A stretch of 64,000 nt of DNA from Ancylobacter sonchi (GTDB taxonomy: Bacteria > Pseudomonadota > Alphaproteobacteria > Rhizobiales > Xanthobacteraceae): assembly GCF_018390695.1 (NCBI RefSeq), contig NZ_JAHBGF010000028.1:620001-684000 (forward strand), read 5' to 3'. Shown piece by piece: positions 1-64,000 of this stretch. The position numbers were made by a program, and so were the translations under genes. The notes below the pieces were generated by a model, which made no database searches, was not told the DNA's origin, and saw only the letters and a program-made list of their open reading frames with translations. Numbering within the stretch: the stretch's first letter is position 1; each line of letters opens with the position of its first letter.

Positions 1-1171
1 GCCGGACCGGCCGGTAATCATTGGCGATGGTCTCGCCGAACGGCCCGGTGTTCACCGTGGTGGCGGCGCGGGCGATGTCGTGGTTGAGCTTGAGCCGGGG
101 CAGCACCAGCTCGCCGACGCGATAGGCTTCTTCCAGATGCGGGTAGCCGGAGAAGATGAAGCTCTCAATGCCGAGCTCGGCATATTCCTCGATCCGCGCC
201 GCCACCGTCGCGCCGTCGCCGACGAGCGCGGTGCCCGCGCCGCCACGCACCAGACCCACGCCGGCCCAGAGGTTCGGGCTCACTTCCAGCTTGTCGCGAC
301 GTCCGCCATGCAGGGCGCTCATCCGCGCCTGCCCGACCGAATCCAGCCGGGAGAATACGCTCTGCGCCGCCGCGATGGTGGCGTCGTCGAGATGGTGGAT
401 GAGGTCTTCCGCCGCCTCCCAGGCCTTCGCATTGGTCTCGCGCACGATGACGTGCAAGCGGATACCGAAGCGCACCTTGCGCCCGCGCGCCTCCGCCTGC
501 CGACGTATCTCGGCGATCTTGGCCTTCACCGCCGCCGGCGGCTCGCCCCAGGTGAGGTAGACATCGACATGCTCGGCCGCGACCGCGCTTGCGGCCGGTG
601 AGGAGCCGCCGAAATAGAGCGGCGGCCCGCCCGGCTGCACCGGCGGGAACAGCACATTGCCGCCTTCTACCTTCAGATGCTTGCCCTGGTAGGTCACCGT
701 TTCGCCGGCCAGTAGCGGCCGGTAGATGTCGAGGAATTCCTGCGTCACCTCGTAACGGGCGTCGTGATCGAGGAAGATGCCGTCGCCGGCATTCTCCACC
801 GGATCGCCGCCGGTGACGATGTTGATCAGCAGCCTCCCCTCGGAGATGCGGTCGAGGGTGGCGGTCATGCGGGCATAGAGGGTCGGCGAGGCGAGACCCG
901 GACGGACCGCCACCAGATAGCGCAGCCGCTTGGTGGCCGGCGCCAGCGCCGAGGCGACCAGCCAGGAATCCTCGCAGCTCTTACCCGTCGGGATCAGCAC
1001 GCCGTAGAAGCCGAGCGAGTCAGCCGCCTGCGCCACCTGACGCAGATAATCGAGTGTCACCGCCCGCCCGCCGGTCGCGGTCCCGAGATAGCGCCCGTCG
1101 CCATGCGTGGGCAGGAACCAGAAGACGTTGAGCCCATCGGAGGGGCTCGGAGGCAATGTGGAAAGGGTCAT
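1..1171 (-). CDS. ssuD: SsuD-like FMNH2-dependent alkanesulfonate monooxygenase (partial, runs off left edge)
   Basis: The frame opens at an ATG (1171-1169) and stays open for 390 codons to the window edge without a stop. Known SsuD proteins are about 380-390 residues, so only a few C-terminal residues should be missing. The N-terminus reads [17 protein letters not shown], a hallmark of SsuD, and the rest follows the luciferase-like (LLM) TIM-barrel pattern ([29 protein letters not shown]). The family uses FMNH2 from a partner reductase and O2 to split C-S bonds of alkanesulfonates, releasing sulfite and an aldehyde in the cytoplasm. A terminator and about 300 bases separate it from the Tau/Ssu-type transporter operon on the same strand. 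A functional link is plausible but not proven. No flavin reductase gene is visible in the window. Confidence 0.9.
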
Positions 1172-1410
1172 GTCGAAATCCCCGGCAGGGAATGGAGGTC
1201 ACGGATGCGCGGAACGGGCGTCAGCTTGCCCGGCTCAGGGCCGACATCGGCATATCCAGCGCATATCCGCATCCCTCGCTGCCACGGCCGTGCCGCGTAT
1301 CGTGCTTCAAGAAAACGCAGGATCGGCGGCAGGTCAACATATTTTCTATAGAGTCTATGGTATTTAAGTTCAATCACAGGCAACGGCCGTGCAAATACCT
1401 GTCAGGCAAT

Positions 1411-1442
1411 AAAAAACCCGCCGGCCACCAAGGGCCGGCGGG
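1411..1442 (-). terminator. Rho-independent terminator of the transporter/FAH operon
   Basis: A perfect 10-bp stem (CCCGCCGGCC at 1417-1426 with GGCCGGCGGG at 1433-1442) with a 6-base loop. On the minus strand it is followed by six T (1416-1411). It lies 34 bases past the stop of the FAH-family gene. The rest of the 1172-1475 gap is AT-richer and probably carries the promoter of the downstream ssuD-like gene. No other element was recognised in it. Confidence 0.9.
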
Positions 1443-1475
1443 GTCGAGAAGCTGCGTTGCGTCAGGTGGTCGCGA

Positions 1476-2180
1476 TCAGACCACGGTCACGTCGAGCGTG
1501 CCGACGCCGTCGACGCCACCTTCCATCTTGTCGCCGCGCACGATGGCGCCGACGCCCGCCGGCGTGCCGGACATGATGATGTCGCCCGGCCGCAGCTCAA
1601 ACAGACCCGAGAGGTAGGAGATCATCTCCGGCACCTTCCAGATCATCTGGTTGAGATCGCCGCTCTGGCGCAGCTCGCCATTGACCTTCAGCCACACCTT
1701 GCCGTCGGTCGGGTGGCCGATCTGCGAGGCCGGAACCAGCGCCGAGCAGGGAGCCGAGGCCTCGAAGGCCTTGCCGACTTCCCACGGGCGGCCGAGCTTC
1801 TTGGCCTCGCCCTGCAGGTCGCGGCGGGTCATGTCGAGGCCGACGCCATAGCCCCACACATGCTCCATGGCGCTCTCGACCGGGATGTTCACTCCGCCCT
1901 TGCCGATGGCGACGAGCATTTCGAGCTCGTAGTGCACGTCCTTCGACTTGTCGGGATAGGGGAACGAGCCGCCGGTGATGACGTTGTCCGGGTTCTTCTG
2001 GAAGAAGAAGGGCGGCTCCTTGTCGGGATCGTGGCCCATCTCGATCGCGTGCTCGGCATAGTTGCGCCCGACGCAATAGATGCGGTGGATCGGGAACAGC
2101 TTGTCGCTGCCGGCCACCGGCAGGGTGGGAATGCCCGGCGGGGCGATGACATAGGCGGTGGTGTCAAGCGGCGCGTTCAT
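1476..2180 (-). CDS. Fumarylacetoacetate hydrolase (FAH) family protein
   Basis: A 234-residue FAH-fold enzyme. The motif HRIYCVGRNYAEHAIEMG near residues 28-45, the metal-binding pair in HYELEMLVAIG and the Asp of GYGVGLDMTRRDLQ match the family, as does the end pattern GDIIMSGTPAGVG. The single-domain length and sequence resemble fumarylpyruvate hydrolases (gentisate pathway) and related acylpyruvases, which hydrolyse C-C bonds of 2,4-diketo acids. The substrate cannot be fixed from sequence. The start ATG shares one base with the TGA of the upstream permease (TGATG), so the gene is translationally coupled and is the last gene of the ABC operon. The reading frame continues upstream of this ATG, but that part lies inside the permease and is not FAH-like. 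The context suggests the enzyme acts on whatever the transporter imports. Confidence 0.88.
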   Translation of the reverse strand: MNAPLDTTAYVIAPPGIPTLPVAGSDKLFPIHRIYCVGRNYAEHAIEMGHDPDKEPPFFFQKNPDNVITGGSFPYPDKSKDVHYELEMLVAIGKGGVNIPVESAMEHVWGYGVGLDMTRRDLQGEAKKLGRPWEVGKAFEASAPCSALVPASQIGHPTDGKVWLKVNGELRQSGDLNQMIWKVPEMISYLSGLFELRPGDIIMSGTPAGVGAIVRGDKMEGGVDGVGTLDVTVV

Positions 2181-2932
2181 CAGCGGACTCCTGCATAATA
2201 TTCGACGCGTTTTTCGATGTTCTCGATCAGGGCCGACAGTCCCATCGCCGCGGCGAACAGGATGATGGTCAGCGCCCAGAAATTCTCCATGTCGAAATTG
2301 CGCGAGTAGAGTTCGAACAATTCGCCATAGCCGATGATGGAGACGAGCAATTGCCCGATCACCACGCCCTTCACGCCGCGCACCATGCCAAGCCGGATAC
2401 CCGCGAGGATTTCCGGCAGGGCGGCGAGAAGGATGATCTTGGAATAGAGGCGCAAGCCCCCTGCCCCGTAGCTGCGGCCCATTTCCTCCAGCGAGCGCGG
2501 CACCGCCTGGATGCCAGCGCGGGTGTCGAGCACGATGATCCACACGGCGAACAGGAACACGGTGACCACCACCGTGGTCTCGCCCATACCGAACAGAATC
2601 ATCAGCACCGGCACCAGCGCCGACAGCGGCGCCGACACGAAGATGTTGACCCAGATGCCCAGCAAATTGTCGGCCAGGGTGGAGCGCCCCATCAGCACGC
2701 CGATCACCACGCCGGCGACGATGGCGAGCGCCATGCCGATCAGGAAGCTGTTCAGCGTGGTGAGCGCCGCCGCCTGCCATGAGCCGGTCTGCACCAGCGA
2801 GAAGGCGGCGACCAGTACATCGGAGAGCGGCGGAACGAGGAAGGAAACACCCGCCTGCCCGACGATTTCCCAGATGACGCACCACGCCAGCAGCGAGGCC
2901 ATCATCGGCACGCGATAGCCGAATAAGGTCAT
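2180..2932 (-). CDS. ABC transporter permease, TauC/SsuC type
   Basis: A 250-residue inner-membrane permease with about six hydrophobic segments. The cytoplasmic EAA-like loop (EEMGRSYGAGGLRLYSKIILLAALPEILAGIRLGM) sits in the C-terminal half, as in nitrate/sulfonate/taurine importers. The operon carries two different permease genes, this one and the one at 3752-4582, flanking the ATPase gene, so the channel is probably a heterodimer. The ATPase stop lies 12 bases upstream of this start and the FAH gene overlaps its stop. The substrate is not determined by the permease sequence. Confidence 0.88.
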   Translation of the reverse strand: MTLFGYRVPMMASLLAWCVIWEIVGQAGVSFLVPPLSDVLVAAFSLVQTGSWQAAALTTLNSFLIGMALAIVAGVVIGVLMGRSTLADNLLGIWVNIFVSAPLSALVPVLMILFGMGETTVVVTVFLFAVWIIVLDTRAGIQAVPRSLEEMGRSYGAGGLRLYSKIILLAALPEILAGIRLGMVRGVKGVVIGQLLVSIIGYGELFELYSRNFDMENFWALTIILFAAAMGLSALIENIEKRVEYYAGVR

Positions 2933-2944
2933 GTCCCGCCTCCC

Positions 2945-3748
2945 CTAGTCGACATAGCGCTTGAGGCCCTGCCAGATCTCCTCGACCGTATCGAGGTAGC
3001 CCTGGTCGCGGCGGATGGCATCGGGACTGGCAGTACGGTCGATCTCCGGCTCGATGATCTGCGCGACCCGGCCCGGCCGACGCGACAGGATGACGATGCG
3101 GTCGGAGCAGTAGACCGCCTCCTCGATCGAATGGGTGACGAAGATGAAGGTCTTCTTCTCCAGATCGACGAGGCGCAACAGGTCCTCCTGGAACTTGCGC
3201 CGGTTCTGCTCGTCGACCGCCGAGAACGGCTCGTCGAGCAGCAGTACGTCGGCGTTCACCGCGAAGGCGCGGGCAAGGCCGACGCGCTGGCGCATGCCGC
3301 CGGAAAGCTCGTGCGGGTACTTGTTCTCGAAGCCCGACAGCCCGACCTCGGCGATGTATTTCTGCGCCACCGCCTGGCGCTCATCCTTGCCGACACCTTT
3401 CAATTCAAGGCCGAAGGCGACGTTGCGCATCACGGTGGCCCAGGGCATCAGCGCGAAGTCCTGGAACACGAAGGCACGCTCGGGACCGGGCCCGGTGACC
3501 GGCTTGCCGTTGACCCGCACCTCGCCAGAGGTGGCCGGGATGAGGCCGGCGATGATCTTCAGCAGCGTGGTCTTGCCGCAGCCGGAGGGGCCGAGCAGCG
3601 TGGTGAGCTTGCCGGCGGGGAAGTCGAGGTCGATGGAGCGCAGCGCCTCCATCTCCGCGTACATCTTGCAGATGCCGCGCACTTCGACGGCCGCGTCCGG
3701 CGAGGGAACGGTGGCGGCCGCGCTGGCCGCGGCGGTGATGTTGCGCAT
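2945..3748 (-). CDS. ABC transporter ATP-binding protein, TauB/SsuB type
   Basis: A 267-residue ATPase that powers the importer at the cytoplasmic face. Walker A GPSGCGKT is at about residues 53-60, followed by the Q-loop region FQDFALMPW, the signature LSGGMRQR, Walker B VLLLDEP and the switch His in VTHSIEEA. The PW after the Q-loop and the overall sequence are typical of the nitrate/sulfonate/taurine (NitT/TauT) class. It starts 3 bases after the stop of the upstream permease gene and ends 12 bases before the next permease, so all are cotranscribed. Confidence 0.93.
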   Translation of the reverse strand: MRNITAAASAAATVPSPDAAVEVRGICKMYAEMEALRSIDLDFPAGKLTTLLGPSGCGKTTLLKIIAGLIPATSGEVRVNGKPVTGPGPERAFVFQDFALMPWATVMRNVAFGLELKGVGKDERQAVAQKYIAEVGLSGFENKYPHELSGGMRQRVGLARAFAVNADVLLLDEPFSAVDEQNRRKFQEDLLRLVDLEKKTFIFVTHSIEEAVYCSDRIVILSRRPGRVAQIIEPEIDRTASPDAIRRDQGYLDTVEEIWQGLKRYVD

Positions 3749-3751
3749 GGC

Positions 3752-4582
3752 TCAGCCCTTCTTCTTTTCGGGACGCAGCACCCGGACCTCGAAAGCTTCG
3801 AGGGCGGAAAGGGTTAGCGTCGAGACGAGGATGATGGAGACGACGGCGGCGTACATTTCGGGGTAGTCGGCGACCGAGCGGTGATAGGTGATGAGGTCAC
3901 CGATCCCGGTCGGGGTGATCAGCAGCTCGGCGAGAATCACACCGATGAAACCCGCGGCGAGACCCAAACGTAAGCCGGCAAAGATAATGGGGGAGGCGTC
4001 GGGCAGGATGATCTTCACGATCCGTTGCCACCAGCTTCCCTGAAAGGAGCGGCACATGTCAACCAATGACGGATTGGTATTTCGTACCGCCTTATAGCCA
4101 TTGAGCGCGATCACCGGCAGGGCGAGCATCACCACCGCCAGCGTCTTGGAGACGAGGCCGATTCCGTAGACGAAGGTGATCAGCGGAATCAGCGCCGCCA
4201 TCGGCGCCGCCTGCAGCACGATGAAGATCGGCGCCACCAACCATTCGGCGAAGCGCGACAGCCCCATCACGATGCCCAGCCCCACCCCGAGCACGGCGGA
4301 GATGGCGATGCCGATTACCAGCGGCTGCAGGGTCTCGGCATAGGCGGCGACGAAGGAGCCGTCGAACAGCATGGTCAGGAAGGCGCGCAGCGTCTCCAGG
4401 AAGGTCGGGAAGGCAAAGCTGATCGGAATCCGCCCGGCGATCTCCCAGACGAGAAAGAACAGGCCGATCGAGGCGGTGCGCCAGAGGGCCGTGCGATGCT
4501 CCAAAAGCTTCCCCCAGAAGGAGGAAGCCCCGGTGCCGGGAAGGGCTCGTGGCGAGCCGTTCGCGTGGGCGGGTGCCGACAT
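3752..4582 (-). CDS. ABC transporter permease, TauC/SsuC type (first permease of the operon)
   Basis: A 276-residue integral membrane protein with six predicted hydrophobic segments and a BPD_transp_1 loop around CRSFQGSWWQRIVKIILPDASPIIFAGLRLGLA. It starts 10 bases after the stop of the substrate-binding protein gene and ends 3 bases before the ATPase start. It is clearly a paralogue, not a copy, of the second permease in the operon. The hydrophilic N-terminus (about 35 residues, Pro/Gly-rich) is cytoplasmic. Confidence 0.88.
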   Translation of the reverse strand: MSAPAHANGSPRALPGTGASSFWGKLLEHRTALWRTASIGLFFLVWEIAGRIPISFAFPTFLETLRAFLTMLFDGSFVAAYAETLQPLVIGIAISAVLGVGLGIVMGLSRFAEWLVAPIFIVLQAAPMAALIPLITFVYGIGLVSKTLAVVMLALPVIALNGYKAVRNTNPSLVDMCRSFQGSWWQRIVKIILPDASPIIFAGLRLGLAAGFIGVILAELLITPTGIGDLITYHRSVADYPEMYAAVVSIILVSTLTLSALEAFEVRVLRPEKKKG

Positions 4583-4592
4583 GCCACCCGCC

Positions 4593-5597
4593 TCAGTTCG
4601 TGCCGACCTTGCCGAGCACGCGGTTCAGCGGCTCGAGCGCCCAGAACTCCTCGACCTTCAGGCTGGCCGGCTCGCCGGTCAGCTGGCCCGAGAGCGTGTA
4701 GAAGGCGAAATCGTCCTTGGCCGCCGTCGCGCCGCCGCCATTGAGCGGGAACGCCTTGCCCTGCGCCAGCTCGGTGAAATAGGGAGTGATTTCAGCGGCC
4801 TGGTCGGCCGGCAGGTCCGGCAGCAGCTTATACTTGGCGCGCCATTCGGCGACGATCGCCGGGTTCTTGGTGACCTCGCGCCAGGTAGTGAGGATCGACT
4901 CGACGATGATGTCGACGTCCTTCTGGTTCTTGTCGAGATAATCCTGGCGGGCGAACAGCGCCTCGTCAGTGGCGTTGACGCCGTCCATCGGCAGGATGAC
5001 GAACTTGCCGGGCGCCTTCTGCTCCAGCAGCCGGCGACCGTTGGAATCGACAATGGTCGCCTTCACATTGCCCTGCAGCAGCGCGCCGGTGCGCACCTCC
5101 GAGCCGGGGATGTAGCTGATCTTGGAGAACTTGATCCCCTGCTTCTGCTCCATCAGCCTCATGATCGCCTCGGTGCCGGAGCCGCGCGAGTGCACCGCGA
5201 CTTCCTGCCCGTTGAGATCCTTCCACGTCTTGTAGAACTCGGCGTTCACAGCCGGGTAGAAGCGCAGCGTGGAGAGCTGCAGGAAGATGCGCACCGGCAC
5301 CTTCACCTTCTGGATCAGGGCGTAGGGCCCGCCGACGCCGATATCCGCCTGCCCGCTGACCACCGCCTGCGCGGCGATGTCCTCGGACTTCAGATAGGTC
5401 ATCTCGACCTCGACGCCCTTGGTCTTGGCGAGCTCGAAGGCGGCGAGCAGATGCAGGTTCTCGACGCTGGCGATGTCGCCATAGGCGACGCGCACCTTCG
5501 CTTCCGCCTGCGGCGCCGCCAACAGTACGGCACCGAAACCAATCGCGAGCGCCGCGCCGGACAGTGTCCAAGGCCCCTTCGTCAAATTCTTGAGCAT
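4593..5597 (-). CDS. Periplasmic substrate-binding protein, TauA/SsuA (NMT1) family
   Basis: A 334-residue periplasmic binding protein. A Sec signal peptide (LSGAALAIGFGAVLLAAPQA, cleavage near residue 34) is followed by the mature start KVRVAYGDIASVENLHLLAA. The NMT1/TauA pattern continues with VSGQADIGVGGPYALIQ and LNGQEVAVHSRGSGTEA. It delivers ligand to the two permeases encoded downstream. It is the first gene of the operon, which runs to the FAH-family gene, and faces the divergent GntR regulator across 180 bases. Related proteins bind taurine, aliphatic sulfonates, nitrate or aromatic acids. The ssuD-like gene nearby hints at sulfonates while the FAH gene hints at aromatic or diketo acids, so the ligand remains open. 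Confidence 0.88.
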   Translation of the reverse strand: MLKNLTKGPWTLSGAALAIGFGAVLLAAPQAEAKVRVAYGDIASVENLHLLAAFELAKTKGVEVEMTYLKSEDIAAQAVVSGQADIGVGGPYALIQKVKVPVRIFLQLSTLRFYPAVNAEFYKTWKDLNGQEVAVHSRGSGTEAIMRLMEQKQGIKFSKISYIPGSEVRTGALLQGNVKATIVDSNGRRLLEQKAPGKFVILPMDGVNATDEALFARQDYLDKNQKDVDIIVESILTTWREVTKNPAIVAEWRAKYKLLPDLPADQAAEITPYFTELAQGKAFPLNGGGATAAKDDFAFYTLSGQLTGEPASLKVEEFWALEPLNRVLGKVGTN

Positions 5598-5671
5598 TTC
5601 CAGTCTCCCATGACGGCCAGGCGGTTGGATCCGCCGCTGATCAACCTGCGGATCGAGCCGCGAGGTCAGAT

Positions 5672-5778
5672 ACCAATTTGCATTTGGTCTATAATGGAGC
5701 TAACGCTTGGTCAAGGTCAAATCCACTTGACCCGGCGTAACAGCCGCGACATAGATTGAACCAATTCCATATTTGGTT
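5672..5778. promoter_or_regulatory. Divergent promoter with two ACCAA/TTGGT inverted repeats (candidate GntR operators)
   Basis: Two similar inverted repeats are seen: ACCAA-N7-TTGGT at 5672-5688 and AACCAA-N8-TTGGTT at 5759-5778. The first abuts a perfect TATAAT (5690-5695) on the plus strand, and the second abuts the GntR start codon. A further GGTCAA-N6-TTGACC repeat lies at 5715-5732. The arrangement fits autoregulation of the GntR gene and control of the divergent ABC operon. Assignment to this regulator is inference. Confidence 0.6.
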
Positions 5779-5779
5779 G

Positions 5780-6502
5780 ATGCGCATGGACAGCCTGACC
5801 ACCGACGCCGACCCGCACACGCAGAAGAGCACCGTGACCCAGTTGCGGGCCTTTCTCGCCCAGAGCGACCTGCCCGACGACGGCCGGCTGCCGCCCGAGC
5901 GCGAGCTCTCGGCGGCGCTCGGCATCTCGCGCACCGAGCTGCGCAAGGCGCTCGACGTGCTGGAGGCGGAAGGGCAGATCTGGCGGCATGTCGGCAAGGG
6001 CACCTTCATGGGCAGCCGGCCGCTCGACACCTTCGCCGACATCGCGGCGCTGGCACGGCGCTCCAACCCGGCGGAAGTGATGCGCGCCCGCATCGTGATC
6101 GAGCCGGAGATCGCCCGCGCCGCCGCCTTCACCGCCACGCCGGCCGACATCACCGAGATGCGGCTGTGCCTCGCCCGCTCGCGGCAGGCCGACAGCTGGC
6201 GGCAATATGAGGGCTGGGACACCCGCCTGCACCGCACCATCGCCGAGGCGACGCAGAACGGCCTGCTGCTCGGCCTGTTCGACACGCTGAACGCGGTGCG
6301 CCGCGCCGTGACCTGGGGTCGGCTGCGCGCCCTGCCGGTGCGCCCGGCGCCGGATCATCACAGCTTCCGGGAGCACGAGGCGATCGTCGACGCCATCGAG
6401 CACCGCGACATGGCCGGGGCCGCCAATGCCATGCGCAACCATTTGCGCACGGTGGAACGCAAGCTGCTCGACAAGCAGCTGCGCGCCGCCGAAGAAGGCT
6501 GA
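5780..6502 (+). CDS. GntR-family regulator, FadR/FCD subfamily
   Basis: A 240-residue repressor-type protein. The winged helix covers roughly residues 15-80 (LPPERELSAALGISRTELRKALDVLEAEG) and the all-helical FCD ligand-binding domain covers about 90-230, with the family pattern RIVIEPEIARAAA, the His-containing LHRTIAEAT and HEAIVDAIEHRD. FCD domains usually bind organic acids, often through a metal held by Asp/His residues. The ATG at 5780 was chosen. The next ATG (5786) is equally possible, and a TTG eight codons upstream lies inside the operator-like repeat and is less likely. It is transcribed away from the ABC operon and is its probable local regulator. Confidence 0.9.
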   Translation: MRMDSLTTDADPHTQKSTVTQLRAFLAQSDLPDDGRLPPERELSAALGISRTELRKALDVLEAEGQIWRHVGKGTFMGSRPLDTFADIAALARRSNPAEVMRARIVIEPEIARAAAFTATPADITEMRLCLARSRQADSWRQYEGWDTRLHRTIAEATQNGLLLGLFDTLNAVRRAVTWGRLRALPVRPAPDHHSFREHEAIVDAIEHRDMAGAANAMRNHLRTVERKLLDKQLRAAEEG

Positions 6503-6809
6503 ATCGCCACCATATCGCGACCAATGATCACATTGGATTGATACCGGTCGGCCTTTGCGGCGACCATCGGGGAGGCATGGCAGCGTGCCGCCTCCCTCAC
6601 CTCAAGGCCGGTGCGGTGGACGGTGCGGCCAATCCGGGCCACCGCGACCGATCCGGCCGGCATCATCGACCACGGGCCGGTGAGGTGGACGATCCGGGCG
6701 ATACGGCGCCGAAAATGGCCGATGAGGACGACGCCGCGGCAGGCAGAGGATGCCGAACCGCTCTCTGGCTGCTAGGCTGGCGTGCCGCATCGCAACCTGG
6801 GGCTCCGCC
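6503..6809. other. Gap with a third CCAATG/CATTGG inverted repeat
   Basis: A 307-base gap between the GntR and acetate kinase genes. It contains an inverted repeat CCAATG-ATCA-CATTGG at 6521-6536, 18 bases past the GntR stop and similar in sequence to the two repeats upstream of that gene. No other gene or terminator is recognisable. The remainder is GC-rich and presumably carries the acetate kinase promoter. Confidence 0.5.
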
Positions 6810-8015
6810 GTGACCGATCCCGCTGCCGTCCCTGCCCTCTTCGTCGTCAATGCCGGCTCCTCCAGCATCAAGTTCAAGCTCTACCGGGTGGTGGGCGACG
6901 ATATCGCCCTCGAGCTCGGCGGCGCGCTCGACGGCATCGGCCGGCTGCCGCGCCTCAAGGTGAAGGACGCCGCCGGCGCCACGCTGGTCGACCGCTCCTT
7001 CGCCGCCGACGAGGTCGCCACCGCCACCGTCGCGCAGCACGTGATCGGCGACTGGCTGCTGCCGCACCTCGACGGCTACCATATGATCGGCATCGGCCAT
7101 CGCGTGGTGCATGGCGGGCCGACCTTTTCCGGCCCGGTGATCGTCGACGACAAGGTGATGGAGACCCTGACCGGCTTCATCCCGCTGGCGCCGCTGCACC
7201 AGCTGAGCAATCTCGACCCGATCCGGGTGCTGCGCGAGCGGCGGCCGGAGCTGCCGCAGGTCGCCTGCTTCGACACCGCCTTCCATCGCGGCCACCCCGA
7301 ATTGTCCGAGCGCTTCGCCCTGCCCCGCGCGCTCTATGACGAGGGCGTGCGGCGCTACGGCTTCCATGGCCTGTCCTATGAATATGTCGCCTCGGCTCTG
7401 CGCCTCGCCGAGCCGGAGATCGCCGGCGGCCGGGTGGTGGTGGCGCATCTCGGCTCCGGCGCCTCCGCCTGCGCGCTGCGCGACGGGCGCAGCATCGAAT
7501 CCACCATGGGCTTCACCGCGCTGGACGGGCTGCCGATGGGCACGCGCTCCGGCGCGCTCGACCCCGGCGTGGTGCTGCACCTGATCGAGCAGAAGGGCCT
7601 GTCCGCCGCCGAGGTCGGGCGCATGCTGTACAACCAGAGCGGGCTGCTCGGCCTCTCCGGCATCAGCAACGACATGCGCGAACTCATCGCCAGCCCGGCG
7701 CCGGAGGCGGCGCTGGCGGTGGAGTTCTTCTGCCTGAAGGTGGCGCAGGCGGTGGCGGCGCTGGCCACCACGCTGGGCGGGCTCGACGCCCTCGTCTTCA
7801 CCGCCGGTATCGGCGAGCATTCGCCGGAGGTGCGCGCCGGCATCGCCGGGCGGCTGGCCTGGCTCGGCGTGCGGCTCGACGCGGCGGCGAATGCCGCCGG
7901 CGCGCCGCGCATCGAGGCGGCCGACAGCGCCGTGCCGCTGCTGGTCGTTCCCACCGACGAGGAACGCATGATCGGCCGCCACACGCTGCACATGCTGGCG
8001 GGACGGGCCGGCTAG
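6810..8015 (+). CDS. ackA: Acetate/propionate kinase
   Basis: A 401-residue kinase interconverting acetate plus ATP and acetyl phosphate plus ADP. Family motifs appear in order: NAGSSSIKF near the N-terminus, HRVVHGG, the catalytic region FDTAFH, RYGFHGLSYEYV, HLGSGASACA, GLPMGTRSGALDPG and FTAGIGEHS. The GTG at 6810 was taken as start because it places the first beta strand (ALFVVNAGSSS) about 9 residues in. An in-frame ATG 20 codons upstream would add an uncharacteristic Arg/Ala-rich leader. The usual partner phosphotransacetylase gene is not adjacent, so it may lie elsewhere or the kinase may serve acetyl phosphate from another source. Confidence 0.93.
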   Translation: MTDPAAVPALFVVNAGSSSIKFKLYRVVGDDIALELGGALDGIGRLPRLKVKDAAGATLVDRSFAADEVATATVAQHVIGDWLLPHLDGYHMIGIGHRVVHGGPTFSGPVIVDDKVMETLTGFIPLAPLHQLSNLDPIRVLRERRPELPQVACFDTAFHRGHPELSERFALPRALYDEGVRRYGFHGLSYEYVASALRLAEPEIAGGRVVVAHLGSGASACALRDGRSIESTMGFTALDGLPMGTRSGALDPGVVLHLIEQKGLSAAEVGRMLYNQSGLLGLSGISNDMRELIASPAPEAALAVEFFCLKVAQAVAALATTLGGLDALVFTAGIGEHSPEVRAGIAGRLAWLGVRLDAAANAAGAPRIEAADSAVPLLVVPTDEERMIGRHTLHMLAGRAG

Positions 8016-8323
8016 AGCGGCGGTCTCTGCGGCCGGCGGGATAGAGGCCGCTGGCGCGAGCTGCCGACGGGGCATCGCGACTATCGGCCGGTTGACGGCT
8101 TCGCCGAACCGGAAGGCCCGGCCTGGACGACGTACTCGACCTTGCGGACGACGCCCGCAGCTCTTGAGAAGCCCACCGCCGAGAGGACCGTCCGGACCCG
8201 CTCGCCCGAAACGAAAAGAGCGGAGCCAGACCATCCTGTCCGACCCCGCCCTTCGAATGCTGCCAAAAGGATCTCGCGACCCCGTCCGGCCCGGAAAGCC
8301 GGCCTTGTCGGCCGGCCCGCCGA
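8016..8323 (-). terminator. Gap between ackA and the Omp gene, with the Omp terminator
   Basis: In this 308-base gap the only clear element is a hairpin, GCCGGCC (8298-8304) with GGCCGGC (8310-8316) and a 5-base loop. On the minus strand it is followed by TTT and lies 8 bases past the stop of the outer membrane protein gene. It would terminate that gene. The remainder shows no gene or repeat I can support. Confidence 0.6.
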
Positions 8324-9016
8324 TCAGAACTTGTAGTTCACGCCGATGCGGACGACGTTGGTGTTGATGTGGCCCCAGTTGTCGAAGCCGCCCGGCAGCT
8401 GCGGCTTGGTGTCCGGGTCGCCGAGATAGAGGTACTCGCCCTTGACGGTCCAGTTGTCGGCGAAGGCGTACTCGACGCCGGCACCCACGGTCCAGGTCCA
8501 GTAGTCGGCCGAGGCGTCGTAGGCAACGCCGCCGATGTTGCCGCTGACCGAAGTCTGGCCGTAGGCGGCACCGGCGGTGCCGTACACCAGGACGCGATCC
8601 CAGGCGTAACCGATACGGCCGCGGATGGTGCCGAAATAGTCGGAGTCCCAATCGTTGCCGTACCAGGTGGAGCCGGCGATGCCGCCATAGCTGCCGCTGC
8701 CGGCGACGCCCTGGATATCAGCCTCGATACCGAACACCCACGAGTCGACCTGGTAGTTGTAGCCAACCTGGGCGCCGTAGGTGAAGCCGCTGCCGCTGCC
8801 GGCCCACATACCGGAGCCGTAGCCGTCGATGGACGAGCCACCCGAGCCGTCCGCCCAGAGGTAGCCGATGTTGCCGCCGATGTAGAAGCCGGTCCAGGTG
8901 AACACCGGCACCGGGGCGATCGGGGCCTTCACCGGATACTTGGCGGCCAGATCGGCGGCGAGAGCCGGGCTGGCCAAGGCAACGACGCTGACAGCAGCAA
9001 GGAGAAACTTCTTCAT
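8324..9016 (-). CDS. Outer membrane beta-barrel protein, Omp25/Omp31 (porin) family
   Basis: A 230-residue barrel with a Sec signal peptide (MKKFLLAAVSVVALASPALA, cleaved before ADLAAKYPVK). The mature N-terminus contains the hallmark VFTWTGFYIGGNIGYLW, and alternating beta strands end in VVRIGVNYKF, a typical C-terminal aromatic residue for BAM recognition. Such small barrels are abundant surface proteins in Hyphomicrobiales and help stabilise the envelope. A Gly/Ser-rich stretch at about residues 50-70 probably forms an outer loop. The reading frame extends 46 codons upstream, but only the MKK start gives a signal peptide. The gene is a single transcription unit with its own terminator. Confidence 0.92.
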   Translation of the reverse strand: MKKFLLAAVSVVALASPALAADLAAKYPVKAPIAPVPVFTWTGFYIGGNIGYLWADGSGGSSIDGYGSGMWAGSGSGFTYGAQVGYNYQVDSWVFGIEADIQGVAGSGSYGGIAGSTWYGNDWDSDYFGTIRGRIGYAWDRVLVYGTAGAAYGQTSVSGNIGGVAYDASADYWTWTVGAGVEYAFADNWTVKGEYLYLGDPDTKPQLPGGFDNWGHINTNVVRIGVNYKF

Positions 9017-9644
9017 GGCCAGAACCCTTCGAAATCTGAAGTCGACGTCAGCTTCCCAGCCCACACGCCAACATTCACTGGAAACTTTGATGAGCTGATC
9101 ATGCCGCAACGCAGGGGCAGATAAAATGACAAATATGTCACACGCCCAAGTCATTCATCGCACTGCTACCCCGCCAACCCGGCCAAGGCGGCCTCCGACC
9201 GACGCCATCGCTAGTTTAGGAGGACGTGTCGTTCGCACTCCCGCCCGCGGGGACCGCGATTGCCTCACAGATAAACCTTCATCTCCTAGGTTAATATTCC
9301 ATATCTTTTTCCGAAAAGGATAGCTTTCATCCGGACACTCGCCTGCGCCATGGCCGGAACATCACGCATCGCTGAATATTTTATTTTTTCTACTGAACAA
9401 AAATTGCGTGCAATTCACCACCAAGGTTGGATTGTTACGAGAATCGGCGATTGCAAGGCGTCGCTCCCTCGCCTTGCCCGCCATTGCACTGCCGTATTCT
9501 AGGTTGCATACCGATGTCCCGCGTGTATGCGCCGCCGCGGCCGTAAGGCCCGACGCCACCCGCAGCAGCGGCGTTGCAGTTCAGCCACAGGGATGCGGCT
9601 TTCCACATCACCGCCCTGTGATGAGGAGCGTACCTGCCGTTAGG
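9017..9644. other. Long non-coding gap upstream of the Omp gene
   Basis: 628 bases without a supportable gene. The part next to the Omp start carries its promoter. A TGACA-AATA-TGTCA inverted repeat at 9127-9140 is a possible operator. An AT-rich patch (about 9365-9405, with T and A runs) stands out from the GC-rich surroundings. A weak CATCAC/GTGATG hairpin (9606-9623) lies just past the glycosyltransferase stop. Nothing else was recognised. A small RNA cannot be excluded. Confidence 0.4.
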
Positions 9645-11606
9645 TCAGGGCAGCATTTCCTCGGGTACCGCAAATGGCCGGCTACCCAGTTCGCCGTCGA
9701 GGCGCGGCAGGCGGCCGGCGGCGACTTCCTCGTCGTGCCAGTCGTTCCACGCCTTCCAATAGGCGATGCGCATCGGCGATTCACTGAATTCCGAAATCGC
9801 TCCCGCCCCGGACTGGGTGAGCGACAGCCCGTGCCGGCGGCCCAGCGTCAGCACCAGCCGGACCACCGACAGCGCCATCGAACCGAAATGCAGGCGCACC
9901 CGCTGCAGGAATTCGCGGTCGGCGCCGAAGCGCACCGGGTCGAACAGCCCGACCTCGGCGAACACGTCGGCGGTGAAGAAGGTCGAATGCGGGCACTCCT
10001 CGACATAGCGGCCGCGCATGCCGCATTCGATGGTGGCGTCCGAGCGCACCCGCAGCCATTGCGAGGTCGTGCATTTCAGCTCGGGCTGCGCCTGCATGAC
10101 ACGCAGATGATGCGCGACATGGGTGCGCAGCCAGAAATCGTCAGCGTCGCACAGGGTGACGTAGTCGCACCCGGCGCGCAGCGCCTCGGCGATGCCGAGA
10201 TTCTTCGCCGCATAGGTCCCGACATTGCGCGGCGTGCGCAGATAGGTCAGCTGGCCCTCCGCCGCCAGCGGCGCGCAGATCGCCTCGGTGCCGTCGGACG
10301 AACAGTCGTCGACGACGATGAGGCGCACGCCCGGCACGCTCTGGCCGAGCACGCCCTCGATGGCGCGGGCAAGGTGCTCCTGCGCGTTGAAGGCGGTCAT
10401 CACCACCGCCACCCGGGCGTCCGCCGCCTCGACGTCGCGGCTGAGATCGACGACGGTGTCGAGGCCGAATTCGTCCCAGGCGAGCTCCATGTCGTCGCGG
10501 CGGAACACGTCGCGCAGGATCCTGGTCTTCTCGCCGCGCTGGCTCAGCACGTTATGCAGCGCGATCAGATACTGCACCGGCGGCGGGGTTTCCGGCGGCT
10601 GGGCATCGATGACCTCGCGGATCGATACTTCCGCCTCATGCGTGCGGCCGCGCTCCAGATGGTACTCGCAATAGAGCACCTGGCCCGACACGGTGGAACG
10701 GCAGCTGAGCACGCCGGCCCGCTCCAGAAGGCGGCAGGCCTCGTCCTTGTCCTGATAGGCGACGAGCACCGCCCGGTTCACCAGCGGCTGCTTCAGCAGC
10801 GGGCGGATATTCGACCATTCCTCCAGCCAGGCGCGCGCCTCGTCGTGCCGGCCGAGGCGGAAGGCGGTGTACCAGAGCCCGTCGAGGAAGCGCGGGTCGT
10901 AATCCTGCCCCGGTGCGCGCCGGGCGGCCGCGCGGCTGAGCAGATCGTGCGCCCGCTCGAAATAGCGGACCTGCAGATAGTGGCGGACGGCGATGTCGAG
11001 CAGCATCTGCCGCTCCGGGCCGACGCTCTCCGGCGTGTCCAGCCATTCGAGCATGCGCAGCGCCGTCGCCCGCTGGGCGTGGAAGAAATCCTCCAGCCAG
11101 ATCGCCACGGTCTGCTGGCCGAACGCCTCGGCGAACAGCCCGGTGCGCAGCACCTGCCGCAACAGGGCGTCGACCTGCGCGTGCGGCACCCTGTTCAGCG
11201 CCGCCGCCAGCTCGCGCTGGAGGTCCGCCCGCATCTCCACGAAGCCGGGCAAGGGCGGCAGCACGTCGCGCATGCGCGGAACGCGCTGCTCCGGCAGACG
11301 GGCGCGCAGCTCCTCGGCATGGCGCTCGAAGGCGCGGCTGGTGTGCACCGCCGCCACCTGATCGCCGATCCAGCTGGCCAGCCCGCGCTCGCTGGCACTG
11401 CCGAGATAGGAGGCGACGAGATTCGCCGTGTCGTCGCGCACCGCGAAGATCGGATGCGCGGCGATGTCGGGAAAGCCGGTCTCGTGCAGGAAGCCGCGGA
11501 ACTTGCGGAAGCCAGCCAGCACGGGCCGGACATAGGCGGGCAGGAACTCGTCAGATCGGAGCTCGTGCGATCGGGGCTCGTGGGATCGGGGCTCGGCCAA
11601 GATCAT
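9645..11606 (-). CDS. Large glycosyltransferase family 2 protein with long N-terminal helical region
   Basis: A 653-residue protein in two parts. Residues about 1-395 are helix-rich, Leu/Ala/Arg-heavy and TPR-like in spacing, with no recognised family. Residues about 398-650 form a GT-A glycosyltransferase 2 domain: VAVVMTAFNAQEHL, then IVVDDCSSDGT with the nucleotide-binding DD, then the metal-binding CDADDFWL near residue 485 and a late FGADREFLQRV acceptor-side motif. It probably transfers a sugar from a nucleotide donor to a surface polysaccharide or protein. There is no membrane segment, so it acts in the cytoplasm. The first 20 residues are a threefold five-residue repeat (EPRSH type). 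The gene stands alone. A later start that skips the repeat is possible. Confidence 0.85.
   Translation of the reverse strand: MILAEPRSHEPRSHELRSDEFLPAYVRPVLAGFRKFRGFLHETGFPDIAAHPIFAVRDDTANLVASYLGSASERGLASWIGDQVAAVHTSRAFERHAEELRARLPEQRVPRMRDVLPPLPGFVEMRADLQRELAAALNRVPHAQVDALLRQVLRTGLFAEAFGQQTVAIWLEDFFHAQRATALRMLEWLDTPESVGPERQMLLDIAVRHYLQVRYFERAHDLLSRAAARRAPGQDYDPRFLDGLWYTAFRLGRHDEARAWLEEWSNIRPLLKQPLVNRAVLVAYQDKDEACRLLERAGVLSCRSTVSGQVLYCEYHLERGRTHEAEVSIREVIDAQPPETPPPVQYLIALHNVLSQRGEKTRILRDVFRRDDMELAWDEFGLDTVVDLSRDVEAADARVAVVMTAFNAQEHLARAIEGVLGQSVPGVRLIVVDDCSSDGTEAICAPLAAEGQLTYLRTPRNVGTYAAKNLGIAEALRAGCDYVTLCDADDFWLRTHVAHHLRVMQAQPELKCTTSQWLRVRSDATIECGMRGRYVEECPHSTFFTADVFAEVGLFDPVRFGADREFLQRVRLHFGSMALSVVRLVLTLGRRHGLSLTQSGAGAISEFSESPMRIAYWKAWNDWHDEEVAAGRLPRLDGELGSRPFAVPEEMLP
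11554..11598 (-). repeat. Three tandem 15-bp repeats at the 5' end of the glycosyltransferase gene
   Basis: Units start with GATCGG at 11554, 11569 and 11584 and are 15 bp each, so copy-number change keeps the frame. They encode near-identical pentapeptides (EPRSH, EPRSH, ELRSD) directly after the start codon. Confidence 0.85.
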
Positions 11607-11697
11607 GCGTCCGCCATTTGGAATCTGAGCGGTCCAGCCTCGGCGGCGGCCGCTCCGACCCGGTTTAGAGAATCCCTCGCGGCTTCACAATCGGCCG

Positions 11698-12600
11698 TCA
11701 CAATTCGGCGCTGCCGGGCAGCGCGACGGCAAGGATGTCGAGTGCGAGGCGCAGCCGCAAGGGCATGTGCGGCGCCTGCGGCCACAGCGCATGGGTGGCG
11801 AAGACCAGTTGCGGCAGGTCCTTCAGCACCGGCACAAGGGTGCCGGCCCGCACCCGGTCGCGGACCAGCCAGCAGGGCAGCCAGCCGAGGCCGTGGCCGG
11901 CCTCCGCCGCGTCGGCGATGGCTTCGAGATCGTCGAGGCGCAGCCGGCTCGGCGGTGTCACCTCCCTGAGCCCGTCGGCCAGCGGAAACTGCCAGACGCG
12001 GATGCGGCCGGCCCGCCCATAGGTGACGGCGTGATGGGCGGCGAGAGCGTCGAGATCGCGCGGCGCGCCGTGCGCGGCGAGATAGGCGGGGGCGGCGCAC
12101 ACCACCATGCGCTGCATGCCGACCGTGCGCGCCATCAGCCCGGCGCCGTCGCCGAGGGCGCCGTTGCGGATGGCGAGGTCGAAACCGTCCTCGACGAGAT
12201 CGACCGGCCGGTCGCTGAAGGAGAGGTCGAGTTCCAGCTTCGGGTGCCGCGCCGCCAGCTGGGCCAGCACCGGGGCGACGCAGCGCCGGCCGAACAGCAC
12301 GGGCATCGACACCCGCAGGCGCCCGGTCGCCTCGCGCCGGCCCGATTCCAGCACGGCATGCCCGGCGCGCAATTCCTCCAGCGCGCGCAGACAGCGCTCG
12401 TAATAGAGCTGGCCGTCCTCGGTGAGCGCCTGGCTGCGCGTGGTGCGCTGGAACAGCCGGGTGCCGAGCCGCGCCTCCAGCCGTGCCACCGTCTTGGCGA
12501 CCGCCGAGCGGGTGAGGTTGGCCCGCTCGGCGGCGGCGGCGAAGCTGCCCGCCTCCACCGCCGCGACGAAGACGTCGAGCCCGCTCAGCACCTCGCGCAT
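11698..12600 (-). CDS. LysR-family transcriptional regulator
   Basis: A 300-residue LysR protein. The N-terminal winged helix (LDVFVAAVEAGSFAAAAERANLTRSAVAKTVARLEARLG) is followed by a periplasmic-binding-like effector domain (GRLRVSMPVLFGRRCVAPVL and so on). It is closest in style to the subgroup that controls quinone or alcohol oxidoreductases. The ATG at 12600 gives the usual short leader before the helix-turn-helix. In-frame ATGs at 12615 and 12657 are alternatives. It is divergent from the alcohol-dehydrogenase-like gene at 12708 and most likely regulates it. The intervening bases hold two direct copies of ATTCGGCGA (about 12616-12635). Confidence 0.9.
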   Translation of the reverse strand: MREVLSGLDVFVAAVEAGSFAAAAERANLTRSAVAKTVARLEARLGTRLFQRTTRSQALTEDGQLYYERCLRALEELRAGHAVLESGRREATGRLRVSMPVLFGRRCVAPVLAQLAARHPKLELDLSFSDRPVDLVEDGFDLAIRNGALGDGAGLMARTVGMQRMVVCAAPAYLAAHGAPRDLDALAAHHAVTYGRAGRIRVWQFPLADGLREVTPPSRLRLDDLEAIADAAEAGHGLGWLPCWLVRDRVRAGTLVPVLKDLPQLVFATHALWPQAPHMPLRLRLALDILAVALPGSAEL

Positions 12601-12707
12601 CCGATTGGCTCCCATTCGGCGACAATTCGGCGAATTCTTATCGCCACTGCGTCCCATCCATCAACGATACATCGGAAGCCACCCTATCGCGCAAGCAGGA
12701 GTTGGCC

Positions 12708-13733
12708 ATGAGCGAGACGATGAAACGCTGGGAGATGGACGGCCTCGGCCGCCACAGTCTGGAACTGCGGGAGGTGGCGCGTCCCACCCCGCGCGCCGGC
12801 GAGGTGCTGGTGCAGGTCCGCGCGGCGTCGCTGAACTATCGCGACAAGCTGATGATCGAGACCGGAATGGGTCTCGCCCTCGACTACCCGTTCACCCCGG
12901 CCTCCGACCTCGCCGGCACGGTGGTGGCGACCGGCGCGGGCGCGACCCGCTTCCGGGAGGGCGAGCGGGTGATCTCCACCTTCTCGCCGGGCTGGATCGA
13001 GGGCCGGCCGCTCGGCGACGCCCGCCGCCCGCCCTACCGCACGCTGGGCGGCACCCTTCCCGGCGTGCTGGCGGAATATGTCGCCTTCCCCGAGGACTGG
13101 TTCGTGCGGGCGCCGGCCAGCCTCGACGACGCGGCGGCCAGCACCCTGCCCTGCGCCGGGCTCACCGCGTGGTTCGCGCTGGTGGAAACCGGGCGGCTGC
13201 ATGCCGGCGAGACGGTGCTGATCGAGGGCACCGGCGGGGTGGCGCTGTTCGGCGTGCAGATCGCCCACGCCCATGGCGCCGAGGTGATCGTGATCTCCGG
13301 CAGCGCCGACAAGCTGGAGCGGGCAACGGCACTCGGTGCCCGCCACGGCATCGACCGCTCGCGGACCGACTGGGTGGAGGCGGTGCTGGCGCTGACCGGC
13401 GATCGCGGCGTCGACCACATCATCGAGACCGTCGGCGGCGCGCATACCGGCAAGGCGGTGCAGGTCGCCGCCGTCGGCGGGCGCATCTCGCAGATCGGCG
13501 TGCTGGAAGGCTTCGAGATCACCCTGCCCGGCGGCCCGCTGATGCTGAAGAACGTGACGCTGCAGGGCATCAGCGTCGGCCATCGCCGGGCGTTGGAGGA
13601 TTTCGTCGCCGCCGTCGAGCGTACCGGCCTCGAGCCGGTGATCGACGCCCGCTACCCGCTCGCCGCGCTGCAGGACGCGCTCGACCATCTCGACCGCGGC
13701 GCCTTCGGCAAGATCGTGGTGGAAATGGCGTAG
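12708..13733 (+). CDS. NAD(P)-dependent alcohol dehydrogenase / quinone-oxidoreductase-like MDR protein
   Basis: A 341-residue medium-chain dehydrogenase/reductase. The GroES-like N-domain includes NYRDKLMIETGMG and PASDLAGTVVATG. The Rossmann domain begins at GETVLIEGTGGVALFGVQIA with the nucleotide loop, and VDHIIETVGG follows. The Cys/His zinc ligands of classical zinc alcohol dehydrogenases are not evident, so it is probably a zinc-independent reductase for enones, quinones or aldehydes. The ATG at 12708 has a good Shine-Dalgarno (AGGAG, 12697-12701) upstream. The divergent LysR gene is its likely regulator. It converges on the PPC-domain gene 23 bases downstream. Confidence 0.87.
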   Translation: MSETMKRWEMDGLGRHSLELREVARPTPRAGEVLVQVRAASLNYRDKLMIETGMGLALDYPFTPASDLAGTVVATGAGATRFREGERVISTFSPGWIEGRPLGDARRPPYRTLGGTLPGVLAEYVAFPEDWFVRAPASLDDAAASTLPCAGLTAWFALVETGRLHAGETVLIEGTGGVALFGVQIAHAHGAEVIVISGSADKLERATALGARHGIDRSRTDWVEAVLALTGDRGVDHIIETVGGAHTGKAVQVAAVGGRISQIGVLEGFEITLPGGPLMLKNVTLQGISVGHRRALEDFVAAVERTGLEPVIDARYPLAALQDALDHLDRGAFGKIVVEMA

Positions 13734-13756
13734 CAGACGCTCGCCAGCGCTGGCGC

Positions 13757-14206
13757 TCAGCCGGGCCGGTCGATGCGGATGAGGGCGAGGCCGCTCTCCG
13801 CATCGACGCGCTTGTGCAGATGCGCCGGCGTCTCGGTCAGGATGATCTCCAGCGTCGGGCGGACATGGCCCTCGGTGAGATGGCCGGCCAGGGCGCTGCC
13901 GTCCCGCCGCCCGAGCACGACATGCACATGGATGGCCGGCTTGCCCTGCGGGTCGAGCGCGACGTCGCCGGACAGCGACGCCACCTCGACCTGCTCGCGC
14001 ACCGGGATCTTGTCATAGGCCTTCCGCTCCCAGTCGAAATAGCTGATCACCGCCTCGCGGAAGGCACCGATGGCGGAGATATGCGCCGCCAACAGGCCTT
14101 CCCGCGCGGCGAAGGCCTGAAGCGAGGCCATCGCCTCGTCGCCGGTCTCCAGGATGATCGCGAATGTGCGCAGGCCATTCGCCTCGGCAAGCTTCTTCGT
14201 CTGCAC
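13757..14206 (-). CDS. PPC (DUF296) domain protein
   Basis: A 149-residue single-domain protein of the plants-and-prokaryotes-conserved (PPC/DUF296) fold, which forms trimers and has conserved metal-binding histidines. Here these appear in LLAAHISAIGAF and in PAIHVHVVLGRRDGSALAGHL. In plants the domain accompanies AT-hooks, but in bacteria its role is unknown and no DNA-binding segment is visible here. The GTG at 14206 was chosen because a GAGGTG Shine-Dalgarno lies 5-10 bases upstream. The open frame extends further but encodes an unrelated leader. It is a single gene, convergent with the alcohol dehydrogenase. Confidence 0.85.
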   Translation of the reverse strand: MQTKKLAEANGLRTFAIILETGDEAMASLQAFAAREGLLAAHISAIGAFREAVISYFDWERKAYDKIPVREQVEVASLSGDVALDPQGKPAIHVHVVLGRRDGSALAGHLTEGHVRPTLEIILTETPAHLHKRVDAESGLALIRIDRPG

Positions 14207-14328
14207 GGGACACCTCGTCTTCGGTTGCGAACCGGCAACGGCGGGGGATGCCGGGCGTTCCCCCACCCGCGACATCGTGAAGCCGAAAGGGGTGCGCAAT
14301 GAGGACGGCGGCGCGAAAAGGCTTTTTC

Positions 14329-14341
14329 TGTAATCGTTACA
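14329..14341. promoter_or_regulatory. TGTAA-TCG-TTACA palindrome in the PPC/FhuC intergenic region
   Basis: A perfect inverted repeat with 5-bp arms and a 3-base centre lies in the 284-base divergent region between the PPC-domain gene and the FhuC-like gene. It resembles a repressor site in form. No regulator can be assigned from the window. The rest of the gap holds nothing else I recognise. Confidence 0.4.
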
Positions 14342-14490
14342 AACTGAAAGCCGCAAAAACCACAATGGCGGCACGATGACCTTGGCGACGGATGATCTAT
14401 ACTCGGGATGGTTTGACGCTGACCGAGGCGATGGCGTAAGCGGGAGGCGATGACACGCCGACGGCGCCCCGTCTTCAGGAAGGACACCGC

Positions 14491-15318
14491 TTGAATTCGC
14501 CGCTCATCTCGCCTCTGGTCTCCGCCACGCCGCTGGCTTCCGACGCCGTACCGCTGTTCGACCTCGACGGCGTGTGCTTCTCCGTGCCCGGACGGGTGCT
14601 GCTGGCGCCGCTGACGCTGTCGCTGCCGGCCGGCCGCGTCGTCGGGCTGATCGGCCATAACGGCTCGGGCAAGTCGACGCTGCTGAAGATCCTCGCCCGC
14701 CAGCAGCCGGCCTCGGCCGGGTCGCTGCGCTTTGCCGGGCGGGCGCTCGGCGAATGGAACGACCGCGGCTTCGCGCGCAAGCTCGCCTATCTGCCGCAGG
14801 CGACGCCGGCGGCGGCCGGGATGCTGGTGCGCGAGCTGGTGGCGCTCGGCCGCTATCCCTGGCACGGCGCGCTCGGCCGCTTCTCCGACCTCGACCGGCA
14901 CAAGGTCGAGGAGGCGATCGAGCTGACCGGCATGGAAGGCTTCGCCGACCGGCAGGTCGACACATTGTCCGGCGGCGAGCGGCAGCGGGCCTGGCTGGCG
15001 ATGCTGGTGGCGCAGGACGCCGACTGCCTGCTGCTCGACGAGCCGACCTCGGCGCTCGACATCGCCCATCAGCTCGAAGTGCTGGCGCTGGTGCGGCGGC
15101 TGTCGGCGGTGAAGGAACTGAGCGTCATCGCCGTGCTGCACGACATCAACATGGCCGCGCGCTTCTGCGACGAGTTGCTGGCGCTGCGCGAGGGCCGGCT
15201 GATCGCTCGCGGCACGCCGGCCGAGATCGTCACGCCGGCGCGGCTGGAGACGATCTACGGCGTGCCGATGGAAGTGCTGGCACGCGGCGACGGCACGCCG
15301 CTCGCCGTGCCGGCCTGA
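14491..15318 (+). CDS. ABC transporter ATP-binding protein, FhuC/FepC (iron-siderophore) type
   Basis: A 275-residue ATPase with Walker A GHNGSGKS, the Q-loop YLPQATPAAAG, the signature LSGGERQRAWLAMLVAQ, Walker B CLLLDEPTSALD and the H-loop VLHDINMAARF. The pattern VALGRYPWHGALGRF and the signature context are typical of ATPases of ferric-siderophore importers. A TTG start is preceded by AGGAAGGA at 14477-14484 with a normal spacing, and no better ATG exists. Unusually, no permease or binding protein gene is adjacent, since the next gene is a convergent MFS transporter. The partners must be encoded elsewhere or have been lost. Confidence 0.88.
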   Translation: MNSPLISPLVSATPLASDAVPLFDLDGVCFSVPGRVLLAPLTLSLPAGRVVGLIGHNGSGKSTLLKILARQQPASAGSLRFAGRALGEWNDRGFARKLAYLPQATPAAAGMLVRELVALGRYPWHGALGRFSDLDRHKVEEAIELTGMEGFADRQVDTLSGGERQRAWLAMLVAQDADCLLLDEPTSALDIAHQLEVLALVRRLSAVKELSVIAVLHDINMAARFCDELLALREGRLIARGTPAEIVTPARLETIYGVPMEVLARGDGTPLAVPA

Positions 15319-15324
15319 AGATGA

Positions 15325-15349
15325 CCGGCGGCCGGGATCCGGCCGCCGG
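15325..15349. terminator. GC-rich hairpin between convergent genes
   Basis: A perfect 11-bp stem (CCGGCGGCCGG with CCGGCCGCCGG, 3-base loop) starts 6 bases after the FhuC-like stop and lies 30 bases from the convergent MFS stop. There is no good T-run on either side, so it is likely a bidirectional, weakly intrinsic terminator. Confidence 0.6.
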
Positions 15350-15378
15350 GTAACAGGGTTTCTGCCTCGGGTCTTGCT

Positions 15379-16581
15379 TCAGGTCGCGATGGCGGCGCGA
15401 CGGGTGCGCACGCCGAGCAGCACGATGAGCGCGGCGCCGAGCAGCACCAGGCTGGCGCCGGCGAACACCCCGGCCGCGCCGTCCATCTCGAACACCAATC
15501 CGCCACCGGCGGCACCCAGCGAGATCGCCAGCTGCACGGCCGCCACCAGAAGGCCGCCGGCGGTCTCGGCCTGGTCGGGCACGGTGCGGGTGAGCCAGGT
15601 CGACCAGGCGACCGGCACCGCTCCGAAGGCCAGGCCCCACAGCGCGATCAGCCCGGCATGGCCCATCGGGTTGCCGTGCAGGGTGACGAGCGCGATGCCG
15701 AGCGCGCCCATCAGCAGCGGCATCGACAGCAGCGCCAGCTTCAGGCTGCGCTCGATCAGCGGGCCGGCGAGCAGCGTGCCGACGAAATTGGCGAGGCCGA
15801 AGCCGAGCAATATGCCGGACATGGCGTTGATGCCGACGCCGGTCACCGTCTCCAGGAACGGCCGGATATAGGTGAACACCGCGAAATGGCCGGCGAAGGC
15901 CAGCATCGCCGCCAGCATGCCGAGCGCGATGCCCGGCCGGCGCAACACTTCGCCCAGCGTGCGCAGGCTGGCCGAACCGCTCGGCGCCATGCGCGGCAGG
16001 GTGACGATCTGCGCGACGATGGTGAGCACGCCGAGGCCGGCCACCAGCAGGAACACCGCGCGCCAGCCGATGAGGTGGCCGAGATAGCTGCCGACCGGCG
16101 CGGCGAAGATGGTCGCCGCCGAGACACCGGAGAAGATCATCGACAGCGCGCGCGGCACCAGCGCTTCCGGCACCAGCCGCATGGCGAGCGCCGCCGACAT
16201 CGCCCAGAAGCCGCCAATGGCGACGCCGAGCAGCACCCGCCCGGCCAGCAGCAGGGTCAGGTTCGGCGCGAAGGCCACCAAGAGGTTGGAGATCACCAGC
16301 AGCACGGAGAAGCCGATCAGCAGATGCCGGCGGTCGATTTTCTGGGTCACGGCGGCGACCAGCAGGCTGGCGACCAGCGCCACCAGCGCGGTCGCCGTCA
16401 CCGCCTGCCCGGCGGCGCCCTCGGTGATGCCGAGTTCCGCCGCCATCGGCGTGAGCAGGCTGGCCGGCAGGAACTCCGCCGTCACCAGCCCGAACACGCC
16501 GAGCGTCATGGCGCCGACGGCGGCCCAGGCCGGCTGTTCCTGAGTCGCGGCGGCTTCTTCAAGCGTGAGCGCGTCGCTCAT
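15379..16581 (-). CDS. MFS transporter, DHA1-type drug/arabinose efflux family
   Basis: A 400-residue, 12-segment inner-membrane transporter. It shows the DHA1 pattern of AraJ/YdhP-like exporters: LGVFGLVTAEFLPASLLTPMAAELGI in the first segment, the loop RRHLLIGFSVLLVISN between segments 2 and 3, and GFWAMSAALAMRLVP in segment 4. It exports small molecules by proton antiport. The substrate is unknown. The ATG at 16581 has a Shine-Dalgarno (GAAAGGA) 6-7 bases upstream and is preferred to the earlier in-frame ATG at 16611. It is divergent from the AraC-family gene, which probably controls it. Confidence 0.9.
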   Translation of the reverse strand: MSDALTLEEAAATQEQPAWAAVGAMTLGVFGLVTAEFLPASLLTPMAAELGITEGAAGQAVTATALVALVASLLVAAVTQKIDRRHLLIGFSVLLVISNLLVAFAPNLTLLLAGRVLLGVAIGGFWAMSAALAMRLVPEALVPRALSMIFSGVSAATIFAAPVGSYLGHLIGWRAVFLLVAGLGVLTIVAQIVTLPRMAPSGSASLRTLGEVLRRPGIALGMLAAMLAFAGHFAVFTYIRPFLETVTGVGINAMSGILLGFGLANFVGTLLAGPLIERSLKLALLSMPLLMGALGIALVTLHGNPMGHAGLIALWGLAFGAVPVAWSTWLTRTVPDQAETAGGLLVAAVQLAISLGAAGGGLVFEMDGAAGVFAGASLVLLGAALIVLLGVRTRRAAIAT

Positions 16582-16662
16582 CTCGAATCCTTTCGAAGAG
16601 GAATGTTGCATGGCAGCAGGCTAGGCTGGATTCCCCGGACGAGATATGCCAGCCTGTCCGTC

Positions 16663-17679
16663 ATGCTTGATCGTTCGTCCGAAAATGCTGCGATGCCGTT
16701 CCCTGCCCCGCCGCCCTTCGACGTGGTGAGCGAGCTGCTCGTCGGTATGCGCCTCGTCGGGCTGAACTACCGGCGGATTCAGATCTCGCCGCCCTTCGGG
16801 CTCGGCTTCGGCGGGGCGGACGATCGGGCACAGTTCCATTTCGTCGCGCAGGGCACGGTGTTCCTGCGCCGGCCGGGCGAGCCCGACCAGAAGCTGGAGG
16901 CCGGCTCCGCCGTGCTGCTGCCGCATGGCGGCGCGCACGACCTCGTCTCCGAGCCGGAGGTACCGAGCCGCGAGATCGCCGCCTTCTGCGCCGCGCCGCT
17001 GTGCCGGGCGGTGGGCGACATCAAGCAGTGCGACGACGGCGTCTGCCGCAGCAAGGACGTGGTGATCTTCAGCGGCTGCATGGGCTTCGAGCTCGGCAGC
17101 CTCACGCCGCTGGTGGCGGTGATGCCGGCGGTGATGTCGGTCTCGACGCTGCTGTGCCGCTACCCCGAAATGCTGCCGATGCTGGAAGCGATGGAGCGCG
17201 AGGCGCGCGGCGAGCGGGCGGGCTTCGCCGGCATCCTCGCGCGGCTTGCCGAAGTGGTATCGGCCTTCATCGTGCGGGCCTGGGTGGAGAGCGGCTGCGG
17301 CGCGGCGACCGGCTGGCCGGCGGCGCTGCGCGACCCGCGCCTCGGCCGGGTGATCGCCGCCGTGCATCGCGACCCCGGCCGCGACTGGACGGTGGCCGAC
17401 CTCGCCGCCGAGATGGGCTCGTCACGCTCGGTATTCGCCGAGCGTTTCCTCGACGTGACCGGCATGACGCCGCTGCGCTACCTCACCGAGCTGCGCATGC
17501 GGCTGGCGGCGCAGTGGATCACCCGCGACCGCGTCTCGATCGAGGACGCCGCGCACCGGCTCGGCTACGGCTCGCAGGCGGCGTTCAGCCGGGCCTTCAA
17601 GCGGGTGATCGGCCACGCGCCGGGCGCCATGCGGGCCGGCAGCCGCGCGGGAGAAGCGACCTCGCGTGCGGCTGAGTAG
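16663..17679 (+). CDS. AraC-family regulator with N-terminal cupin
   Basis: About 338 residues. An N-terminal cupin_6-like sensor (HFVAQGTVFLRRPGEPDQKLEAGSAVLLPHGGAHDL) is followed by a middle helical part. The C-terminal double helix-turn-helix of AraC/XylS proteins (WTVADLAAEMGSSRSVFAERFLDVTGMTPLRYLTELRMRLA and IEDAAHRLGYGSQAAFSRAFKRVIGHAPG) completes the protein. Four Cys residues between residues 110 and 140 (CAAPLCRAVGDIKQCDDGVC) could sense redox or metal. This pattern occurs in many cupin_6 AraC proteins. The start could instead be the ATG at 16693. The gene is divergent from the MFS exporter, the usual arrangement for an efflux regulator. Confidence 0.88.
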   Translation: MLDRSSENAAMPFPAPPPFDVVSELLVGMRLVGLNYRRIQISPPFGLGFGGADDRAQFHFVAQGTVFLRRPGEPDQKLEAGSAVLLPHGGAHDLVSEPEVPSREIAAFCAAPLCRAVGDIKQCDDGVCRSKDVVIFSGCMGFELGSLTPLVAVMPAVMSVSTLLCRYPEMLPMLEAMEREARGERAGFAGILARLAEVVSAFIVRAWVESGCGAATGWPAALRDPRLGRVIAAVHRDPGRDWTVADLAAEMGSSRSVFAERFLDVTGMTPLRYLTELRMRLAAQWITRDRVSIEDAAHRLGYGSQAAFSRAFKRVIGHAPGAMRAGSRAGEATSRAAE

Positions 17680-17703
17680 CGGGACTGCCGATCGGGGCGA
17701 CCG

Positions 17704-18588
17704 TCAGCCCTGATTGGCCTTGCGGACGATGTCGACCAGCTTCGGCACATAGTCGTCGCCATGGCCGAGACCCACCGCCAGCCCGAAGGAATTGCGCACC
17801 GCCGCGCCCATCGGGTTGCCGGTGCCGAGCGCGTTGGCGAGGCTCGCCAGATAGGTGGTGTCCTTGAAGGCGTTGCTCAGGGTGAACTTGTGCGCCTCCG
17901 GATCCTTGTCGAGGAACCATTTCGAGAAGGTCTGGTAGAAGCCGCAATCCATCCGGCCGCCGCGGATGACGCTGTCAAAGGTCTTGTCGGCGATGCCGGT
18001 CTTGTCGGCGATCATCAGCGCCTCGGCATAGAGCGCCGCGTAGCCCATCGACAGGAAGTTGTTGATGAGCTTCATGGTGTGGCCGGAGCCGAGCGGGCCG
18101 GTATGCACCACCTTGCCGGCGAAGGCGTCGAGGATCGGCTTGGCGCGGGCGAAGGTCTCGTCGCTGCCGCCGGCCATCACGTCGAGCGTGCCGGCCTCCG
18201 CCTCCACCGGGGTGCGCCCGAGCGGGGCGTCCATCAGGGTGATGCCGTCGGCCGCCAGCGACGCCGCCAGCTTCAGCGTCACCGAGGGGTCGGAGGTCGA
18301 GCAGTCGATCACCAGCAGCGGCCGGCCGGCGGCGCGCAGGCTGTCCGGCCCCTCGAACAGCGCCTGCACCTGCGGCGAGCCGGTGACGCACAGCACGACC
18401 ACGTCGACCGTCTCGGCCATCTCGCGCGGGGTCTTCGCCTCGGTGGCGCCGAGGGAAATGAGGTTCTCGACCGGCGCGCGGTTGCGGTGGCCCATCACCG
18501 TGAGCGGCCAGCCCTTGGTGACGAGGTTCTTCGCCATGCCATGGCCCATGAGGCCGACGCCGATAAAGCCGATACGTTCTTTCGTCAT
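17704..18588 (-). CDS. NAD(P)-dependent oxidoreductase, 3-hydroxyisobutyrate dehydrogenase family
   Basis: A 294-residue beta-hydroxyacid dehydrogenase. The Rossmann motif GFIGVGLMGHGMAKNL is at the N-terminus, the substrate-binding DAPLGRTPVEAEAGTLDVMAGG lies near residue 120, and the catalytic Lys is in GHTMKLINNFLS near residue 172. Family members oxidise 3-hydroxyisobutyrate, tartronate semialdehyde or similar acids, or reduce the corresponding semialdehydes. It lies 53 bases after a GntR gene and is last in the minus-strand run with the Pot-type transporter and class III aminotransferase. In that setting it could process the semialdehyde formed by transamination of an imported omega-amino compound. 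That role is inference. Confidence 0.88.
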   Translation of the reverse strand: MTKERIGFIGVGLMGHGMAKNLVTKGWPLTVMGHRNRAPVENLISLGATEAKTPREMAETVDVVVLCVTGSPQVQALFEGPDSLRAAGRPLLVIDCSTSDPSVTLKLAASLAADGITLMDAPLGRTPVEAEAGTLDVMAGGSDETFARAKPILDAFAGKVVHTGPLGSGHTMKLINNFLSMGYAALYAEALMIADKTGIADKTFDSVIRGGRMDCGFYQTFSKWFLDKDPEAHKFTLSNAFKDTTYLASLANALGTGNPMGAAVRNSFGLAVGLGHGDDYVPKLVDIVRKANQG

Positions 18589-18641
18589 GACCCGTCATCT
18601 GTGGTTGGAGGGAGCGCGTCCTGCCGGGCGCCCCGGTCGGT

Positions 18642-19334
18642 TCACCGCCATCCTCGGCGGCTGTAGAGGTAGCGCTGGAACGAGCGCAGGTCGGAGCAGC
18701 GCAGATGCCGCGCCGCCGTCGCGTCGCCGGCTTCGATCGCCATCACAAGTTCGTCCTGTATGTGCAGGGTAAAGCTCACGAAATCCGGATCATGCGGCAG
18801 GTCGACGGCGAGGCAGGAGGCGATGAACGGCGCGTAGCGCAGCCGCAGCCGCATCACCATGTCGATCAGCACCGGCGATTTCGAGCCGTGCACCAGCGCG
18901 ATGTTCCAGCCGCGGATCGCCTTCATCGTCGCGAGGTGGTCCTGCTCGGGATAGTGCACCCGCATCGTGTCGGTGTGCCCGTAGAGCGGGCGCGCCTCCT
19001 CCGGGCATTTGCGGGCGGCGAACTGCGCCGCCGCCTCGCCTTCCAGCAGCATGCGGATGGTCCAGATCTCGTCCGCCTGCTCGCGCGAGAGCTGCGGCAC
19101 GCGCACCGCCCGGCCGGGGATGACCTCCAGCGCCGAATCCGCGACCAGCTTGCTGACAGCCTCGCGGACCGGTTGCATGGAGGTATTGAGGAGGGTGGCG
19201 AGCTTGCGCAGGCTGATCCGCGTATCGGGAAGCCAGGCGCCGTCGACGATGCGGCTTTCCAGCTCCCGATAGATGTGATGCGCAAGCGTGGAACTCGACA
19301 GTCCCGGCCGGTCCACGATGCTGTCTTCGACCAT
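18642..19334 (-). CDS. GntR-family regulator, FCD subfamily
   Basis: A 230-residue regulator. The winged helix is at about residues 12-75 (SRIVDGAWLPDTRISLRKLATLLNTSMQPVREAVSKLVADSALEV) and the FCD effector domain at about 85-225 (IWTIRMLLEGEAAAQFA, with IALVHGSKSPVLIDMVMRLRLRY). The ATG at 19334 follows a strong GGGGGGAG Shine-Dalgarno, and longer readings only add an unrelated leader. It sits between the class III aminotransferase and the 3-hydroxyisobutyrate-dehydrogenase-like gene, all on the same strand. A striking tandem palindrome lies immediately upstream and is its probable operator. Confidence 0.9.
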   Translation of the reverse strand: MVEDSIVDRPGLSSSTLAHHIYRELESRIVDGAWLPDTRISLRKLATLLNTSMQPVREAVSKLVADSALEVIPGRAVRVPQLSREQADEIWTIRMLLEGEAAAQFAARKCPEEARPLYGHTDTMRVHYPEQDHLATMKAIRGWNIALVHGSKSPVLIDMVMRLRLRYAPFIASCLAVDLPHDPDFVSFTLHIQDELVMAIEAGDATAARHLRCSDLRSFQRYLYSRRGWR

Positions 19335-19347
19335 GCCACTCCCCCCA

Positions 19348-19386
19348 GATATTGCCGGCGATATTGTCTTTATCGCCGGCAATATC
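19348..19386. promoter_or_regulatory. Perfect 16-bp inverted repeat forming two palindromic half-sites 21 bp apart
   Basis: GATATTGCCGGCGATA (19348-19363), 7 bases, then its exact reverse complement (19371-19386). Each arm is itself a near-palindrome centred on GCCGGC. The two centres are 21 bp apart, two helical turns, as expected for cooperative binding of two dimers on one DNA face. It lies 14-52 bases upstream of the GntR start and 22 bases after the aminotransferase stop. Confidence 0.75.
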
Positions 19387-19408
19387 ACGGAACTCCCAGG
19401 CCACGTAG

Positions 19409-20830
19409 CTAGGCGCCGGCCTTCTCGGCGAGCTGGGCGGTGAGGCCGTCCATGGTCTTGCCGAACAGGTCGATGGCCTCGTCGCACTCCGCCTTGGTGA
19501 TGCAGAGCGCCGGCGAGAACGACACCACCTCGATGAAGGGCAGCGCGCGGATCATCAGCCCGCTCTCCTGCGCCTTGCCCGCAACCAGACGGTGCACGGC
19601 GTCGGTGGCCTGGAACGGACGGCGGGTGGCGCGGTCGGCGCTGAACTCGACGCCGATCATCAGCCCCTCGCCGCGCACCTCGCCGACGAAGGGGTGCTCC
19701 GCCAGGCGCTCGCGCAGGCCGGCGAGCAGATAGGCGCCGGTATCGGCGGCGTTGCCGATCAGCCCCTCACCTTCCATGATGTCGAGATTGGCCATGGCGA
19801 TGGCGGCGCCGACCGGATGGCCGGAATAGGTGAAGCCGTGCATCACCGGGCCGTATTCCGCCGAGCCGGCCTCGAACACCTTCCACATGCGCTCGGAGAT
19901 CACCGAGGCCGACATCGGGAAATAGGCGCTGGTCAGCCCCTTCGCGAGCGTCACGATGTCCGGCTTCAGCTTGTAGAGGCCGGTGGCGAACCACTCGCCG
20001 GTGCGGCCGAAGCCGGTGATGACCTCGTCGGCGATCAAGAGGATGTCGTGGCGGTCGAGCACCGCCTGCACCCGCTCGAAATAGCCGGCCGGCGGAATGA
20101 GCACGCCGCCGGTGCCCATGATCGGCTCGGCGATGAAGGCGCCGATGGTGTCCGCGCCCTCGCGGGCGATCAGCGCCTCGAGATCGGCGATCAGCCGGTC
20201 GCAGAAGGCGGCCTCGCTCTCGCCCGGCGCGGCGAAGCGGTAGTAATGCGGGCACTCGGTGTAGACCACCTCGCCTTCCGGCAGGCTCCACGCCTTGTGG
20301 TAGGACGGGATGCCGGTGAGCTTGGCCGCCGCCATGGTCAGCCCGTGATAGGCGCCCATGCGGGAGATGACCTTCTTCTTCTCCGGGGTGCCGCGCAGAT
20401 TGGCGTAGTAGCGGACCAGCTTGAAATTGGTGTCGTTGGCGTCCGAACCGGAGGTGCCATAGAACACCCGCGCCAGATGGTCGGCGCCGGCATGGTCGTG
20501 GAACAGGCCGAGGATGCGGTCCGACAGGCGGATGGTCGCCTCGTTGGAGGCCGAGCCGAACAGGTGCCAGTAATTGAGGTCGAGGATCGCCTTCTTCGCC
20601 GCCTCGGCGATCTCCGGCCGGCCATAGCCGATGTTCACGCACCACAGGCCGCCGGAACAGTCGAGGATCGGCTTGCCCTTGTGGTCGGTCAGGCGCACGC
20701 CCTTGGCGCTGCCCATGATCTGCGGGCCGCTCGCCATGTGCTGGGCGATCGAGGTCAGGGGATGGAACAGGCTGTTGCGGTCCATCTCCTCGAGCGAATA
20801 ATTGCTGTCGGACGTATCGAGATCGAGCAT
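19409..20830 (-). CDS. Class III (omega) aminotransferase
   Basis: A 473-residue PLP-dependent transaminase. Seen in order: the substrate-side [15 protein letters not shown], the PLP phosphate cup [19 protein letters not shown], the Tyr/His pair in [14 protein letters not shown], the Asp in [15 protein letters not shown], the Schiff-base Lys in [14 protein letters not shown] and a conserved Thr in [10 protein letters not shown]. Family members move amino groups from beta-alanine, putrescine, GABA or amines to pyruvate or other keto acids. The start at 20830 has GGAAAG upstream. It is located 111 bases after the Pot-type permease and 74 bases before the GntR gene, so the likely job is first-step catabolism of an imported amine or omega-amino acid. 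Confidence 0.9.
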
Positions 20831-20910
20831 GTCAGGGACTTTCCGAGACGGCGGGAGGGAACCGGCGGAGACCGCCGGCACAGGAAGGCGTTGAGGGGGA
20901 AGCCGGGTCC

Positions 20911-20961
20911 GTTCTTGTCGAGCTTCAGTTCTTGTCGAGCTTCAGTTCTTGTCGAGCTTCA
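20911..20961 (-). repeat. 17-bp tandem repeat, three copies, spanning the stop of the PotC-type permease
   Basis: Three exact copies of a 17-bp unit (plus-strand reading GTTCTTGTCGAGCTTCA) at 20911-20927, 20928-20944 and 20945-20961. On the minus strand the unit encodes the last residues KLDKN and supplies the TGA stop. Two copies lie downstream of the stop, so the stop-codon region has been duplicated. Confidence 0.9.
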
Positions 20962-21799
20962 CGAACAGCACCCAGAAGAACGCGCCCATCACCGGCAGCG
21001 TCACCGCCAGCAGGATGGTGGTGAGCGAGAAGATGATCGGCACCTGCGATTGCTGCGACGCCGCCATGGCCCAGTTGTAGATCGGCATGGTGGTCTCGAT
21101 GCCGCGCACGAACAGCGAGCGCGGCAATTCGTTGAACGACAGCAGGAAGCCGAAAATCCCGGCGCCGAGGATGCCCGGACGCAGGATCGGCATCTCGATG
21201 TCCCAGAAGCGCCGCCAGGGCGAGGCGCCGAGATCCTCCGCCGCGTCGAGCAGGCGCAGGTCGAAGCGGCTGGCCACCACCAGCACCAGAAGGATGCAGA
21301 ACGGCAGCGCCCAGACCAGCTGGGCGAGGAAGATCGACCACATGCCCAGCGTCAGATTGAGCATGGTGCGCAGGAAGATGAACAGCGCCGCCCCCATGGT
21401 GAGGCCGGGCACGAAGAGCGGCATCAGCACCAGCAGCAGCGAGGCGCCCGGCCGCGCCATGCGGGTCAACGCCCGGCCGACCAGTGTCGACAGCGCCATG
21501 CAGACCACCGCCACGCCGGCGCTCATCAACAGGCTGGTGTAGAGCGGCGGCCGCCAGCGGGCATCGGCGAACAGGGTGGCGTAGTTCTGGAAGGTCAGCG
21601 GATAGGGAATGCCGGCCAGCGGATTGGCGGTGAAGGACATCACCGCCAGCCACACCAGCGGGATGTAGATCATGACGATGGCGAAGACGCCGGCGCCCTT
21701 GGCGAGCGTCGTCCAGCGCGGCGAAGTACTGAGCCGGCGACGGGCGGAAGGCGCGGCGACGGCGCGGCGGGAATAGGTTTCCATGGCGGTGGCGGACAT
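20942..21799 (-). CDS. ABC transporter permease, PotC type
   Basis: A 285-residue permease with six hydrophobic segments and the cytoplasmic EAA loop DAAEDLGASPWRRFWDIEMPILRPGILG, as in spermidine/putrescine and related importers. The ATG at 21799 follows GGGAGG with proper spacing and lies 11 bases after the stop of the PotB-type gene. The last codons and stop are part of a threefold 17-bp repeat, so the C-terminal tail (VKLDKN) is exposed to repeat-copy changes. It pairs with the PotB-type permease to form the channel. Confidence 0.9.
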   Translation of the reverse strand: MSATAMETYSRRAVAAPSARRRLSTSPRWTTLAKGAGVFAIVMIYIPLVWLAVMSFTANPLAGIPYPLTFQNYATLFADARWRPPLYTSLLMSAGVAVVCMALSTLVGRALTRMARPGASLLLVLMPLFVPGLTMGAALFIFLRTMLNLTLGMWSIFLAQLVWALPFCILLVLVVASRFDLRLLDAAEDLGASPWRRFWDIEMPILRPGILGAGIFGFLLSFNELPRSLFVRGIETTMPIYNWAMAASQQSQVPIIFSLTTILLAVTLPVMGAFFWVLFVKLDKN

Positions 21800-21810
21800 A
21801 TCGGCCTCCC

Positions 21811-22758
21811 TCAGCGGCGCATGGCGACGAACATGGCGGCAAGATCGATCCGCCGGTGGACGACGCGGATCAGCGCCACGAGACACAGGCCGAGCAGCAG
21901 CACGACCAGCGTCGAGAGCGCCGCCGCCGTCGGGTATTTCAGCTGCTGCAGCGCCGAATTGACCGAATTGCCGAGCAGGTCGACGAAGCCGCCGCCGAGC
22001 AGTTGCGGTTCGACGAAGGCGGCCATCAGCGGCACCAGAGTGAAGACGATTCCGGCGACGATGCCGGGCAGCGCCAGCGGCAGGATGACGTTGAACAGGG
22101 TCTGCGCCGGGCTGGCGCCGAGATCGCCGCTGGCCTGGATGAACTCGTCGTCGATCAGCGCGATCGACATGAAGATCGGGAACACCATCGGCGGGAAATA
22201 GGTGCCGAGCAGGCCGAAATGCACGGCGAACTCGGAATAGAGCAGCCATTCCACCGGCTGGTCGACCAGCCCGAGCGACATCAGCGCGGTGTTGATGGCG
22301 CCGGTGGTGCCGAGGATCGAGCGCCAGACGATGATGCGCGAGGCAGCGTCGAGGAAGAAGGGGATCGTCAGCAGGGTGATGACCGCCGCCTTGACCGTCT
22401 TCGAGCGGCAGCCCTTGGCGAGCCACAGCGCGAAGGGAAAAGCGAGCAGGAACTCGATCACCGTCATGGTGAGCGCGACGCGCAGCGTGCGCACCACCGC
22501 CATCCAGCGGCCGGAATCGATCAGCGAGATCCAGGTCGCCAGCGTCGGCTCGTAGACGACACGGAACTGGCGCACCTGAAGGAAGCTGAACAGCACGATC
22601 ACCACCAGCGGCACGATCACCAGAAGCGACCAGAACAGCAGGAAGCCCGGCACCATCAGCCGCGACGGCGACAGCCCGTCGAGCACGCGTTTCATGAGCG
22701 ACCGGCGTGTGCCGGTATCCTGTGGGCCGGCGTCTTGATGATCGAGGATCGCGGTCAT
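21811..22758 (-). CDS. ABC transporter permease, PotB type
   Basis: A 315-residue permease. It has a hydrophilic N-terminus of about 30 residues, six membrane segments and a large periplasmic loop between the first two, plus the EAA loop QASGDLGASPAQTLFNVILPLALPGIVAGI. It belongs to the polyamine/opine/2-aminoethylphosphonate importer class (PotB). It is downstream of the solute-binding protein gene after a 190-base gap full of hairpins, and is followed directly by the PotC-type gene. Confidence 0.9.
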   Translation of the reverse strand: MTAILDHQDAGPQDTGTRRSLMKRVLDGLSPSRLMVPGFLLFWSLLVIVPLVVIVLFSFLQVRQFRVVYEPTLATWISLIDSGRWMAVVRTLRVALTMTVIEFLLAFPFALWLAKGCRSKTVKAAVITLLTIPFFLDAASRIIVWRSILGTTGAINTALMSLGLVDQPVEWLLYSEFAVHFGLLGTYFPPMVFPIFMSIALIDDEFIQASGDLGASPAQTLFNVILPLALPGIVAGIVFTLVPLMAAFVEPQLLGGGFVDLLGNSVNSALQQLKYPTAAALSTLVVLLLGLCLVALIRVVHRRIDLAAMFVAMRR

Positions 22759-22804
22759 CGGCAGGGTTCCCTGAGCGTCGCAAGGCCGGGACGGAGACGG
22801 AAAG

Positions 22805-22898
22805 CCCGCCTGCCCATGGCGGGTGCCGCGCGGCCTCGCCGCGGCACGGGCAAGCGGTCTCCTGCAAGCTCCTGCAAGCGAACTCTTGTTAGGAGACC
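22805..22898. other. Cluster of three hairpins between the binding-protein and permease genes
   Basis: Three consecutive inverted repeats: CCCGCC/GGCGGG (22805-22823), GTGCCGCG/CGCGGCAC (22823-22847) and GGTCTCCT/AGGAGACC (22856-22898). The last also contains two CCTGCAAG copies that could pair with CTTGCAGG just beyond it. Such structures downstream of a binding-protein gene often stabilise its message or attenuate the permease genes. That role is inference. Confidence 0.6.
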
Positions 22899-22948
22899 AC
22901 TTGCAGGCGGGCTGGGCCCGCTCCGGCGCGGCCGGAGCGGGCGTCGCG

Positions 22949-24154
22949 TCAGGCGTTGAGGAAGCGCTGCCACTCCTCTTCCATCACCGCAGCGTTCTCC
23001 GGTACGACCTTGCAATAGAAGGGCTTCTGGAACTTGCGCTTCACCTTCTCATCGGTCCATTTCAGGTTGTCGATATCGGCCTGCGACCAGCCATGGTCGA
23101 TGGCGTACTGCACGCCGAGATCCATGTTGGGGCCGGCATAGCCGCGCTCCTTGGCCTGGTAGGCGCGGTACTCGCCGCCGAGGAAGTAGTTGAGCAGCTT
23201 GTAGATGTTGGCGACGTTGTCGCGCTGCATGGCGGCGGTGGCGACGTTGGCGCCGTGGCCCCAGAGATAGTAGCCCTCGACGGTGAAGGCGTAGATGGTG
23301 GCGTTCGGCCCCAGCGCGTTGTTGGCTTCCTTGGTGGCCGGCTCCCAACAGTTGATCATGTCGACCTCCTTGTTGGAGAGCAGCTGCACCTGCTCCTCGA
23401 AGGCCGAGAAGATGGTGCGGAAATGCCCGGCCTTCTTGCGCTCGACCAGATAGTCGGCGACCACGCGCGCCTTGTCGGCCGGCAGGTCGGCCGGATCCTC
23501 GACGTCGAGCCGGCCGTGATGCTTGAGGAAATTCGCCGTCTCCGACATCGATTGCAGCCAGCTGCGGTCGATGGCGACGCGGCCCTTGACCTTCTCGCCC
23601 TCGAAGAAGGTGGTCCAGGGGATCTCGTCCATGCCGTTCGGATTGGCGTCGATCGCCGCGGCGAAGTAGCCGAAGCAGTCGCCATTGCCGATCACCGGCA
23701 CGCCATACTGCTTGTCGTTGGCGCGCAGATAGGCGGCGCGCTTCCACGCATCCGGGGTGCGCTCCCACAGCGTCAGCTCGGGATTTTTCTCGTCGATCTC
23801 GGCAAAGAAGCCCTCGGGACCGAGGATGTCCTCCGAACCGCCGTCGAAGATGAAGATGTCGTGGGTCTGCCCGAGATTGTTGCCCATGACGTCGCGCATG
23901 AACACGCCGATATCGGCGTTGGTCGGCGTGTAGTCGATGGAGAGGCCGGTGGACTTGGTCATGATCGACCAGTCTTTGAGCTGGGCGGTGGTGACGCCGT
24001 AGCCCTTGACCGTCTGGCCGGCAGCCCAGGCCTCCTGCGAGATGCCCGGCATCACCGAGGCGGCGGCGCCGAGCGCCGACATGGAAAGCACGGTACTGAG
24101 GAAGTCGCGACGTGACATGTCGAAGTCGGATTTAGCGATCTTGCCGTCTGTCAT
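22949..24154 (-). CDS. ABC transporter substrate-binding protein, PotD/PotF-like, Tat signal
   Basis: A 401-residue extracytoplasmic solute-binding protein (family 1/PotD-like). The N-terminus has a twin-arginine motif (MSRRDFLSTVLSMSALGAA) with cleavage near the AWA-AGQ boundary, so it is probably exported folded. Conserved patches include NADIGVFMRDVMG, DIFIFDGGSEDILGPEG and a late DHGWSQADIDNLKW. It belongs to the transporter at 20942-25342. It might bind polyamines, opines, iron or an aromatic amine, and the neighbouring aminotransferase favours an amine or amino acid. It is separated from potA by 63 bases. Confidence 0.88.
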   Translation of the reverse strand: MTDGKIAKSDFDMSRRDFLSTVLSMSALGAAASVMPGISQEAWAAGQTVKGYGVTTAQLKDWSIMTKSTGLSIDYTPTNADIGVFMRDVMGNNLGQTHDIFIFDGGSEDILGPEGFFAEIDEKNPELTLWERTPDAWKRAAYLRANDKQYGVPVIGNGDCFGYFAAAIDANPNGMDEIPWTTFFEGEKVKGRVAIDRSWLQSMSETANFLKHHGRLDVEDPADLPADKARVVADYLVERKKAGHFRTIFSAFEEQVQLLSNKEVDMINCWEPATKEANNALGPNATIYAFTVEGYYLWGHGANVATAAMQRDNVANIYKLLNYFLGGEYRAYQAKERGYAGPNMDLGVQYAIDHGWSQADIDNLKWTDEKVKRKFQKPFYCKVVPENAAVMEEEWQRFLNA

Positions 24155-24217
24155 TACGGTCTCCTTCGCCGGTAAGGCGTGCTGGAAGGGTGTTGTTTTT
24201 CGCGGGTTCAGTACTCT

Positions 24218-25342
24218 TCAGGCGTTCATCACTATGCAGTCGCCCTTCTTCCATCGGACGAAGGACGGGTGCCGGGCCGACGAGGCCGCATCCCAGATGC
24301 GGGCCTTGAGCGGACCGAGCGCGGTCTTGACCGTTCGGTCGAGATACTTACCCTTGTAGATCGAGGCCTCGGCCACGCAGTCGAGCACGTTATGCTCCCC
24401 CGAGGCGTCGGGCGGCGCGTCGCTGAGTTGCAGCCATTCGGCGCGCATGCCGACCGCCACCTTGGCGCCCGGCTGCGGGGCGGACTTGCCGGTCCAGCGC
24501 CCGTCGATGCGGCGCTCGCCCACCGCGACGCTGGCCCAGCCATCGGACACCGCGACGAGTTCGCCCTCGAAGCAGTTGTCGACGCCCATGAATTTGGCGG
24601 CGAAGCTGCTGATCGGGCTGTCGAAGATCTCCGCCGGCGGGCCGGCCTGCTCGATCTTGCCCTTGCGCATCAGGATGATGCGGTCGCTCATGGTGAGCGC
24701 CTCTTCCTGGCTGTGGGTGATGTAGATGAAGGTCATGCCGAGCTGCTTATGCAGCTGCATCAGCTCCACCTGCATGTCGACGCGCAGCTTCTCGTCCAGC
24801 GCGCCCAGCGGCTCGTCGAGCAGGAGGATCGCCGGGCGCGGCACCAAAGCGCGGGCGAGCGCCACGCGCTGGCGCTGGCCGCCGGACAGCTGGTGGACCT
24901 TGCGGTCGTACATCTCCTGAAGCTGCACCAGGCGCAGCGCCTCGCGGGCGCGGGCCTCGCGATCCTTCGGCGGCACGCCACGCACCTTGAGGCCGTATTC
25001 GACATTGGCGCCGACCGTCATGTGCGGGAACAGCGCGTAGTTCTGGAACACGGTGGTGCAGTTGCGCTGGAAGGCCGGCACCTCGCGCACGTCGACGCCT
25101 TCGAGCTTCAGCGTGCCGACGCGATAGGGCTTCTCCAGCCCGGAGATCAGCCGCAGCAGCGTCGTCTTGCCCGAGCCGCTCTCGCCGAGAATGGTGAGGA
25201 ACTCGCCGGGCGCCGCCGAGACGCTGACATTGTCGAGGGCGACGACGCCGTCATAGGCGTGGACGGCGTTGACGATCTCCAGAATGGGCGGTGCCGACCG
25301 GGCGGCGGCAGGGGCATCTGCGAATGTCGTCGAGCTGGACAA
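24218..25342 (-). CDS. ABC transporter ATP-binding protein, PotA type
   Basis: About 374 residues. The ATPase domain has Walker A GESGSGKT, the Q-loop VFQNYALFPHM, the signature LSGGQRQRVALARAL, Walker B ILLLDEPLGALD and the H-loop ITHSQEEALTMSD. A C-terminal TOBE-type regulatory domain (residues about 270-374) follows. The start is TTG at 25342, chosen because GGAGGT lies 8 bases upstream. A GTG 15 codons earlier overlaps the TGTGATCACA palindrome and lacks a ribosome site. It is first of the potA-D-B-C run, followed by the aminotransferase, GntR and 3-hydroxyisobutyrate-dehydrogenase-like genes on the same strand. The C-terminal WKKGDCIVMNA is an ordinary end. Confidence 0.9.
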   Translation of the reverse strand: MSSSTTFADAPAAARSAPPILEIVNAVHAYDGVVALDNVSVSAAPGEFLTILGESGSGKTTLLRLISGLEKPYRVGTLKLEGVDVREVPAFQRNCTTVFQNYALFPHMTVGANVEYGLKVRGVPPKDREARAREALRLVQLQEMYDRKVHQLSGGQRQRVALARALVPRPAILLLDEPLGALDEKLRVDMQVELMQLHKQLGMTFIYITHSQEEALTMSDRIILMRKGKIEQAGPPAEIFDSPISSFAAKFMGVDNCFEGELVAVSDGWASVAVGERRIDGRWTGKSAPQPGAKVAVGMRAEWLQLSDAPPDASGEHNVLDCVAEASIYKGKYLDRTVKTALGPLKARIWDAASSARHPSFVRWKKGDCIVMNA

Positions 25343-25378
25343 GGAACCGGACCTCCAGACAGCGTGGGCCTCGCAATC

Positions 25379-25388
25379 TGTGATCACA
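25379..25388. promoter_or_regulatory. TGTGATCACA palindrome upstream of potA (candidate operator)
   Basis: A perfect 10-bp palindrome 37 bases upstream of the chosen potA start. The same core, in a longer perfect palindrome, lies upstream of hyuA at 27323-27338, which suggests one regulator for both units. The rest of the 25343-25658 gap also holds a strong hairpin described separately. Confidence 0.55.
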
Positions 25389-25608
25389 ACGCAATCATCG
25401 TGCCATGTGCGAAAAAGCGCATTTTGCCCTCATCGACCGGCATGAGACGATATCTGGCTATTTCATGAGCGAAATTCGAAATGATTAAATCTTGTTCGAT
25501 TGCCTAGGGCGAAAGGGCAATTTCGTGCATTCGAGGCTCGGAGGATGTCGGATCGCCGGCCTTACGGCGGAGAGGTGCGCGCCGGCGATCCGCCGATTTC
25601 GGCAAGCT

Positions 25609-25639
25609 GGATTCCGCCGCGGAAGAAGGCGGCGGATCC
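25609..25639 (-). terminator. Strong hairpin downstream of the chaperonin-like gene
   Basis: GGATTCCGCCGC (25609-25620) pairs with GGCGGCGGATCC (25628-25639) with one bulge and a 7-base loop. It starts 20 bases past the chaperonin-like stop on the minus strand. No T-run follows, so it is either a factor-dependent terminator or an RNA-stabilising structure. It suggests that the chaperonin gene and potA are separate transcripts. Confidence 0.5.
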
Positions 25640-25658
25640 GGTTGCCGGGCGGTCCCGC

Positions 25659-27224
25659 CTATTTCGAGATCGACACATCGACGGCAAGAAAGGTCGCGGC
25701 GAAGGACACCGCCGCGCGCAGGGCGCCCGCCAGGATGCGTGCCGGCTCCGGCGCGGTATCGCCCGGGACGAGCGCGCGCGCCTCGACGTCAAAGGCCGGA
25801 TCTTCCGCGGAACTCTCCAGCATGCGGGCGATGGAGGCGCCCTCAAGCCCGGCATTGCCGGCAATCGCCGCCAAGGGCTGCGACAGCGCTGCGGCGAAGA
25901 CGGCGCCGACGGCCCGCCCCGCCTCGCCCGCCGGCAACGCCGCCCGGCCGCGTCGTCCGGCATGAATGAGCGCAGCCGCGCCTCCGGGCACGACGCCGCC
26001 CGCCGCGCTCGCCCGCAACGCCGCAGTGGCGGAGCGGGCGCGCGCCTCGCGGAAGGCGATCTCGGTCTCCGTGGCGCCGCCGATCCGCAGACGGGCAATG
26101 GCGGCGCCGAACCGCGCCAGGCGAGCCTGATGCTGTTCCCGGTCGAAGGCGAGATAGCGCTCCTTGCGGACCTGCTGGCGGATCGCCTCGCAGCGCGCGG
26201 AAATGGCGTCTTCGCTGCCCTTGCCACCGACGAGGTGAGTGGCCTGGCGGGTCATGCGCACCGCCTCCGCCCGCCCCAGCATGGCAGGCCGCAGGCCATC
26301 CAGCGTGGTGCCGAGCGCGGCGCCGATGACGGTCGCGCCGGTCGCCACCGCGATGTCCTCCAGTTGCAGTGCCCGCCACGTCCCGGCGCCGGGCGCCTTC
26401 ATCGGCGCAACCTTGAGGCCGTTCTGCCGATTGGCGATCAGCGTCGCCATCGCCTCGCCGTCGAAGCTGTCGGCGACGATCAGCAATGGCTTGCCGGATT
26501 GCGCGATCATTTCGAGGATCCGCGCCACCGAGGCGAAGCTGTCGATCGGCCCCTGATGCAGCAGGATCAACGGATTGGCGAGCTCGATGCGCTGGCTCTC
26601 GGCATCGGTGAGAAAATGCGGCGACAGCCAGCCCTGCGGGAAGCTCATGCCGGCCTCGACGCTCAACTCGTCGCCGACGCCATGCCCGGCCTCGATGGTG
26701 ACGACCCCCTCCGCGCCTGCCCGCGCATGTGCCTGCGCGACCAGATGGCCGATGTCGCGATCGCCGCCTGCCGCGCGGGCGGCGATGGCATCGAGAAGAG
26801 CGGGATCCGTGACCGGGCGCGCGGCCGCTTCGATCTCGCCGGCGACGACGGCACCATGGGCGAGCAGGGTCTCGCGCAGGGCGGGAACTGAAATTCCCGT
26901 TTGCAGCTGGCGAGTTGCGCCCCGCAGCAGCGCGCGGGCGAGGATGAGGGCGCGGGCCGTGCCATCGCCCGCCTGCGCGTCGACATCCGCCGCCAGCTGG
27001 CGCATGGCGACCGCGCCGGCCCGCAGTCCCGGCTGGTCGAATTCGACCTCCTTCGCAATGGCATAGCCGCCGCGCAGCAGGGCTGGGCGGGTATGAAGCC
27101 GCGACGACAGAACCGCCCGGCCGGCGGGGCCGATATTGGTCGCCACCACATCGGCCACAAGGTCGATGCCCTGCATCAGCGGCCGCTTCGCCCCGGCATC
27201 GAAACGCACTGTCGCTGCATTCAC
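25659..27224 (-). CDS. Divergent GroEL-like chaperonin lacking both catalytic aspartates
   Basis: A 521-residue Hsp60/GroEL paralogue that aligns without gaps to E. coli GroEL over at least the first 90 residues. Residue numbers still agree at the GGATETE-ARARSATAAL segment near 398. Conserved: GPxGR (32-36), AGDGT (85-89, Mg-binding Asp87 kept), the EGVVTIEAG and DELSVEAGMSFPQGWLSPHF apical patches, KPLLIVADSFDGEAMATL and VVPGG. Changed: Thr30 to Asn, Lys51 to Arg, Asp52 to Gly, Thr90 to Ala, Thr91 to Arg and Asp398 to Ser. In GroEL, Asp52 and Asp398 drive ATP hydrolysis. The Gly-Gly-Met tail is missing, as the protein ends AVDVSISK. The GTG start (27224) has AAGGAG six bases upstream. There is no groES alongside. 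It is divergent from hyuA, so a dedicated scaffold or assembly role for the HyuAB proteins is a reasonable guess. Confidence 0.9.
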   Translation of the reverse strand: MNAATVRFDAGAKRPLMQGIDLVADVVATNIGPAGRAVLSSRLHTRPALLRGGYAIAKEVEFDQPGLRAGAVAMRQLAADVDAQAGDGTARALILARALLRGATRQLQTGISVPALRETLLAHGAVVAGEIEAAARPVTDPALLDAIAARAAGGDRDIGHLVAQAHARAGAEGVVTIEAGHGVGDELSVEAGMSFPQGWLSPHFLTDAESQRIELANPLILLHQGPIDSFASVARILEMIAQSGKPLLIVADSFDGEAMATLIANRQNGLKVAPMKAPGAGTWRALQLEDIAVATGATVIGAALGTTLDGLRPAMLGRAEAVRMTRQATHLVGGKGSEDAISARCEAIRQQVRKERYLAFDREQHQARLARFGAAIARLRIGGATETEIAFREARARSATAALRASAAGGVVPGGAAALIHAGRRGRAALPAGEAGRAVGAVFAAALSQPLAAIAGNAGLEGASIARMLESSAEDPAFDVEARALVPGDTAPEPARILAGALRAAVSFAATFLAVDVSISK

Positions 27225-27322
27225 ATCCCGCTCCTTGCACCCATCTCGGCCACGCATTTCCCGACGCATCGACCACGCCATCGCCCCATATGGCACGATG
27301 GTTGCTTTCGATTTCAAGGGAA

Positions 27323-27338
27323 AACTGTGATCACAGTT
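27323..27338. promoter_or_regulatory. Perfect 16-bp palindrome between chaperonin-like gene and hyuA
   Basis: AACTGTGATCACAGTT reads identically on both strands. It lies 58 bases upstream of the hyuA start and 99 bases upstream of the divergent chaperonin start, so it could control both. Its TGTGATCACA core is shared with the site upstream of potA. The form fits a homodimeric repressor such as a GntR protein. The regulator is not identified. Confidence 0.7.
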
Positions 27339-27395
27339 ATTCCGATTTTGCCGAAGATTTTGCCCAAGATTCACTACGAGATGAGGTCGAAAGCG

Positions 27396-29453
27396 ATGCG
27401 TCTGGCGTGTGATACAGGAGGTACCTTCACGGACCTCGTCGTGGAGAACGGTGAGGAAATCCGGCTGTTCAAGGCGTCGACGACGCCGGACGATCCGGTG
27501 CGCGGCGTCCTCAACGCCCTGACGCTGGCCGCCGAGCACTTCGGCGAGGACCGCACGGACTTCCTCGCCCGCGCCGACATGTTCATCCACGGCACCACCC
27601 GCGCGATCAACGCCATCCTGACCGGCAACACCGCGCGCACCGCCTTCCTCACCACCGAGGGCCATCCCGACGTGCTGGTGATCCGCGAGGGCGGGCGCAT
27701 CGAGCCGTTCAACTTCACCGTTCCCTATCCCGAGCCCTATGTGCCGCGCCGGCTCACCTTCGAGATCCCCGAGCGCATCGAGGCCACCGGCAACGTCCGC
27801 ACGCCGCTGGACGAGGCGGCCGCGCTCAAGGTGATCGAGAAGCTGAAGACGCTGAAAGTGGAGGCGGTGGCCGTCTGCTTCCTGTGGTCGATCGTGAATG
27901 CCGAACATGAGAAGCGGATGGGCGAGCTGCTCGCCGAGCACCTGCCGGGCGTGCCCTTCACGCTGTCGCACGCGCTCAACCCGACGCTGCGCGAATATCG
28001 CCGGGCGTCGGCGACCGCCATCGACGCCTCGCTGAAGCCGCTGATGTTCGACTATCTCGACAGCCTGACGCGACGTCTGCGCGAGGCGGGCTTTGCCGGC
28101 CGCACGCTGATGGTGACCTCCGGCGGCGGCATCATGGACGCCGAGGCGGTGGCGCGCGCGCCGATCCACTCGATCAATTCCGGCCCGGCCATGGCACCGA
28201 TCGCCGGCCGCTTCTACACCGACCGCGACTTCGATCATGCCGAGGCCATCGTCGCCGATACCGGCGGCACCACCTACGACGTCAGCCTGGTGCGCGACGG
28301 CCGCATTCCGTGGACCCGCGAGACCTGGATCGGCCAGCGCTTCCGCGGCCACATGACCGGCTTCCCCTCCGTCGACGTGAAGAGCATCGGCGCCGGCGGC
28401 GGCTCGATCGCCTGGGTCGACGATGGCGGGCTGCTGCGGGTCGGCCCGCAGAGCGCCGGCTCCACCCCCGGCCCGGTGGCCTATGGCAAGGGCGGCACCG
28501 AGCCGACCGTCACCGACTGCTCGATCATCCTCGGCTATATCGACCCCGACTTCTTCCTCGGCGGCACCATGGTGCTCGACCGCGAGGCGGCCCGGAAGGT
28601 GCTGAAAGAAAAGATCGCCGACCGGCTCGGCCTCAGCGTCGAGGAAGCCGCCGCCTCGGTGCTGACGCTGGCGACCGAGAAGATGGTCGGCGCCATCGAC
28701 GAGATCACCATCAACCAGGGCATCGACCCCTCCAACGCCGTGCTGATCGGCGGTGGCGGCGCGGCGGGGCTGAACGCGGTGGCGGTGGGGCGGCGGCTCG
28801 GCTGCGCCGGGGTGCTGATCCCCGAAGCCGGCTCGGTGCTGTCGGCGGCCGGGGCGCTGATGTCGGACATCTCCTCCGACTACGCCCAGATGCACTACAC
28901 CACCAGCCGGCGCTTCGCCTATGATCAGGTGAACGCCGTGCTCGCCGAGCTGGAGGCGCGCTGCAAGGCGTTCGCCGAAGGCCCCGGCGCCGGGGCGCTG
29001 AAGGTGACGACCGAGTTTTCGGTCGAGGCGCGCTACATGCACCAGATCTGGGAGATCGAGGTGCCGATGGGCCTCAGCCGCGTCAAGGACGAGGCCGACC
29101 TCGAGGCGCTGAAGGAGGCGTTCCACGCCACCCACAAGATGATCTTCGAGATCACCGACCCGGATTCCGACATCGAGTTCGTGACCTGGCGCGCCAAGGT
29201 GGCCTGCAAGATCCGCGAGGGCGGCACCGGACGGCTGCCGGCGCAGGAGGTGGCGGCGCAGATCGACAAGCGGCCGATCTATTTCACCCAGACCGGCTGG
29301 ACCAACGCCCAGGTGGTGCGCTTCGAGAGCATGCCGCCGAACGCGCCCGTCACCGGCCCCGCCATCATCGAATCCTCCTTCACCACCGTCGTCGTCGACC
29401 CCGGTACGCATGCGCTGCGCACCGATGGCGGCGGCCTGAAGATCACCTTCTAA
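27396..29453 (+). CDS. Hydantoinase/oxoprolinase A (HyuA) family subunit
   Basis: A 685-residue ATP-binding subunit of the hydantoinase/oxoprolinase/acetone-carboxylase superfamily. The actin-like (ASKHA) phosphate loops are visible: CDTGGTFTDLVV at residues 5-16, ADTGGTTYDVSLV near residue 288, then SIGAGGGSIAWVD and LIGGGGAAGLNA. In this family HyuA phosphorylates a carbonyl or amide oxygen while HyuB performs hydrolysis or carboxylation. Relatives act on hydantoins, 5-oxoproline, acetone and acetophenone. The ATG at 27396 follows GAGG by 9 bases, while ATG 27381 would add five residues. It is first of a plus-strand operon with two HyuB genes, and the HyuB start lies 11 bases after its stop. 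Sequence alone does not give the substrate. Confidence 0.9.
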   Translation: MRLACDTGGTFTDLVVENGEEIRLFKASTTPDDPVRGVLNALTLAAEHFGEDRTDFLARADMFIHGTTRAINAILTGNTARTAFLTTEGHPDVLVIREGGRIEPFNFTVPYPEPYVPRRLTFEIPERIEATGNVRTPLDEAAALKVIEKLKTLKVEAVAVCFLWSIVNAEHEKRMGELLAEHLPGVPFTLSHALNPTLREYRRASATAIDASLKPLMFDYLDSLTRRLREAGFAGRTLMVTSGGGIMDAEAVARAPIHSINSGPAMAPIAGRFYTDRDFDHAEAIVADTGGTTYDVSLVRDGRIPWTRETWIGQRFRGHMTGFPSVDVKSIGAGGGSIAWVDDGGLLRVGPQSAGSTPGPVAYGKGGTEPTVTDCSIILGYIDPDFFLGGTMVLDREAARKVLKEKIADRLGLSVEEAAASVLTLATEKMVGAIDEITINQGIDPSNAVLIGGGGAAGLNAVAVGRRLGCAGVLIPEAGSVLSAAGALMSDISSDYAQMHYTTSRRFAYDQVNAVLAELEARCKAFAEGPGAGALKVTTEFSVEARYMHQIWEIEVPMGLSRVKDEADLEALKEAFHATHKMIFEITDPDSDIEFVTWRAKVACKIREGGTGRLPAQEVAAQIDKRPIYFTQTGWTNAQVVRFESMPPNAPVTGPAIIESSFTTVVVDPGTHALRTDGGGLKITF

Positions 29454-29464
29454 GGGGCAGCCGG

Positions 29465-31270
29465 ATGAACGTGAACGTCAGCATCCGCCGCACCGACGGC
29501 GTGAAGACGGCGATCCTCGCCAGCCGCTTCGAGAGCATCGCCCGCAAGATGCAGAACACCCTGTTCCGGACCGCCCGCTCGGGCATCCTGAACACCGCGC
29601 ACGACTTCTCCTGCGTGATCCTCACCGCCGATTGCCGCCTGCTGGCGGCGGCGGAGAGCCTGCCCAGCCACACGCTGACCGGGCCGGACATCATGTGCCG
29701 CTACGTGATGAAGTATCATCCGAAGCTGCGCCGGGGCGACTGCTTCCTGCACAACAGCCCCTATGAGGGCAACTCGCACGCCGCCGACCATTGCCTGATC
29801 GTGCCGGTGATCGACGAGGACGGCATCCTGCGCTTCTTCGTGCTCGCCAAGGCGCACCAGGCCGATTGCGGCAATTCCCGGCCCTCGACCTATCTCGGCG
29901 ACGTCGCCGACGTGTTCGAGGAAGGCGCGCTAATCTTCTCGGCGGCGAAGATCCAGTCCGACTACCAGGACAATGAGGACCTGATCCGCATGTGCCGCGC
30001 CCGCATCCGCGTGCCGGAACAGTGGTGGGGCGACTACCTCGCCACGCTGGGCTCGGTGCGCATCGGCGAGCGCGAGATACTGGAACTCGGCAAGAGCTTC
30101 GGCTGGGACGAGCTGGAGGACTATGCCGAAAGCTGGTTCGACTATTCCGAACGCAAGATGGCTGACGCCATCTGCAAGCTGCCCTCCGGCAAGCGGCTGG
30201 TAACGACCGCCCACGACCCCTTCCCCGGCATTCCCGACGGCATCCCGGTGAAGGCGGCGGTGGAGATCGACAGCGAGGCCGGCATGATCCGCGTCGACCT
30301 CACCGACAACCCGGACTGCCAGCCCTGCGGCCTCAACCTCACCGAGGGTACCTCGATGAGCGCCGCCATGGTGGCGATCTTCAACAGCCTGATCGACCAC
30401 ACCGTGCCGGTGAACGCCGGCAGCTTCCGCCGGCTGGACATCCGCATCCGCAAGAATTGCTGCGTCGGCATCCCGCAGCATCCGGCCTCCTGCTCGGTGG
30501 CGACCACCAATCTCGCCGACCGCGTCGCCAACCCGGTGCAGCGCGCGCTTGCCGAGATCGCGCCGGGCTACGGCATGGCCGAGACCGGGCCGATCATGCC
30601 GCCCGGCATGGGCGTCATCTCCGGGCGCGACCCGCGCCACGACAACGAGCCCTTCGTCAACCAGGTGCATATCGGCGTGACCGGCGGCGCCGGCACCCCG
30701 GTGACCGACGGCTTCCTGTCGATCATCCATGTCGGCAATGCCGGCATGTGCCATCTCGACTGCATCGAGGTGGACGAGCTGCACCACCCGGTGTTCATCG
30801 CCGGCCGCCGGCTGGTGCCCGATACCGAGGGTGCCGGTACCTTCCGCGGCGCGCCGTCCATGCTGGCCGAGTTCGGCCCGATCGACGACTGCGCGATGAA
30901 GGTGCTCTACACCGCCGACGGCACCATCACCCCGGCACTCGGCACGCGCGGCGGCGGCGCCGGCGGCAAGACCAAGGCCCGCAAGCGCGGGCTGGATGGC
31001 AGCCTCACCGAACTGCCGGCCTGCTACGGCGCCGAACTCAATGCGGGTGAGATGATCGTCTCCTACTCCTCCGGCGGCGGCGGCTACGGCTCGCCGCTGG
31101 AGCGCGATCCCGCCCGCGTGCTGCACGATCTGCGCGAGGGCTGGATCACCGCCGCCCGCGCCGACGCGGTCTATGGCCTCGTCACCACCGGCCGCGCCGA
31201 GGACGACACGCTGGCCGTCGACGTCGCCGCCACCACGGCCCGCCGGGCCGCGCTGGCCTCCGTCGCGTGA
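29465..31270 (+). CDS. Hydantoinase B (HyuB) family subunit, first copy
   Basis: A 601-residue HyuB/AcxB-like catalytic subunit. Recognisable segments are SGILNTAHDFSCVILTADCRLLAAAESLP, the metal-site region NSPYEGNSHAADHCLIVPV, the AKAHQADCGNSRP segment (family AHxxDxG), AGSFRRLDIRIR and the Gly-rich end SSGGGGYGSPLERDP. It follows hyuA by 11 bases and precedes a paralogue by 14 bases. The two HyuB copies differ mainly in the first 15 residues and in scattered substitutions and are otherwise alike along the whole length. With HyuA it probably forms an ATP-dependent hydrolase or carboxylase complex of unknown substrate. Confidence 0.9.
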   Translation: MNVNVSIRRTDGVKTAILASRFESIARKMQNTLFRTARSGILNTAHDFSCVILTADCRLLAAAESLPSHTLTGPDIMCRYVMKYHPKLRRGDCFLHNSPYEGNSHAADHCLIVPVIDEDGILRFFVLAKAHQADCGNSRPSTYLGDVADVFEEGALIFSAAKIQSDYQDNEDLIRMCRARIRVPEQWWGDYLATLGSVRIGEREILELGKSFGWDELEDYAESWFDYSERKMADAICKLPSGKRLVTTAHDPFPGIPDGIPVKAAVEIDSEAGMIRVDLTDNPDCQPCGLNLTEGTSMSAAMVAIFNSLIDHTVPVNAGSFRRLDIRIRKNCCVGIPQHPASCSVATTNLADRVANPVQRALAEIAPGYGMAETGPIMPPGMGVISGRDPRHDNEPFVNQVHIGVTGGAGTPVTDGFLSIIHVGNAGMCHLDCIEVDELHHPVFIAGRRLVPDTEGAGTFRGAPSMLAEFGPIDDCAMKVLYTADGTITPALGTRGGGAGGKTKARKRGLDGSLTELPACYGAELNAGEMIVSYSSGGGGYGSPLERDPARVLHDLREGWITAARADAVYGLVTTGRAEDDTLAVDVAATTARRAALASVA

Positions 31271-31284
31271 AGGGAGAGGGTACC

Positions 31285-33081
31285 ATGTCGATCATCACCA
31301 AGACGCTCGAGGCGCCCGCCACCGGCGTGCGCATGGCAATCATCTCCAACCGCATGGAGGGCATCGCCCGCAAGATGCAGAACACGCTGTTCCGCACCGC
31401 GCGTTCGGGCGTGCTGAACACCGCGCACGACTTCTCCTGCGTGATCCTCACCGCCGACTGCCAGCTGCTGGCCACGGCGGAAAGCCTGCCGATCCACACG
31501 CTGATCGGCCCCGACCTGATGTGCCAATACGTCAAAAAGTACCACCCGGCGCTGAAGGCCGGCGACTGCTACCTGCACAACAGCCCCTATGAGGGCGACT
31601 CGCACGCGGCCGACCACTGCCTGATCGTCCCGGTGGTGGACGAGCAGGGCATCACCCGCTTCTTCGTGCTCGCCAAGGCGCACCAGGCCGATTGCGGCAA
31701 CTCGCAGCCGACCACCTATATGGGCGGCGCCCGCGACGTGTTCGAGGAAGGCGCGCTGATCTTCTCCGCCGCCAAGATCCAGTCCGGCTACGAGGACAAC
31801 CAGGACCTGATCCGCATGTGCCGCTCGCGCATCCGCGTGCCCGAGCAGTGGTGGGGCGACTACCTCGCCACGCTCGGCGCGGTGCGCATCGGCGAGCGCG
31901 AATTGCTGGCGCTCGGCAAGGAGATCGGCTGGGCGGCGCTGGAGGACTATGCCGAGGCGTGGTTCCAGTATTCCGAGGACAAGATGGTGCAGGCCATCTC
32001 CCGGCTGCCCTCCGGCAAGGTGACGGTGCAGTCCGGCCACGACCCGTTCCCCGGCGTGCCCAATGGCATCCCGGTCAACGTCACGGTGGAAGTGGACGCG
32101 GCGGCGGGGCGCATCACCGTCGACCTCACCGACAACATCGACTGCCAGCCCTCGGGCCTCAACCTGTCGGAAGGCTGCGCGCGCACGGCGGCGATGATCG
32201 GCATCTATAACGGGCTGATCGACCACAGCGTGCCGCCCAATGCCGGCAGCTTCCGCCGCGTCGACATCAGGCTGCGCGAGAACTGCGTCGTCGGCATACC
32301 CAGCCACCCGCATTCCTGCTCGGTGGCGACCACCAACCTCGCCGACCGCGTCTCGACGCCGGTGCAGCGGGCGATCGCCGAGATCGCGCCCGGCTTCGGC
32401 ATGGCGGAGACGGGGCCGATCATGCCGCCGGCCATGGGGGTGATCTCCGGCAAGGACCCGCGCAGCGGCGAATCCTTCGTCAACCAGATCTTCCTCGGCG
32501 TCACCGGCGGGGCGGGCACGCCGGTGACGGACGGCTTCCTCACCATCATCCATTGCGGCAATGCCGGCCTGTGCCGGCAGGACAGCGTCGAGGTGGACGA
32601 GCTACACCATCCGCTCTTCGTCACCGATCGCCGGCTGCTGGCCGATACCGAGGGGGCCGGCACCCAGCGCGGCGCTCCCTCGATGCGGGCCGAGTTCGGC
32701 CCCATCGAGGGCTGCACCATGAAGGTGATCTACACCGCCGACGGCACGATCAACCCGGCGGTCGGCGCGCTGGGCGGCGGGCCCGGCGGGCTGTCGGACG
32801 CCTTCAAGCGCGAACTGGACGGCAGCCTCACCCGGCTGCCGGGCTGCTACGGCGTCGAGCTGAAGCCGGGGGAGACCGTCGTCTCGGTCTCGGCCGGCGG
32901 CGGCGGCTATGGCGAACCCATGCAGCGCAAGGCGGAAAGCGTGCTCGCCGACGTCCGCGAAGGCTGGATCTCGCCGGAACGCGCCCGCGAGGTCTACGGC
33001 CTCGCGGTAAGCGGCGCGGCCGAGGACGACACGCTCGCCATCGACGCCGCCGCCACCGCGACGCTGCGCGCCGGCGCCTGA
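31285..33081 (+). CDS. Hydantoinase B (HyuB) family subunit, second copy
   Basis: A 598-residue paralogue of the preceding gene, matching it segment by segment (ARKMQNTLFRTARSG, HNSPYEGDSHAADHCLIVPV, AKAHQADCGNSQP, VRIGERE, NLADRV, VTGGAGTPVTDGFL). It retains the same His/Asp candidates, so neither copy is obviously dead. The ATG at 31285 has GGGAGAGGG upstream; an earlier in-frame GTG at 31267 overlaps the hyuB1 stop. Differences such as KDPRSGESFVNQIF against RDPRHDNEPFVNQVH and the tail GALGGGPGGLSDAFK suggest divergence after an old duplication, possibly to make a heteromeric complex. Confidence 0.9.
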   Translation: MSIITKTLEAPATGVRMAIISNRMEGIARKMQNTLFRTARSGVLNTAHDFSCVILTADCQLLATAESLPIHTLIGPDLMCQYVKKYHPALKAGDCYLHNSPYEGDSHAADHCLIVPVVDEQGITRFFVLAKAHQADCGNSQPTTYMGGARDVFEEGALIFSAAKIQSGYEDNQDLIRMCRSRIRVPEQWWGDYLATLGAVRIGERELLALGKEIGWAALEDYAEAWFQYSEDKMVQAISRLPSGKVTVQSGHDPFPGVPNGIPVNVTVEVDAAAGRITVDLTDNIDCQPSGLNLSEGCARTAAMIGIYNGLIDHSVPPNAGSFRRVDIRLRENCVVGIPSHPHSCSVATTNLADRVSTPVQRAIAEIAPGFGMAETGPIMPPAMGVISGKDPRSGESFVNQIFLGVTGGAGTPVTDGFLTIIHCGNAGLCRQDSVEVDELHHPLFVTDRRLLADTEGAGTQRGAPSMRAEFGPIEGCTMKVIYTADGTINPAVGALGGGPGGLSDAFKRELDGSLTRLPGCYGVELKPGETVVSVSAGGGGYGEPMQRKAESVLADVREGWISPERAREVYGLAVSGAAEDDTLAIDAAATATLRAGA

Positions 33082-33159
33082 CGCCGGGCGCCCCTATCGA
33101 GATCGCGGCGGGACAGGTTTCCCGCCGCTGCTGTCGTCGCGTCCCCCAAACCGAACGAG

Positions 33160-34101
33160 ATGAACGAGATGGAGACCAACCGCTTCGCCGCCGGCGCCGC
33201 CTATGTCGACGGCGCCTTCAAGCCGATGGCCGAGGCCGTCGTTCCGGTGAACGATTTCGGCTATCGCCGCTCGGACGTCACCTATGACGTCGTCGGCGTG
33301 TGGGAAGGCAATTTCTTCCGGCTCGACGACCACATCGCCCGCTTCCGCAACTCGATGAACGCGCTGCGGCTGAACCCGGCGGAGAGCGACGACGAGATCA
33401 AGGAGATCCTGCACAGGCTGGTCAGCCTCACCGGCCTGCGCTCGGCCTATGTGGCGATGGACTGCCTGCGCGGCGTGCCGATGCCCGGCAAGCTGCGCCA
33501 CCCCGCCAATGCGCGCAACTATCTCGTCGCCTATGCGGTGCCGTGGATCTCCATCGTCACCGACGAGCAGTATGAGCGCGGCGTGCACATGATCATCGCC
33601 CAGACGCTGCGCATCCCGCCGGCGTCATTCGACCCCCGGGTGAAGAACTTCCACTGGGGCGATCTCACCGCCGGCCTGTTCGAGGCGCTGGACCAGGGCG
33701 CCGACACCGCCGTGCTGCTCGACACCGACGGCAACGTCACCGAGGGGCCGGGCTTCAACGTGTTCTCCATCACCGACGGCGTGGTGGCGACGCCGATCCG
33801 TGGCGGGCTCGACGGCATGACCCGCCAGTCGGTGTTCGAGATGTGCGAGGAGCTCGGCATTCCCTGCGTCGCCCGTGCGGTGCCGGCGGACGAACTGCGG
33901 CAGGCCGACGAGATCTTCACCTGCACCACCGCCGGCGGCATCATGCCGGTGTCGCGCATCGACGGCCGCATCATGGGCAATGACCGGCCGGGCGTCATCT
34001 CGTCGAAGCTGAAGGACCTGTTCTGGGCCAAGCGCGCCGAGGGCTGGCACGCCACGCCAGTGAAGTACGAGGCCGCCGTGGCGGAGCCGGCGGAGGCCTG
34101 A
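33160..34101 (+). CDS. Class IV aminotransferase (BCAT/D-amino acid transaminase fold)
   Basis: A 313-residue fold-type IV PLP enzyme. PLP-site features are the substrate-side Tyr region DFGYRRSDVTYDVVGVWEG, RVKNFHWGDL carrying the Schiff-base Lys, VLLDTDGNVTEGPGFNVF with the conserved Glu, and CTTAGGIMPV near residue 250 for phosphate binding. Members include branched-chain aminotransferases, D-alanine aminotransferases, 4-amino-4-deoxychorismate lyases and (R)-amine transaminases. Active-site detail is insufficient to choose among these. It begins 78 bases after hyuB2 and is probably the last gene of that operon. ATG 33169 is an alternative start. It is a second, unrelated transaminase in the same locus as the class III enzyme. 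Confidence 0.88.
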   Translation: MNEMETNRFAAGAAYVDGAFKPMAEAVVPVNDFGYRRSDVTYDVVGVWEGNFFRLDDHIARFRNSMNALRLNPAESDDEIKEILHRLVSLTGLRSAYVAMDCLRGVPMPGKLRHPANARNYLVAYAVPWISIVTDEQYERGVHMIIAQTLRIPPASFDPRVKNFHWGDLTAGLFEALDQGADTAVLLDTDGNVTEGPGFNVFSITDGVVATPIRGGLDGMTRQSVFEMCEELGIPCVARAVPADELRQADEIFTCTTAGGIMPVSRIDGRIMGNDRPGVISSKLKDLFWAKRAEGWHATPVKYEAAVAEPAEA

Positions 34102-34127
34102 GCCGGCAGCCGAAGGCCAGTTCGCGC

Positions 34128-35087
34128 TCAGGCCAGCTCGCGCCGCCAGGGCGGATCGGCGCCGACGCGGGTGACGGAGATCGCGGCCGCCCGCACCGCG
34201 AAGTCGAGCGCTGCCAGCACGGCATCGCGGTCGAGGCGCGCCAGCGCATCGGGCGCCAGCGCGTCGCGCTCCGCCAGCGCGGCGAGGAAGCCGGCGTTGA
34301 AGGTGTCGCCAGCGCCGACCGTGTCGGCGACCTTGACCGCCGGCGCGGCGACGTGGCCCGTGAAGCCGGCGGCAAACGCATGAGCGCCCTGCCCGCCCGC
34401 CGTCACCAGCACCAGGCGCGGGCCCAGCGCCAGCACTTCGGCCGCCTGCGCGGCGATCTCGCCCGAGCCGACCAGCCAGGCGAGGTCCTCGTCGGACAGC
34501 TTGACGACGTGGCTGACGCCGATGAGCCGGCGGATGCGGGCGCGATAGGCCGCCTCGTCGCGGATGAAGCCCGGCCGGATATTCGGGTCGATCATGATCA
34601 GGCGGCCGCGCCCGTCGGCGGCGAAGCGCGCCGCCATGATCTCGATGGTGGCGCCGACCGGCTCGACCACCAGGCTGATGCCGCCGATGAACAGCGCGCC
34701 GACCTCGGCCGGAACCTCGGGGATGTCCGCCGTGGTCAGCATGCGGCCGGCGGTGTTCTCGTCGAGGAACAGGTAGCGCGCCTGCCCCTCGACCAGCGTC
34801 ACGAAGGCCAGCGTCGAGGGCCGGTCGGCCGGACGGCACAGGCGGGCATCGACGCCGGCGTCGGCGAGCGCGGCGCGGAGCCGGTCGCCGAACATGTCGG
34901 TCGACAGGCCGTACCAGAACAGCGTCGGCACGCCGAGGCGGCCGGCGGCGATGGCGGTGTTGAACACCGCGCCGCCAGGCAGCGGCAGGAAGGCCTGCCC
35001 TTCCGGCGTCTGGCGCGGAACCATGTCGATCAGCGCCTCGCCCACGCAGAGCAGGGCCGGTGCCGCCGTCTTGTCCGCGCTGGTCAT
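34128..35087 (-). CDS. PfkB-family sugar kinase (fructokinase-like)
   Basis: A 319-residue ribokinase/PfkB kinase. The N-terminal ALLCVGEALIDMVP and the sugar-binding LPGGAVFNTAIAAGRLG match the family. The ATP/anion-hole motif VADTVGAGDTFNAGFLAAL near residue 255 carries the catalytic Asp. The family phosphorylates fructose, 2-keto-3-deoxygluconate, ribose or nucleosides. The GxGAGD motif is intact, so activity is expected. ATG 35087 was chosen over longer readings because it begins just before the conserved strand and is preceded by a GGGCAGGGCGG stretch. The gene converges with the class IV aminotransferase and appears unrelated to it. Confidence 0.88.
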   Translation of the reverse strand: MTSADKTAAPALLCVGEALIDMVPRQTPEGQAFLPLPGGAVFNTAIAAGRLGVPTLFWYGLSTDMFGDRLRAALADAGVDARLCRPADRPSTLAFVTLVEGQARYLFLDENTAGRMLTTADIPEVPAEVGALFIGGISLVVEPVGATIEIMAARFAADGRGRLIMIDPNIRPGFIRDEAAYRARIRRLIGVSHVVKLSDEDLAWLVGSGEIAAQAAEVLALGPRLVLVTAGGQGAHAFAAGFTGHVAAPAVKVADTVGAGDTFNAGFLAALAERDALAPDALARLDRDAVLAALDFAVRAAAISVTRVGADPPWRRELA

Positions 35088-35427
35088 CCGCCCTGCCCCC
35101 CGTCGTTCTGTCGATCCGCGCCAAACGTCCCGACGCGGGACTCGGCTCGCCTCCACTGACTAGCATGCCCGCCGGCACCGCACGACGGCCTCCGAGACGG
35201 TCGGATCAAGCCATACCAAGGTATGTCGCCCTCGCCCGTTGGTTGCGGGTGTCCGAGACCGATGCGGCATTGAAGCCGGCATGCGCACCACGTCATAGAT
35301 GCTATAGTTTCTAAACTAGGGTGCATCGCTGGCACGCGGACATACCCCGTGCGCGCCAGTTGCCGCCGCTCCCTGCGGCGACGGATGCGCCGGGATGCAA
35401 CGCCTGAATGAAGTTGCGAGGTCCACG
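35088..35427. promoter_or_regulatory. Divergent gap with TAGTTT-CT-AAACTA palindrome
   Basis: 340 bases between the PfkB gene (minus) and the iorA-like gene (plus). At 35305-35318 a perfect inverted repeat TAGTTT-CT-AAACTA lies within an AT-rich patch unlike its surroundings, 110 bases upstream of the iorA start. It is a likely promoter-proximal operator (MarR/HxlR/TetR-like form). No matching regulator gene is adjacent. Nothing else was recognised. Confidence 0.45.
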
Positions 35428-35901
35428 ATGTCCTTTACGCTCAAGATCAACGGCACCAGCCACGAGGTCGATGTCGACGACGACACGCCCCTGCTCTGGG
35501 TGCTGCGCGACGTGCTCGGCATGACCGGCACCAAGTTCGGCTGCGGCGCCGCGCTGTGCGGCGCCTGCACCGTGCATATCGACGGCGCGCCGGCGCGCTC
35601 CTGCATCACCACCATCGACACCGTGGGCGATTCCGCGATCACCACCATCGAGGCGGTCGGCGCCTCGCCGGCCGGCCGGCACATCCAGCAGGCCTGGCTC
35701 GACCTCGAAGTGGTGCAGTGCGGCTACTGCCAGTCCGGCCAGATCATGTCGGCGGCGGCGCTGATCACCGACAACAAGGCGCCCTCCGACGACGACATCG
35801 ACAACGCCATGTCCGGCAATATCTGCCGCTGCGGCACCTATGCCCGCATCCGTGAGGCGATCAAGCACGCCGCCACGGCGTATGCCGGCGAAGCGAAGTG
35901 A
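35428..35901 (+). CDS. Molybdenum hydroxylase small subunit, [2Fe-2S] (IorA-like)
   Basis: A 157-residue electron-transfer subunit of the xanthine-oxidase family. The plant-type [2Fe-2S] ligands are Cys39, 44, 47 and 59 ([18 protein letters not shown]). The second cluster follows in [12 protein letters not shown] and [11 protein letters not shown]. The length matches the alpha subunit of isoquinoline 1-oxidoreductase (about 152 residues). It passes electrons from the Mo subunit to an external acceptor. The ATG at 35428 follows GCGAGG. The large subunit starts 8 bases after the stop. There is no FAD subunit, in line with two-subunit IorAB enzymes. Confidence 0.92.
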
Positions 35902-35908
35902 GGCGGCC

Positions 35909-38101
35909 ATGCTGAACACCTACGCGCCCGTACAACCCGCTTCCGACACGCCGGCCCCGGGGCTTTCCCGGCGCTCCTTCCTCACCGCCAGCCTCGCCGC
36001 CGGCGGCGGCCTGCTGCTCGCCGTCAGCCTGCCGAGATTCGTCGGCGAGGCGCTGGCGGCCGACGGCCCCTTCGCACCGGATGCCTTCATCCGCATCGCC
36101 ACCGACGGCACCGTCACCCTGGTGATGCCGCAGGTGGAGATGGGCCAGGGCATCTACACCGCGCTGCCCATGCTGATCGCCGAGGAACTGGAGATCGACC
36201 TCGCCGGCGTGCGGCTCGAACACGCCCCGCCGGACGGCAAGCTCTACACCAACCCGGCGATCGGCTTTCAGGTGACCGGCGGCTCGACCTCGATCCGCGG
36301 CTTCTACGAGCCGCTGCGCAAGGCCGGCGCCAGCGCCCGCACCATGCTGGTGGCGGCGGCGGCGCAGATGTGGGGCGTCGACCCCGCCTCCTGCGACGCC
36401 GCGAAGGGCGTCGTTCTCCACCCGGCCTCCGGCCGGCGGGCGACCTATGGCTCGCTGGCCGAGAAGGCGGCGGCGATCCCGGTGCCGAAGGAAGTCGCGC
36501 TGAAGCCGGTCGACAAGTTCAAGCTGATCGGCACCCCGGCCAAGCGGCTCGACGTCGCCGGCAAGGTCAACGGCACCGCGACCTACGGCATCGACGTGAA
36601 GCTGCCGGGCCTCAAGGTCGCCACCGTCGCCGCCTGCCCGGTGTTCGGCGGCAAGCTGAAGAGCGTCGACGACACTGAAGCGCGCGCCGTGAAGGGCGTG
36701 CGGCAGATCGTCAAGATCGACGACGCCGTCGCGGTGGTCGCCGACCATATGGGCGCGGCAAAGAAGGGCCTCGCGGCGCTGAAGATCGAGTGGGACGAGG
36801 GGCCGAACGCCACACTCTCCACCGAGGAGATCGTCAAGCAGATGGCGGCGCTGGCCACCTCGGGACCGGCTGTCGACGACAAGAAGGTCGGCGACGTCGC
36901 GGCCGCCGAGGCCGCCGCCGCCCGCACCGTCAAGGCAACCTACCAGATGCCGTTCCTCGCCCATGCCACCATGGAGCCGCTGAACTGCACCGTGCATGTC
37001 CGCCCCGACGGCTGCGAGGTGTGGGTCGGCTCCCAGGTGCTGGGACGGGCGCAGGCGACGGCCGCCGAGGTCACCGGCCTGCCGGCCGAGCAGGTGACCG
37101 TGCACAATCACCTGCTCGGCGGTGGCTTCGGCCGCCGGCTGGAGGTCGACAGCGTCACCCAGGCGGTGAAGATCGCCAAGCAGGTCGACGGGCCGGTCAA
37201 GGTGGTGTGGACGCGCGAGGAGGACATCCAGCACGACATCTACCGCCCCTATTATTACGACGAGTTCGCCGCCGGGCTCGACGCGCAGGGCAAGGTGACG
37301 AGCTTCCGCCACCGCGTGGTCGGCTCCTCCATCGTGGCGCGCTGGCTGCCGCAGGCCTTCGCCAACGGCCTCGACTTCGACGCGGTGGACGGCGCCGCCG
37401 GGCCGTACGGCTTCCCGAACCTGCACATCGACTATGTCCGGCACATGCTGCCGGACGGCTTCGTCACCGGCTGGTGGCGCGGCGTCGGCATCACCCACAA
37501 CGCCTTCATCGTCGAGGGCTTCGTCGACGAGTTGGCCGTCGAGGCCAAGGCCGATCCGGTGGCGTTCCGCCGCGGCCTGCTGGCGAACGACGCGCGGGCG
37601 CGCGGCGTGCTCGACCTCGCGGCGGAAAAGGCCGGCTGGGGCACCACCCTGCCGGCGCGCACCGGGCGCGGCATCGCCGTGCTGTTCGGCTTCGGCACCT
37701 ATATGGCGCAGGTGGCCGATGTCGAGATCGGCAAGGACGGCGCGGTGAAGGTGCGGCGCATCGTCTGCTCGGTCGACTGCGGCGTGGTGGTCAATCCCGA
37801 CACGGTGAAGGCGCAGGTGCAGGGCGGCATCGTCTACGGCCTCTCCGCCGCGCTGTACGGGCAGATCACGCTCAAGGACGGGCGCGTCGAGCAGAGCAAT
37901 TTCGACAACTACCAGGCGCTGCGCATCGAGGAGATGCCGGAGATCGAGGTGCATATCGTCGACAGCCGCGAGGCGCCGGGGGGTATGGGCGAGCCGTCGA
38001 CGGCGGGTGTCGCTCCCGCCGTGGTCAATGCCATCTTCGCCGCCACCGGGCAGCGGCTGCGGCAGCTGCCGATCGACCCCGACCGCCTGAAGGGTGCCTG
38101 A
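35909..38101 (+). CDS. Molybdenum hydroxylase large subunit (IorB-like), Tat-exported
   Basis: A 730-residue Mo-cofactor subunit like isoquinoline 1-oxidoreductase beta. The N-terminal twin-arginine signal SRRSFLTASLAAGGG implies periplasmic export folded with the small subunit. Mo-site motifs include QVEMGQGIYTALPMLIAEE, FLAHATMEPLNCTVHV, LLGGGFGRRLEVDSV and the catalytic Glu region GGMGEPSTAGVAPAVVNAI near the C-terminus. It hydroxylates N-heterocycles or oxidises aldehydes using water-derived oxygen. The ATG at 35909 sits after GTGAGGC and 8 bases past the small-subunit stop. Mo-cofactor maturation genes (XdhC type) are not in the window, so it depends on ones elsewhere. Confidence 0.92.
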   Translation: MLNTYAPVQPASDTPAPGLSRRSFLTASLAAGGGLLLAVSLPRFVGEALAADGPFAPDAFIRIATDGTVTLVMPQVEMGQGIYTALPMLIAEELEIDLAGVRLEHAPPDGKLYTNPAIGFQVTGGSTSIRGFYEPLRKAGASARTMLVAAAAQMWGVDPASCDAAKGVVLHPASGRRATYGSLAEKAAAIPVPKEVALKPVDKFKLIGTPAKRLDVAGKVNGTATYGIDVKLPGLKVATVAACPVFGGKLKSVDDTEARAVKGVRQIVKIDDAVAVVADHMGAAKKGLAALKIEWDEGPNATLSTEEIVKQMAALATSGPAVDDKKVGDVAAAEAAAARTVKATYQMPFLAHATMEPLNCTVHVRPDGCEVWVGSQVLGRAQATAAEVTGLPAEQVTVHNHLLGGGFGRRLEVDSVTQAVKIAKQVDGPVKVVWTREEDIQHDIYRPYYYDEFAAGLDAQGKVTSFRHRVVGSSIVARWLPQAFANGLDFDAVDGAAGPYGFPNLHIDYVRHMLPDGFVTGWWRGVGITHNAFIVEGFVDELAVEAKADPVAFRRGLLANDARARGVLDLAAEKAGWGTTLPARTGRGIAVLFGFGTYMAQVADVEIGKDGAVKVRRIVCSVDCGVVVNPDTVKAQVQGGIVYGLSAALYGQITLKDGRVEQSNFDNYQALRIEEMPEIEVHIVDSREAPGGMGEPSTAGVAPAVVNAIFAATGQRLRQLPIDPDRLKGA

Positions 38102-38147
38102 GAAAGCGCCTGAGAAGGCGGCAAGAACGCGTCTCGCCATGCGTTTG

Positions 38148-38180
38148 CGATAGAGCGGACCCGACCGGTCCGCTCTATCG
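38148..38180. terminator. 14-bp inverted repeat after the IorAB operon
   Basis: CGATAGAGCGGACC (38148-38161), a 5-base loop, then its exact complement GGTCCGCTCTATCG (38167-38180). It lies 47 bases after the iorB stop and 31 bases before the next start. It has no T-run but is a very stable hairpin, so it probably serves as a terminator or an mRNA 3' protection structure. Confidence 0.6.
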
Positions 38181-38210
38181 TGGCGGACACCGGGACGGGG
38201 GGCGAAGGCG

Positions 38211-39236
38211 ATGGACCAGCGGGTCGACGGCAGCAAGGACACGGCACAAACCGCGCGCTCCATCGCCGTACCGCTGGTGCCGGCCTCATTCTTCGGCATG
38301 GTGCTGGGGCTCAACGGCCTCGGCGGCAGCTGGCGGGCGGCGCATGCGGTGTGGGGCCTGCCGGCTTTCATCGGCGAGGCGCTGATGCTCGCGGGCTCCA
38401 CGGTGTGGGCGGTGCTCGCCGTGCTGTTCGCGCTCAAATGGATCTTCGCCCGCGACAAGGCGCTGGAGGAGGCCGCCCATCCGGTGCAGTGCTGCTTCAT
38501 CGGCCTCGCCGGCGTCGGCGCGCTGCTGGTCGCCATTGCCGCCGCGCCCTATTCCCACGCGACGGCACTGGTGTTGCTGACGCTCGGCGCGCTGTTCACG
38601 CTCGGCTTCGCGCTGTGGCGCACCGGGCTGCTGTGGCGCGGCGAGCGCGACCCGGCGCACACCACGCCAGTGCTCTACCTGCCCACCGTCGCCGGCTCCT
38701 ATGTGACGGCGATCGCCTGCGCCACGCTGGGGCTGAGCGATTGGGGCCAGCTCGCCTTTGGCGCCGGCGTGTTCTCCTGGCTCGCCATCGAATCCGTGCT
38801 GCTCGGCCGGCTCTACAACGCCTCGCCGCTCGCGCCGGCGCTGCGGCCGACGCTCGGCATCCAGTTGGCGCCGCCCGCCGTCGGGGCGCTCGCCTATCTC
38901 AGCGTGACGCAGGGGCCGCCGGACGTGTTCGCCCGCGCCCTCATCGGCTATGCGCTGCTGCAGACGCTGCTGCTGCTGCGCCTGTTGCCGTGGATCCTGC
39001 GCCAGCCGCTGTCGCCCGGCTACTGGGCCTTCACCTTCGGCTGCACCGCCTTCGCCACCGCCGCGCTCCGGCTGGTCGGGCGCGGCGAGAGCGGTGCCGT
39101 CGCCTGGCTGGCGCCCATACTTCTGGCCGGCGCGACGCTGGTGGTGGCGATCACCGCGCTGCACTCGCTGTGGCTGCTGGTCAACGGCCGGCTGCTGCCG
39201 CCCGCCGCCGCGCCGGCGCCTTCCAAGGCGGGATGA
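38211..39236 (+). CDS. SLAC1/TehA-like anion channel or dicarboxylate transporter family protein
   Basis: A 341-residue, about ten-segment membrane protein. The family pattern PLVPASFFGMVLGLNGLGGSWRAAHAVWGLP in the first segment and the middle PVLYLPTVAGSYVTAIACATLG fit the TDT/TehA/SLAC1 group, trimeric anion channels with five helix pairs. Bacterial relatives are linked to tellurite resistance and C4-dicarboxylate flux. The helical pore Phe of TehA cannot be located with confidence by eye. The gene stands alone between two terminators and is transcribed in the same direction as IorAB, with no shown link to it. Confidence 0.82.
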   Translation: MDQRVDGSKDTAQTARSIAVPLVPASFFGMVLGLNGLGGSWRAAHAVWGLPAFIGEALMLAGSTVWAVLAVLFALKWIFARDKALEEAAHPVQCCFIGLAGVGALLVAIAAAPYSHATALVLLTLGALFTLGFALWRTGLLWRGERDPAHTTPVLYLPTVAGSYVTAIACATLGLSDWGQLAFGAGVFSWLAIESVLLGRLYNASPLAPALRPTLGIQLAPPAVGALAYLSVTQGPPDVFARALIGYALLQTLLLLRLLPWILRQPLSPGYWAFTFGCTAFATAALRLVGRGESGAVAWLAPILLAGATLVVAITALHSLWLLVNGRLLPPAAAPAPSKAG

Positions 39237-39350
39237 ACGGCTTCTGCCGAGGTGCCGGCGGCCTCGTGGCGATGCGCCCAAGAATCGCCATCGCCGCCCC
39301 TGCCGGACTTGGCTAGACCGCACGGACCACTCTCGGGAGGAGACACGTCC

Positions 39351-39563
39351 ATGCGCATCCTGCTTGCCGCCCTCGCCCTCACCGCCTCCATCGGCGCCGT
39401 CCAGGCCCAGGAGAGCGACCTCGCGAAATACTGCAAGGCCGACATCGACCGCCTGTGCCAGGGCATCCAGCCCGGCGGCGGCCGGCTGATGAAGTGCCTC
39501 AAGGCGCATAGCAAGGAAATGTCGGTCGGCTGCGCCCAGGCGCTGCAGAAGATGAAGGGCTGA
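39351..39563 (+). CDS. Small secreted cysteine-rich-repeat protein
   Basis: A 70-residue precursor. A signal peptide (MRILLAALALTASIGAVQA) is followed by a roughly 50-residue mature domain with four Cys (28, 36, 49, 61) in the spacing of the cysteine-rich repeat of the GLG1/FGFR type (YCKADIDRLC...GRLMKCL...GCAQAL). It probably forms two disulfides in the periplasm. The function is unknown. The start follows a strong GGGAGGAGA site. It is a single gene followed by a terminator. Confidence 0.8.
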   Translation: MRILLAALALTASIGAVQAQESDLAKYCKADIDRLCQGIQPGGGRLMKCLKAHSKEMSVGCAQALQKMKG

Positions 39564-39604
39564 GCGACCTTCGCTCCCCGGCACCTCGCCGCCGCAAAAC
39601 GAAA

Positions 39605-39654
39605 CCGCCGCCGCGCTCCCCCTCCTTCCCGGATGGAATTGAGCGCGGCGGCGG
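39605..39654. terminator. Bidirectional terminator between the Cys-rich and TctA genes
   Basis: CCGCCGCCGCGCTC (39605-39618) with the exact complement GAGCGCGGCGGCGG (39641-39654) and a 22-base loop. On the minus strand it is followed by TTTCGTTTT, so it ends the tctCBA operon. On the plus strand it lies 41 bases past the Cys-rich gene. Confidence 0.75.
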
Positions 39655-39690
39655 CTTGTCGTTGCCGTCCACCGGAATGTCGGCCGGCGG

Positions 39691-41226
39691 TCAGGCGCGC
39701 GAGCTCTCGCCGCCGGCGGGCACGCTGCGCCCGGAGCCGCGCACCAACTCGATCGCCTTGCCGATCAGCGGCCAGAACAGCATCACCAGCGCCAGGGTGG
39801 TGATGGTGCCGACCAGCTTGTTCGACCAGAAGATGCCGAGCCCGCCATCGAGCCCGATCATCGACTGGCGGAAGGCGTCCTCCGCCTTGTCGCCGAGCAC
39901 GAGGGCCAGCGTCATCGGCGCCAGCGGGATGCCGGTCTTCTTGAACAGGTAGCCGACCACGCCGAAGCCGAGCATCAGCCAGATGTCGAACATGGCGTTC
40001 TGCACCGCGAAGGCACCGATGGCGCAGGACACGATGATCATCGGCGCGATGGTGGCGAAGGGCACGCGCAGCACCGAGGCGAACAGCGGCACGGTGGCGA
40101 GCACGATGATCAACCCGGCGATGTTGCCGAGATACATCGAGGCGATGAGCCCCCAGACGAAGTCCTTCTGCTCGACGAACAGCAGCGGGCCGGGCTGGAG
40201 GCCCCATACCATCAGGCCGCCGAGCAGCACCGCCGCGGTGCCGGAGCCGGGAATGCCCAGCGCCAGCATCGGCAGCAGCGCCGCGGTGCCGGCGGCATGG
40301 GCGGCGGTCTCCGGCGCCAGCACGCCCTCGATCTTGCCCTTGCCGAAGTTGGCGCCATCGCGGGAGAACCGCTTGGCAAGGTTGTAGCCCATGAAGGAGG
40401 CGGCGATGGCGCCGCCCGGCGTCACGCCCAGCCAGCAGCCGATGGCCGAGGAGCGCAGCAGGGTGAGCCAGTAGCGCGGCAGCGTCAGCCAGGTGCGCCA
40501 CACCACCGACAGGCGGATCTTCGCCTCCTGCCCCTTGAAGGCGAGGTGCTCCTCCATGGCGAGCAGGATCTCGGAGATGCCGAACAGGCCGATCACCGCG
40601 ACGAGGAAGTCGAAGCCGCGCAGCAGTTCGACCGAGCCGAAGGTCATGCGCAGCTCGCCCGACACCGTGTCCATGCCGACCGCCGCCAAAAGGAAGCCGA
40701 GCGCCAGCGAGATGATGATCTTGTGGCGGGATTCCTTGCCGAGGCCGACGAAGGTGCAGAAGGTCAGCAGGTAGACCGCGAAGAATTCCGGTGGCCCGAA
40801 GCGCAGTGCGAAGGTGGCGATCCACGGCGCCAGGAAGGTGATCAGCATCACCGCGGCGATGGACCCGAAGAAGGAGGCGGTGAAGGCGGCGGTGAGCGCC
40901 TCGGCCGCCTGGCCCTTCTGCGCCATCGGGTAGCCGTCGAAGGTGGTGGCGACCGACCACGCCTCGCCCGGGATGTTGAACAGGATCGAGGTGATCGCCC
41001 CGCCGAACAGCGCGCCCCAATAGATGCAGGACAACAGCACGATGGCCGAGGTCGGGTCCATGGTGAAGGTGAGCGGCAGCAGGATGGCGACGCCGTTCGG
41101 ACCGCCCAGGCCGGGCAGCACGCCGACCAGAATGCCGAGGCAGATGCCGACCAGCATCAGCAGCATGTTGTGGAAGGTCAGCAGGACGCCGAAACCGTGG
41201 AGGAGGGATTCAAGAGCTTCCATCAC
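39691..41226 (-). CDS. tctA: Tripartite tricarboxylate transporter large permease TctA (system 1)
   Basis: A 511-residue, roughly 12-segment permease. The two TctA signatures are present: LVGVLPGLGGPNGVAILLPLTF near residue 35 and TPGGAIAASFMGYNLAKRFSR near residue 256. LPMLALGIPGSGTAAVLLGGLMVWGLQPGP follows. It imports carboxylates with a cation gradient, together with TctB and the periplasmic TctC encoded upstream. It starts 9 bases after the TctB stop and is the last gene of the operon. It is a paralogue of the TctA at 49999-51531. Confidence 0.93.
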   Translation of the reverse strand: MMEALESLLHGFGVLLTFHNMLLMLVGICLGILVGVLPGLGGPNGVAILLPLTFTMDPTSAIVLLSCIYWGALFGGAITSILFNIPGEAWSVATTFDGYPMAQKGQAAEALTAAFTASFFGSIAAVMLITFLAPWIATFALRFGPPEFFAVYLLTFCTFVGLGKESRHKIIISLALGFLLAAVGMDTVSGELRMTFGSVELLRGFDFLVAVIGLFGISEILLAMEEHLAFKGQEAKIRLSVVWRTWLTLPRYWLTLLRSSAIGCWLGVTPGGAIAASFMGYNLAKRFSRDGANFGKGKIEGVLAPETAAHAAGTAALLPMLALGIPGSGTAAVLLGGLMVWGLQPGPLLFVEQKDFVWGLIASMYLGNIAGLIIVLATVPLFASVLRVPFATIAPMIIVSCAIGAFAVQNAMFDIWLMLGFGVVGYLFKKTGIPLAPMTLALVLGDKAEDAFRQSMIGLDGGLGIFWSNKLVGTITTLALVMLFWPLIGKAIELVRGSGRSVPAGGESSRA

Positions 41227-41235
41227 GTCCTCCCG

Positions 41236-41748
41236 TCAGAAACCGAAGGCCGCTTCGAGCGGACCTTTGGGCATGAGCACGTTGAACTGGACGTCGAAGA
41301 CGTAGAACATCAGCGCCGAGAAGACGAAGCCGGTGAGCAGCGATTTCCAGAGCTTCAACTTGCCGACGAACACCATGAAGGCGGCGATGAAGATGAAGCT
41401 GGCCACATAGAGCCCGATCAGCTGCACCAGGAACACGAAGCCGATGGTGGGCAGGAACACCCTGAGCACCCGGCCGAAGGCGGAGCAGCCGACGAAGATT
41501 TCCTCGCGCAGTTCCTCGCTGCGCAGCGCGGCGACGATGCCCCACAGGCTGGAGCCGCCGAGCAGCACCGAGAGATAGAACGGGAAGTAGCCGGCCTGCG
41601 GCCCGTCCGGCGCCCAGCCGGCGCCGATGCGCCAATTGTCCCAGCCGAGGAAGATCGACAGGCAGAAAAGCAGCGCCATCACCGCCAGCTCGACGCTGCG
41701 CGTCGACACCAGGGCGGGATCGACATCCGCGTGCGGTCCATCCGACAT
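41236..41748 (-). CDS. tctB: Tripartite tricarboxylate transporter small permease TctB (system 1)
   Basis: A 170-residue protein with four hydrophobic segments. The family pattern GAGWAPDGPQAGYFPFYLSVLLGGSSLWG lies between segments 1 and 2 and the end NVLMPKGPLEAAFGF is characteristic of TctB. The ATG at 41748 was chosen. It forms the membrane part with TctA and lies between tctC (70 bases upstream) and tctA (9 bases downstream). Confidence 0.9.
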   Translation of the reverse strand: MSDGPHADVDPALVSTRSVELAVMALLFCLSIFLGWDNWRIGAGWAPDGPQAGYFPFYLSVLLGGSSLWGIVAALRSEELREEIFVGCSAFGRVLRVFLPTIGFVFLVQLIGLYVASFIFIAAFMVFVGKLKLWKSLLTGFVFSALMFYVFDVQFNVLMPKGPLEAAFGF

Positions 41749-41818
41749 CGGAATTCTCCAGAAGAGGTCGTGAGCGGACGTGCCGGCGCGTGGCCGCACC
41801 GGCACGCGGCAGATCGCG

Positions 41819-42841
41819 TCAGTTGGTGGCGACGAAGCCCGCCTGGGTCATCAGGTCGCGATAGAGCGCCTCGTCCTTCTCGAGGAACTTCACCATCTCC
41901 GGCCCCTTAAGGTCGGAGGGCTTCAGCGCCTGCTTCTCGAGGTAGTCCTTGAACTCCGGGGTCTCGACGAGCTTGCCGAGCAGGTCCTGGTAGAAGGCCA
42001 CCTGGTCCGGCGTCACGCCGGAGGGCAGGAACACGCCGCGCAGCATGATCCACTGGAAGTCGATGCCCTGCGACTTGCAGGTGGGGATGTCCTTCCAGGA
42101 TTGATCGGCAGTCACCTTGGCCGGGTAATTCATCGGCTCGGTGTCGAACACGCACAGCGCCCGCACCTGCCCGGCGCGCCACACGGCGACATTCTCCGAG
42201 GGGTTGTTGACGTTGACCTTGATGTGGTCGCCGACCAGCTGGGTCGCCGCCTCGCCGCCGGACTTGTAGGGGATGTAGCTGAACTTCACCCCGGCGATGC
42301 GCTCGACGGTGGCGGCGAGGATGTGGTCCTCGCGCTTGGAGCCGGTGCCGCCGAGCTTGAAGGCGCCGGCCGGCTCCTTCTTCACCGCCTCGACGAAGTC
42401 CTGCGTGGTCTTGTAGGGCGAGCCGGCATTCACCCACAGCACGAAATTGTCGAAGGCGAGGATGCTGACCGGGGTGAGCTTGCGCCAGTCGAAGGGCAGC
42501 TTGTTGGCGAGCGGCAGCGTGTAGATGGCCGAGTTGGAGATGACCATCTTGTAGGGGTCGCCGGCGCTGCCCAGCATGTCCATCAGCCCCTCGCCGCCAT
42601 TGGCGCCGCCCTTCAGCGTCACCACGATCGGGGTGGGCGAGAGTTTGTTGTTCTGGATGGCGGCCTGCATCATGCGCGCCATCTGGTCGGAGGCGCCGCC
42701 GGCGCCGGCCGGCACGATGATCTCCACCGGCTTGGTCGGCTGCCACGCCGCCATGGCCGAGGACAGGGCGGTGGCCCCAAGGCAGGCGGTCACGCAGGCG
42801 GTCAGCAGGGCGGCGCGTTTGGCGACGAAGCTCTTCAGCAT
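41819..42841 (-). CDS. tctC: Tripartite tricarboxylate transporter substrate-binding protein TctC/Bug (system 1)
   Basis: A 340-residue periplasmic binding protein. The signal peptide ends about residue 31 (SSAMA-AWQ). The Bug-family strand KPVEIIVPAGAGGASDQMARM, the ligand-loop FKLGGTGSKREDHI and IPYKSGGEAATQLVGDHIKV are present. Such proteins bind di- or tricarboxylates, carboxylated aromatics or amino acids through water-bridged carboxylates. It is the first gene of the operon. A perfect TTATGAATTCATAA palindrome lies 73 bases upstream. It is closely similar in layout to the TctC at 48351-49355, so the two systems may take related ligands. Confidence 0.9.
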   Translation of the reverse strand: MLKSFVAKRAALLTACVTACLGATALSSAMAAWQPTKPVEIIVPAGAGGASDQMARMMQAAIQNNKLSPTPIVVTLKGGANGGEGLMDMLGSAGDPYKMVISNSAIYTLPLANKLPFDWRKLTPVSILAFDNFVLWVNAGSPYKTTQDFVEAVKKEPAGAFKLGGTGSKREDHILAATVERIAGVKFSYIPYKSGGEAATQLVGDHIKVNVNNPSENVAVWRAGQVRALCVFDTEPMNYPAKVTADQSWKDIPTCKSQGIDFQWIMLRGVFLPSGVTPDQVAFYQDLLGKLVETPEFKDYLEKQALKPSDLKGPEMVKFLEKDEALYRDLMTQAGFVATN

Positions 42842-42913
42842 GCGATGTTTCCTCTCTTGTTCGGGCGCCCGATTGCTTCGGGTCGGCCCAGGCGTTTCCT
42901 CAGATTTTTTGAG

Positions 42914-42927
42914 TTATGAATTCATAA
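42914..42927. promoter_or_regulatory. TTATGAATTCATAA palindrome upstream of tctC (system 1)
   Basis: A perfect 14-bp palindrome in an AT-rich island between tctC1 and the convergent end of the FAD/Fe-S dehydrogenase gene. It is related to AT-rich elements upstream of that dehydrogenase and aminotransferase (46033-46055), tctC2 (48258-48270) and the CoA-transferase (52405-52428). A likely operator for one of the two GntR regulators nearby. Confidence 0.55.
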
Positions 42928-42994
42928 TGCAAACAGGAAGCAAGTGACGCAAGTACGTTTTGAGCGGATCGGGGATGAGCGCGGCCCCGCCCGA

Positions 42995-45967
42995 CTATTC
43001 GGCGGCCTCCAGCCGGCGCCCCTCGCCTACCCGCGCCGCCGCCACGCTCGCCGCCAGCACCTGGACGACGTGAACCGCCTCGCGGGCGGCGCCGTCATGG
43101 ATCTGGTGGCGACAGGAGGTGCCGTCGGCGACGATCAGCGTGCCCGGCCCGGCCTTGCGCACCGCCGGCAGCAGTGACAGCTCGGCCATGGCGAGCGAGG
43201 TGTCGATGGTCTCGGCGTGATAGCCGAAGGCCCCGGCCATGCCGCAGCAGCTACTCTCCACCACCTCCACCGCAAGGCCCGGCACCAGCCGCAGCGCCTT
43301 CTCCACCGCCCCCATGGCGCCGAAGGATTTCTGGTGGCAGTGGCCGTGCAGCAGCGCGGTGTCCGCCACCGGCGCCAGAGGCAGTTGGAAGCGGCCGGCA
43401 TCGATCTCGCGGGCGATGAACTCCTCGATCAGCAGCGCATGGGCGGCAAGGCGCTGCGTCGCCTCGCCCGGCAGCAGGGAGGGCAATTCGTCGCGGAAGG
43501 CGAGCAGGCAGCTCGGTTCCAGCCCGATGACGGGGACGCCGCGCGCGACGAGGGGCGCGTAGGTGTCGATCACCCGCCGCGCCTCCGCCCTCGCCTCCTC
43601 GACGAGACCGGCGGACAGGAAGGTGCGCCCGCAGCACAGCGGCTGCGACCGGCCATCGACCGGGCGCGGCAGATGCACGCGATAGCCGGCGGCGGTGAGC
43701 ACGGCGAGCGCGGCGTCGAGGTTCTCGCTCTCGAACCAGCGATTGAAGGTGTCGGCGAACAGCACCACCTCGCGGCCGTCAGCCGGGCCGACGGCAAGCG
43801 CGCCCTCGCGGAAACCGTCCGAGCGCCAGCGCGGCAGGCTGCGCCGGGCGCTGAACTGCGCCAGCTTTTCCGAGAGCTTCGCCGCGCCCGGCAATCGGTC
43901 GCGCAGATTCATCAGCCACGGCACGCGGGAGGCGAGCCCGGCATAGCGCGGCAGATAGGCGACGAGGCGCTGATGGAGGTTGATGCCCTTCGCCTTCGCC
44001 CGCGCCGCCAGCACCTCGATCTTCATCTTGGCCATGTCGACGCCGGTCGGGCATTCGCGCCGGCAGCCCTTGCAGGAGACGCATAGCTTCAGCGTCTCCA
44101 TCATCTCGTCGGAGGCGAGCGCATCAGGGCCGAGTCGGCCGGAAATGGCGAGCCGCAACGTGTTGGCGCGCCCGCGCGTCACGTCGCGCTCGTCGCGGGT
44201 GACGCGGTAGCTCGGGCACATCACGCCGCCCGCCGCCTTGCGGCAGGCGCCGTTGTTGTTGCACATCTCGATGGCGCCCTGCAGGCCGCCGCCCTCGCCG
44301 GAATAGCCGGTCCAGTCGAGCGCCGCGCGGATCGGCTCCACTTTGTAGTCGGGTGCGTAGCGGAACAGCGAGCGGTCGTCGAATTTCGGCCCGCGGACGA
44401 TCTTGCCGGGATTGTAGAGCCCGGCCGGGTCGAAGCGGTCCTTCACCTCCTCGAAAGCGCGGGTGAGCCGCGAGCCGAACATCGCCTCGTGGAACTCCGA
44501 GCGCACGATGCCGTCGCCATGCTCTCCGGAATGCGAGCCCTTGTATTCGCGCACCATGGCGAAGGCTTCCTCGGCGATGGCGCGCATCGCCTTGACGTCC
44601 TTCTCCTGCCGCAGGTTAAGCACCGGGCGGACATGCAGGCAGCCTTCGGAAGCGTGGGCGTACCAGGTGCCGCGGGTGCCGTTCCTCTCGAACACCTCTG
44701 TCAGCCGCGCCGTGTAGTCGGCGAGGTGTTCGAGCGGCACCGCGCAGTCCTCGACGAAGGAGACCGGCTTTCCCGCCTGCTTCATCGACATCATGATGTT
44801 GAGGCCGGAGGTGCGCACATCGGCGATGGCGGCCTGCAGGCCGGCCTCGCGCACCGGCACGACACCGCCCCATCGGGCGCCGTCGCGATCCCAGCCGAAG
44901 CCGAGATCGCCCATGGTGTCGGCAAGCAGCTTCAGCCGCCGCTCATTCTCCGCCTCGTCCTCGGCGAACTCGACCAGCAGGATCGCTTCCGGTCTGCCCT
45001 GCACGAACTGCTTCAGCGTCGCCTGGAACATCGGGATCTCGCTCGCCAGCGCGAGCAGGGTGGCGTCGACCAGCTCCACCGCGATGGGTTTCAGCTTCAC
45101 CAGATGCTGCGCCGCGTCCATCGCCGCGTAGAAGCTGCCGAAATGGCAGGCGCCGATCACCTTCTTGCCGATCAACGGCCAGAGCTTGAGCTCGACCCGC
45201 GTCGAATAGGCGAGCGTGCCCTCCGAGCCGACGAGGATATGGGCGAGGTTGGTGCCGCGCTGGTCCGGCACCAGCGCGTCGAGATTGTAGCCGCCGACCC
45301 TGCGCTGCACCTGCGGGAAGCGGGCAGCCACCTCGCCGGCCTCGCGGCGGCCTATGTCGAAGAGGTCGCGCGCTAGCGGCGCCAGCGACGAGTCCGGAGG
45401 CAGGCCGGCGAGGTTGTGGTCCACCGGCCCGAAATGCGCCGGCGTGCCGTCCGCCAGCACGGCGTCGATGGACAGCACGTTGTCGCGCATGGTGCCGTAG
45501 CGCAGCGAGCGGCCGCCGCAGCTGTTGTTGCCGGCCATGCCGCCAATGGTAGCGCGCGAGGCGGTCGACACGTCGACCGGAAACCACAGGCCGTGCGGCT
45601 TCAGGGCGCGGTTGAGATCGTCGAGCACGATGCCCGGCTCGACGACGCAGCGCCGTCCGGCCACGTCGAGATCGAGGATGCGGTTCAGGTGCTTCGAGCC
45701 GTCGACGATCAGCGATTCGTTGATGGTCTGGCCGCATTGCGAGGTGCCGCCACCGCGCGCGGTGACCGGAATGCCCTCGGCGCGGGCCAGCGCGATGGCG
45801 CGCTCTGCCTCCTCGACGCTGCGCGGCACCACCACGCCCAGCGGCATGATCTGGTAGAACGAGGCGTCCGTGGCGTAGCGGCCGCGATTGAAGCGGTCGA
45901 ACCACACATCCCCCGACATTTCCGCCTTCAGGCGCCGTTCCAGTCCCGGCGCCAGCCGTGCCGCCAT
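42995..45967 (-). CDS. FAD- and [4Fe-4S]-containing D-2-hydroxyacid dehydrogenase (YdiJ/GlcDF-like fusion)
   Basis: A 990-residue fusion. An FAD-binding PCMH domain is at about residues 40-270 (VTARGGGTSQCGQTINESLIVDGSKHLNRI, ATIGGMAGNNSCGGRSLRYGTMRDNV). The FAD-linked oxidase C-domain follows to about 530. A dicluster ferredoxin region has CNNNGACRKAAGGVMCPSYR and CVSCKGCRRECPTG. Two CCG-type domains (CCGRTFLSAGL, SSCCGMAGAFG) end the protein. Relatives such as YdiJ oxidise D-2-hydroxyglutarate or D-lactate and pass electrons to the respiratory chain at the membrane face. It is transcribed alone, divergent from the class V aminotransferase across 180 bases. The neighbouring carboxylate transporters fit uptake of a hydroxy acid. 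The exact substrate is inference. Confidence 0.9.
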   Translation of the reverse strand: MAARLAPGLERRLKAEMSGDVWFDRFNRGRYATDASFYQIMPLGVVVPRSVEEAERAIALARAEGIPVTARGGGTSQCGQTINESLIVDGSKHLNRILDLDVAGRRCVVEPGIVLDDLNRALKPHGLWFPVDVSTASRATIGGMAGNNSCGGRSLRYGTMRDNVLSIDAVLADGTPAHFGPVDHNLAGLPPDSSLAPLARDLFDIGRREAGEVAARFPQVQRRVGGYNLDALVPDQRGTNLAHILVGSEGTLAYSTRVELKLWPLIGKKVIGACHFGSFYAAMDAAQHLVKLKPIAVELVDATLLALASEIPMFQATLKQFVQGRPEAILLVEFAEDEAENERRLKLLADTMGDLGFGWDRDGARWGGVVPVREAGLQAAIADVRTSGLNIMMSMKQAGKPVSFVEDCAVPLEHLADYTARLTEVFERNGTRGTWYAHASEGCLHVRPVLNLRQEKDVKAMRAIAEEAFAMVREYKGSHSGEHGDGIVRSEFHEAMFGSRLTRAFEEVKDRFDPAGLYNPGKIVRGPKFDDRSLFRYAPDYKVEPIRAALDWTGYSGEGGGLQGAIEMCNNNGACRKAAGGVMCPSYRVTRDERDVTRGRANTLRLAISGRLGPDALASDEMMETLKLCVSCKGCRRECPTGVDMAKMKIEVLAARAKAKGINLHQRLVAYLPRYAGLASRVPWLMNLRDRLPGAAKLSEKLAQFSARRSLPRWRSDGFREGALAVGPADGREVVLFADTFNRWFESENLDAALAVLTAAGYRVHLPRPVDGRSQPLCCGRTFLSAGLVEEARAEARRVIDTYAPLVARGVPVIGLEPSCLLAFRDELPSLLPGEATQRLAAHALLIEEFIAREIDAGRFQLPLAPVADTALLHGHCHQKSFGAMGAVEKALRLVPGLAVEVVESSCCGMAGAFGYHAETIDTSLAMAELSLLPAVRKAGPGTLIVADGTSCRHQIHDGAAREAVHVVQVLAASVAAARVGEGRRLEAAE

Positions 45968-46032
45968 GGTGCTTGCTCCCTGCTACCGCGCTCTTCATGT
46001 CGCGAACGACATCGGCGGGCTTGACTGCATTC

Positions 46033-46055
46033 TGCATTCATAATTCATTTGTGCA
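46033..46055. promoter_or_regulatory. AT-rich element in the dehydrogenase/aminotransferase divergent promoter
   Basis: GCATTC-A-TAATT followed by CATTTGTGCA, bounded by TGCA at both ends (46033-46055). The site at 52405-52428 has the same beginning (GCATTC-G-TAATT) and end (TTGTGCA). It lies between the FAD/Fe-S dehydrogenase (minus) and the class V aminotransferase (plus). It is a likely shared operator or activator site. Confidence 0.5.
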
Positions 46056-46147
46056 AGAGGTCACGGATCGGGAAGCTCGGTTCCCACCGGATGGAAAGGA
46101 TGGCCGAAGGCGCGGGGACCGCCGCGCGGCCAAGGGAGAACACGCCG

Positions 46148-47353
46148 ATGTCCAGCAATGCCGCCCGTGTCGCGGGTCGCCATTTCCTTCAGATCCCCGG
46201 CCCGACGCCGGTGCCGGACCGCATCCTGCGGGCCATGGACATGCCGACCATCGATCACCGCGGGCCGGAGTTCCAGAAGCTCGGCAAGCGCGTGCTGGAA
46301 GGCATGAAGACGATCTTCAAGACCGCCAATCCAGTGATCATCTATCCCGCCTCCGGCACCGGGGCGTGGGAGGGCGCGCTCGCCAACGTGCTGTCGCCCG
46401 GCGACAAGGTGCTGATGTTCGAGACCGGGCATTTCGCCACGCTGTGGAAGAACATGGCGCTGAAGCTCGGCCTGAAGCCGGAGTTCATCGCCTCCGACTG
46501 GCGCATCGGCGCCGATGCCGACGCCATCGAGGCGCGGCTGCGCGAGGACAAGGCGCACGAGTTCAAGGCGGTCTGCGTCGTCCATAATGAGACCTCGACC
46601 GGCTGCATCTCGCGCATCGACGAGGTACGCCGGGCGATCGACGCCGCCGGCCATCCGGCGCTCTTGATGGTCGACACCATCTCGTCGCTGGCCTCGATCG
46701 ACTACCGCCATGACGAATGGGGCGTCGATGTCACCGTCTCCGGCTCGCAGAAGGGGTTGATGCTGCCGCCCGGTCTGTCCTTCAACGCCATTTCCGACAA
46801 GGCGCTGGCGGCGGCGAAGGCCTCGACCATGCCCAAGCTGTTCTGGTCCTGGGAGGAGATGCTGCCGCACAACGCCAAGGGCTTCTTCCCCTACACGCCC
46901 GGCACCAACCTGCTCTACGGCCTCGCCGAAGCGATCGACATGCTGCACGAGGAAGGGCTCGGCAACGTGTTCGCCCGCCACGACCGCCATGCCGAGGCGA
47001 CGCGCCGCGCCGTGCGGGCCTGGGGCCTCGAGGTGCTGTGCCGCGACCCGAAGTATTATTCCTCCTCGCTCACCGCGGTGCTGATGCCCGACGGCCACGA
47101 CGCCGACGCCTTCCGTGAGAAGACGCTCGACCATTTCGACATGTCGCTCGGCACCGGCCTCACCAAGCTCGCCGGCCGGGTGTTCCGCATCGGCCATCTC
47201 GGCGACACCAACGATCTGACCATTCTCGGCGCGCTGTCCGGGGTGGAGATGGGGCTGTCGGTGGCCGGCGTGCCGCACAAGAAGGGCGGCGTGCAAGCCG
47301 CCATGGACTATCTCACCGACTGCGCGGTGAAGCCGCTGCAAGCGGCCGCGTAA
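46148..47353 (+). CDS. Class V aminotransferase, serine-glyoxylate/alanine-glyoxylate type
   Basis: A 401-residue fold-type I PLP enzyme. It has the N-terminal LQIPGPTPVPDRILRAMDMPTIDHRGPEF, the cofactor cup PASGTGAWEGAL, HNETSTG, the Asp in LLMVDTISSLASID and the Schiff-base Lys in VTVSGSQKGLMLPPGLSF. Family members transfer the amino group of serine, alanine or aspartate to glyoxylate. The ATG at 46148 follows GGGAGA. It is divergent from the FAD/Fe-S dehydrogenase and is followed after 108 bases by a GntR gene. A role in glyoxylate or hydroxypyruvate metabolism fed by the local transporters is plausible. Confidence 0.9.
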   Translation: MSSNAARVAGRHFLQIPGPTPVPDRILRAMDMPTIDHRGPEFQKLGKRVLEGMKTIFKTANPVIIYPASGTGAWEGALANVLSPGDKVLMFETGHFATLWKNMALKLGLKPEFIASDWRIGADADAIEARLREDKAHEFKAVCVVHNETSTGCISRIDEVRRAIDAAGHPALLMVDTISSLASIDYRHDEWGVDVTVSGSQKGLMLPPGLSFNAISDKALAAAKASTMPKLFWSWEEMLPHNAKGFFPYTPGTNLLYGLAEAIDMLHEEGLGNVFARHDRHAEATRRAVRAWGLEVLCRDPKYYSSSLTAVLMPDGHDADAFREKTLDHFDMSLGTGLTKLAGRVFRIGHLGDTNDLTILGALSGVEMGLSVAGVPHKKGGVQAAMDYLTDCAVKPLQAAA

Positions 47354-47461
47354 GCCGCATCGCCCCGGCTAGCTTGCGAAATTTGCCGGCCGGGGCAATT
47401 TATGAGCGAATCGTCGCTCCTCCGTTCACTCGCGTGGCGGGCATCGAGAGTAGATCGTCGC

Positions 47462-48148
47462 ATGGTGCCGTCCGAAACCGCCCTCATTCCGCGCCGCAGC
47501 CTGCATCATGAGCTGGCCTCCCAGCTGCGCGACATGATGGTGCGCGGCGACCTCAAGGCCGGCGACAAGATCAACGAGCAGGCGCTGTGCCAGCGCTTCG
47601 GAGTCTCGCGCACCCCGCTGCGCGAGGCGCTGAAGGTGCTCGCCAGCGACGGGCTGGTGATTCTCGCCCCCAATCGCGGCGCCAGCGTCGCCCGCATCAG
47701 CCCCGGCGAGGTCTACGAGCTGTTCCCGATCATGGGCGCGATGGAGGCTCTGGCCGGCGAGACCGCCTGCGCCCGCGCCACCGACGCCGACATTGCCGGC
47801 GTGCAGGCGCTGCACGACGAGATGCTGGCCTTCTACCGCGCCGGCGACCCCGCCGGTTATCTGCGGCTCAACCGCCAGATCCACGAGAGCTTCTTCGAGA
47901 TCGCCGGCAACGCCTCGCTCACCCAGCTCTACCGGACGCTGATGGTGCGCATCCACGCCGTCCGGTTCACCGCCCAGAAATCGATGGAGCGCTGGCGCGA
48001 GGCGGTCGAGGACCATGAAGAGATGATGGCCGCGCTGAAGGCGCGCGACGGCGCCCGGCTCGGCGCCATCCTCAAGGAGCACCTGCGCCACAAGGCGGCG
48101 ATGGTGCTGGAAGCCTTGAGCCAGCTCGATACCGAAGCCGCCGAGTAG
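47462..48148 (+). CDS. GntR-family regulator, FCD subfamily (next to tctC of system 2)
   Basis: A 228-residue regulator. The winged helix is LHHELASQLRDMMVRGDLKAGDKINEQALCQRFGVSRTPLREALKVLASDGLV (residues about 14-68), and the FCD domain is at about 80-220 with NRQIHESFFEIAGN and VEDHEEMMAALKARDGARL, the His/Asp residues of the metal or ligand site. An in-frame ATG at 47402 would add 20 residues. It is close in sequence to the GntR at 51615-52358 (for example both have HESFFEIAGNAS or HEAFFTLAGNAT), which suggests paralogues sharing related DNA sites in this region. Confidence 0.88.
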   Translation: MVPSETALIPRRSLHHELASQLRDMMVRGDLKAGDKINEQALCQRFGVSRTPLREALKVLASDGLVILAPNRGASVARISPGEVYELFPIMGAMEALAGETACARATDADIAGVQALHDEMLAFYRAGDPAGYLRLNRQIHESFFEIAGNASLTQLYRTLMVRIHAVRFTAQKSMERWREAVEDHEEMMAALKARDGARLGAILKEHLRHKAAMVLEALSQLDTEAAE

Positions 48149-48257
48149 CGTCTCTCCCACGCAGGTTCCCCTCCGCGATCGCAGCGCTTCCAGCGCGGCG
48201 CGTACTCCCGTGCGCGCCGAGCTGGTCTGTTTGGAAGTCGCGCAGAAAACGTAATCT

Positions 48258-48270
48258 GTAATTATTGATT
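48258..48270. promoter_or_regulatory. GTAATTATTGATT element upstream of tctC (system 2)
   Basis: Thirteen bases identical to a stretch upstream of the CoA-transferase gene (52411-52423). It lies 81-93 bases before tctC2 in a short AT-rich island of an otherwise GC-rich gap, consistent with a regulator site. Confidence 0.55.
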
Positions 48271-48350
48271 TGAAATGAGCGATGCGATAGCGTCGCCTCA
48301 ATAAGTGCGGACAGCCACGATCCGCCCAACAAATCCAATGGGAGAGACTG

Positions 48351-49355
48351 ATGCCGAAACACGCCCTTACTGCGCTTGCGCTCTGCCTCGGCCTTGCCGC
48401 GCCAAGCGTTGCCCTCGCCGAGTGGAAGCCCAATCGTCCGGTGGAGTTCGTGGCGGCGGCCGGCCCCGGCGGCGGCACCGACACCTTCGCCCGCGTGGTG
48501 CAGTCGGCACTCAGCAAGAACGAATTGCTGACCACGCCGATCATCGTCAGCAACAAGGCCGGCGGTTCCGGCGCCGAGACCTTCATCTATGCCAAGACGA
48601 ACAAGAGCGATCCCTACAAGCTGTATTTCGGCACGCAGGACGCCTATGTGCTGCCGCTCGCCAACAAACTGTCCTACAGCCTGAAGGATCTCACCCCGAT
48701 CGCCGCGATGGTGTTCGATCCCTTCATCCTGTGGGTGAACCCCAAGACCTCCGGCATCGAGGACGTGAAGGGCTTCATCGCCAAGGCCAAGGAAGCCCCC
48801 GGCCAGCTCAAGCTCGGCGGCGCCAAGGCGAAGGAAGCCGACGAGACGCTGATGACGCTCATCGAATATTCGACCGGCGTCGACCTCACCTACATCCCCT
48901 ACAAGAGCGGCAGCGAGGCGGCGATCCAGGTCGCCGGCGGCCACATCACCGCCAACGTCAACAATCCCAGCGAGAGCGTCGAACAGTGGAAGGCCGGCGT
49001 GCAGAAGCCGCTCTGCGTGTTCGAGAATGAGCGCCTCGCCGACACCACCGTGATCGCCGACGGCATGTCCTGGCACGACGTGCCGACCTGCAAGGAGGCT
49101 GGCATCGCCGTCGACAGCTTCGCCCAGCCGCGCACCATCTGGGCGGCGGCGGACCTGCCGCCGGAGGCCCTCGCCTATTACACCGACCTGTTCACCAAGG
49201 CGGCGGCGGCCCCCGAGTTCAAGTCCTATCAGGAGCGCGGCGCGCAGATCCCGCGCCTGCTGACCGGCGACGCCTTCAAGGACTTCATCAAGAAGCACGA
49301 GGCGAGCTACGCCGAGATCTACAAGCGGAACGGCTGGCTGCGCGCCGAGCAGTGA
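48351..49355 (+). CDS. tctC: Tripartite tricarboxylate transporter substrate-binding protein TctC/Bug (system 2)
   Basis: A 334-residue periplasmic protein. A signal peptide (MPKHALTALALCLGLAAPSVALA) is followed by the Bug motifs RPVEFVAAAGPGGGTDTFARV and LKLGGAKAKEADETLM with IPYKSGSEAAIQVAGGHI. It heads the second tctCBA operon, with tctB 108 bases downstream. It is similar throughout to the TctC of system 1, including the unusual short start of the mature protein (EWKPNRPVEF against AWQPTKPVEI). It captures the ligand in the periplasm for TctAB. Confidence 0.9.
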   Translation: MPKHALTALALCLGLAAPSVALAEWKPNRPVEFVAAAGPGGGTDTFARVVQSALSKNELLTTPIIVSNKAGGSGAETFIYAKTNKSDPYKLYFGTQDAYVLPLANKLSYSLKDLTPIAAMVFDPFILWVNPKTSGIEDVKGFIAKAKEAPGQLKLGGAKAKEADETLMTLIEYSTGVDLTYIPYKSGSEAAIQVAGGHITANVNNPSESVEQWKAGVQKPLCVFENERLADTTVIADGMSWHDVPTCKEAGIAVDSFAQPRTIWAAADLPPEALAYYTDLFTKAAAAPEFKSYQERGAQIPRLLTGDAFKDFIKKHEASYAEIYKRNGWLRAEQ

Positions 49356-49463
49356 GGCACTTCGAGATCGTCCCGCGCTCGTTCCCCCCCCGCGGGCGAT
49401 CCCCTTGCGGACGGCGCACGGTCGCCGTCCGTCCTTCCCTCCCGCCGCGTCGGAGTGAGGCAT

Positions 49464-49970
49464 ATGGATATTTCGCGCAGCACCATGGACATCGCCGCCG
49501 CCTGCGTCACCGCCGCCGTCGGCGCGGTGGTCTGCTACGGCGCCACGCTGAACGGCTTCGCCTGGGGGCCTTCCGGGCCGGAGCCCGGCTATTTCCCCTT
49601 CTATGTCGGCTGCCTGATCATTCTCGGCAGCGCCGGCACCATCGTGCAGACGCTGCTGCGCCGTAACGCGGCGGGGCACACGGCCGGACATGCCGACGCG
49701 GATTCCTTCCTGGACGGCGAGCGGCTGCGCACCATCGTCGCCTTCTTCCTGCCGATCGTCGCCATGGTCGCCGTCTCGGCCTGGCTCGGCCTCTATATCG
49801 GCATGGGCCTCTACATCTTCTACGCCCTGCGCGTCGCCGCCGGCTTCCGCACCCTCTCCTCGCTGCTGGCGGCACTGGCGGTGGTGGCGGTGAACTTCGT
49901 CATCTTCGAGAAGCTGTTCATGGTCCCGCTGCTCAAGGGACCGATCCTCGAAGCCTTCGGCATCTACTGA
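49464..49970 (+). CDS. tctB: Tripartite tricarboxylate transporter small permease TctB (system 2)
   Basis: A 168-residue, four-segment membrane protein with the TctB patterns AWGPSGPEPGYFPFYVGCLIILGSAG and the end PLLKGPILEAFGIY. The ATG at 49464 has GGAGTGAGG upstream. It sits between tctC2 and tctA2, with 28 bases to the latter. A hydrophilic loop of about 30 residues separates segments 2 and 3. Confidence 0.9.
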   Translation: MDISRSTMDIAAACVTAAVGAVVCYGATLNGFAWGPSGPEPGYFPFYVGCLIILGSAGTIVQTLLRRNAAGHTAGHADADSFLDGERLRTIVAFFLPIVAMVAVSAWLGLYIGMGLYIFYALRVAAGFRTLSSLLAALAVVAVNFVIFEKLFMVPLLKGPILEAFGIY

Positions 49971-49998
49971 CGAACAATAAAACATCGAGGGACGCGCC

Positions 49999-51531
49999 AT
50001 GGGCAATTTCGGGCAATTGATGGACGGCTTCGCCGTCGCACTCACCGCCCATCACCTGATGATCATGGTGATGGGCGTGCTTCTCGGGCTGGTGGTCGGC
50101 GTGCTGCCGGGCCTCGGCGCGCCGAACGGTGTGTCGCTGCTGCTTCCGCTCACCTTCACCATGGACCCGATCTCCGCCATCATCCTGCTGACCTCGATGT
50201 ATTGGGGCGCGCTGTTCGGCGGATCAACCACCTCCATCCTGTTCAACATTCCCGGCGAGCCCTCCTCGGTCGCCACCACCTTCGACGGCTACCCGCTGGC
50301 GAAGCAGGGACAGGCGGCGCGGGCGCTCACCCTCGCCTTCACCTCCGCCGGCATCGGCGCGCTGACCGGCGTGCTCGTGATTACCCTGCTGTCCGGCTGG
50401 GTGGCGAATTTCGCGCTGCGCTTCGGCGCGGCAGAGTATTTCGCCGTCTATTTCATGGCGTTCGCCAGCTTCATCGGTATGTCCGGCGGCTCGCCGTTCA
50501 AGACGCTGGTGTCGATGATGCTCGGCTTTGCCGCCGCCACCGTCGGCATCGACACCATTTCCGGCGAGGCGCGCCTCACCTTCGAGTTCGACGAGCTAAT
50601 CGGCGGCATCAGCTTCCTCATCGCCGTCATCGGCCTGTTCGGCCTCGGCGAGTTGCTGCTCACCATGGAAGAGGGGCTGAAGTTCGAGGGCGTGAAGGCC
50701 AAGCTCGACATCCGCGTCATCGCGCGCACCGTCGCCGAAGTGCCGCGCTACTGGGCGACGCTGATCCGCAGCGCGTTGATCGGCTGCTGGATGGGCATCA
50801 CGCCGGGCGGGCCGACCGCGGCCTCGTTCATGAGCTACGCGCTGGGGCGCCGCTTCTCCCGGCGCGGCCGCTTCTTCGGCAAGGGCGAGCCGGAAGGCAT
50901 CGTCGCGCCGGAGACCGCCGACCATTCCGCCGGCTCCTGCGCCCTGCTGCCCATGCTGGCGCTCGGCATTCCCGGCTCTGCCACCGCGGCGGTGATGATG
51001 GGCGGCCTGATGATCTGGGGCCTGTCGCCCGGGCCGATGCTGTTCACCTCGCAGCCGGACTTCGTGTGGGGCCTCATCGCCTCGATGTATATGGGCAACA
51101 TCATCGCCGTCGTGCTGGTGCTCGCCACCGTGCCGCTGTTCGCCTTCATCCTGCGCGCGCCCTTCACCGTGGTCGGGCCGCTGATCACCGTCGTCTGCGT
51201 CATCGGCGCCTATACGGTGGCGAACCACATGTTCGACGTCTGGCTGGCGCTCGGCTTCGGCATCGTCGGCTATGTGTTCAAGAAGCTCGACTACCCGCTC
51301 GCCCCGTTCGTGCTCGCCATGGTGCTGGGCGACAAGGCAGAGGATTCCTTCCGCCAGGCCATGCTGACCTCGGATGGCTCGCCGGCGATCTTCTTCTCCA
51401 ACGGCCTCGTCGCCACCATGATGGGCCTCGGCCTGCTGCTGCTGTGCCTGCCGGTGATCTCGGCCCTCATCAAGGGCGGCCGGGGGCCGAAGGACGGCAC
51501 CGCCGCCGCGCCGGAAGGGAGGTCGGCATGA
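49999..51531 (+). CDS. tctA: Tripartite tricarboxylate transporter large permease TctA (system 2)
   Basis: A 510-residue permease with both TctA signatures: VVGVLPGLGAPNGVSLLLPLTF near residue 35 and TPGGPTAASFMSYALGRRFSR near residue 254, plus LPMLALGIPGSATAAVMMGG. It is a clear paralogue of the TctA of system 1. The second motif has Pro for Ala (GGPTAAS against GGAIAAS). It is the last transporter gene, followed after 83 bases by a GntR regulator on the same strand, so autogenous control of the operon is likely. Confidence 0.93.
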   Translation: MGNFGQLMDGFAVALTAHHLMIMVMGVLLGLVVGVLPGLGAPNGVSLLLPLTFTMDPISAIILLTSMYWGALFGGSTTSILFNIPGEPSSVATTFDGYPLAKQGQAARALTLAFTSAGIGALTGVLVITLLSGWVANFALRFGAAEYFAVYFMAFASFIGMSGGSPFKTLVSMMLGFAAATVGIDTISGEARLTFEFDELIGGISFLIAVIGLFGLGELLLTMEEGLKFEGVKAKLDIRVIARTVAEVPRYWATLIRSALIGCWMGITPGGPTAASFMSYALGRRFSRRGRFFGKGEPEGIVAPETADHSAGSCALLPMLALGIPGSATAAVMMGGLMIWGLSPGPMLFTSQPDFVWGLIASMYMGNIIAVVLVLATVPLFAFILRAPFTVVGPLITVVCVIGAYTVANHMFDVWLALGFGIVGYVFKKLDYPLAPFVLAMVLGDKAEDSFRQAMLTSDGSPAIFFSNGLVATMMGLGLLLLCLPVISALIKGGRGPKDGTAAAPEGRSA

Positions 51532-51614
51532 TCGACTTTCCGATACCGGCGGTTCCCGCCTATTCTTCAACCGGGAAACGCACAGGCTCGCAGAAGCCGC
51601 CAGGAAAAGACCAT

Positions 51615-52358
51615 ATGTCCTCCGCCCCTATCGTCCGCCATTCGCTCCATGAATCCCTTGTCGCGCCGCTGCGCGAGATGATCCTGCAGGGCGAGCTGCG
51701 CCCGGGCGAAAAAGTGCCGGAGGAACAGCTGAGCGAGCGATTCGGCGTGTCGCGCACGCCGATCCGCGAGGCGCTGAAGGTGCTGGCGGCGGAAGGCGTG
51801 CTGCAGATCCTGCCGCATCGCGGCGCCATCGTCGCCCGGATCACCGAGGAGCAGATCGAGGAGCTGTTCCCGATCATGGCCTCGCTGGAGCGGCTCGCCG
51901 GCCTTTTGGCCTGCCAGAACGCCACCGACGCCGATATCGCGCGGGTGCGGGCGCTGCACGAGCGGATGCTGGAATGCTACGCGTCCGGCGACGAAATCGA
52001 GTATCTGCGCCACAACCGGTTGATCCACGAGGCGTTCTTCACCCTCGCCGGCAACGCCACACTCTCGGCCTTCTACCAGCAGATTCTCACCCGCATCCAC
52101 GCCTGCCGCTTCGTGGTGCGCAAGAACCGCGAGCACTGGCAGGCGGCGGTGGACGAGCACACGCAGATGATCGAGGCGCTGGAAGCGCGCGACGCGCCGC
52201 GCCTCGCCGCCCTGCTGGAGACCCACGTCACCGGCACCACGGCCGGCATCGCCCGCGCCTTCATCCGCCGCATCGACACCGATAGTGCACCGGCGGAAGC
52301 GTCGCCGGCCAAGCCCCGTGCGCGCGGCCGCCGCCTCTCGGGCGCCCTCACCGACTGA
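51615..52358 (+). CDS. GntR-family regulator, FCD subfamily (between tctA2 and the CoA-transferase)
   Basis: A 247-residue regulator. The winged helix LVAPLREMILQGELRPGEKVPEEQLSERFGVSRTPIREALKVLAAEGVLQ is at about residues 14-66. The FCD domain follows to about 222 with HNRLIHEAFFTLAGN and VDEHTQMIEALEARD, holding the candidate metal-binding residues. A basic C-terminal tail (KPRARGRRLSG) is unusual. The ATG at 51615 was chosen, with AGGAAAAG a few bases upstream. It is a paralogue of the GntR at 47462-48148. It probably controls the flanking tctCBA and CoA-transferase genes through the shared GTAATTATTGATT elements. Confidence 0.9.
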   Translation: MSSAPIVRHSLHESLVAPLREMILQGELRPGEKVPEEQLSERFGVSRTPIREALKVLAAEGVLQILPHRGAIVARITEEQIEELFPIMASLERLAGLLACQNATDADIARVRALHERMLECYASGDEIEYLRHNRLIHEAFFTLAGNATLSAFYQQILTRIHACRFVVRKNREHWQAAVDEHTQMIEALEARDAPRLAALLETHVTGTTAGIARAFIRRIDTDSAPAEASPAKPRARGRRLSGALTD

Positions 52359-52404
52359 CCGCATCGCCGCTTCGCGTCACCGTTCCCCTCGGGGAGCGGC
52401 TTCC

Positions 52405-52428
52405 GCATTCGTAATTATTGATTGTGCA
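52405..52428. promoter_or_regulatory. AT-rich regulatory element upstream of the CoA-transferase gene
   Basis: GCATTCG followed by TAATTATTGATT and GTGCA. The central GTAATTATTGATT (52411-52423) matches the tctC2 upstream element exactly, and the GCATTC and GTGCA flanks match the element at 46033-46055. It lies 34-57 bases before the start codon. Confidence 0.6.
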
Positions 52429-52461
52429 TGCGGGACTCGCCCGCAGAAAGGCTCGAAACCG

Positions 52462-53730
52462 ATGACCGATCTTCTGGACCATTCGCGGGAGAAGCCGGGC
52501 ACCCAGCGCCGGGCCGACGAAGCGCCGGCGCCGCGCCCCCTCCCGCTGACCGGGGTGCGCGTGCTCGACGTCAGCCAGGTGATGGCCGGGCCCTATAGCT
52601 GCATGCTGCTGGGCGATCTCGGCGCCGACGTCATCAAGATCGAGCCGCCGGGCACCGGCGACCAGACGCGCGGCGCCATGGGGTTCAAGATGAAGGGGCC
52701 CGACAGCATGGGCTTCCTCAACATGAACCGCAACAAGCGCTCGGTGGCGGTGAACCTCAAGAGCGAGGCCGGTCGCGAGCTGTTCTACGAGCTGGTCAAG
52801 AGCGCCGACATCCTGGTCGAGAACTACCGGCCCGGCGTGATGAAGAAGCTGAAATGCGATTATGAGACGGTGCGCCAGTACAATCCGCGCCTTGTCTATG
52901 CGTCGATCTCCGGCTTCGGCCAGTCCGGCCCGTGGGCGGGTCGGCCCGGTTTCGATCTGATGGCGCAGGCCATGTCCGGCGTGATGAGCGTCACCGGCCA
53001 TCCCGGCGGCCTGCCGGTGAAGGCCGGCGTGCCGGTCGCCGATATCGGCTGCGGCCTGTTCGCCACCTATGCCGTGCTCGGCGCCTATATCGGCGCCAAG
53101 AACACCGGCGAGGGCCAGTATATCGACGCCTCGCTGTTCGAGGCGGCGCTGGCCTTCTCGGTGTGGGACATCTCGGAATATTGGGGCCGCGGCACTGAGC
53201 CCATCCCGCTCGGCACCGCCAACCGCATGAGCGCGCCCTATCAGGCGGTGAAGTCCAAGGACGGCTATTTCGTCATGGGCGCCACCAACCAGAAGCTCTG
53301 GCTGCTGCTCTGCGACACGCTCGCTCGCCCCGAACTCGTCGAGGATCCGCGCTTCAAGACCAATCCCGACCGCCTCGCCCATCGCGAGGTGCTGATCGAG
53401 GAACTGGAGAAGACCTTCGTCACCCGTACCTCGGACGAATGGGTGGAAGCGCTGCTGGCCGTCGGCATCCCGGCCGGCACCATGTATACCTATCCCGAGG
53501 CGTTCGAGAGCGAGCACGGGCGCCATCGGCAGATGCGCATGGAAATCGACCATCCGAACGAGGGCAAGGTGTCGAATATCGGCTTCGCGGTGAAGCTCAC
53601 CGGCACGCCGCAGGAGGTTCGCCGCCATCCGCCACTGCTCGGCCAGCACACCGACGAGGTGCTGAAGGAGATCGGCCTCGACAGCGCCGCCATCGACGCC
53701 CTCACCGCTCGCGGAGCCTTCGCGTCATGA
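52462..53730 (+). CDS. CaiB/BaiF-type class III CoA-transferase
   Basis: A 422-residue CoA-transferase. The N-terminal GVRVLDVSQVMAGPYSCMLLGDLGADVIKIEPPGTGDQTR is the CoA-binding Rossmann part. The expected catalytic Asp is in GRPGFDLMAQAMSGVMSVTG near residue 168, and DASLFEAALAF follows. The family moves CoA between acyl-CoA donors and carboxylates such as oxalate, succinate, mesaconate or carnitine. The ATG at 52462 has GAAAGG upstream. Its stop overlaps the start of the crotonase gene (ATGA), so the two are translationally coupled, and the pair likely activates and then transforms an imported acid. Confidence 0.92.
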   Translation: MTDLLDHSREKPGTQRRADEAPAPRPLPLTGVRVLDVSQVMAGPYSCMLLGDLGADVIKIEPPGTGDQTRGAMGFKMKGPDSMGFLNMNRNKRSVAVNLKSEAGRELFYELVKSADILVENYRPGVMKKLKCDYETVRQYNPRLVYASISGFGQSGPWAGRPGFDLMAQAMSGVMSVTGHPGGLPVKAGVPVADIGCGLFATYAVLGAYIGAKNTGEGQYIDASLFEAALAFSVWDISEYWGRGTEPIPLGTANRMSAPYQAVKSKDGYFVMGATNQKLWLLLCDTLARPELVEDPRFKTNPDRLAHREVLIEELEKTFVTRTSDEWVEALLAVGIPAGTMYTYPEAFESEHGRHRQMRMEIDHPNEGKVSNIGFAVKLTGTPQEVRRHPPLLGQHTDEVLKEIGLDSAAIDALTARGAFAS

Positions 53731-54566
53731 ACGCCGTCGCCAAACTCGAAGCCGCCCCCCCCGAAGCCGGCCAGCCGGTGAACCCCGCTCCCGAGGACGG
53801 CCAGGGTGCCGTCCGCCTCGTGATCGAGGGAGCGGTGGCCCGCCTCACCTTCGACCGGCCGGCGGCCCGCAACGCCATGACCTGGCGGATGTACGAGCAG
53901 CTCGCCGATGCCTGCCGCACCATCGCCGCCATGCCCGAGGTGCGGGTGGCGGTGCTGCGCGGCGCCGGCGGCAAGGCGTTCATCGCCGGCACCGACATCG
54001 AGCAGTTCCGCTCCTTTACCTCCGGGGCCGACGGCATCGCCTATGAGGAGAAGGTCGAGCACTATGTCGGCGCGCTGGAAGCGCTCGCCGTGCCCAGCAT
54101 CGCCGTGGTGGAAGGCTGGGCGGTCGGCGGCGGCATGGCGCTCGCCAATGCCTGCGATTTCCGCGTGGCGACGCCGGGCTCACGCTTCGGCGTGCCGATC
54201 GCCCGCACGCTCGGCAACTGCCTGTCGGCGTCCAATGTGCAGCGCCTAGTAGCGGCGCTCGGGGTCAGCCTGGTCAAGCGCATGCTGCTGCTCGCCGAAA
54301 CGCCGAAGGCCGAGGAACTACCGGCCGGCTATGTGACGGTGGTGCCGCCCGAGCAGATCGACGCTCATGTCGAGGAGCTCTGCACCCGCCTCGCCGCGCA
54401 CGCGCCGATCACCCTGCGCGTCACCAAGGAGATGCTGCGCCGGCTCGCCCACGATCCCGATGCCGCCGATGCAGATCTGGTTCGCGAGACCTATGGCTCG
54501 GCCGATTTCCGCGAAGGCGTCGAGGCCTTCCTCGGCAAGCGCCCGCCGAACTGGTGCGGGGAATAG
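53727..54566 (+). CDS. Crotonase-fold (enoyl-CoA hydratase/isomerase family) protein without the classical catalytic glutamates
   Basis: A 279-residue crotonase-superfamily protein with a roughly 28-residue Pro-rich leader. CoA- and oxyanion-hole segments GKAFIAGTDIEQF and VEGWAVGGGMALANACDFRVA are present. The two acid/base Glu of enoyl-CoA hydratase align with Ala138 (GGGMALA for GGGCELA) and Ile158 (FGVPIA for FGQPEI). It is therefore probably not a simple hydratase and may be a hydrolase, decarboxylase, isomerase or lyase acting on the CoA ester made by the overlapping CoA-transferase gene. The start ATG overlaps the stop of that gene (ATGA). Confidence 0.85.
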   Translation: MNAVAKLEAAPPEAGQPVNPAPEDGQGAVRLVIEGAVARLTFDRPAARNAMTWRMYEQLADACRTIAAMPEVRVAVLRGAGGKAFIAGTDIEQFRSFTSGADGIAYEEKVEHYVGALEALAVPSIAVVEGWAVGGGMALANACDFRVATPGSRFGVPIARTLGNCLSASNVQRLVAALGVSLVKRMLLLAETPKAEELPAGYVTVVPPEQIDAHVEELCTRLAAHAPITLRVTKEMLRRLAHDPDAADADLVRETYGSADFREGVEAFLGKRPPNWCGE

Positions 54567-54618
54567 CGGCGGGTGGCGAGAGGCGCACGCCCCTCGCCGC
54601 GCCTTCTTCGCCCGTCGC

Positions 54619-55641
54619 TCAGCGCCAGCCCATGGCCGGCGCCACATGCGTGAGGATCGCTTCGATCACGTGGGCGTTGTAGGCGACGCCCAGCTGGTTC
54701 GGCACGGTGAGCAGCAGCGTGTCGGCCTCGGCGATCGCCTCGTCGGCCTTCAGCTGCGCGACGAGTGCGTCCGGCTCGGCGGCGTAGGATCGGCCGAAGA
54801 TGGCGCGCGTCTTCTCGTCGATGAAGCCGATCGAATCCGCCTCCTGCCCGGAACGGCCGAAATAGACGCGGTCCTGATCGCTCACCAGCGCGAAGATGCT
54901 GCGGCTGACCGAGACGCGCGGCTCGCGTGCATGCCCGGCCTCTTTCCACGCCGCGCGATAGGCGCGAATCTGCGCCGCCTGCTGCACATGGAACGGCTCG
55001 CCGGTCTCGTCGTCCTTCAGCGTCGAGCTTTGCAGGTTCATGCCGCGCTCAGCCGCCCAGATCGCCGTCGCATTGGAGCCGGCGCCCCACCAGATCCGCT
55101 CGCGCAGGCCTTCCGAATGCGGCTCCAGCCGCAACAGGCCCGGCGGGTTGGGGAACATCGGGCGAGGATTGGGCTGGGCGAATCCCTCGCCCTTCAGCAC
55201 TTCCAGCAGCGCCTCGGCATGATTCCGGCCCATATCGGCGTCGCCCTGCCCGTCGGGCGGCGCGTAGCCGAAATAGCGCCAGCCGTCGATCACCTGCTCC
55301 GGCGAGCCGCGGCTGATGCCGAGCTGCAGCCGCCCGCCGGCGATCAGGTCGGCGGCGCCGGCATCCTCGGCCATGTAGAGCGGGTTCTCGTAGCGCATGT
55401 CGATGACGGCGGTGCCGATCTCGATGCGCGACGTCCGCGCCCCGACCGCCGCCAGCAGCGGAAACGGCGAGGCCAGCTGGCGGGCGAAATGATGCACGCG
55501 GAAATAGGCACCGTCGGCGCCCAGCTCCTCGGCAGCGACCGCCAGCTCGATGGATTGCAGCAGCGTATCCGCCGCCGAACGGGTCTGCGAATGCACGGAG
55601 GGCGTCCAATGCCCGAACGACAGAAAACCGATCTTTTTCAC
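54619..55641 (-). CDS. LLM-class flavin-dependent oxidoreductase (luciferase-like)
   Basis: A 340-residue luciferase-like TIM-barrel protein. It starts VKKIGFLSFGHW, and continues AVAAEELGADGAYFRVHHFARQLASPFPLLAAVGARTSRIEIGTAVIDMRYENPLYMAEDAGAADL with the flavin-binding layout of the family and the GGRLQLGISRGSPEQVI pattern. Such enzymes use FMNH2 and O2 or F420/FMN on varied organic substrates. The GTG at 55641 was selected since it places the first beta strand at the N-terminus. Earlier readings add an unrelated Arg-rich leader. It is unlinked in strand to its neighbours and distinct from the SsuD-like protein at the left edge. Confidence 0.85.
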   Translation of the reverse strand: MKKIGFLSFGHWTPSVHSQTRSAADTLLQSIELAVAAEELGADGAYFRVHHFARQLASPFPLLAAVGARTSRIEIGTAVIDMRYENPLYMAEDAGAADLIAGGRLQLGISRGSPEQVIDGWRYFGYAPPDGQGDADMGRNHAEALLEVLKGEGFAQPNPRPMFPNPPGLLRLEPHSEGLRERIWWGAGSNATAIWAAERGMNLQSSTLKDDETGEPFHVQQAAQIRAYRAAWKEAGHAREPRVSVSRSIFALVSDQDRVYFGRSGQEADSIGFIDEKTRAIFGRSYAAEPDALVAQLKADEAIAEADTLLLTVPNQLGVAYNAHVIEAILTHVAPAMGWR

Positions 55642-55786
55642 GATGATCCCGCGACTGGGAAAAGGGAAAGTTCGCGCCAAGTCTAGGCCGGCGTCGGCAC
55701 CGCGCCTATCCGGATCGCGCGAGCAACGGTGCACGGCAGGGATGCGCGCCAGGCATGCGCGTAAAGCATGCTCAAAGCGACTACGC

Positions 55787-56674
55787 TCAGGCCGGGCGGC
55801 CGTGTACCTCTCGCACCAGCGCCAGCCACGCCTTCGCCGCCTCCGTGAGGAAGGCGCCGCGTCGCCAGACCATCGCCATCACCCATGCGGTGCCGGGTTC
55901 GTCGAGCAGCACCTGCGCGACCGTCGGCGTGCGGCGCTGCTCGGCGATCAGCCGCGGCAGGAAGGCGACGCCGAGGCCGGCCGCCACCAGCTGCACCATG
56001 AAGTCGATCTGGCTGCTCTGTGCCACCACGTCCGGCTCGAAGCCGGACCGCCGGGCGGCGTCGAGGATGATGCGGTGCAGGGTGAATCCGCTGTCGAACA
56101 GGATCAGCGGCGTCTCCCTGAGGTCGCTCATGGCGAGGTTGTCGCGGGCGCCGAGCGGATGCGCCGCCGGCAGCAGCGCCACCAGCGGCTCGCCGCCGAC
56201 CTCCTGCCATTCGAACTCCTCCGCCGTCGGCAGCAGCATGCCGGCGAAGTCGATCTCGCCGGCCCGCAGGCTCGCTTCCAGCTCGTCGCTGCCATGCTCG
56301 GTCAGCCGCACCTCGATGCCGGGGTAGCGGCGGCGATAGATGGCGAAGAGCGGGGCGAACAGAGTTGCGCTGCCGACCGGCGGCAGGCCGAGCTTCAGCA
56401 CCCCGCGCTTCAGGCCGCGAATCTCGTCGAGTTCGGCGAGGAGATCGTCGCGGTCGGCGAGCAGCTTCACCCCCCGGCGATAGACCACCTCGCCCACCGG
56501 CGTCAGCACGCTGCGGTGGCCGATGCGGTCGAGCAGCGGCGTGCCGATCTCGTCCTCCAGCTGCTTCACCGCCTTGCTGACGGTGGACTGGGTGGCGAAC
56601 ACCGTCTTCGCGGCTTGCGAGAAGCCGCCCTGCCGCACGACCTCGACGAAGGCGCGAAGGGTTCGGAAATCCAT
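55787..56674 (-). CDS. LysR-family regulator (CidR-like position)
   Basis: A 295-residue LysR protein. The N-terminal helix-turn-helix is MDFRTLRAFVEVVRQGGFSQAAKTVFATQSTVSKAVKQLEDEIG, followed by a substrate-binding domain. It is divergent from the CidA/LrgA and LrgB genes across 88 bases, the arrangement seen for CidR with cidAB, where acetate or carbon overflow acts as signal. The local AT-rich start region contains ATTCCATAATGGAAT (56680-56694), a palindrome reading the same on both strands and so a candidate LysR site. Confidence 0.9.
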   Translation of the reverse strand: MDFRTLRAFVEVVRQGGFSQAAKTVFATQSTVSKAVKQLEDEIGTPLLDRIGHRSVLTPVGEVVYRRGVKLLADRDDLLAELDEIRGLKRGVLKLGLPPVGSATLFAPLFAIYRRRYPGIEVRLTEHGSDELEASLRAGEIDFAGMLLPTAEEFEWQEVGGEPLVALLPAAHPLGARDNLAMSDLRETPLILFDSGFTLHRIILDAARRSGFEPDVVAQSSQIDFMVQLVAAGLGVAFLPRLIAEQRRTPTVAQVLLDEPGTAWVMAMVWRRGAFLTEAAKAWLALVREVHGRPA

Positions 56675-56762
56675 GAAATTCCATAATGGAATAATTTGTA
56701 GTCAGTCAATTCATTTTGATCATGATGCATCGCGACATACATAAAGCGGCGAGAGGTATGTC

Positions 56763-57179
56763 ATGTCGTCCCGCACCGTCATCGCCTACGCCACCCATGT
56801 GCTGCGTCACAGCGCGCCGCTGCAGGTCGGTGTCGTCATAGGCTTCTGGCTGGCCGGCGAGGGAATCGTGCGGCTGTTCGGCCTGCCTCTGCCCGGCGGC
56901 ATCGTCGGGCTGGTGATCGTGCTGGCGCTGCTCGCCAGCCGGCGGATCAAGACCCGCAGCATGCGCCGGGGTGCCCAGTGGCTGCTGGCCGACATGCTGC
57001 TGTTCTTCGTGCCGGCGGTGCTCGCCGTGCTCGATCATCAGGAGTTGCTCGGCCTCACCGGGTTGAAGATCCTCGCGGTCATCCTCGTCAGCACCGTCAG
57101 CGTGATGATCGCCACCGCCTTCACCGTCGACCGCTGCTATCGCTGGAGGGCCGATCATGCCGGATCCGCTCCTCATTGA
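56763..57179 (+). CDS. CidA/LrgA family membrane protein
   Basis: A 138-residue, four-segment membrane protein with the LrgA/CidA pattern PLPGGIVGLVIVLALLASRRIKTRSMRRGAQWLLADMLLFFVPAVLAVL. These holin-like proteins modulate murein hydrolase activity and, with LrgB, probably form a transport complex for pyruvate or small acids. Its end overlaps the start of the LrgB gene by 23 bases, so expression is coupled. The divergent LysR gene is the probable regulator. Confidence 0.9.
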   Translation: MSSRTVIAYATHVLRHSAPLQVGVVIGFWLAGEGIVRLFGLPLPGGIVGLVIVLALLASRRIKTRSMRRGAQWLLADMLLFFVPAVLAVLDHQELLGLTGLKILAVILVSTVSVMIATAFTVDRCYRWRADHAGSAPH

Positions 57180-57864
57180 TTCCGCCCTGCGCATCCTGCT
57201 GTGGTCGGCTGTCACGGTCGGCTTCTACTGGGGCGCCAAGCAGATTTATCGCCGCTGGCCGCGCTGGTGGCTGTCGCCGCTTTTGGTCACGCCGGTGCTG
57301 ATCGCCGCCGTGGTGCTCGCGCTGCATGCGAGCTACCGCGACTATATCGGTGGCACGCACTGGCTGGTGCTGCTGCTCGGCCCGGCCACGGTGGCCTTCG
57401 CGATCCCGATCTACGAGCAGCGCGGGCTCATCCGCCGGCACTGGCCGGTGCTGCTGATCGGCATGCTGGTCGGCAGCGGCACCTCGGTGCTGACCAGCTG
57501 GGCGCTGGCGACGCTCGCCGGCCTCGACGGCCCGCTGCGGCTCAGCCTGCTGCCGCGCTCGATCAGCACGCCCTTCGCCATGGAAGTGTCCGGCGATATC
57601 GGCGGCATCCCTGATCTGACGGCGGTGTTCGTCGTGATCACCGGCATTGCCGGCGCGGCGATGGGCGACATCATCCTGGCGCGGGTGCCGATCGGCTCGG
57701 CGCTCGCCCGTGGGGCGCTGTTCGGCGTCGGCGCGCATGGCGCCGGCACCGCTCGCGCCGCCCAGATCGGCGAGACGGAAGGCGCCGTCGCCGGGCTGGT
57801 CATGGTGCTGGTCGGCCTGCTCAACGTGCTGGCGGCTCCGCTCGTCGCCCAGCTACTCCGATAG
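57157..57864 (+). CDS. LrgB/CidB family membrane protein
   Basis: A 235-residue, multi-segment membrane protein. Family motifs are LLGPATVAFAIPIYEQRGLIRRHWP, LPRSISTPFAMEVSGDIGGIPDLTAVFVVITG and GVGAHGAGTARAAQIGETEGAVAGL. It is the partner of the CidA/LrgA protein in a membrane complex linked to autolysis control or pyruvate transport. It starts inside the upstream gene and ends in a short hairpin before the convergent radical SAM gene. Confidence 0.92.
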   Translation: MPDPLLIDSALRILLWSAVTVGFYWGAKQIYRRWPRWWLSPLLVTPVLIAAVVLALHASYRDYIGGTHWLVLLLGPATVAFAIPIYEQRGLIRRHWPVLLIGMLVGSGTSVLTSWALATLAGLDGPLRLSLLPRSISTPFAMEVSGDIGGIPDLTAVFVVITGIAGAAMGDIILARVPIGSALARGALFGVGAHGAGTARAAQIGETEGAVAGLVMVLVGLLNVLAAPLVAQLLR

Positions 57865-57878
57865 GGCTCGCCCCTATC
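57860..57878. terminator. Short hairpin between convergent LrgB and radical SAM genes
   Basis: GATAGGG (57860-57866) pairs with CCCTATC (57872-57878) across a 5-base loop, overlapping the LrgB stop. A 7-bp stem without a T-run. A weak bidirectional terminator is the best reading. Confidence 0.45.
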
Positions 57879-57897
57879 TGAGGAGGAGCGGCCGCGT

Positions 57898-59574
57898 TCA
57901 GGCATGCGCCGCGTGCCGCCCGGGAACGGCGATCACAGGTTCCTCGATCAGTTCCGCCGGCATGATCGCCGGCTCGTGCCAGCGGTCGGCCTCGAGCTCG
58001 GCGATGCGGGCGTCGAGTTCGGCGATGACGTGGCGGGAGAACGGATAGAGGTGCAGGAACAGCACCATGTTCATCATCGCCGCCTCCAGCGCGTCGGGAT
58101 TGCGGCGGGCGCAATCGATGAAGGTGGCCCAGAAGTGCCGGGCGATGTCGGGTCCCTGGAACGTCAGCCGCCCGCAGGCGCGCATCAGCACATGGAGCTC
58201 CTTCATCGCCTCGCGCAGGGGCGGCCTGGGGCCCAGCGGACGGCGCTTCAGCTTGCGGGTCATTTCCCGCACCCGCTCGAAGAAGGCCTGCGGCGTGTAG
58301 ATCTCCTCGATCACCCGCCGATAGTCCTTCAAGATCTCGACGCGCGGACGCAGCGTGGTGAAGTTGAGCCCGCCGGTGCACTGGTCGCCGGCCTCGGGCA
58401 ACGCGACATTGTAGCCCTCGAACAACCGCCCCTCGCGCCGCAGCCGCCGCATCAGCTGGGTGTTGGGCAGCGCGTGCAGCAGCCCGACCATGGCGACCGG
58501 AATGTTGCTGGACTGCACGCAGTCGATCATCGGCGTCGCCATGTCGCCGCGCTCGGTGTCGAAGCCGACGATGAAGCCCGCCGTCACATAGATGCCGGCG
58601 GCATAGATGCGCTCGACGCTGTCGGCGATGCTGCGCCGGGTGTTCTGCTTCTTCTGCATCGCGACCAGCGTTTCCTGGTCGGGGCTCTCGATGCCGGTAA
58701 AGACGACGAAGAAATTCGCCGCGCTCATCATGGCGAGCAGCTCGGCATCGTCAGCGAGGTTGAGCGACGCCTCCGTCGAGAACATGAACGGATAGTCGTT
58801 CGCCTGCTGCCAGCGGGTCAGTTCCGGCAGGAATTTCTTGATCGCCTTCTTGTTGCCGATCAGGTTGTCGTCGACGAAGTCGACATGCCCCCGGTAGCCC
58901 AGCTCGCGTAGCCGATCGAGTTCGGCCAGCATCTGGCCGTTGGTCTTGGTGCGGGGCACCCGGCCGTACAGCTCGATGATGTCGCAGAACTCGCAGGTGA
59001 ACGGGCAACCGCGCGAGAACTGCACGCCGACATAGAGGTAATCGTTGAAATCGATCAGGTCGAAGCGCGGTATCGGGCTCGCCTCGACATTGGCCTTGAA
59101 CTTCTCGGCGTCGAACCGCCCGGTCCGCGCCCCGCTCTCCCACGCCTCGACGAAGCGGTCGATGATGCCCTCGGCCTCGCCGAGGACGAGAAAGTCGGCA
59201 CGGGCATAGACCTCCGGGTTGGAGGTCGGGTCCGGCCCGCCGAGGCACACGGGTTTGCCGAGCCCCTGGCAGCGATCGACGACCGCCAGAGTGTCGTTCT
59301 GCTGCGGCAGCATCCCGCCGGTGAGCACGAGATCGGCCCACAGTATGTCGTCGTCGCGCAATTCGCTGGCATTGCGGTCGACCAGCCGAAGTTCCCAGCT
59401 GTCCGGCAGCAGGGCGGCGAGGGTCATCAGGCCGAGCGGCGGCGCCACACTGCGGGCGCCGTAGAGCTCGTAGGCCGGCTTGAAGTTCCAGAAGGAATTC
59501 GGGTTGAAACGAGGAAAGACCAGCAGCACCCGCGGACTGGAACGAGCAATGCAGGCTGCGTCTTGTTCATGCAT
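57898..59574 (-). CDS. B12-binding domain radical SAM protein (DUF4070 type)
   Basis: A 558-residue enzyme. The N-terminal cobalamin-binding fold (VLLVFPRFNPNSFW, PPLGLMTLAALLPDSWELRLVD, GGPDPTSNPEVYARADFLVLGE) covers about 1-145. The radical SAM barrel has its Cx3Cx2C cluster at Cys190, Cys194 and Cys197 (SRGCPFTCEFCDII), and a C-terminal DUF4070-like region runs to about 520. Enzymes of this class methylate unactivated carbons or rearrange lipids and natural products; hopanoid C-2 methylase HpnP is the closest named relative in layout, but the N-terminus differs enough that I leave the substrate open. It is a single gene on the minus strand. Confidence 0.85.
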   Translation of the reverse strand: MHEQDAACIARSSPRVLLVFPRFNPNSFWNFKPAYELYGARSVAPPLGLMTLAALLPDSWELRLVDRNASELRDDDILWADLVLTGGMLPQQNDTLAVVDRCQGLGKPVCLGGPDPTSNPEVYARADFLVLGEAEGIIDRFVEAWESGARTGRFDAEKFKANVEASPIPRFDLIDFNDYLYVGVQFSRGCPFTCEFCDIIELYGRVPRTKTNGQMLAELDRLRELGYRGHVDFVDDNLIGNKKAIKKFLPELTRWQQANDYPFMFSTEASLNLADDAELLAMMSAANFFVVFTGIESPDQETLVAMQKKQNTRRSIADSVERIYAAGIYVTAGFIVGFDTERGDMATPMIDCVQSSNIPVAMVGLLHALPNTQLMRRLRREGRLFEGYNVALPEAGDQCTGGLNFTTLRPRVEILKDYRRVIEEIYTPQAFFERVREMTRKLKRRPLGPRPPLREAMKELHVLMRACGRLTFQGPDIARHFWATFIDCARRNPDALEAAMMNMVLFLHLYPFSRHVIAELDARIAELEADRWHEPAIMPAELIEEPVIAVPGRHAAHA

Positions 59575-59820
59575 CTATTGACCTCAATGAAAAACACGGA
59601 TCAACCGACTGCCAACATTTGCCGTCTTCCGAGGCAGCTTAACAGATTGCTCCTCGCCTCCTATCGAAAATGCATGGCTCGCGGATCACAACATACCGCG
59701 CGCCCTTTCCGGACACGAATAAATCGGCTCGGCCTTCCCCGTGCCTTCTGCGGGCGAAGGAGAACAACCAAAAGTGGCCGAAAGCAGCCCGTGCGACAAA
59801 GAGGGCTTTGACTCCTCAAT
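59575..59820. other. Gap between radical SAM and GntR genes
   Basis: About 250 bases, less GC-rich than the average here. It holds the promoters of the two divergent genes. No further gene, repeat or terminator is evident. Confidence 0.4.
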
Positions 59821-59836
59821 CATCATACGTATGATG
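59821..59836. promoter_or_regulatory. 16-bp palindrome CATCATACGTATGATG overlapping the GntR start
   Basis: A perfect palindrome that includes the first possible GntR start codons. The ATACGTAT core resembles sites bound by FadR-family regulators of sugar-acid catabolism (general knowledge). Autorepression is the likely function. Confidence 0.65.
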
Positions 59837-60664
59837 TTTCGCATGACGCTTTATCGCAGCACCCTCGCCCGGCTCGGCAAGGATATCTGCGCCGGGATCT
59901 ACCCTCCCGGCCAGGTGATCCCGGCGGAGCCCGTGCTGTGCGTTCATCTCGGGGTCAGCCGCATCGTGGTGCGCGAGGCGATCAAGGGCCTCGCCTCGAA
60001 AGGCATGGTCGAGGCGCGCCGCCGCACCGGCACCGTGGTGCTCGACCCCAGTCGCTGGAGCCTGCTCGACCCGGAGGTGATGATCTGGCGCGCCGAGGCC
60101 ACCGGCATCGACCGCGCGCTGGCCAACGACATCATGGAACTGCGCCGCATCGTCGAGCCCGCCGCCGCCCGGCTCGCCGCCGAGCGGGCGAGCGCGGCGG
60201 AACTGGCAGCGCTGCGCGCCGCCTTCGACGCCATGGCCGGCGCCGTCGCCAGCCAGCCCGACTATGTGGCGGCCGACCTCGCCTTTCACAACGTGATTAT
60301 CCGCGCCTGCGCCAACCCCCTCGTCAGCCAGTTGCAGAGCGTGATGTCGACCGTGCTGCGCATCGGCTTCGAGCGGGTGGCCGCGACGCCCGGCGGCCCG
60401 GAACGCTCGCTGCCGCTGCACCGTACCGTCTGCGAGGCGATCGAGCAGCGCCGGGGCCTCGATGCCGAGGCCGCCGTGCTCGGGCTGCTCGACCTGGCGG
60501 AGAACGATCTGCGGCAGATTCTCGACGCCGAGGGCTCGATGAGCGCCGAACCGCCGCCCGCCGCGCGCAAGCGCGCCGCCCTATCCCCCCGCCGCCAAGC
60601 GGGTGCCAATAACGAAAAGAACAAATCCAGGAAGGAAACCCATGACGATGTCGTTCCGAGCTAG
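59831..60664 (+). CDS. GntR-family regulator, FCD subfamily (sugar-acid locus)
   Basis: About 277 residues. The winged helix is at about residues 5-70 (LARLGKDICAGIYPPGQVIPAEPVLCVHLGVSRIVVREAIKGLASKGMV) and the FCD domain at about 90-235 (MELRRIVEPAAARLAAERA, ADLAFHNVIIRACANP, LHRTVCEAIEQRRGLDAEAA). A charged tail of about 40 residues follows. The start is uncertain: ATGs at 59831, 59834 and 59843 all lie in or near the palindromic operator. The related family controls galactonate, gluconate and similar acids. It is followed by an enolase-family dehydratase, an SDR and a TRAP binding protein on the same strand. Confidence 0.85.
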   Translation: MMFRMTLYRSTLARLGKDICAGIYPPGQVIPAEPVLCVHLGVSRIVVREAIKGLASKGMVEARRRTGTVVLDPSRWSLLDPEVMIWRAEATGIDRALANDIMELRRIVEPAAARLAAERASAAELAALRAAFDAMAGAVASQPDYVAADLAFHNVIIRACANPLVSQLQSVMSTVLRIGFERVAATPGGPERSLPLHRTVCEAIEQRRGLDAEAAVLGLLDLAENDLRQILDAEGSMSAEPPPAARKRAALSPRRQAGANNEKNKSRKETHDDVVPS

Positions 60665-60719
60665 GCCCGCGCCGCCCTCCCGATGGGCCGCCTCTCCCAC
60701 GGAAATCTTCAGCCGGTAA
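60642..60719 (+). CDS. Possible 25-residue short coding sequence with strong ribosome binding site
   Basis: AGGAAGGA (60629-60636) precedes an ATG by five bases, but the frame closes after 25 codons (start MTMSFRAR, end EIFSR). It overlaps the last 23 bases of the GntR gene. It may be a leader peptide, or the beginning of a gene whose body was lost before the dehydratase gene at 60829, which itself has no clear ribosome site. No homology is recognisable. The 60720-60828 stretch that follows shows nothing else. Confidence 0.3.
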   Translation: MTMSFRARPAPPSRWAASPTEIFSR

Positions 60720-60828
60720 TCGTCGCCGCGCGGCCGCCTGCGATGTCGCGCGTTCCGGTTGCCTTCGTCGGTCCCGCTGACGCGGTCGCGGGCCTGTGTC
60801 CTGTGCCGGCTTCACATTCGTTGCGAAC

Positions 60829-62028
60829 ATGAAAATCACCGCCATCGAGACCATACGCCTCGCCGAATTCGCCAATCTGCTCTGGGTCCACGTCCACACC
60901 GACGAGGGCGTGGTGGGGCTGGGCGAGACCTTCTACGGCGCCGCCGCCGTGGAGGCGCACATCCACGACACGCTGGCCGGCCGCCTCATCGGCCGCGATC
61001 CCTTGCGCATCGAGGCGCTGAACCGCGAGATGGTGAACCTGCCGCTGGCGCAGGCCTCGACCGGCGTCGAATACCGCGCCGCCTCCGCCATCGACTTCGC
61101 GCTGTGGGACATTTTCGGCAAGGTGTGCAACCAGCCGGTCCACCAGATGCTCGGCGGCCTCGCGCATGACAAGCTGCGGCTCTACAACACCTGCGCCGGC
61201 TACAAATATGTCCGCTCGATGAGCATCAAGCCGGTCTCCACCTGGGGCATCGGCGAGGCGGAGGGGCCGTATGAGGACCTCGACGCCTTCATGCACCGCG
61301 CCGACGAACTCGCCGAGAGTCTGCTCGACGAAGGCATCACCGCGATGAAGATCTGGCCCTTCGACCCGGCCGGCATCGAAACCGGCGGCAACTACATCAC
61401 CGCCGAGCAGATGAAGGCGGCGATCGTCCCGTTCGAGAAGATCCGAAAGGCGGTGGGCGACAAGATGGAGATCATGGTCGAGTTCCACTCGCTGTGGAAC
61501 CTGCCGACCGCCAAGAAGATCGCCCGCGCGCTCGAGCCCTACGCGCCGACCTGGTACGAAGACCCGATCCGCATGAACTCCCCGCAGGCGCTGGCGGAAT
61601 ATGCCCGCTCGACCGATGTCTGGGTCTGCGCCAGCGAGACGCTGGGCTCGCGGTTCGCCTATCAGGACTTCCTGAACGTCGATGCCGCCGGCGTGGTGAT
61701 GGTCGATCTGTGCTGGACCGGCGGCCTCACCGAGGGCCGCAAGATCGCCGCGCAGGCCGACACCTATCATCGCCCCTTCGCGCCGCATGACTGCACCGGC
61801 CCGGTCGCCTTCATCGCGGCGATCCATTGCTCGTTCAGCCAGCCCAACACGCTGATCCAGGAATCGGTCAGGGCGTTCTATCGCGGCTGGTACAACGAGC
61901 TCGTCACCGCCATGCCACATATCGAGAACGGCTACGCTTATCCGATGGAGGGAGCCGGGCTCTGCGTCGAATTACGCCCCGAGGTCTTCAAGCGCGACGA
62001 CCTCACCGTCCGTCGCAGCGCGCTCTGA
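60829..62028 (+). CDS. Enolase-superfamily (mandelate racemase/muconate lactonizing) sugar-acid dehydratase
   Basis: A 399-residue enzyme. The N-terminal capping domain (MKITAIETIRL, then VVGLGETFYGAAAVEAHIHD) precedes the TIM barrel. The barrel motifs MVEFHSLWNL, WYEDPIRMN and ASETLGSR probably carry the metal ligands, and HDCTGPVAFIAA resembles the catalytic His of galactonate/gluconate-type dehydratases. The late EGAGLCVELRPEVF is typical of the family. It likely removes water from a C5-C6 aldonate or uronate to give a 2-keto-3-deoxy acid. The start ATG has no obvious Shine-Dalgarno. It is followed by the SDR after 11 bases. Confidence 0.88.
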   Translation: MKITAIETIRLAEFANLLWVHVHTDEGVVGLGETFYGAAAVEAHIHDTLAGRLIGRDPLRIEALNREMVNLPLAQASTGVEYRAASAIDFALWDIFGKVCNQPVHQMLGGLAHDKLRLYNTCAGYKYVRSMSIKPVSTWGIGEAEGPYEDLDAFMHRADELAESLLDEGITAMKIWPFDPAGIETGGNYITAEQMKAAIVPFEKIRKAVGDKMEIMVEFHSLWNLPTAKKIARALEPYAPTWYEDPIRMNSPQALAEYARSTDVWVCASETLGSRFAYQDFLNVDAAGVVMVDLCWTGGLTEGRKIAAQADTYHRPFAPHDCTGPVAFIAAIHCSFSQPNTLIQESVRAFYRGWYNELVTAMPHIENGYAYPMEGAGLCVELRPEVFKRDDLTVRRSAL

Positions 62029-62039
62029 GGGAGGGTCGC

Positions 62040-62810
62040 ATGTCGCTCGAACTGTTCTCGCTCCAGGGCAAGACCGCCCTCGTCACCGGCTCGGCGCGCG
62101 GCCTCGGCCTCGCCATCGCGCGTGGCCTCGGCAAGGCCGGCGCCGCCGTCATCCTCAACGGCACCGATGCCGGCCGGACCGCCGCCGCCGCCGAGACCCT
62201 CGCGGCCGAGGGACTGGACGCCACCGCGCTCGCCTTCGACGTCGCCGACGACGCGGCGGTGCTGGCCGCCTTCGCGCGCCTCGACGCCGAGGGGCGCGAG
62301 GTGGACATACTGGTCAACAATGCCGGCATCCAGTTCCGCAAGCCGATGCTGGATCTCGATCCTGCCGACTGGCGGCGCGTCCTCGACACCAACCTCACCA
62401 GCGCCTTCCTGATCGGGCGCGAGGCGGCGCGGCGGATGATCGCCCGCGGCCGTGGCGGCAAGATCGTCAATATCGGCTCGCTGATGAGCGAAGTCGCCCG
62501 TCCGACGGTCGCACCCTATACGGCGGCCAAAGGCGGGATCAAACTGCTCACCCGCTCCATGGCCGCCGAATGGGCCGAGCATGGCATCCAGTCGAATGCC
62601 ATCGGCCCCGGCTACATGGCGACCGACATGAACGAGGCGCTGATGAACGATCCCAAGTTCGACAGCTTCGTGAAGGGCCGCACCCCCACGCGGCGCTGGG
62701 GGTTGCCGGAAGAGCTCGTCGGCGCGGCGGTGTTCCTCGCCTCGCCGGCCTCGAACTACGTGAACGGCCAGATCATCTATGTCGACGGAGGCATGCTGGC
62801 CGTTCTCTAG
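62040..62810 (+). CDS. Short-chain dehydrogenase/reductase (gluconate 5-dehydrogenase-like)
   Basis: A 256-residue classical SDR. The coenzyme motif TGSARGLGLA is at about residues 16-25, NNAGIQFRKPM follows, the catalytic Ser is in VNIGSLMSEVARP, Tyr and Lys are in YTAAKGG, and YVDGGMLAVL ends the protein. Relatives interconvert keto and hydroxy sugar acids, for example gluconate and 5-ketogluconate. It starts after a GGGAGG site, 11 bases past the dehydratase stop, and precedes the TRAP binding protein gene, consistent with one sugar-acid operon under the upstream GntR regulator. Confidence 0.92.
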   Translation: MSLELFSLQGKTALVTGSARGLGLAIARGLGKAGAAVILNGTDAGRTAAAAETLAAEGLDATALAFDVADDAAVLAAFARLDAEGREVDILVNNAGIQFRKPMLDLDPADWRRVLDTNLTSAFLIGREAARRMIARGRGGKIVNIGSLMSEVARPTVAPYTAAKGGIKLLTRSMAAEWAEHGIQSNAIGPGYMATDMNEALMNDPKFDSFVKGRTPTRRWGLPEELVGAAVFLASPASNYVNGQIIYVDGGMLAVL

Positions 62811-62898
62811 ACTACCGCGGCGCCACCGCGGAAAGACCCAGACCCAAAGACTGAAGACCCAAAAGAACAACAACAATATTCCCAAGGAGAGAACCCCG

Positions 62899-62934
62899 AT
62901 GAAGTCCCATCTTGGCATGAAGCCCCATCTTGGA
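62899..62934 (+). repeat. 18-bp tandem duplication at the start of the TRAP binding protein gene
   Basis: Two 18-bp units (62899-62916 and 62917-62934) differ at two bases and encode MKSHLG then MKPHLG. Both units begin with ATG, so the gene has duplicated its start region in frame. Confidence 0.85.
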
Positions 62935-63933
62935 ATGCGCGTCGCCTATGCCGCCCTGATCGCCGCCACCACCCTGCTCGGTGCCGGCGCGGCCTCGGCG
63001 GAGATCAAGGCGAAGATCGGCCACGCCATGCCGGATTCGCACCCGCAGGCGGCGGCGATGAACAAGTTCGCCGAACTGGTCGGCACCTACACCAATGGCG
63101 ACGTGAAGGTGCAGACCTATTCCGGCGCCCTGCTCGGCAGCGACGAGAAGCAGCTGCAGGCGGTGCAGGCCGGCACCCAGGAATTCTACATCGGCACGCT
63201 GGCGCCGCTGTCGACCCGGGTGAAGGAAGTACAGATCTGGGATCTGCCCTTCATGTTCCAGAACACCAAGGAGGTCTATGCGGTCCTCGACGGCCCCTCC
63301 TCCAAGAAGATCTTCGAGAAGATCGAGCCGACCGGCCTCGTCGGCCTGACCTGGAGCGGCATGGGCTTCCGCAACCTGTCGAACAGCCGGCACGCGGTGA
63401 CCAAGCTCGAGGACGTGTCGGGGCTGAAGCTGCGGGTGATGGCCAATCCGGTGGCGCTCGACACCTGGAAGACCATCGGCGCCAACGCCACCCCGATGCC
63501 GTTCTCCGAGGTGTTCCCCGCGCTGGAGGTGAAGGCCATCGACGGGCAGGAGAACCCGCTGCTGCACATGTACGCCAACAAGATGCAGGAAGTGCAGAAG
63601 TACATCTCGCTGACCAACCACGTCTACACGCCGGTGGCGCTGGTCGCCTCGAAGAAGTTCTGGGACAAGCTGACCCCGGCCGATCAGGACGGCATCCGCA
63701 AGGCGGCGGTCGAGGCCGGCCTCCTGCAGCGCAAGCTGCTCGACGAGGGCGACCGCGAGGTCATCGGCAAGTTCAAGGAGGCCGGCGTCGAGGTCGATGC
63801 GGTGCCGCCGGAGCAGCTCGCCCGCATCCAGGACCAGGTGAAGCCGGTGGTCGCCAAGTTCAAGGACCAGATCGGCGGCGAGTTCGTCGACGGCTTCTAC
63901 GCCGAGATCGCCAAGGCGCGCGCCGGCAACTGA
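62899..63933 (+). CDS. TRAP transporter substrate-binding protein, DctP family
   Basis: A 344-residue precursor. Its leader has a duplicated MKSHLG/MKPHLG start, then a signal peptide (VAYAALIAATTLLGAGAASA) cleaved before EIKAKIGHAMPDSHPQ. The mature protein follows the DctP pattern: LLGSDEKQLQAVQAGTQEF, DLPFMFQNTKEVYAVLDG, LEDVSGLKLRVMANP with the conserved Arg that binds carboxylate, and EVFPALEVKAIDGQENP. It captures an organic or sugar acid for the DctQ/DctM membrane subunits, which must lie beyond the right edge or elsewhere. A good AAGGAGAG site precedes the first ATG. An internal ATG 18 or 36 bases on would also give a signal peptide. Confidence 0.92.
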   Translation: MKSHLGMKPHLGMRVAYAALIAATTLLGAGAASAEIKAKIGHAMPDSHPQAAAMNKFAELVGTYTNGDVKVQTYSGALLGSDEKQLQAVQAGTQEFYIGTLAPLSTRVKEVQIWDLPFMFQNTKEVYAVLDGPSSKKIFEKIEPTGLVGLTWSGMGFRNLSNSRHAVTKLEDVSGLKLRVMANPVALDTWKTIGANATPMPFSEVFPALEVKAIDGQENPLLHMYANKMQEVQKYISLTNHVYTPVALVASKKFWDKLTPADQDGIRKAAVEAGLLQRKLLDEGDREVIGKFKEAGVEVDAVPPEQLARIQDQVKPVVAKFKDQIGGEFVDGFYAEIAKARAGN

Positions 63934-63941
63934 GCCGATCC

Positions 63942-63977
63942 GGGGAAGGGCGGCCCGCTCACGGGCTGCCCATCCCC
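63942..63977 (+). terminator. Hairpin after the TRAP binding protein gene
   Basis: GGGGAAGGGCGGCCCG (63942-63957) folds with CGGGCTGCCCATCCCC (63962-63977) around a 4-base loop, with three mismatches in the stem and a short T-rich stretch afterwards. It may end the transcript or reduce readthrough into dctQM genes beyond the window. Confidence 0.6.
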
Positions 63978-64000
63978 TTCGTCTTTCCGATCGCCTGAGG

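Follow-up and report, generated by a model that had tools for sequence, protein, structure and literature searches.

The window, by which we mean the whole 64,000-nucleotide stretch of Ancylobacter sonchi DNA analysed here, encodes a Cpn60-family chaperonin that is group I by fold and family, minus the catalytic pair of aspartates that defines this group. As its sequence suggests, and with a probability that we put at about 0.55, this protein is defective in ATP hydrolysis, probably still binds nucleotide, and serves a product of the import/lactam operon. The genes and sites concerned are the following, with residues numbered as in E. coli GroEL:

18642–19487, minus strand: GntR/FCD regulator, a candidate binder of the palindromes
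19409–20881, minus strand: class III aminotransferase
20942–21811, minus strand: ABC permease, PotC-like
21811–22758, minus strand: ABC permease, PotB-like
22949–24154, minus strand: solute-binding protein with a twin-arginine signal sequence, the anchor of the linkage searches
24218–25387, minus strand: ABC importer ATPase, PotA-like by annotation
25379–25388, no strand: palindrome core TGTGATCACA, second copy, located between the chaperonin and ABC-ATPase genes
25659–27224, minus strand: Cpn60-family chaperonin, 521 aa with a GTG start (from the translation)
27071–27069, 26966–26964 and 26033–26031, minus strand: chaperonin codons for Gly52, Asp87 and Ser398, respectively, read on the DNA
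27323–27338, no strand: 16-base palindrome AACTGTGATCACAGTT, a likely operator between the chaperonin and HyuA genes, which are divergent
27396–29453, plus strand: HyuA, nearest to the caprolactamase alpha subunit CapA (571.9 bits, cut-off 1000)
29465–31270, plus strand: first HyuB copy, CapB-like
31267–33081, plus strand: second HyuB copy, CapB-like
33160–34101, plus strand: class IV aminotransferase

The listed start of the ABC ATPase gene overlaps the second palindrome, so its true start probably lies further in. A single HyuA is accompanied by a tandem HyuB pair (29465–33081), whose members are about 73–74% alike by cross-match in the Ancylobacter loci and score 228.4 and 224.1 against the CapB model, below its cut-off of 1000. 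Elsewhere in the window, a radical SAM protein with a DUF4070 domain is encoded on the minus strand (57898–59574).

ATP site and predicted fold of the window chaperonin

The window chaperonin matches the Pfam family PF00118 (Cpn60_TCP1) over residues 23–517 with 120.9 bits (cut-off 34.3). It lies above the PRK12849 GroEL subfamily cut-off (388 vs 352) and below that of the TIGR02348 GroEL equivalog (363.6 bits vs 582.1), and its identity to GroEL is 32–34% (32% for E. coli GroEL). The structure prediction that the earlier note had recommended gave an AlphaFold2 model with a pLDDT of 82.1 and a pTM of 0.74 from a 39-row alignment; this alignment combined the window protein with four orthologues, of which one is incomplete, and with 34 GroELs from viral contigs, and being mostly GroEL it steers the model towards the GroEL fold, an alignment of only four rows giving a pLDDT of 37.8. 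Foldseek aligned the model with GroEL chains across about 520 columns at TM-scores of up to 0.89, the best of which belonged to ATP-state GroEL (4aaq, 8bl2), a ranking that, for a monomer model, is uninformative on the state in the cell. By this prediction, the window chaperonin has the GroEL fold along its whole chain.

It had been claimed in the earlier note that both ATP-hydrolysis aspartates of this protein are replaced. A MAFFT alignment with E. coli GroEL (NC_000913), from which all site numbers are taken, bears this out: Asp52 is Gly and Asp398 is Ser, with no gap near either site. No acidic residue was found at positions 50–56 or 394–401 of the window chaperonin, and Glu393 lies just outside. 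The other changes that had been listed, Thr30 to Asn, Thr90 to Ala and Thr91 to Arg, appeared in the same alignment, and we take Thr30 and Thr91 to have roles at the nucleotide site. Lys51 to Arg is present as well, yet it has no diagnostic value, as it occurs in this genome's own MimG-type chaperonin and in Asp52-keeping relatives too. As described, the magnesium ligand Asp87, the GPxGR loop (here GPAGR) and part of the apical patch (Trp199, Phe204 and Leu237) are retained, together with the DGT and GG loops, while the Gly-Gly-Met tail is missing. The reported absence of groES holds for the locus and not for the genome, which carries two groES genes, each adjoining another groEL.

The aspartates Asp52, Asp87 and Asp398 were invariant in 29 of 29 generic GroELs of the reference alignment, a non-random sample picked from the best-scoring matches, and were also kept in all 80 GroELs from viral contigs. 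The genome itself (5.8 Mb) has three other Cpn60 genes, two adjoining groES and one of the MimG type, and the three proteins that they encode keep all three aspartates. The residue changes of the window chaperonin are beyond chance, and the earlier observation is confirmed.

In GroEL, the water credited with attack on the gamma-phosphate sits between Asp52 and Asp398 (excerpt of PMC10723157), and the gamma-phosphate is contacted by Asp52, Gly53, Thr89, Thr90 and Asp398, with Asp87 as the magnesium contact (excerpt of PMC8440773). GroEL D398A has about 2% of the ATPase activity and shows slowed apical movement and client release (excerpt of PMC3813556), and the D52A/D398A double mutant stabilises the symmetric GroES complex (excerpt of PMC5941174, where the second residue is printed as 358). 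By analogy with these mutants, ATP splitting by the window protein would be nearly absent.

Relatives, importer linkage and order of aspartate loss

Gly52 and Ser398 recur in both other Ancylobacter species in which the gene was found (Ancylobacter sp. Lp-2, 93% identity; A. defluvii, 77% identity), and positions 90–91 across the three proteins read Ala-Arg, Ala-Arg and Ser-Leu. The gene was present in 3 of 30 genomes of the genus, that of A. sonchi included, and therefore belongs to the accessory genome. Scanning genome contigs for exact peptide patterns yielded four loci, two from Ancylobacter and two from Geminicoccus (chaperonin 45–46%), of which one Geminicoccus locus starts inside the chaperonin gene. 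The four loci are collinear. HyuA, two HyuB genes and the class IV aminotransferase gene occupy one side; the opposite side holds the genes for the chaperonin, the ABC ATPase, the binding protein, both permeases, the class III aminotransferase and the GntR regulator.

With the binding protein as anchor, 385 class, 149 family, 397 order and 398 phylum genomes (overlapping sets) as well as plasmids were searched, the class, order and phylum searches taking the best four or fewer candidates per genome, and the fetched flanks were scanned with a Cpn60 profile built in this analysis. A binding protein about 54% identical or more (53.8–100%) was found at 13 loci including the window, and Cpn60 was present at 12 of the 12 that could be judged. 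It lies directly before the ABC ATPase gene in 11 of these 12 (in G372 as a piece at the contig end), and in G797 an aminotransferase gene separates the two. The thirteenth importer locus, that of G437, starts at a contig end; in this genome the family chaperonin adjoins HyuA/HyuB on another contig. In contrast, among the loci fetched for a binding protein of 42% identity or lower, none of 27 had a Cpn60; weaker matches were fetched in part, and these importers come from another branch of the binding-protein family.

Overall, diverged relatives of the chaperonin accompany this set of ABC-importer genes in seven or more additional lineages, one of them in another class. For G1138, which belongs to the same phylum and another class, a Cpn60 at the importer locus was foretold before the scan and then found. 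We propose an importer-linked chaperonin family recognised by a Cpn60 gene beside the series ABC ATPase, solute-binding protein, permease, permease, and the window gene has this arrangement. Searches with the chaperonin itself were less productive. A four-row profile run against the 385 class genomes (best three or fewer candidates per genome) gave no further close member among the scored candidates, and diverged relatives blend with ordinary GroELs by profile score, the G437 protein ranking third with 449 bits. Likewise, plasmid tblastn with the Geminicoccus protein gave only GroELs of less than 40% identity among the best 15 matches listed.

The gene content around the family chaperonins varies. 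On a plasmid of Shinella sp. PSBB067 (L096:11401-23804), the shortest family chaperonin (482 aa) stands with the same importer, and PxpB/PxpC-like, biotin carboxylase, APH-type kinase and class III aminotransferase genes replace HyuA/HyuB. The G437 contig (L075:3746-14791) carries the chaperonin with HyuA/HyuB, class IV aminotransferase, TauD, PhyH and FAD-oxidase genes, the importer being on the other contig. HyuA/HyuB of the G067 locus are only distantly similar (32% and 27%), and near the G268 chaperonin HyuB was found and HyuA was not. Tat export was also considered as a cause of the linkage and rejected, as twin arginines occur in many chaperonin-less binding proteins too and do not discriminate. 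They were seen in 10 of 10 chaperonin-side binding proteins (window, L019–L022, L068–L070, L096 and L118), a count that leaves out L144, L145 and L244 and includes L096 and L118, which the motif missed.

The palindrome provides a further connection among these genes. Its core, TGTGATCACA, occurs at two places only in the 64 kb window, namely the chaperonin–HyuA and chaperonin–ABC gaps, and the nine-base pattern gave 4 strand matches in the window vs 0.40 expected, a number that none of 100 shuffles reached. In Lp-2, A. defluvii and G. harenae both gaps contain the core, G. harenae having additional copies, and at the G754 locus one copy is complete and another partial; the core was not found in six of the further family loci scanned (L118, L096, L069, L145, L083 and L075). 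Because the core is common to the chaperonin, HyuA and importer gaps, the chaperonin probably shares its regulation with HyuA and the importer in the Ancylobacter–Geminicoccus–G754 branch, and the GntR/FCD regulator would be the natural candidate to bind the palindromes. The suggestion that the chaperonin is a dedicated one is thus supported by both gene linkage and the shared palindrome.

The catalytic residues differ among relatives. Both Asp52 and Asp398 are kept in G268, G372 and G437, and Asp52 alone in Geminicoccus (Ala398) and G797 (Arg398); neither remains in Ancylobacter (Gly52/Ser398), G754 (Gly/Arg), Shinella (Thr/Arg), G067 (Ser/Ala) and G1138 (Thr/Ala). Asp87 is kept in every family member examined. 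In a 27-row tree rooted on generic GroELs, from which columns 29–37, 48–55, 84–93 and 394–401 had been removed, all nine proteins without Asp398 group together as a single clade (97/95; recovered in 96% of 200 bootstrap trees), so that one change is needed for Asp398 and two for Asp52, the latter within this clade. Earlier trees without G1138 were concordant (99/95 with all columns; 92/87 minus the catalytic columns); several branches are very long and the letter make-up is uneven, which leaves fine placement uncertain. Read from this tree, the order of loss is Asp398 once, then Asp52 twice, and Asp87 never. The impaired hydrolysis put forward in the earlier note is well supported by these patterns, with the GPxG and DGT motifs staying alongside Asp87.

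One could still suppose that the protein cycles slowly, with other residues hydrolysing ATP and the GroES of the genome being used. This would suit the Asp52 kept in Geminicoccus and G797, the residual activity of GroEL D398A and the apical Trp199, Phe204 and Leu237 of the window protein; however, both residues flanking the attacking water are gone from the latter and the stretches around them hold no acidic substitute, and we regard slow cycling as highly improbable.

Constraint on the chaperonin gene

The chaperonin gene has a dN/dS of 0.16 when compared with Ancylobacter sp. Lp-2 and of 0.23 when compared with A. defluvii, and the frames are open in all three Ancylobacter genes; against Geminicoccus it is 0.53, with dS near 1. 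Its dN (0.039 for Lp-2 and 0.144 for A. defluvii) is far above that of HyuA (0.003 and 0.007) and exceeds that of the housekeeping GroELs against A. defluvii (0.018 and 0.009). Its dS, calculated over 25662–27224, is 0.24 and 0.61 vs at most 0.13 and 0.28 in the other cluster genes (Lp-2 and A. defluvii, respectively), about twice that of the nearest cluster neighbours or more against both relatives. We left out the AT3 comparison with A. defluvii (L020), whose dN of 2.5 at 91% protein identity is meaningless and probably comes from a frame slip. GC3 is 0.84 vs 0.90–0.94. The higher dS and lower GC3 are compatible with lower expression, weaker codon bias being one possible reason for the higher dS. 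These results indicate purifying selection on a gene that nonetheless evolves faster than any other in its cluster.

Such rapid change raises the question of whether constraint on the gene has been relaxed, making it a decaying GroEL copy with no separate function. The highest dN in the cluster (77% protein identity to A. defluvii where HyuA has 98.8%), the lower GC3 and the retention of only 100 of 198 GroEL invariants would agree with this. On the contrary, the low dN/dS and open frames argue against a pseudogene, the gene occurs at every judgeable locus of its importer subtype, including one in another class, and distant members keep the same pocket residues at about 25–30% mutual identity, all of which makes decay very unlikely. 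Moreover, since related genes adjoin the same transporter genes in distantly related bacteria, the aspartate loss looks selected, not accidental.

The pattern of retained residues bears on whether nucleotide is still bound. The 29 generic GroELs share 198 invariant positions. All nine Asp398-less proteins preserve 28 of these, and the other 170 are changed in at least one of the nine; the 28 include G32, P33, G35, G53, D87, G88, T89, G414 and G415. Among eight members, 8 of 18 invariants that we take to belong to the nucleotide site are kept vs 21 of 180 others (Fisher p 0.0013), an enrichment that partly reflects conserved glycines. In the same eight, residues that are presumably those of the GroEL allosteric salt bridges are lost: Asp83 in 7 of 8, Arg197 in 8 of 8 and Glu386 in 4 of 8. 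If nucleotide binding had been lost too, the protein would be an ATP-independent holdase or adaptor, with the pocket glycines and Asp87 kept only for folding. The variation at Thr30, Lys51, Thr90 and Thr91 and the missing allosteric residues point in this direction; against it, Asp87, Thr89 and both glycine loops persist in 9 of 9 Asp398-less members while most generic invariants do not, and we consider it rather unlikely.

Another explanation is that the protein works only as a regulatory or structural subunit in mixed rings with housekeeping GroEL, slowing or retargeting them. Mixed plant Cpn60 rings are a precedent for subunits of this sort, the predicted fold matches GroEL, and the two full GroEL/GroES pairs of the genome could provide partners that supply hydrolysis. 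Nevertheless, the protein has only 32–34% identity to GroEL and changes faster than the housekeeping GroELs, and gene linkage does not require mixed rings, so that this explanation appears unlikely.

Possible mechanism, client and comparison with known systems

A more far-reaching reading, which we consider clearly less likely than not, is a natural non-cycling Cpn60 clade that would have lost hydrolysis and kept nucleotide binding, its members acting as ATP-clamped, one-way holders or assembly scaffolds for an importer component. In the preferred explanation, given at the outset, a chaperonin without the water-holding residues would take up ATP and remain in the ATP-bound state; in this state it would capture or cap its client, with very slow release and no cycling. 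By analogy with the GroEL mutants, the client or lid would be held far longer than by GroEL. This analogy is weakened by the changes at Thr30, Thr90 and Thr91, the lost allosteric residues and the eroded apical patch in some relatives. Arg91 might block nucleotide in the window chaperonin, and GroEL-style GroES or client binding may be gone, given how poor the apical patch of Shinella, G067 and G797 is.

The client of the window chaperonin is most likely an importer product (the binding protein, the ABC ATPase or the permeases) rather than HyuA/HyuB, because importer genes are present at every judgeable locus and HyuA/HyuB also occur without the chaperonin; a choice among the importer proteins would carry low confidence. 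HyuA/HyuB were rejected as the obligatory client, as they occur with a related importer without the chaperonin (e.g. L114, L119, L147–L152, L154 and L155), are replaced by other genes at the Shinella locus, and are represented near the G268 chaperonin by a HyuB, with no HyuA found. The best match of the operon HyuA/HyuB is CapA/CapB of Pseudomonas jessenii (PMC8453981), though below curated cut-offs. CapAB was produced in E. coli according to this source, and its sole "chaperon" passage concerns an Hsp70 structure.

Several known chaperonins invite comparison. The E. coli GroEL mutants D398A and D52A/D398A share with the window chaperonin the fold, Asp87, the GPxGR, DGT and GG loops and the alteration of the same two residues. 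In contrast, the state of the window chaperonin is natural and common to three species, at 32% identity and without a GGM tail or an operon groES, with further changes at Thr30, Thr90, Thr91 and the allosteric residues.

The MimG-type chaperonins, proposed earlier for comparison, proved different. MimG is, we assume, the chaperonin of the same kind of diiron monooxygenase operon that contains MmoG. The latter resembles the window chaperonin as a Cpn60 within a catabolic operon without groES (excerpt of PMC9324122). Unlike the window chaperonin, the MimG-type protein of the genome keeps Asp52, Asp87 and Asp398, and it branches outside the family node (99/97, with a single MimG-type sequence). 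For these reasons a MimG-type identity was rejected; no soluble diiron monooxygenase is found among the annotated neighbours of the window chaperonin. The MimG-type gene itself stands last in a diiron monooxygenase cluster on another contig of the genome (L078:7780-16012), after two Phenol_Hydrox genes and genes for a reductase, an amidohydrolase and an FeS-assembly protein.

The chlamydial GroEL2 and GroEL3 are, from the excerpts of PMC1892554 and PMC5904260, also diverged group I paralogues with ATP-site and GroES-binding differences and without a co-chaperonin gene of their own; the window chaperonin scores 84.6 and 135.8 bits against the NCBIfam exception models for these proteins, far below their cut-offs of 600, and by this measure is not a chlamydial variant. 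BBS6, BBS10 and BBS12 are likewise chaperonin homologues, with a differing ATP-hydrolysis motif in BBS6 and BBS12 (excerpt of PMC5534436). The same excerpt describes them as CCT-type (group II) proteins from humans that do not assemble into oligomers as canonical CCT does; likened to them by description only, the window chaperonin is analogous and no more. In a narrow search of the open-access literature, we met no description of a chaperonin gene adjoining those of a hydantoinase and an importer, and none of a bacterial chaperonin that naturally lacks Asp52 and Asp398.

GroEL D398A and D52A/D398A are laboratory tools for freezing the chaperonin cycle, and the clade described here reached the same state naturally. 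As the order of loss can be read from the tree, and relatives with one or both aspartates exist, the family offers a test of which chaperonin functions need hydrolysis and which need binding alone. The possible clients form a short list, all in one operon, and the importer binding protein is a simple genomic marker for finding more such chaperonins.
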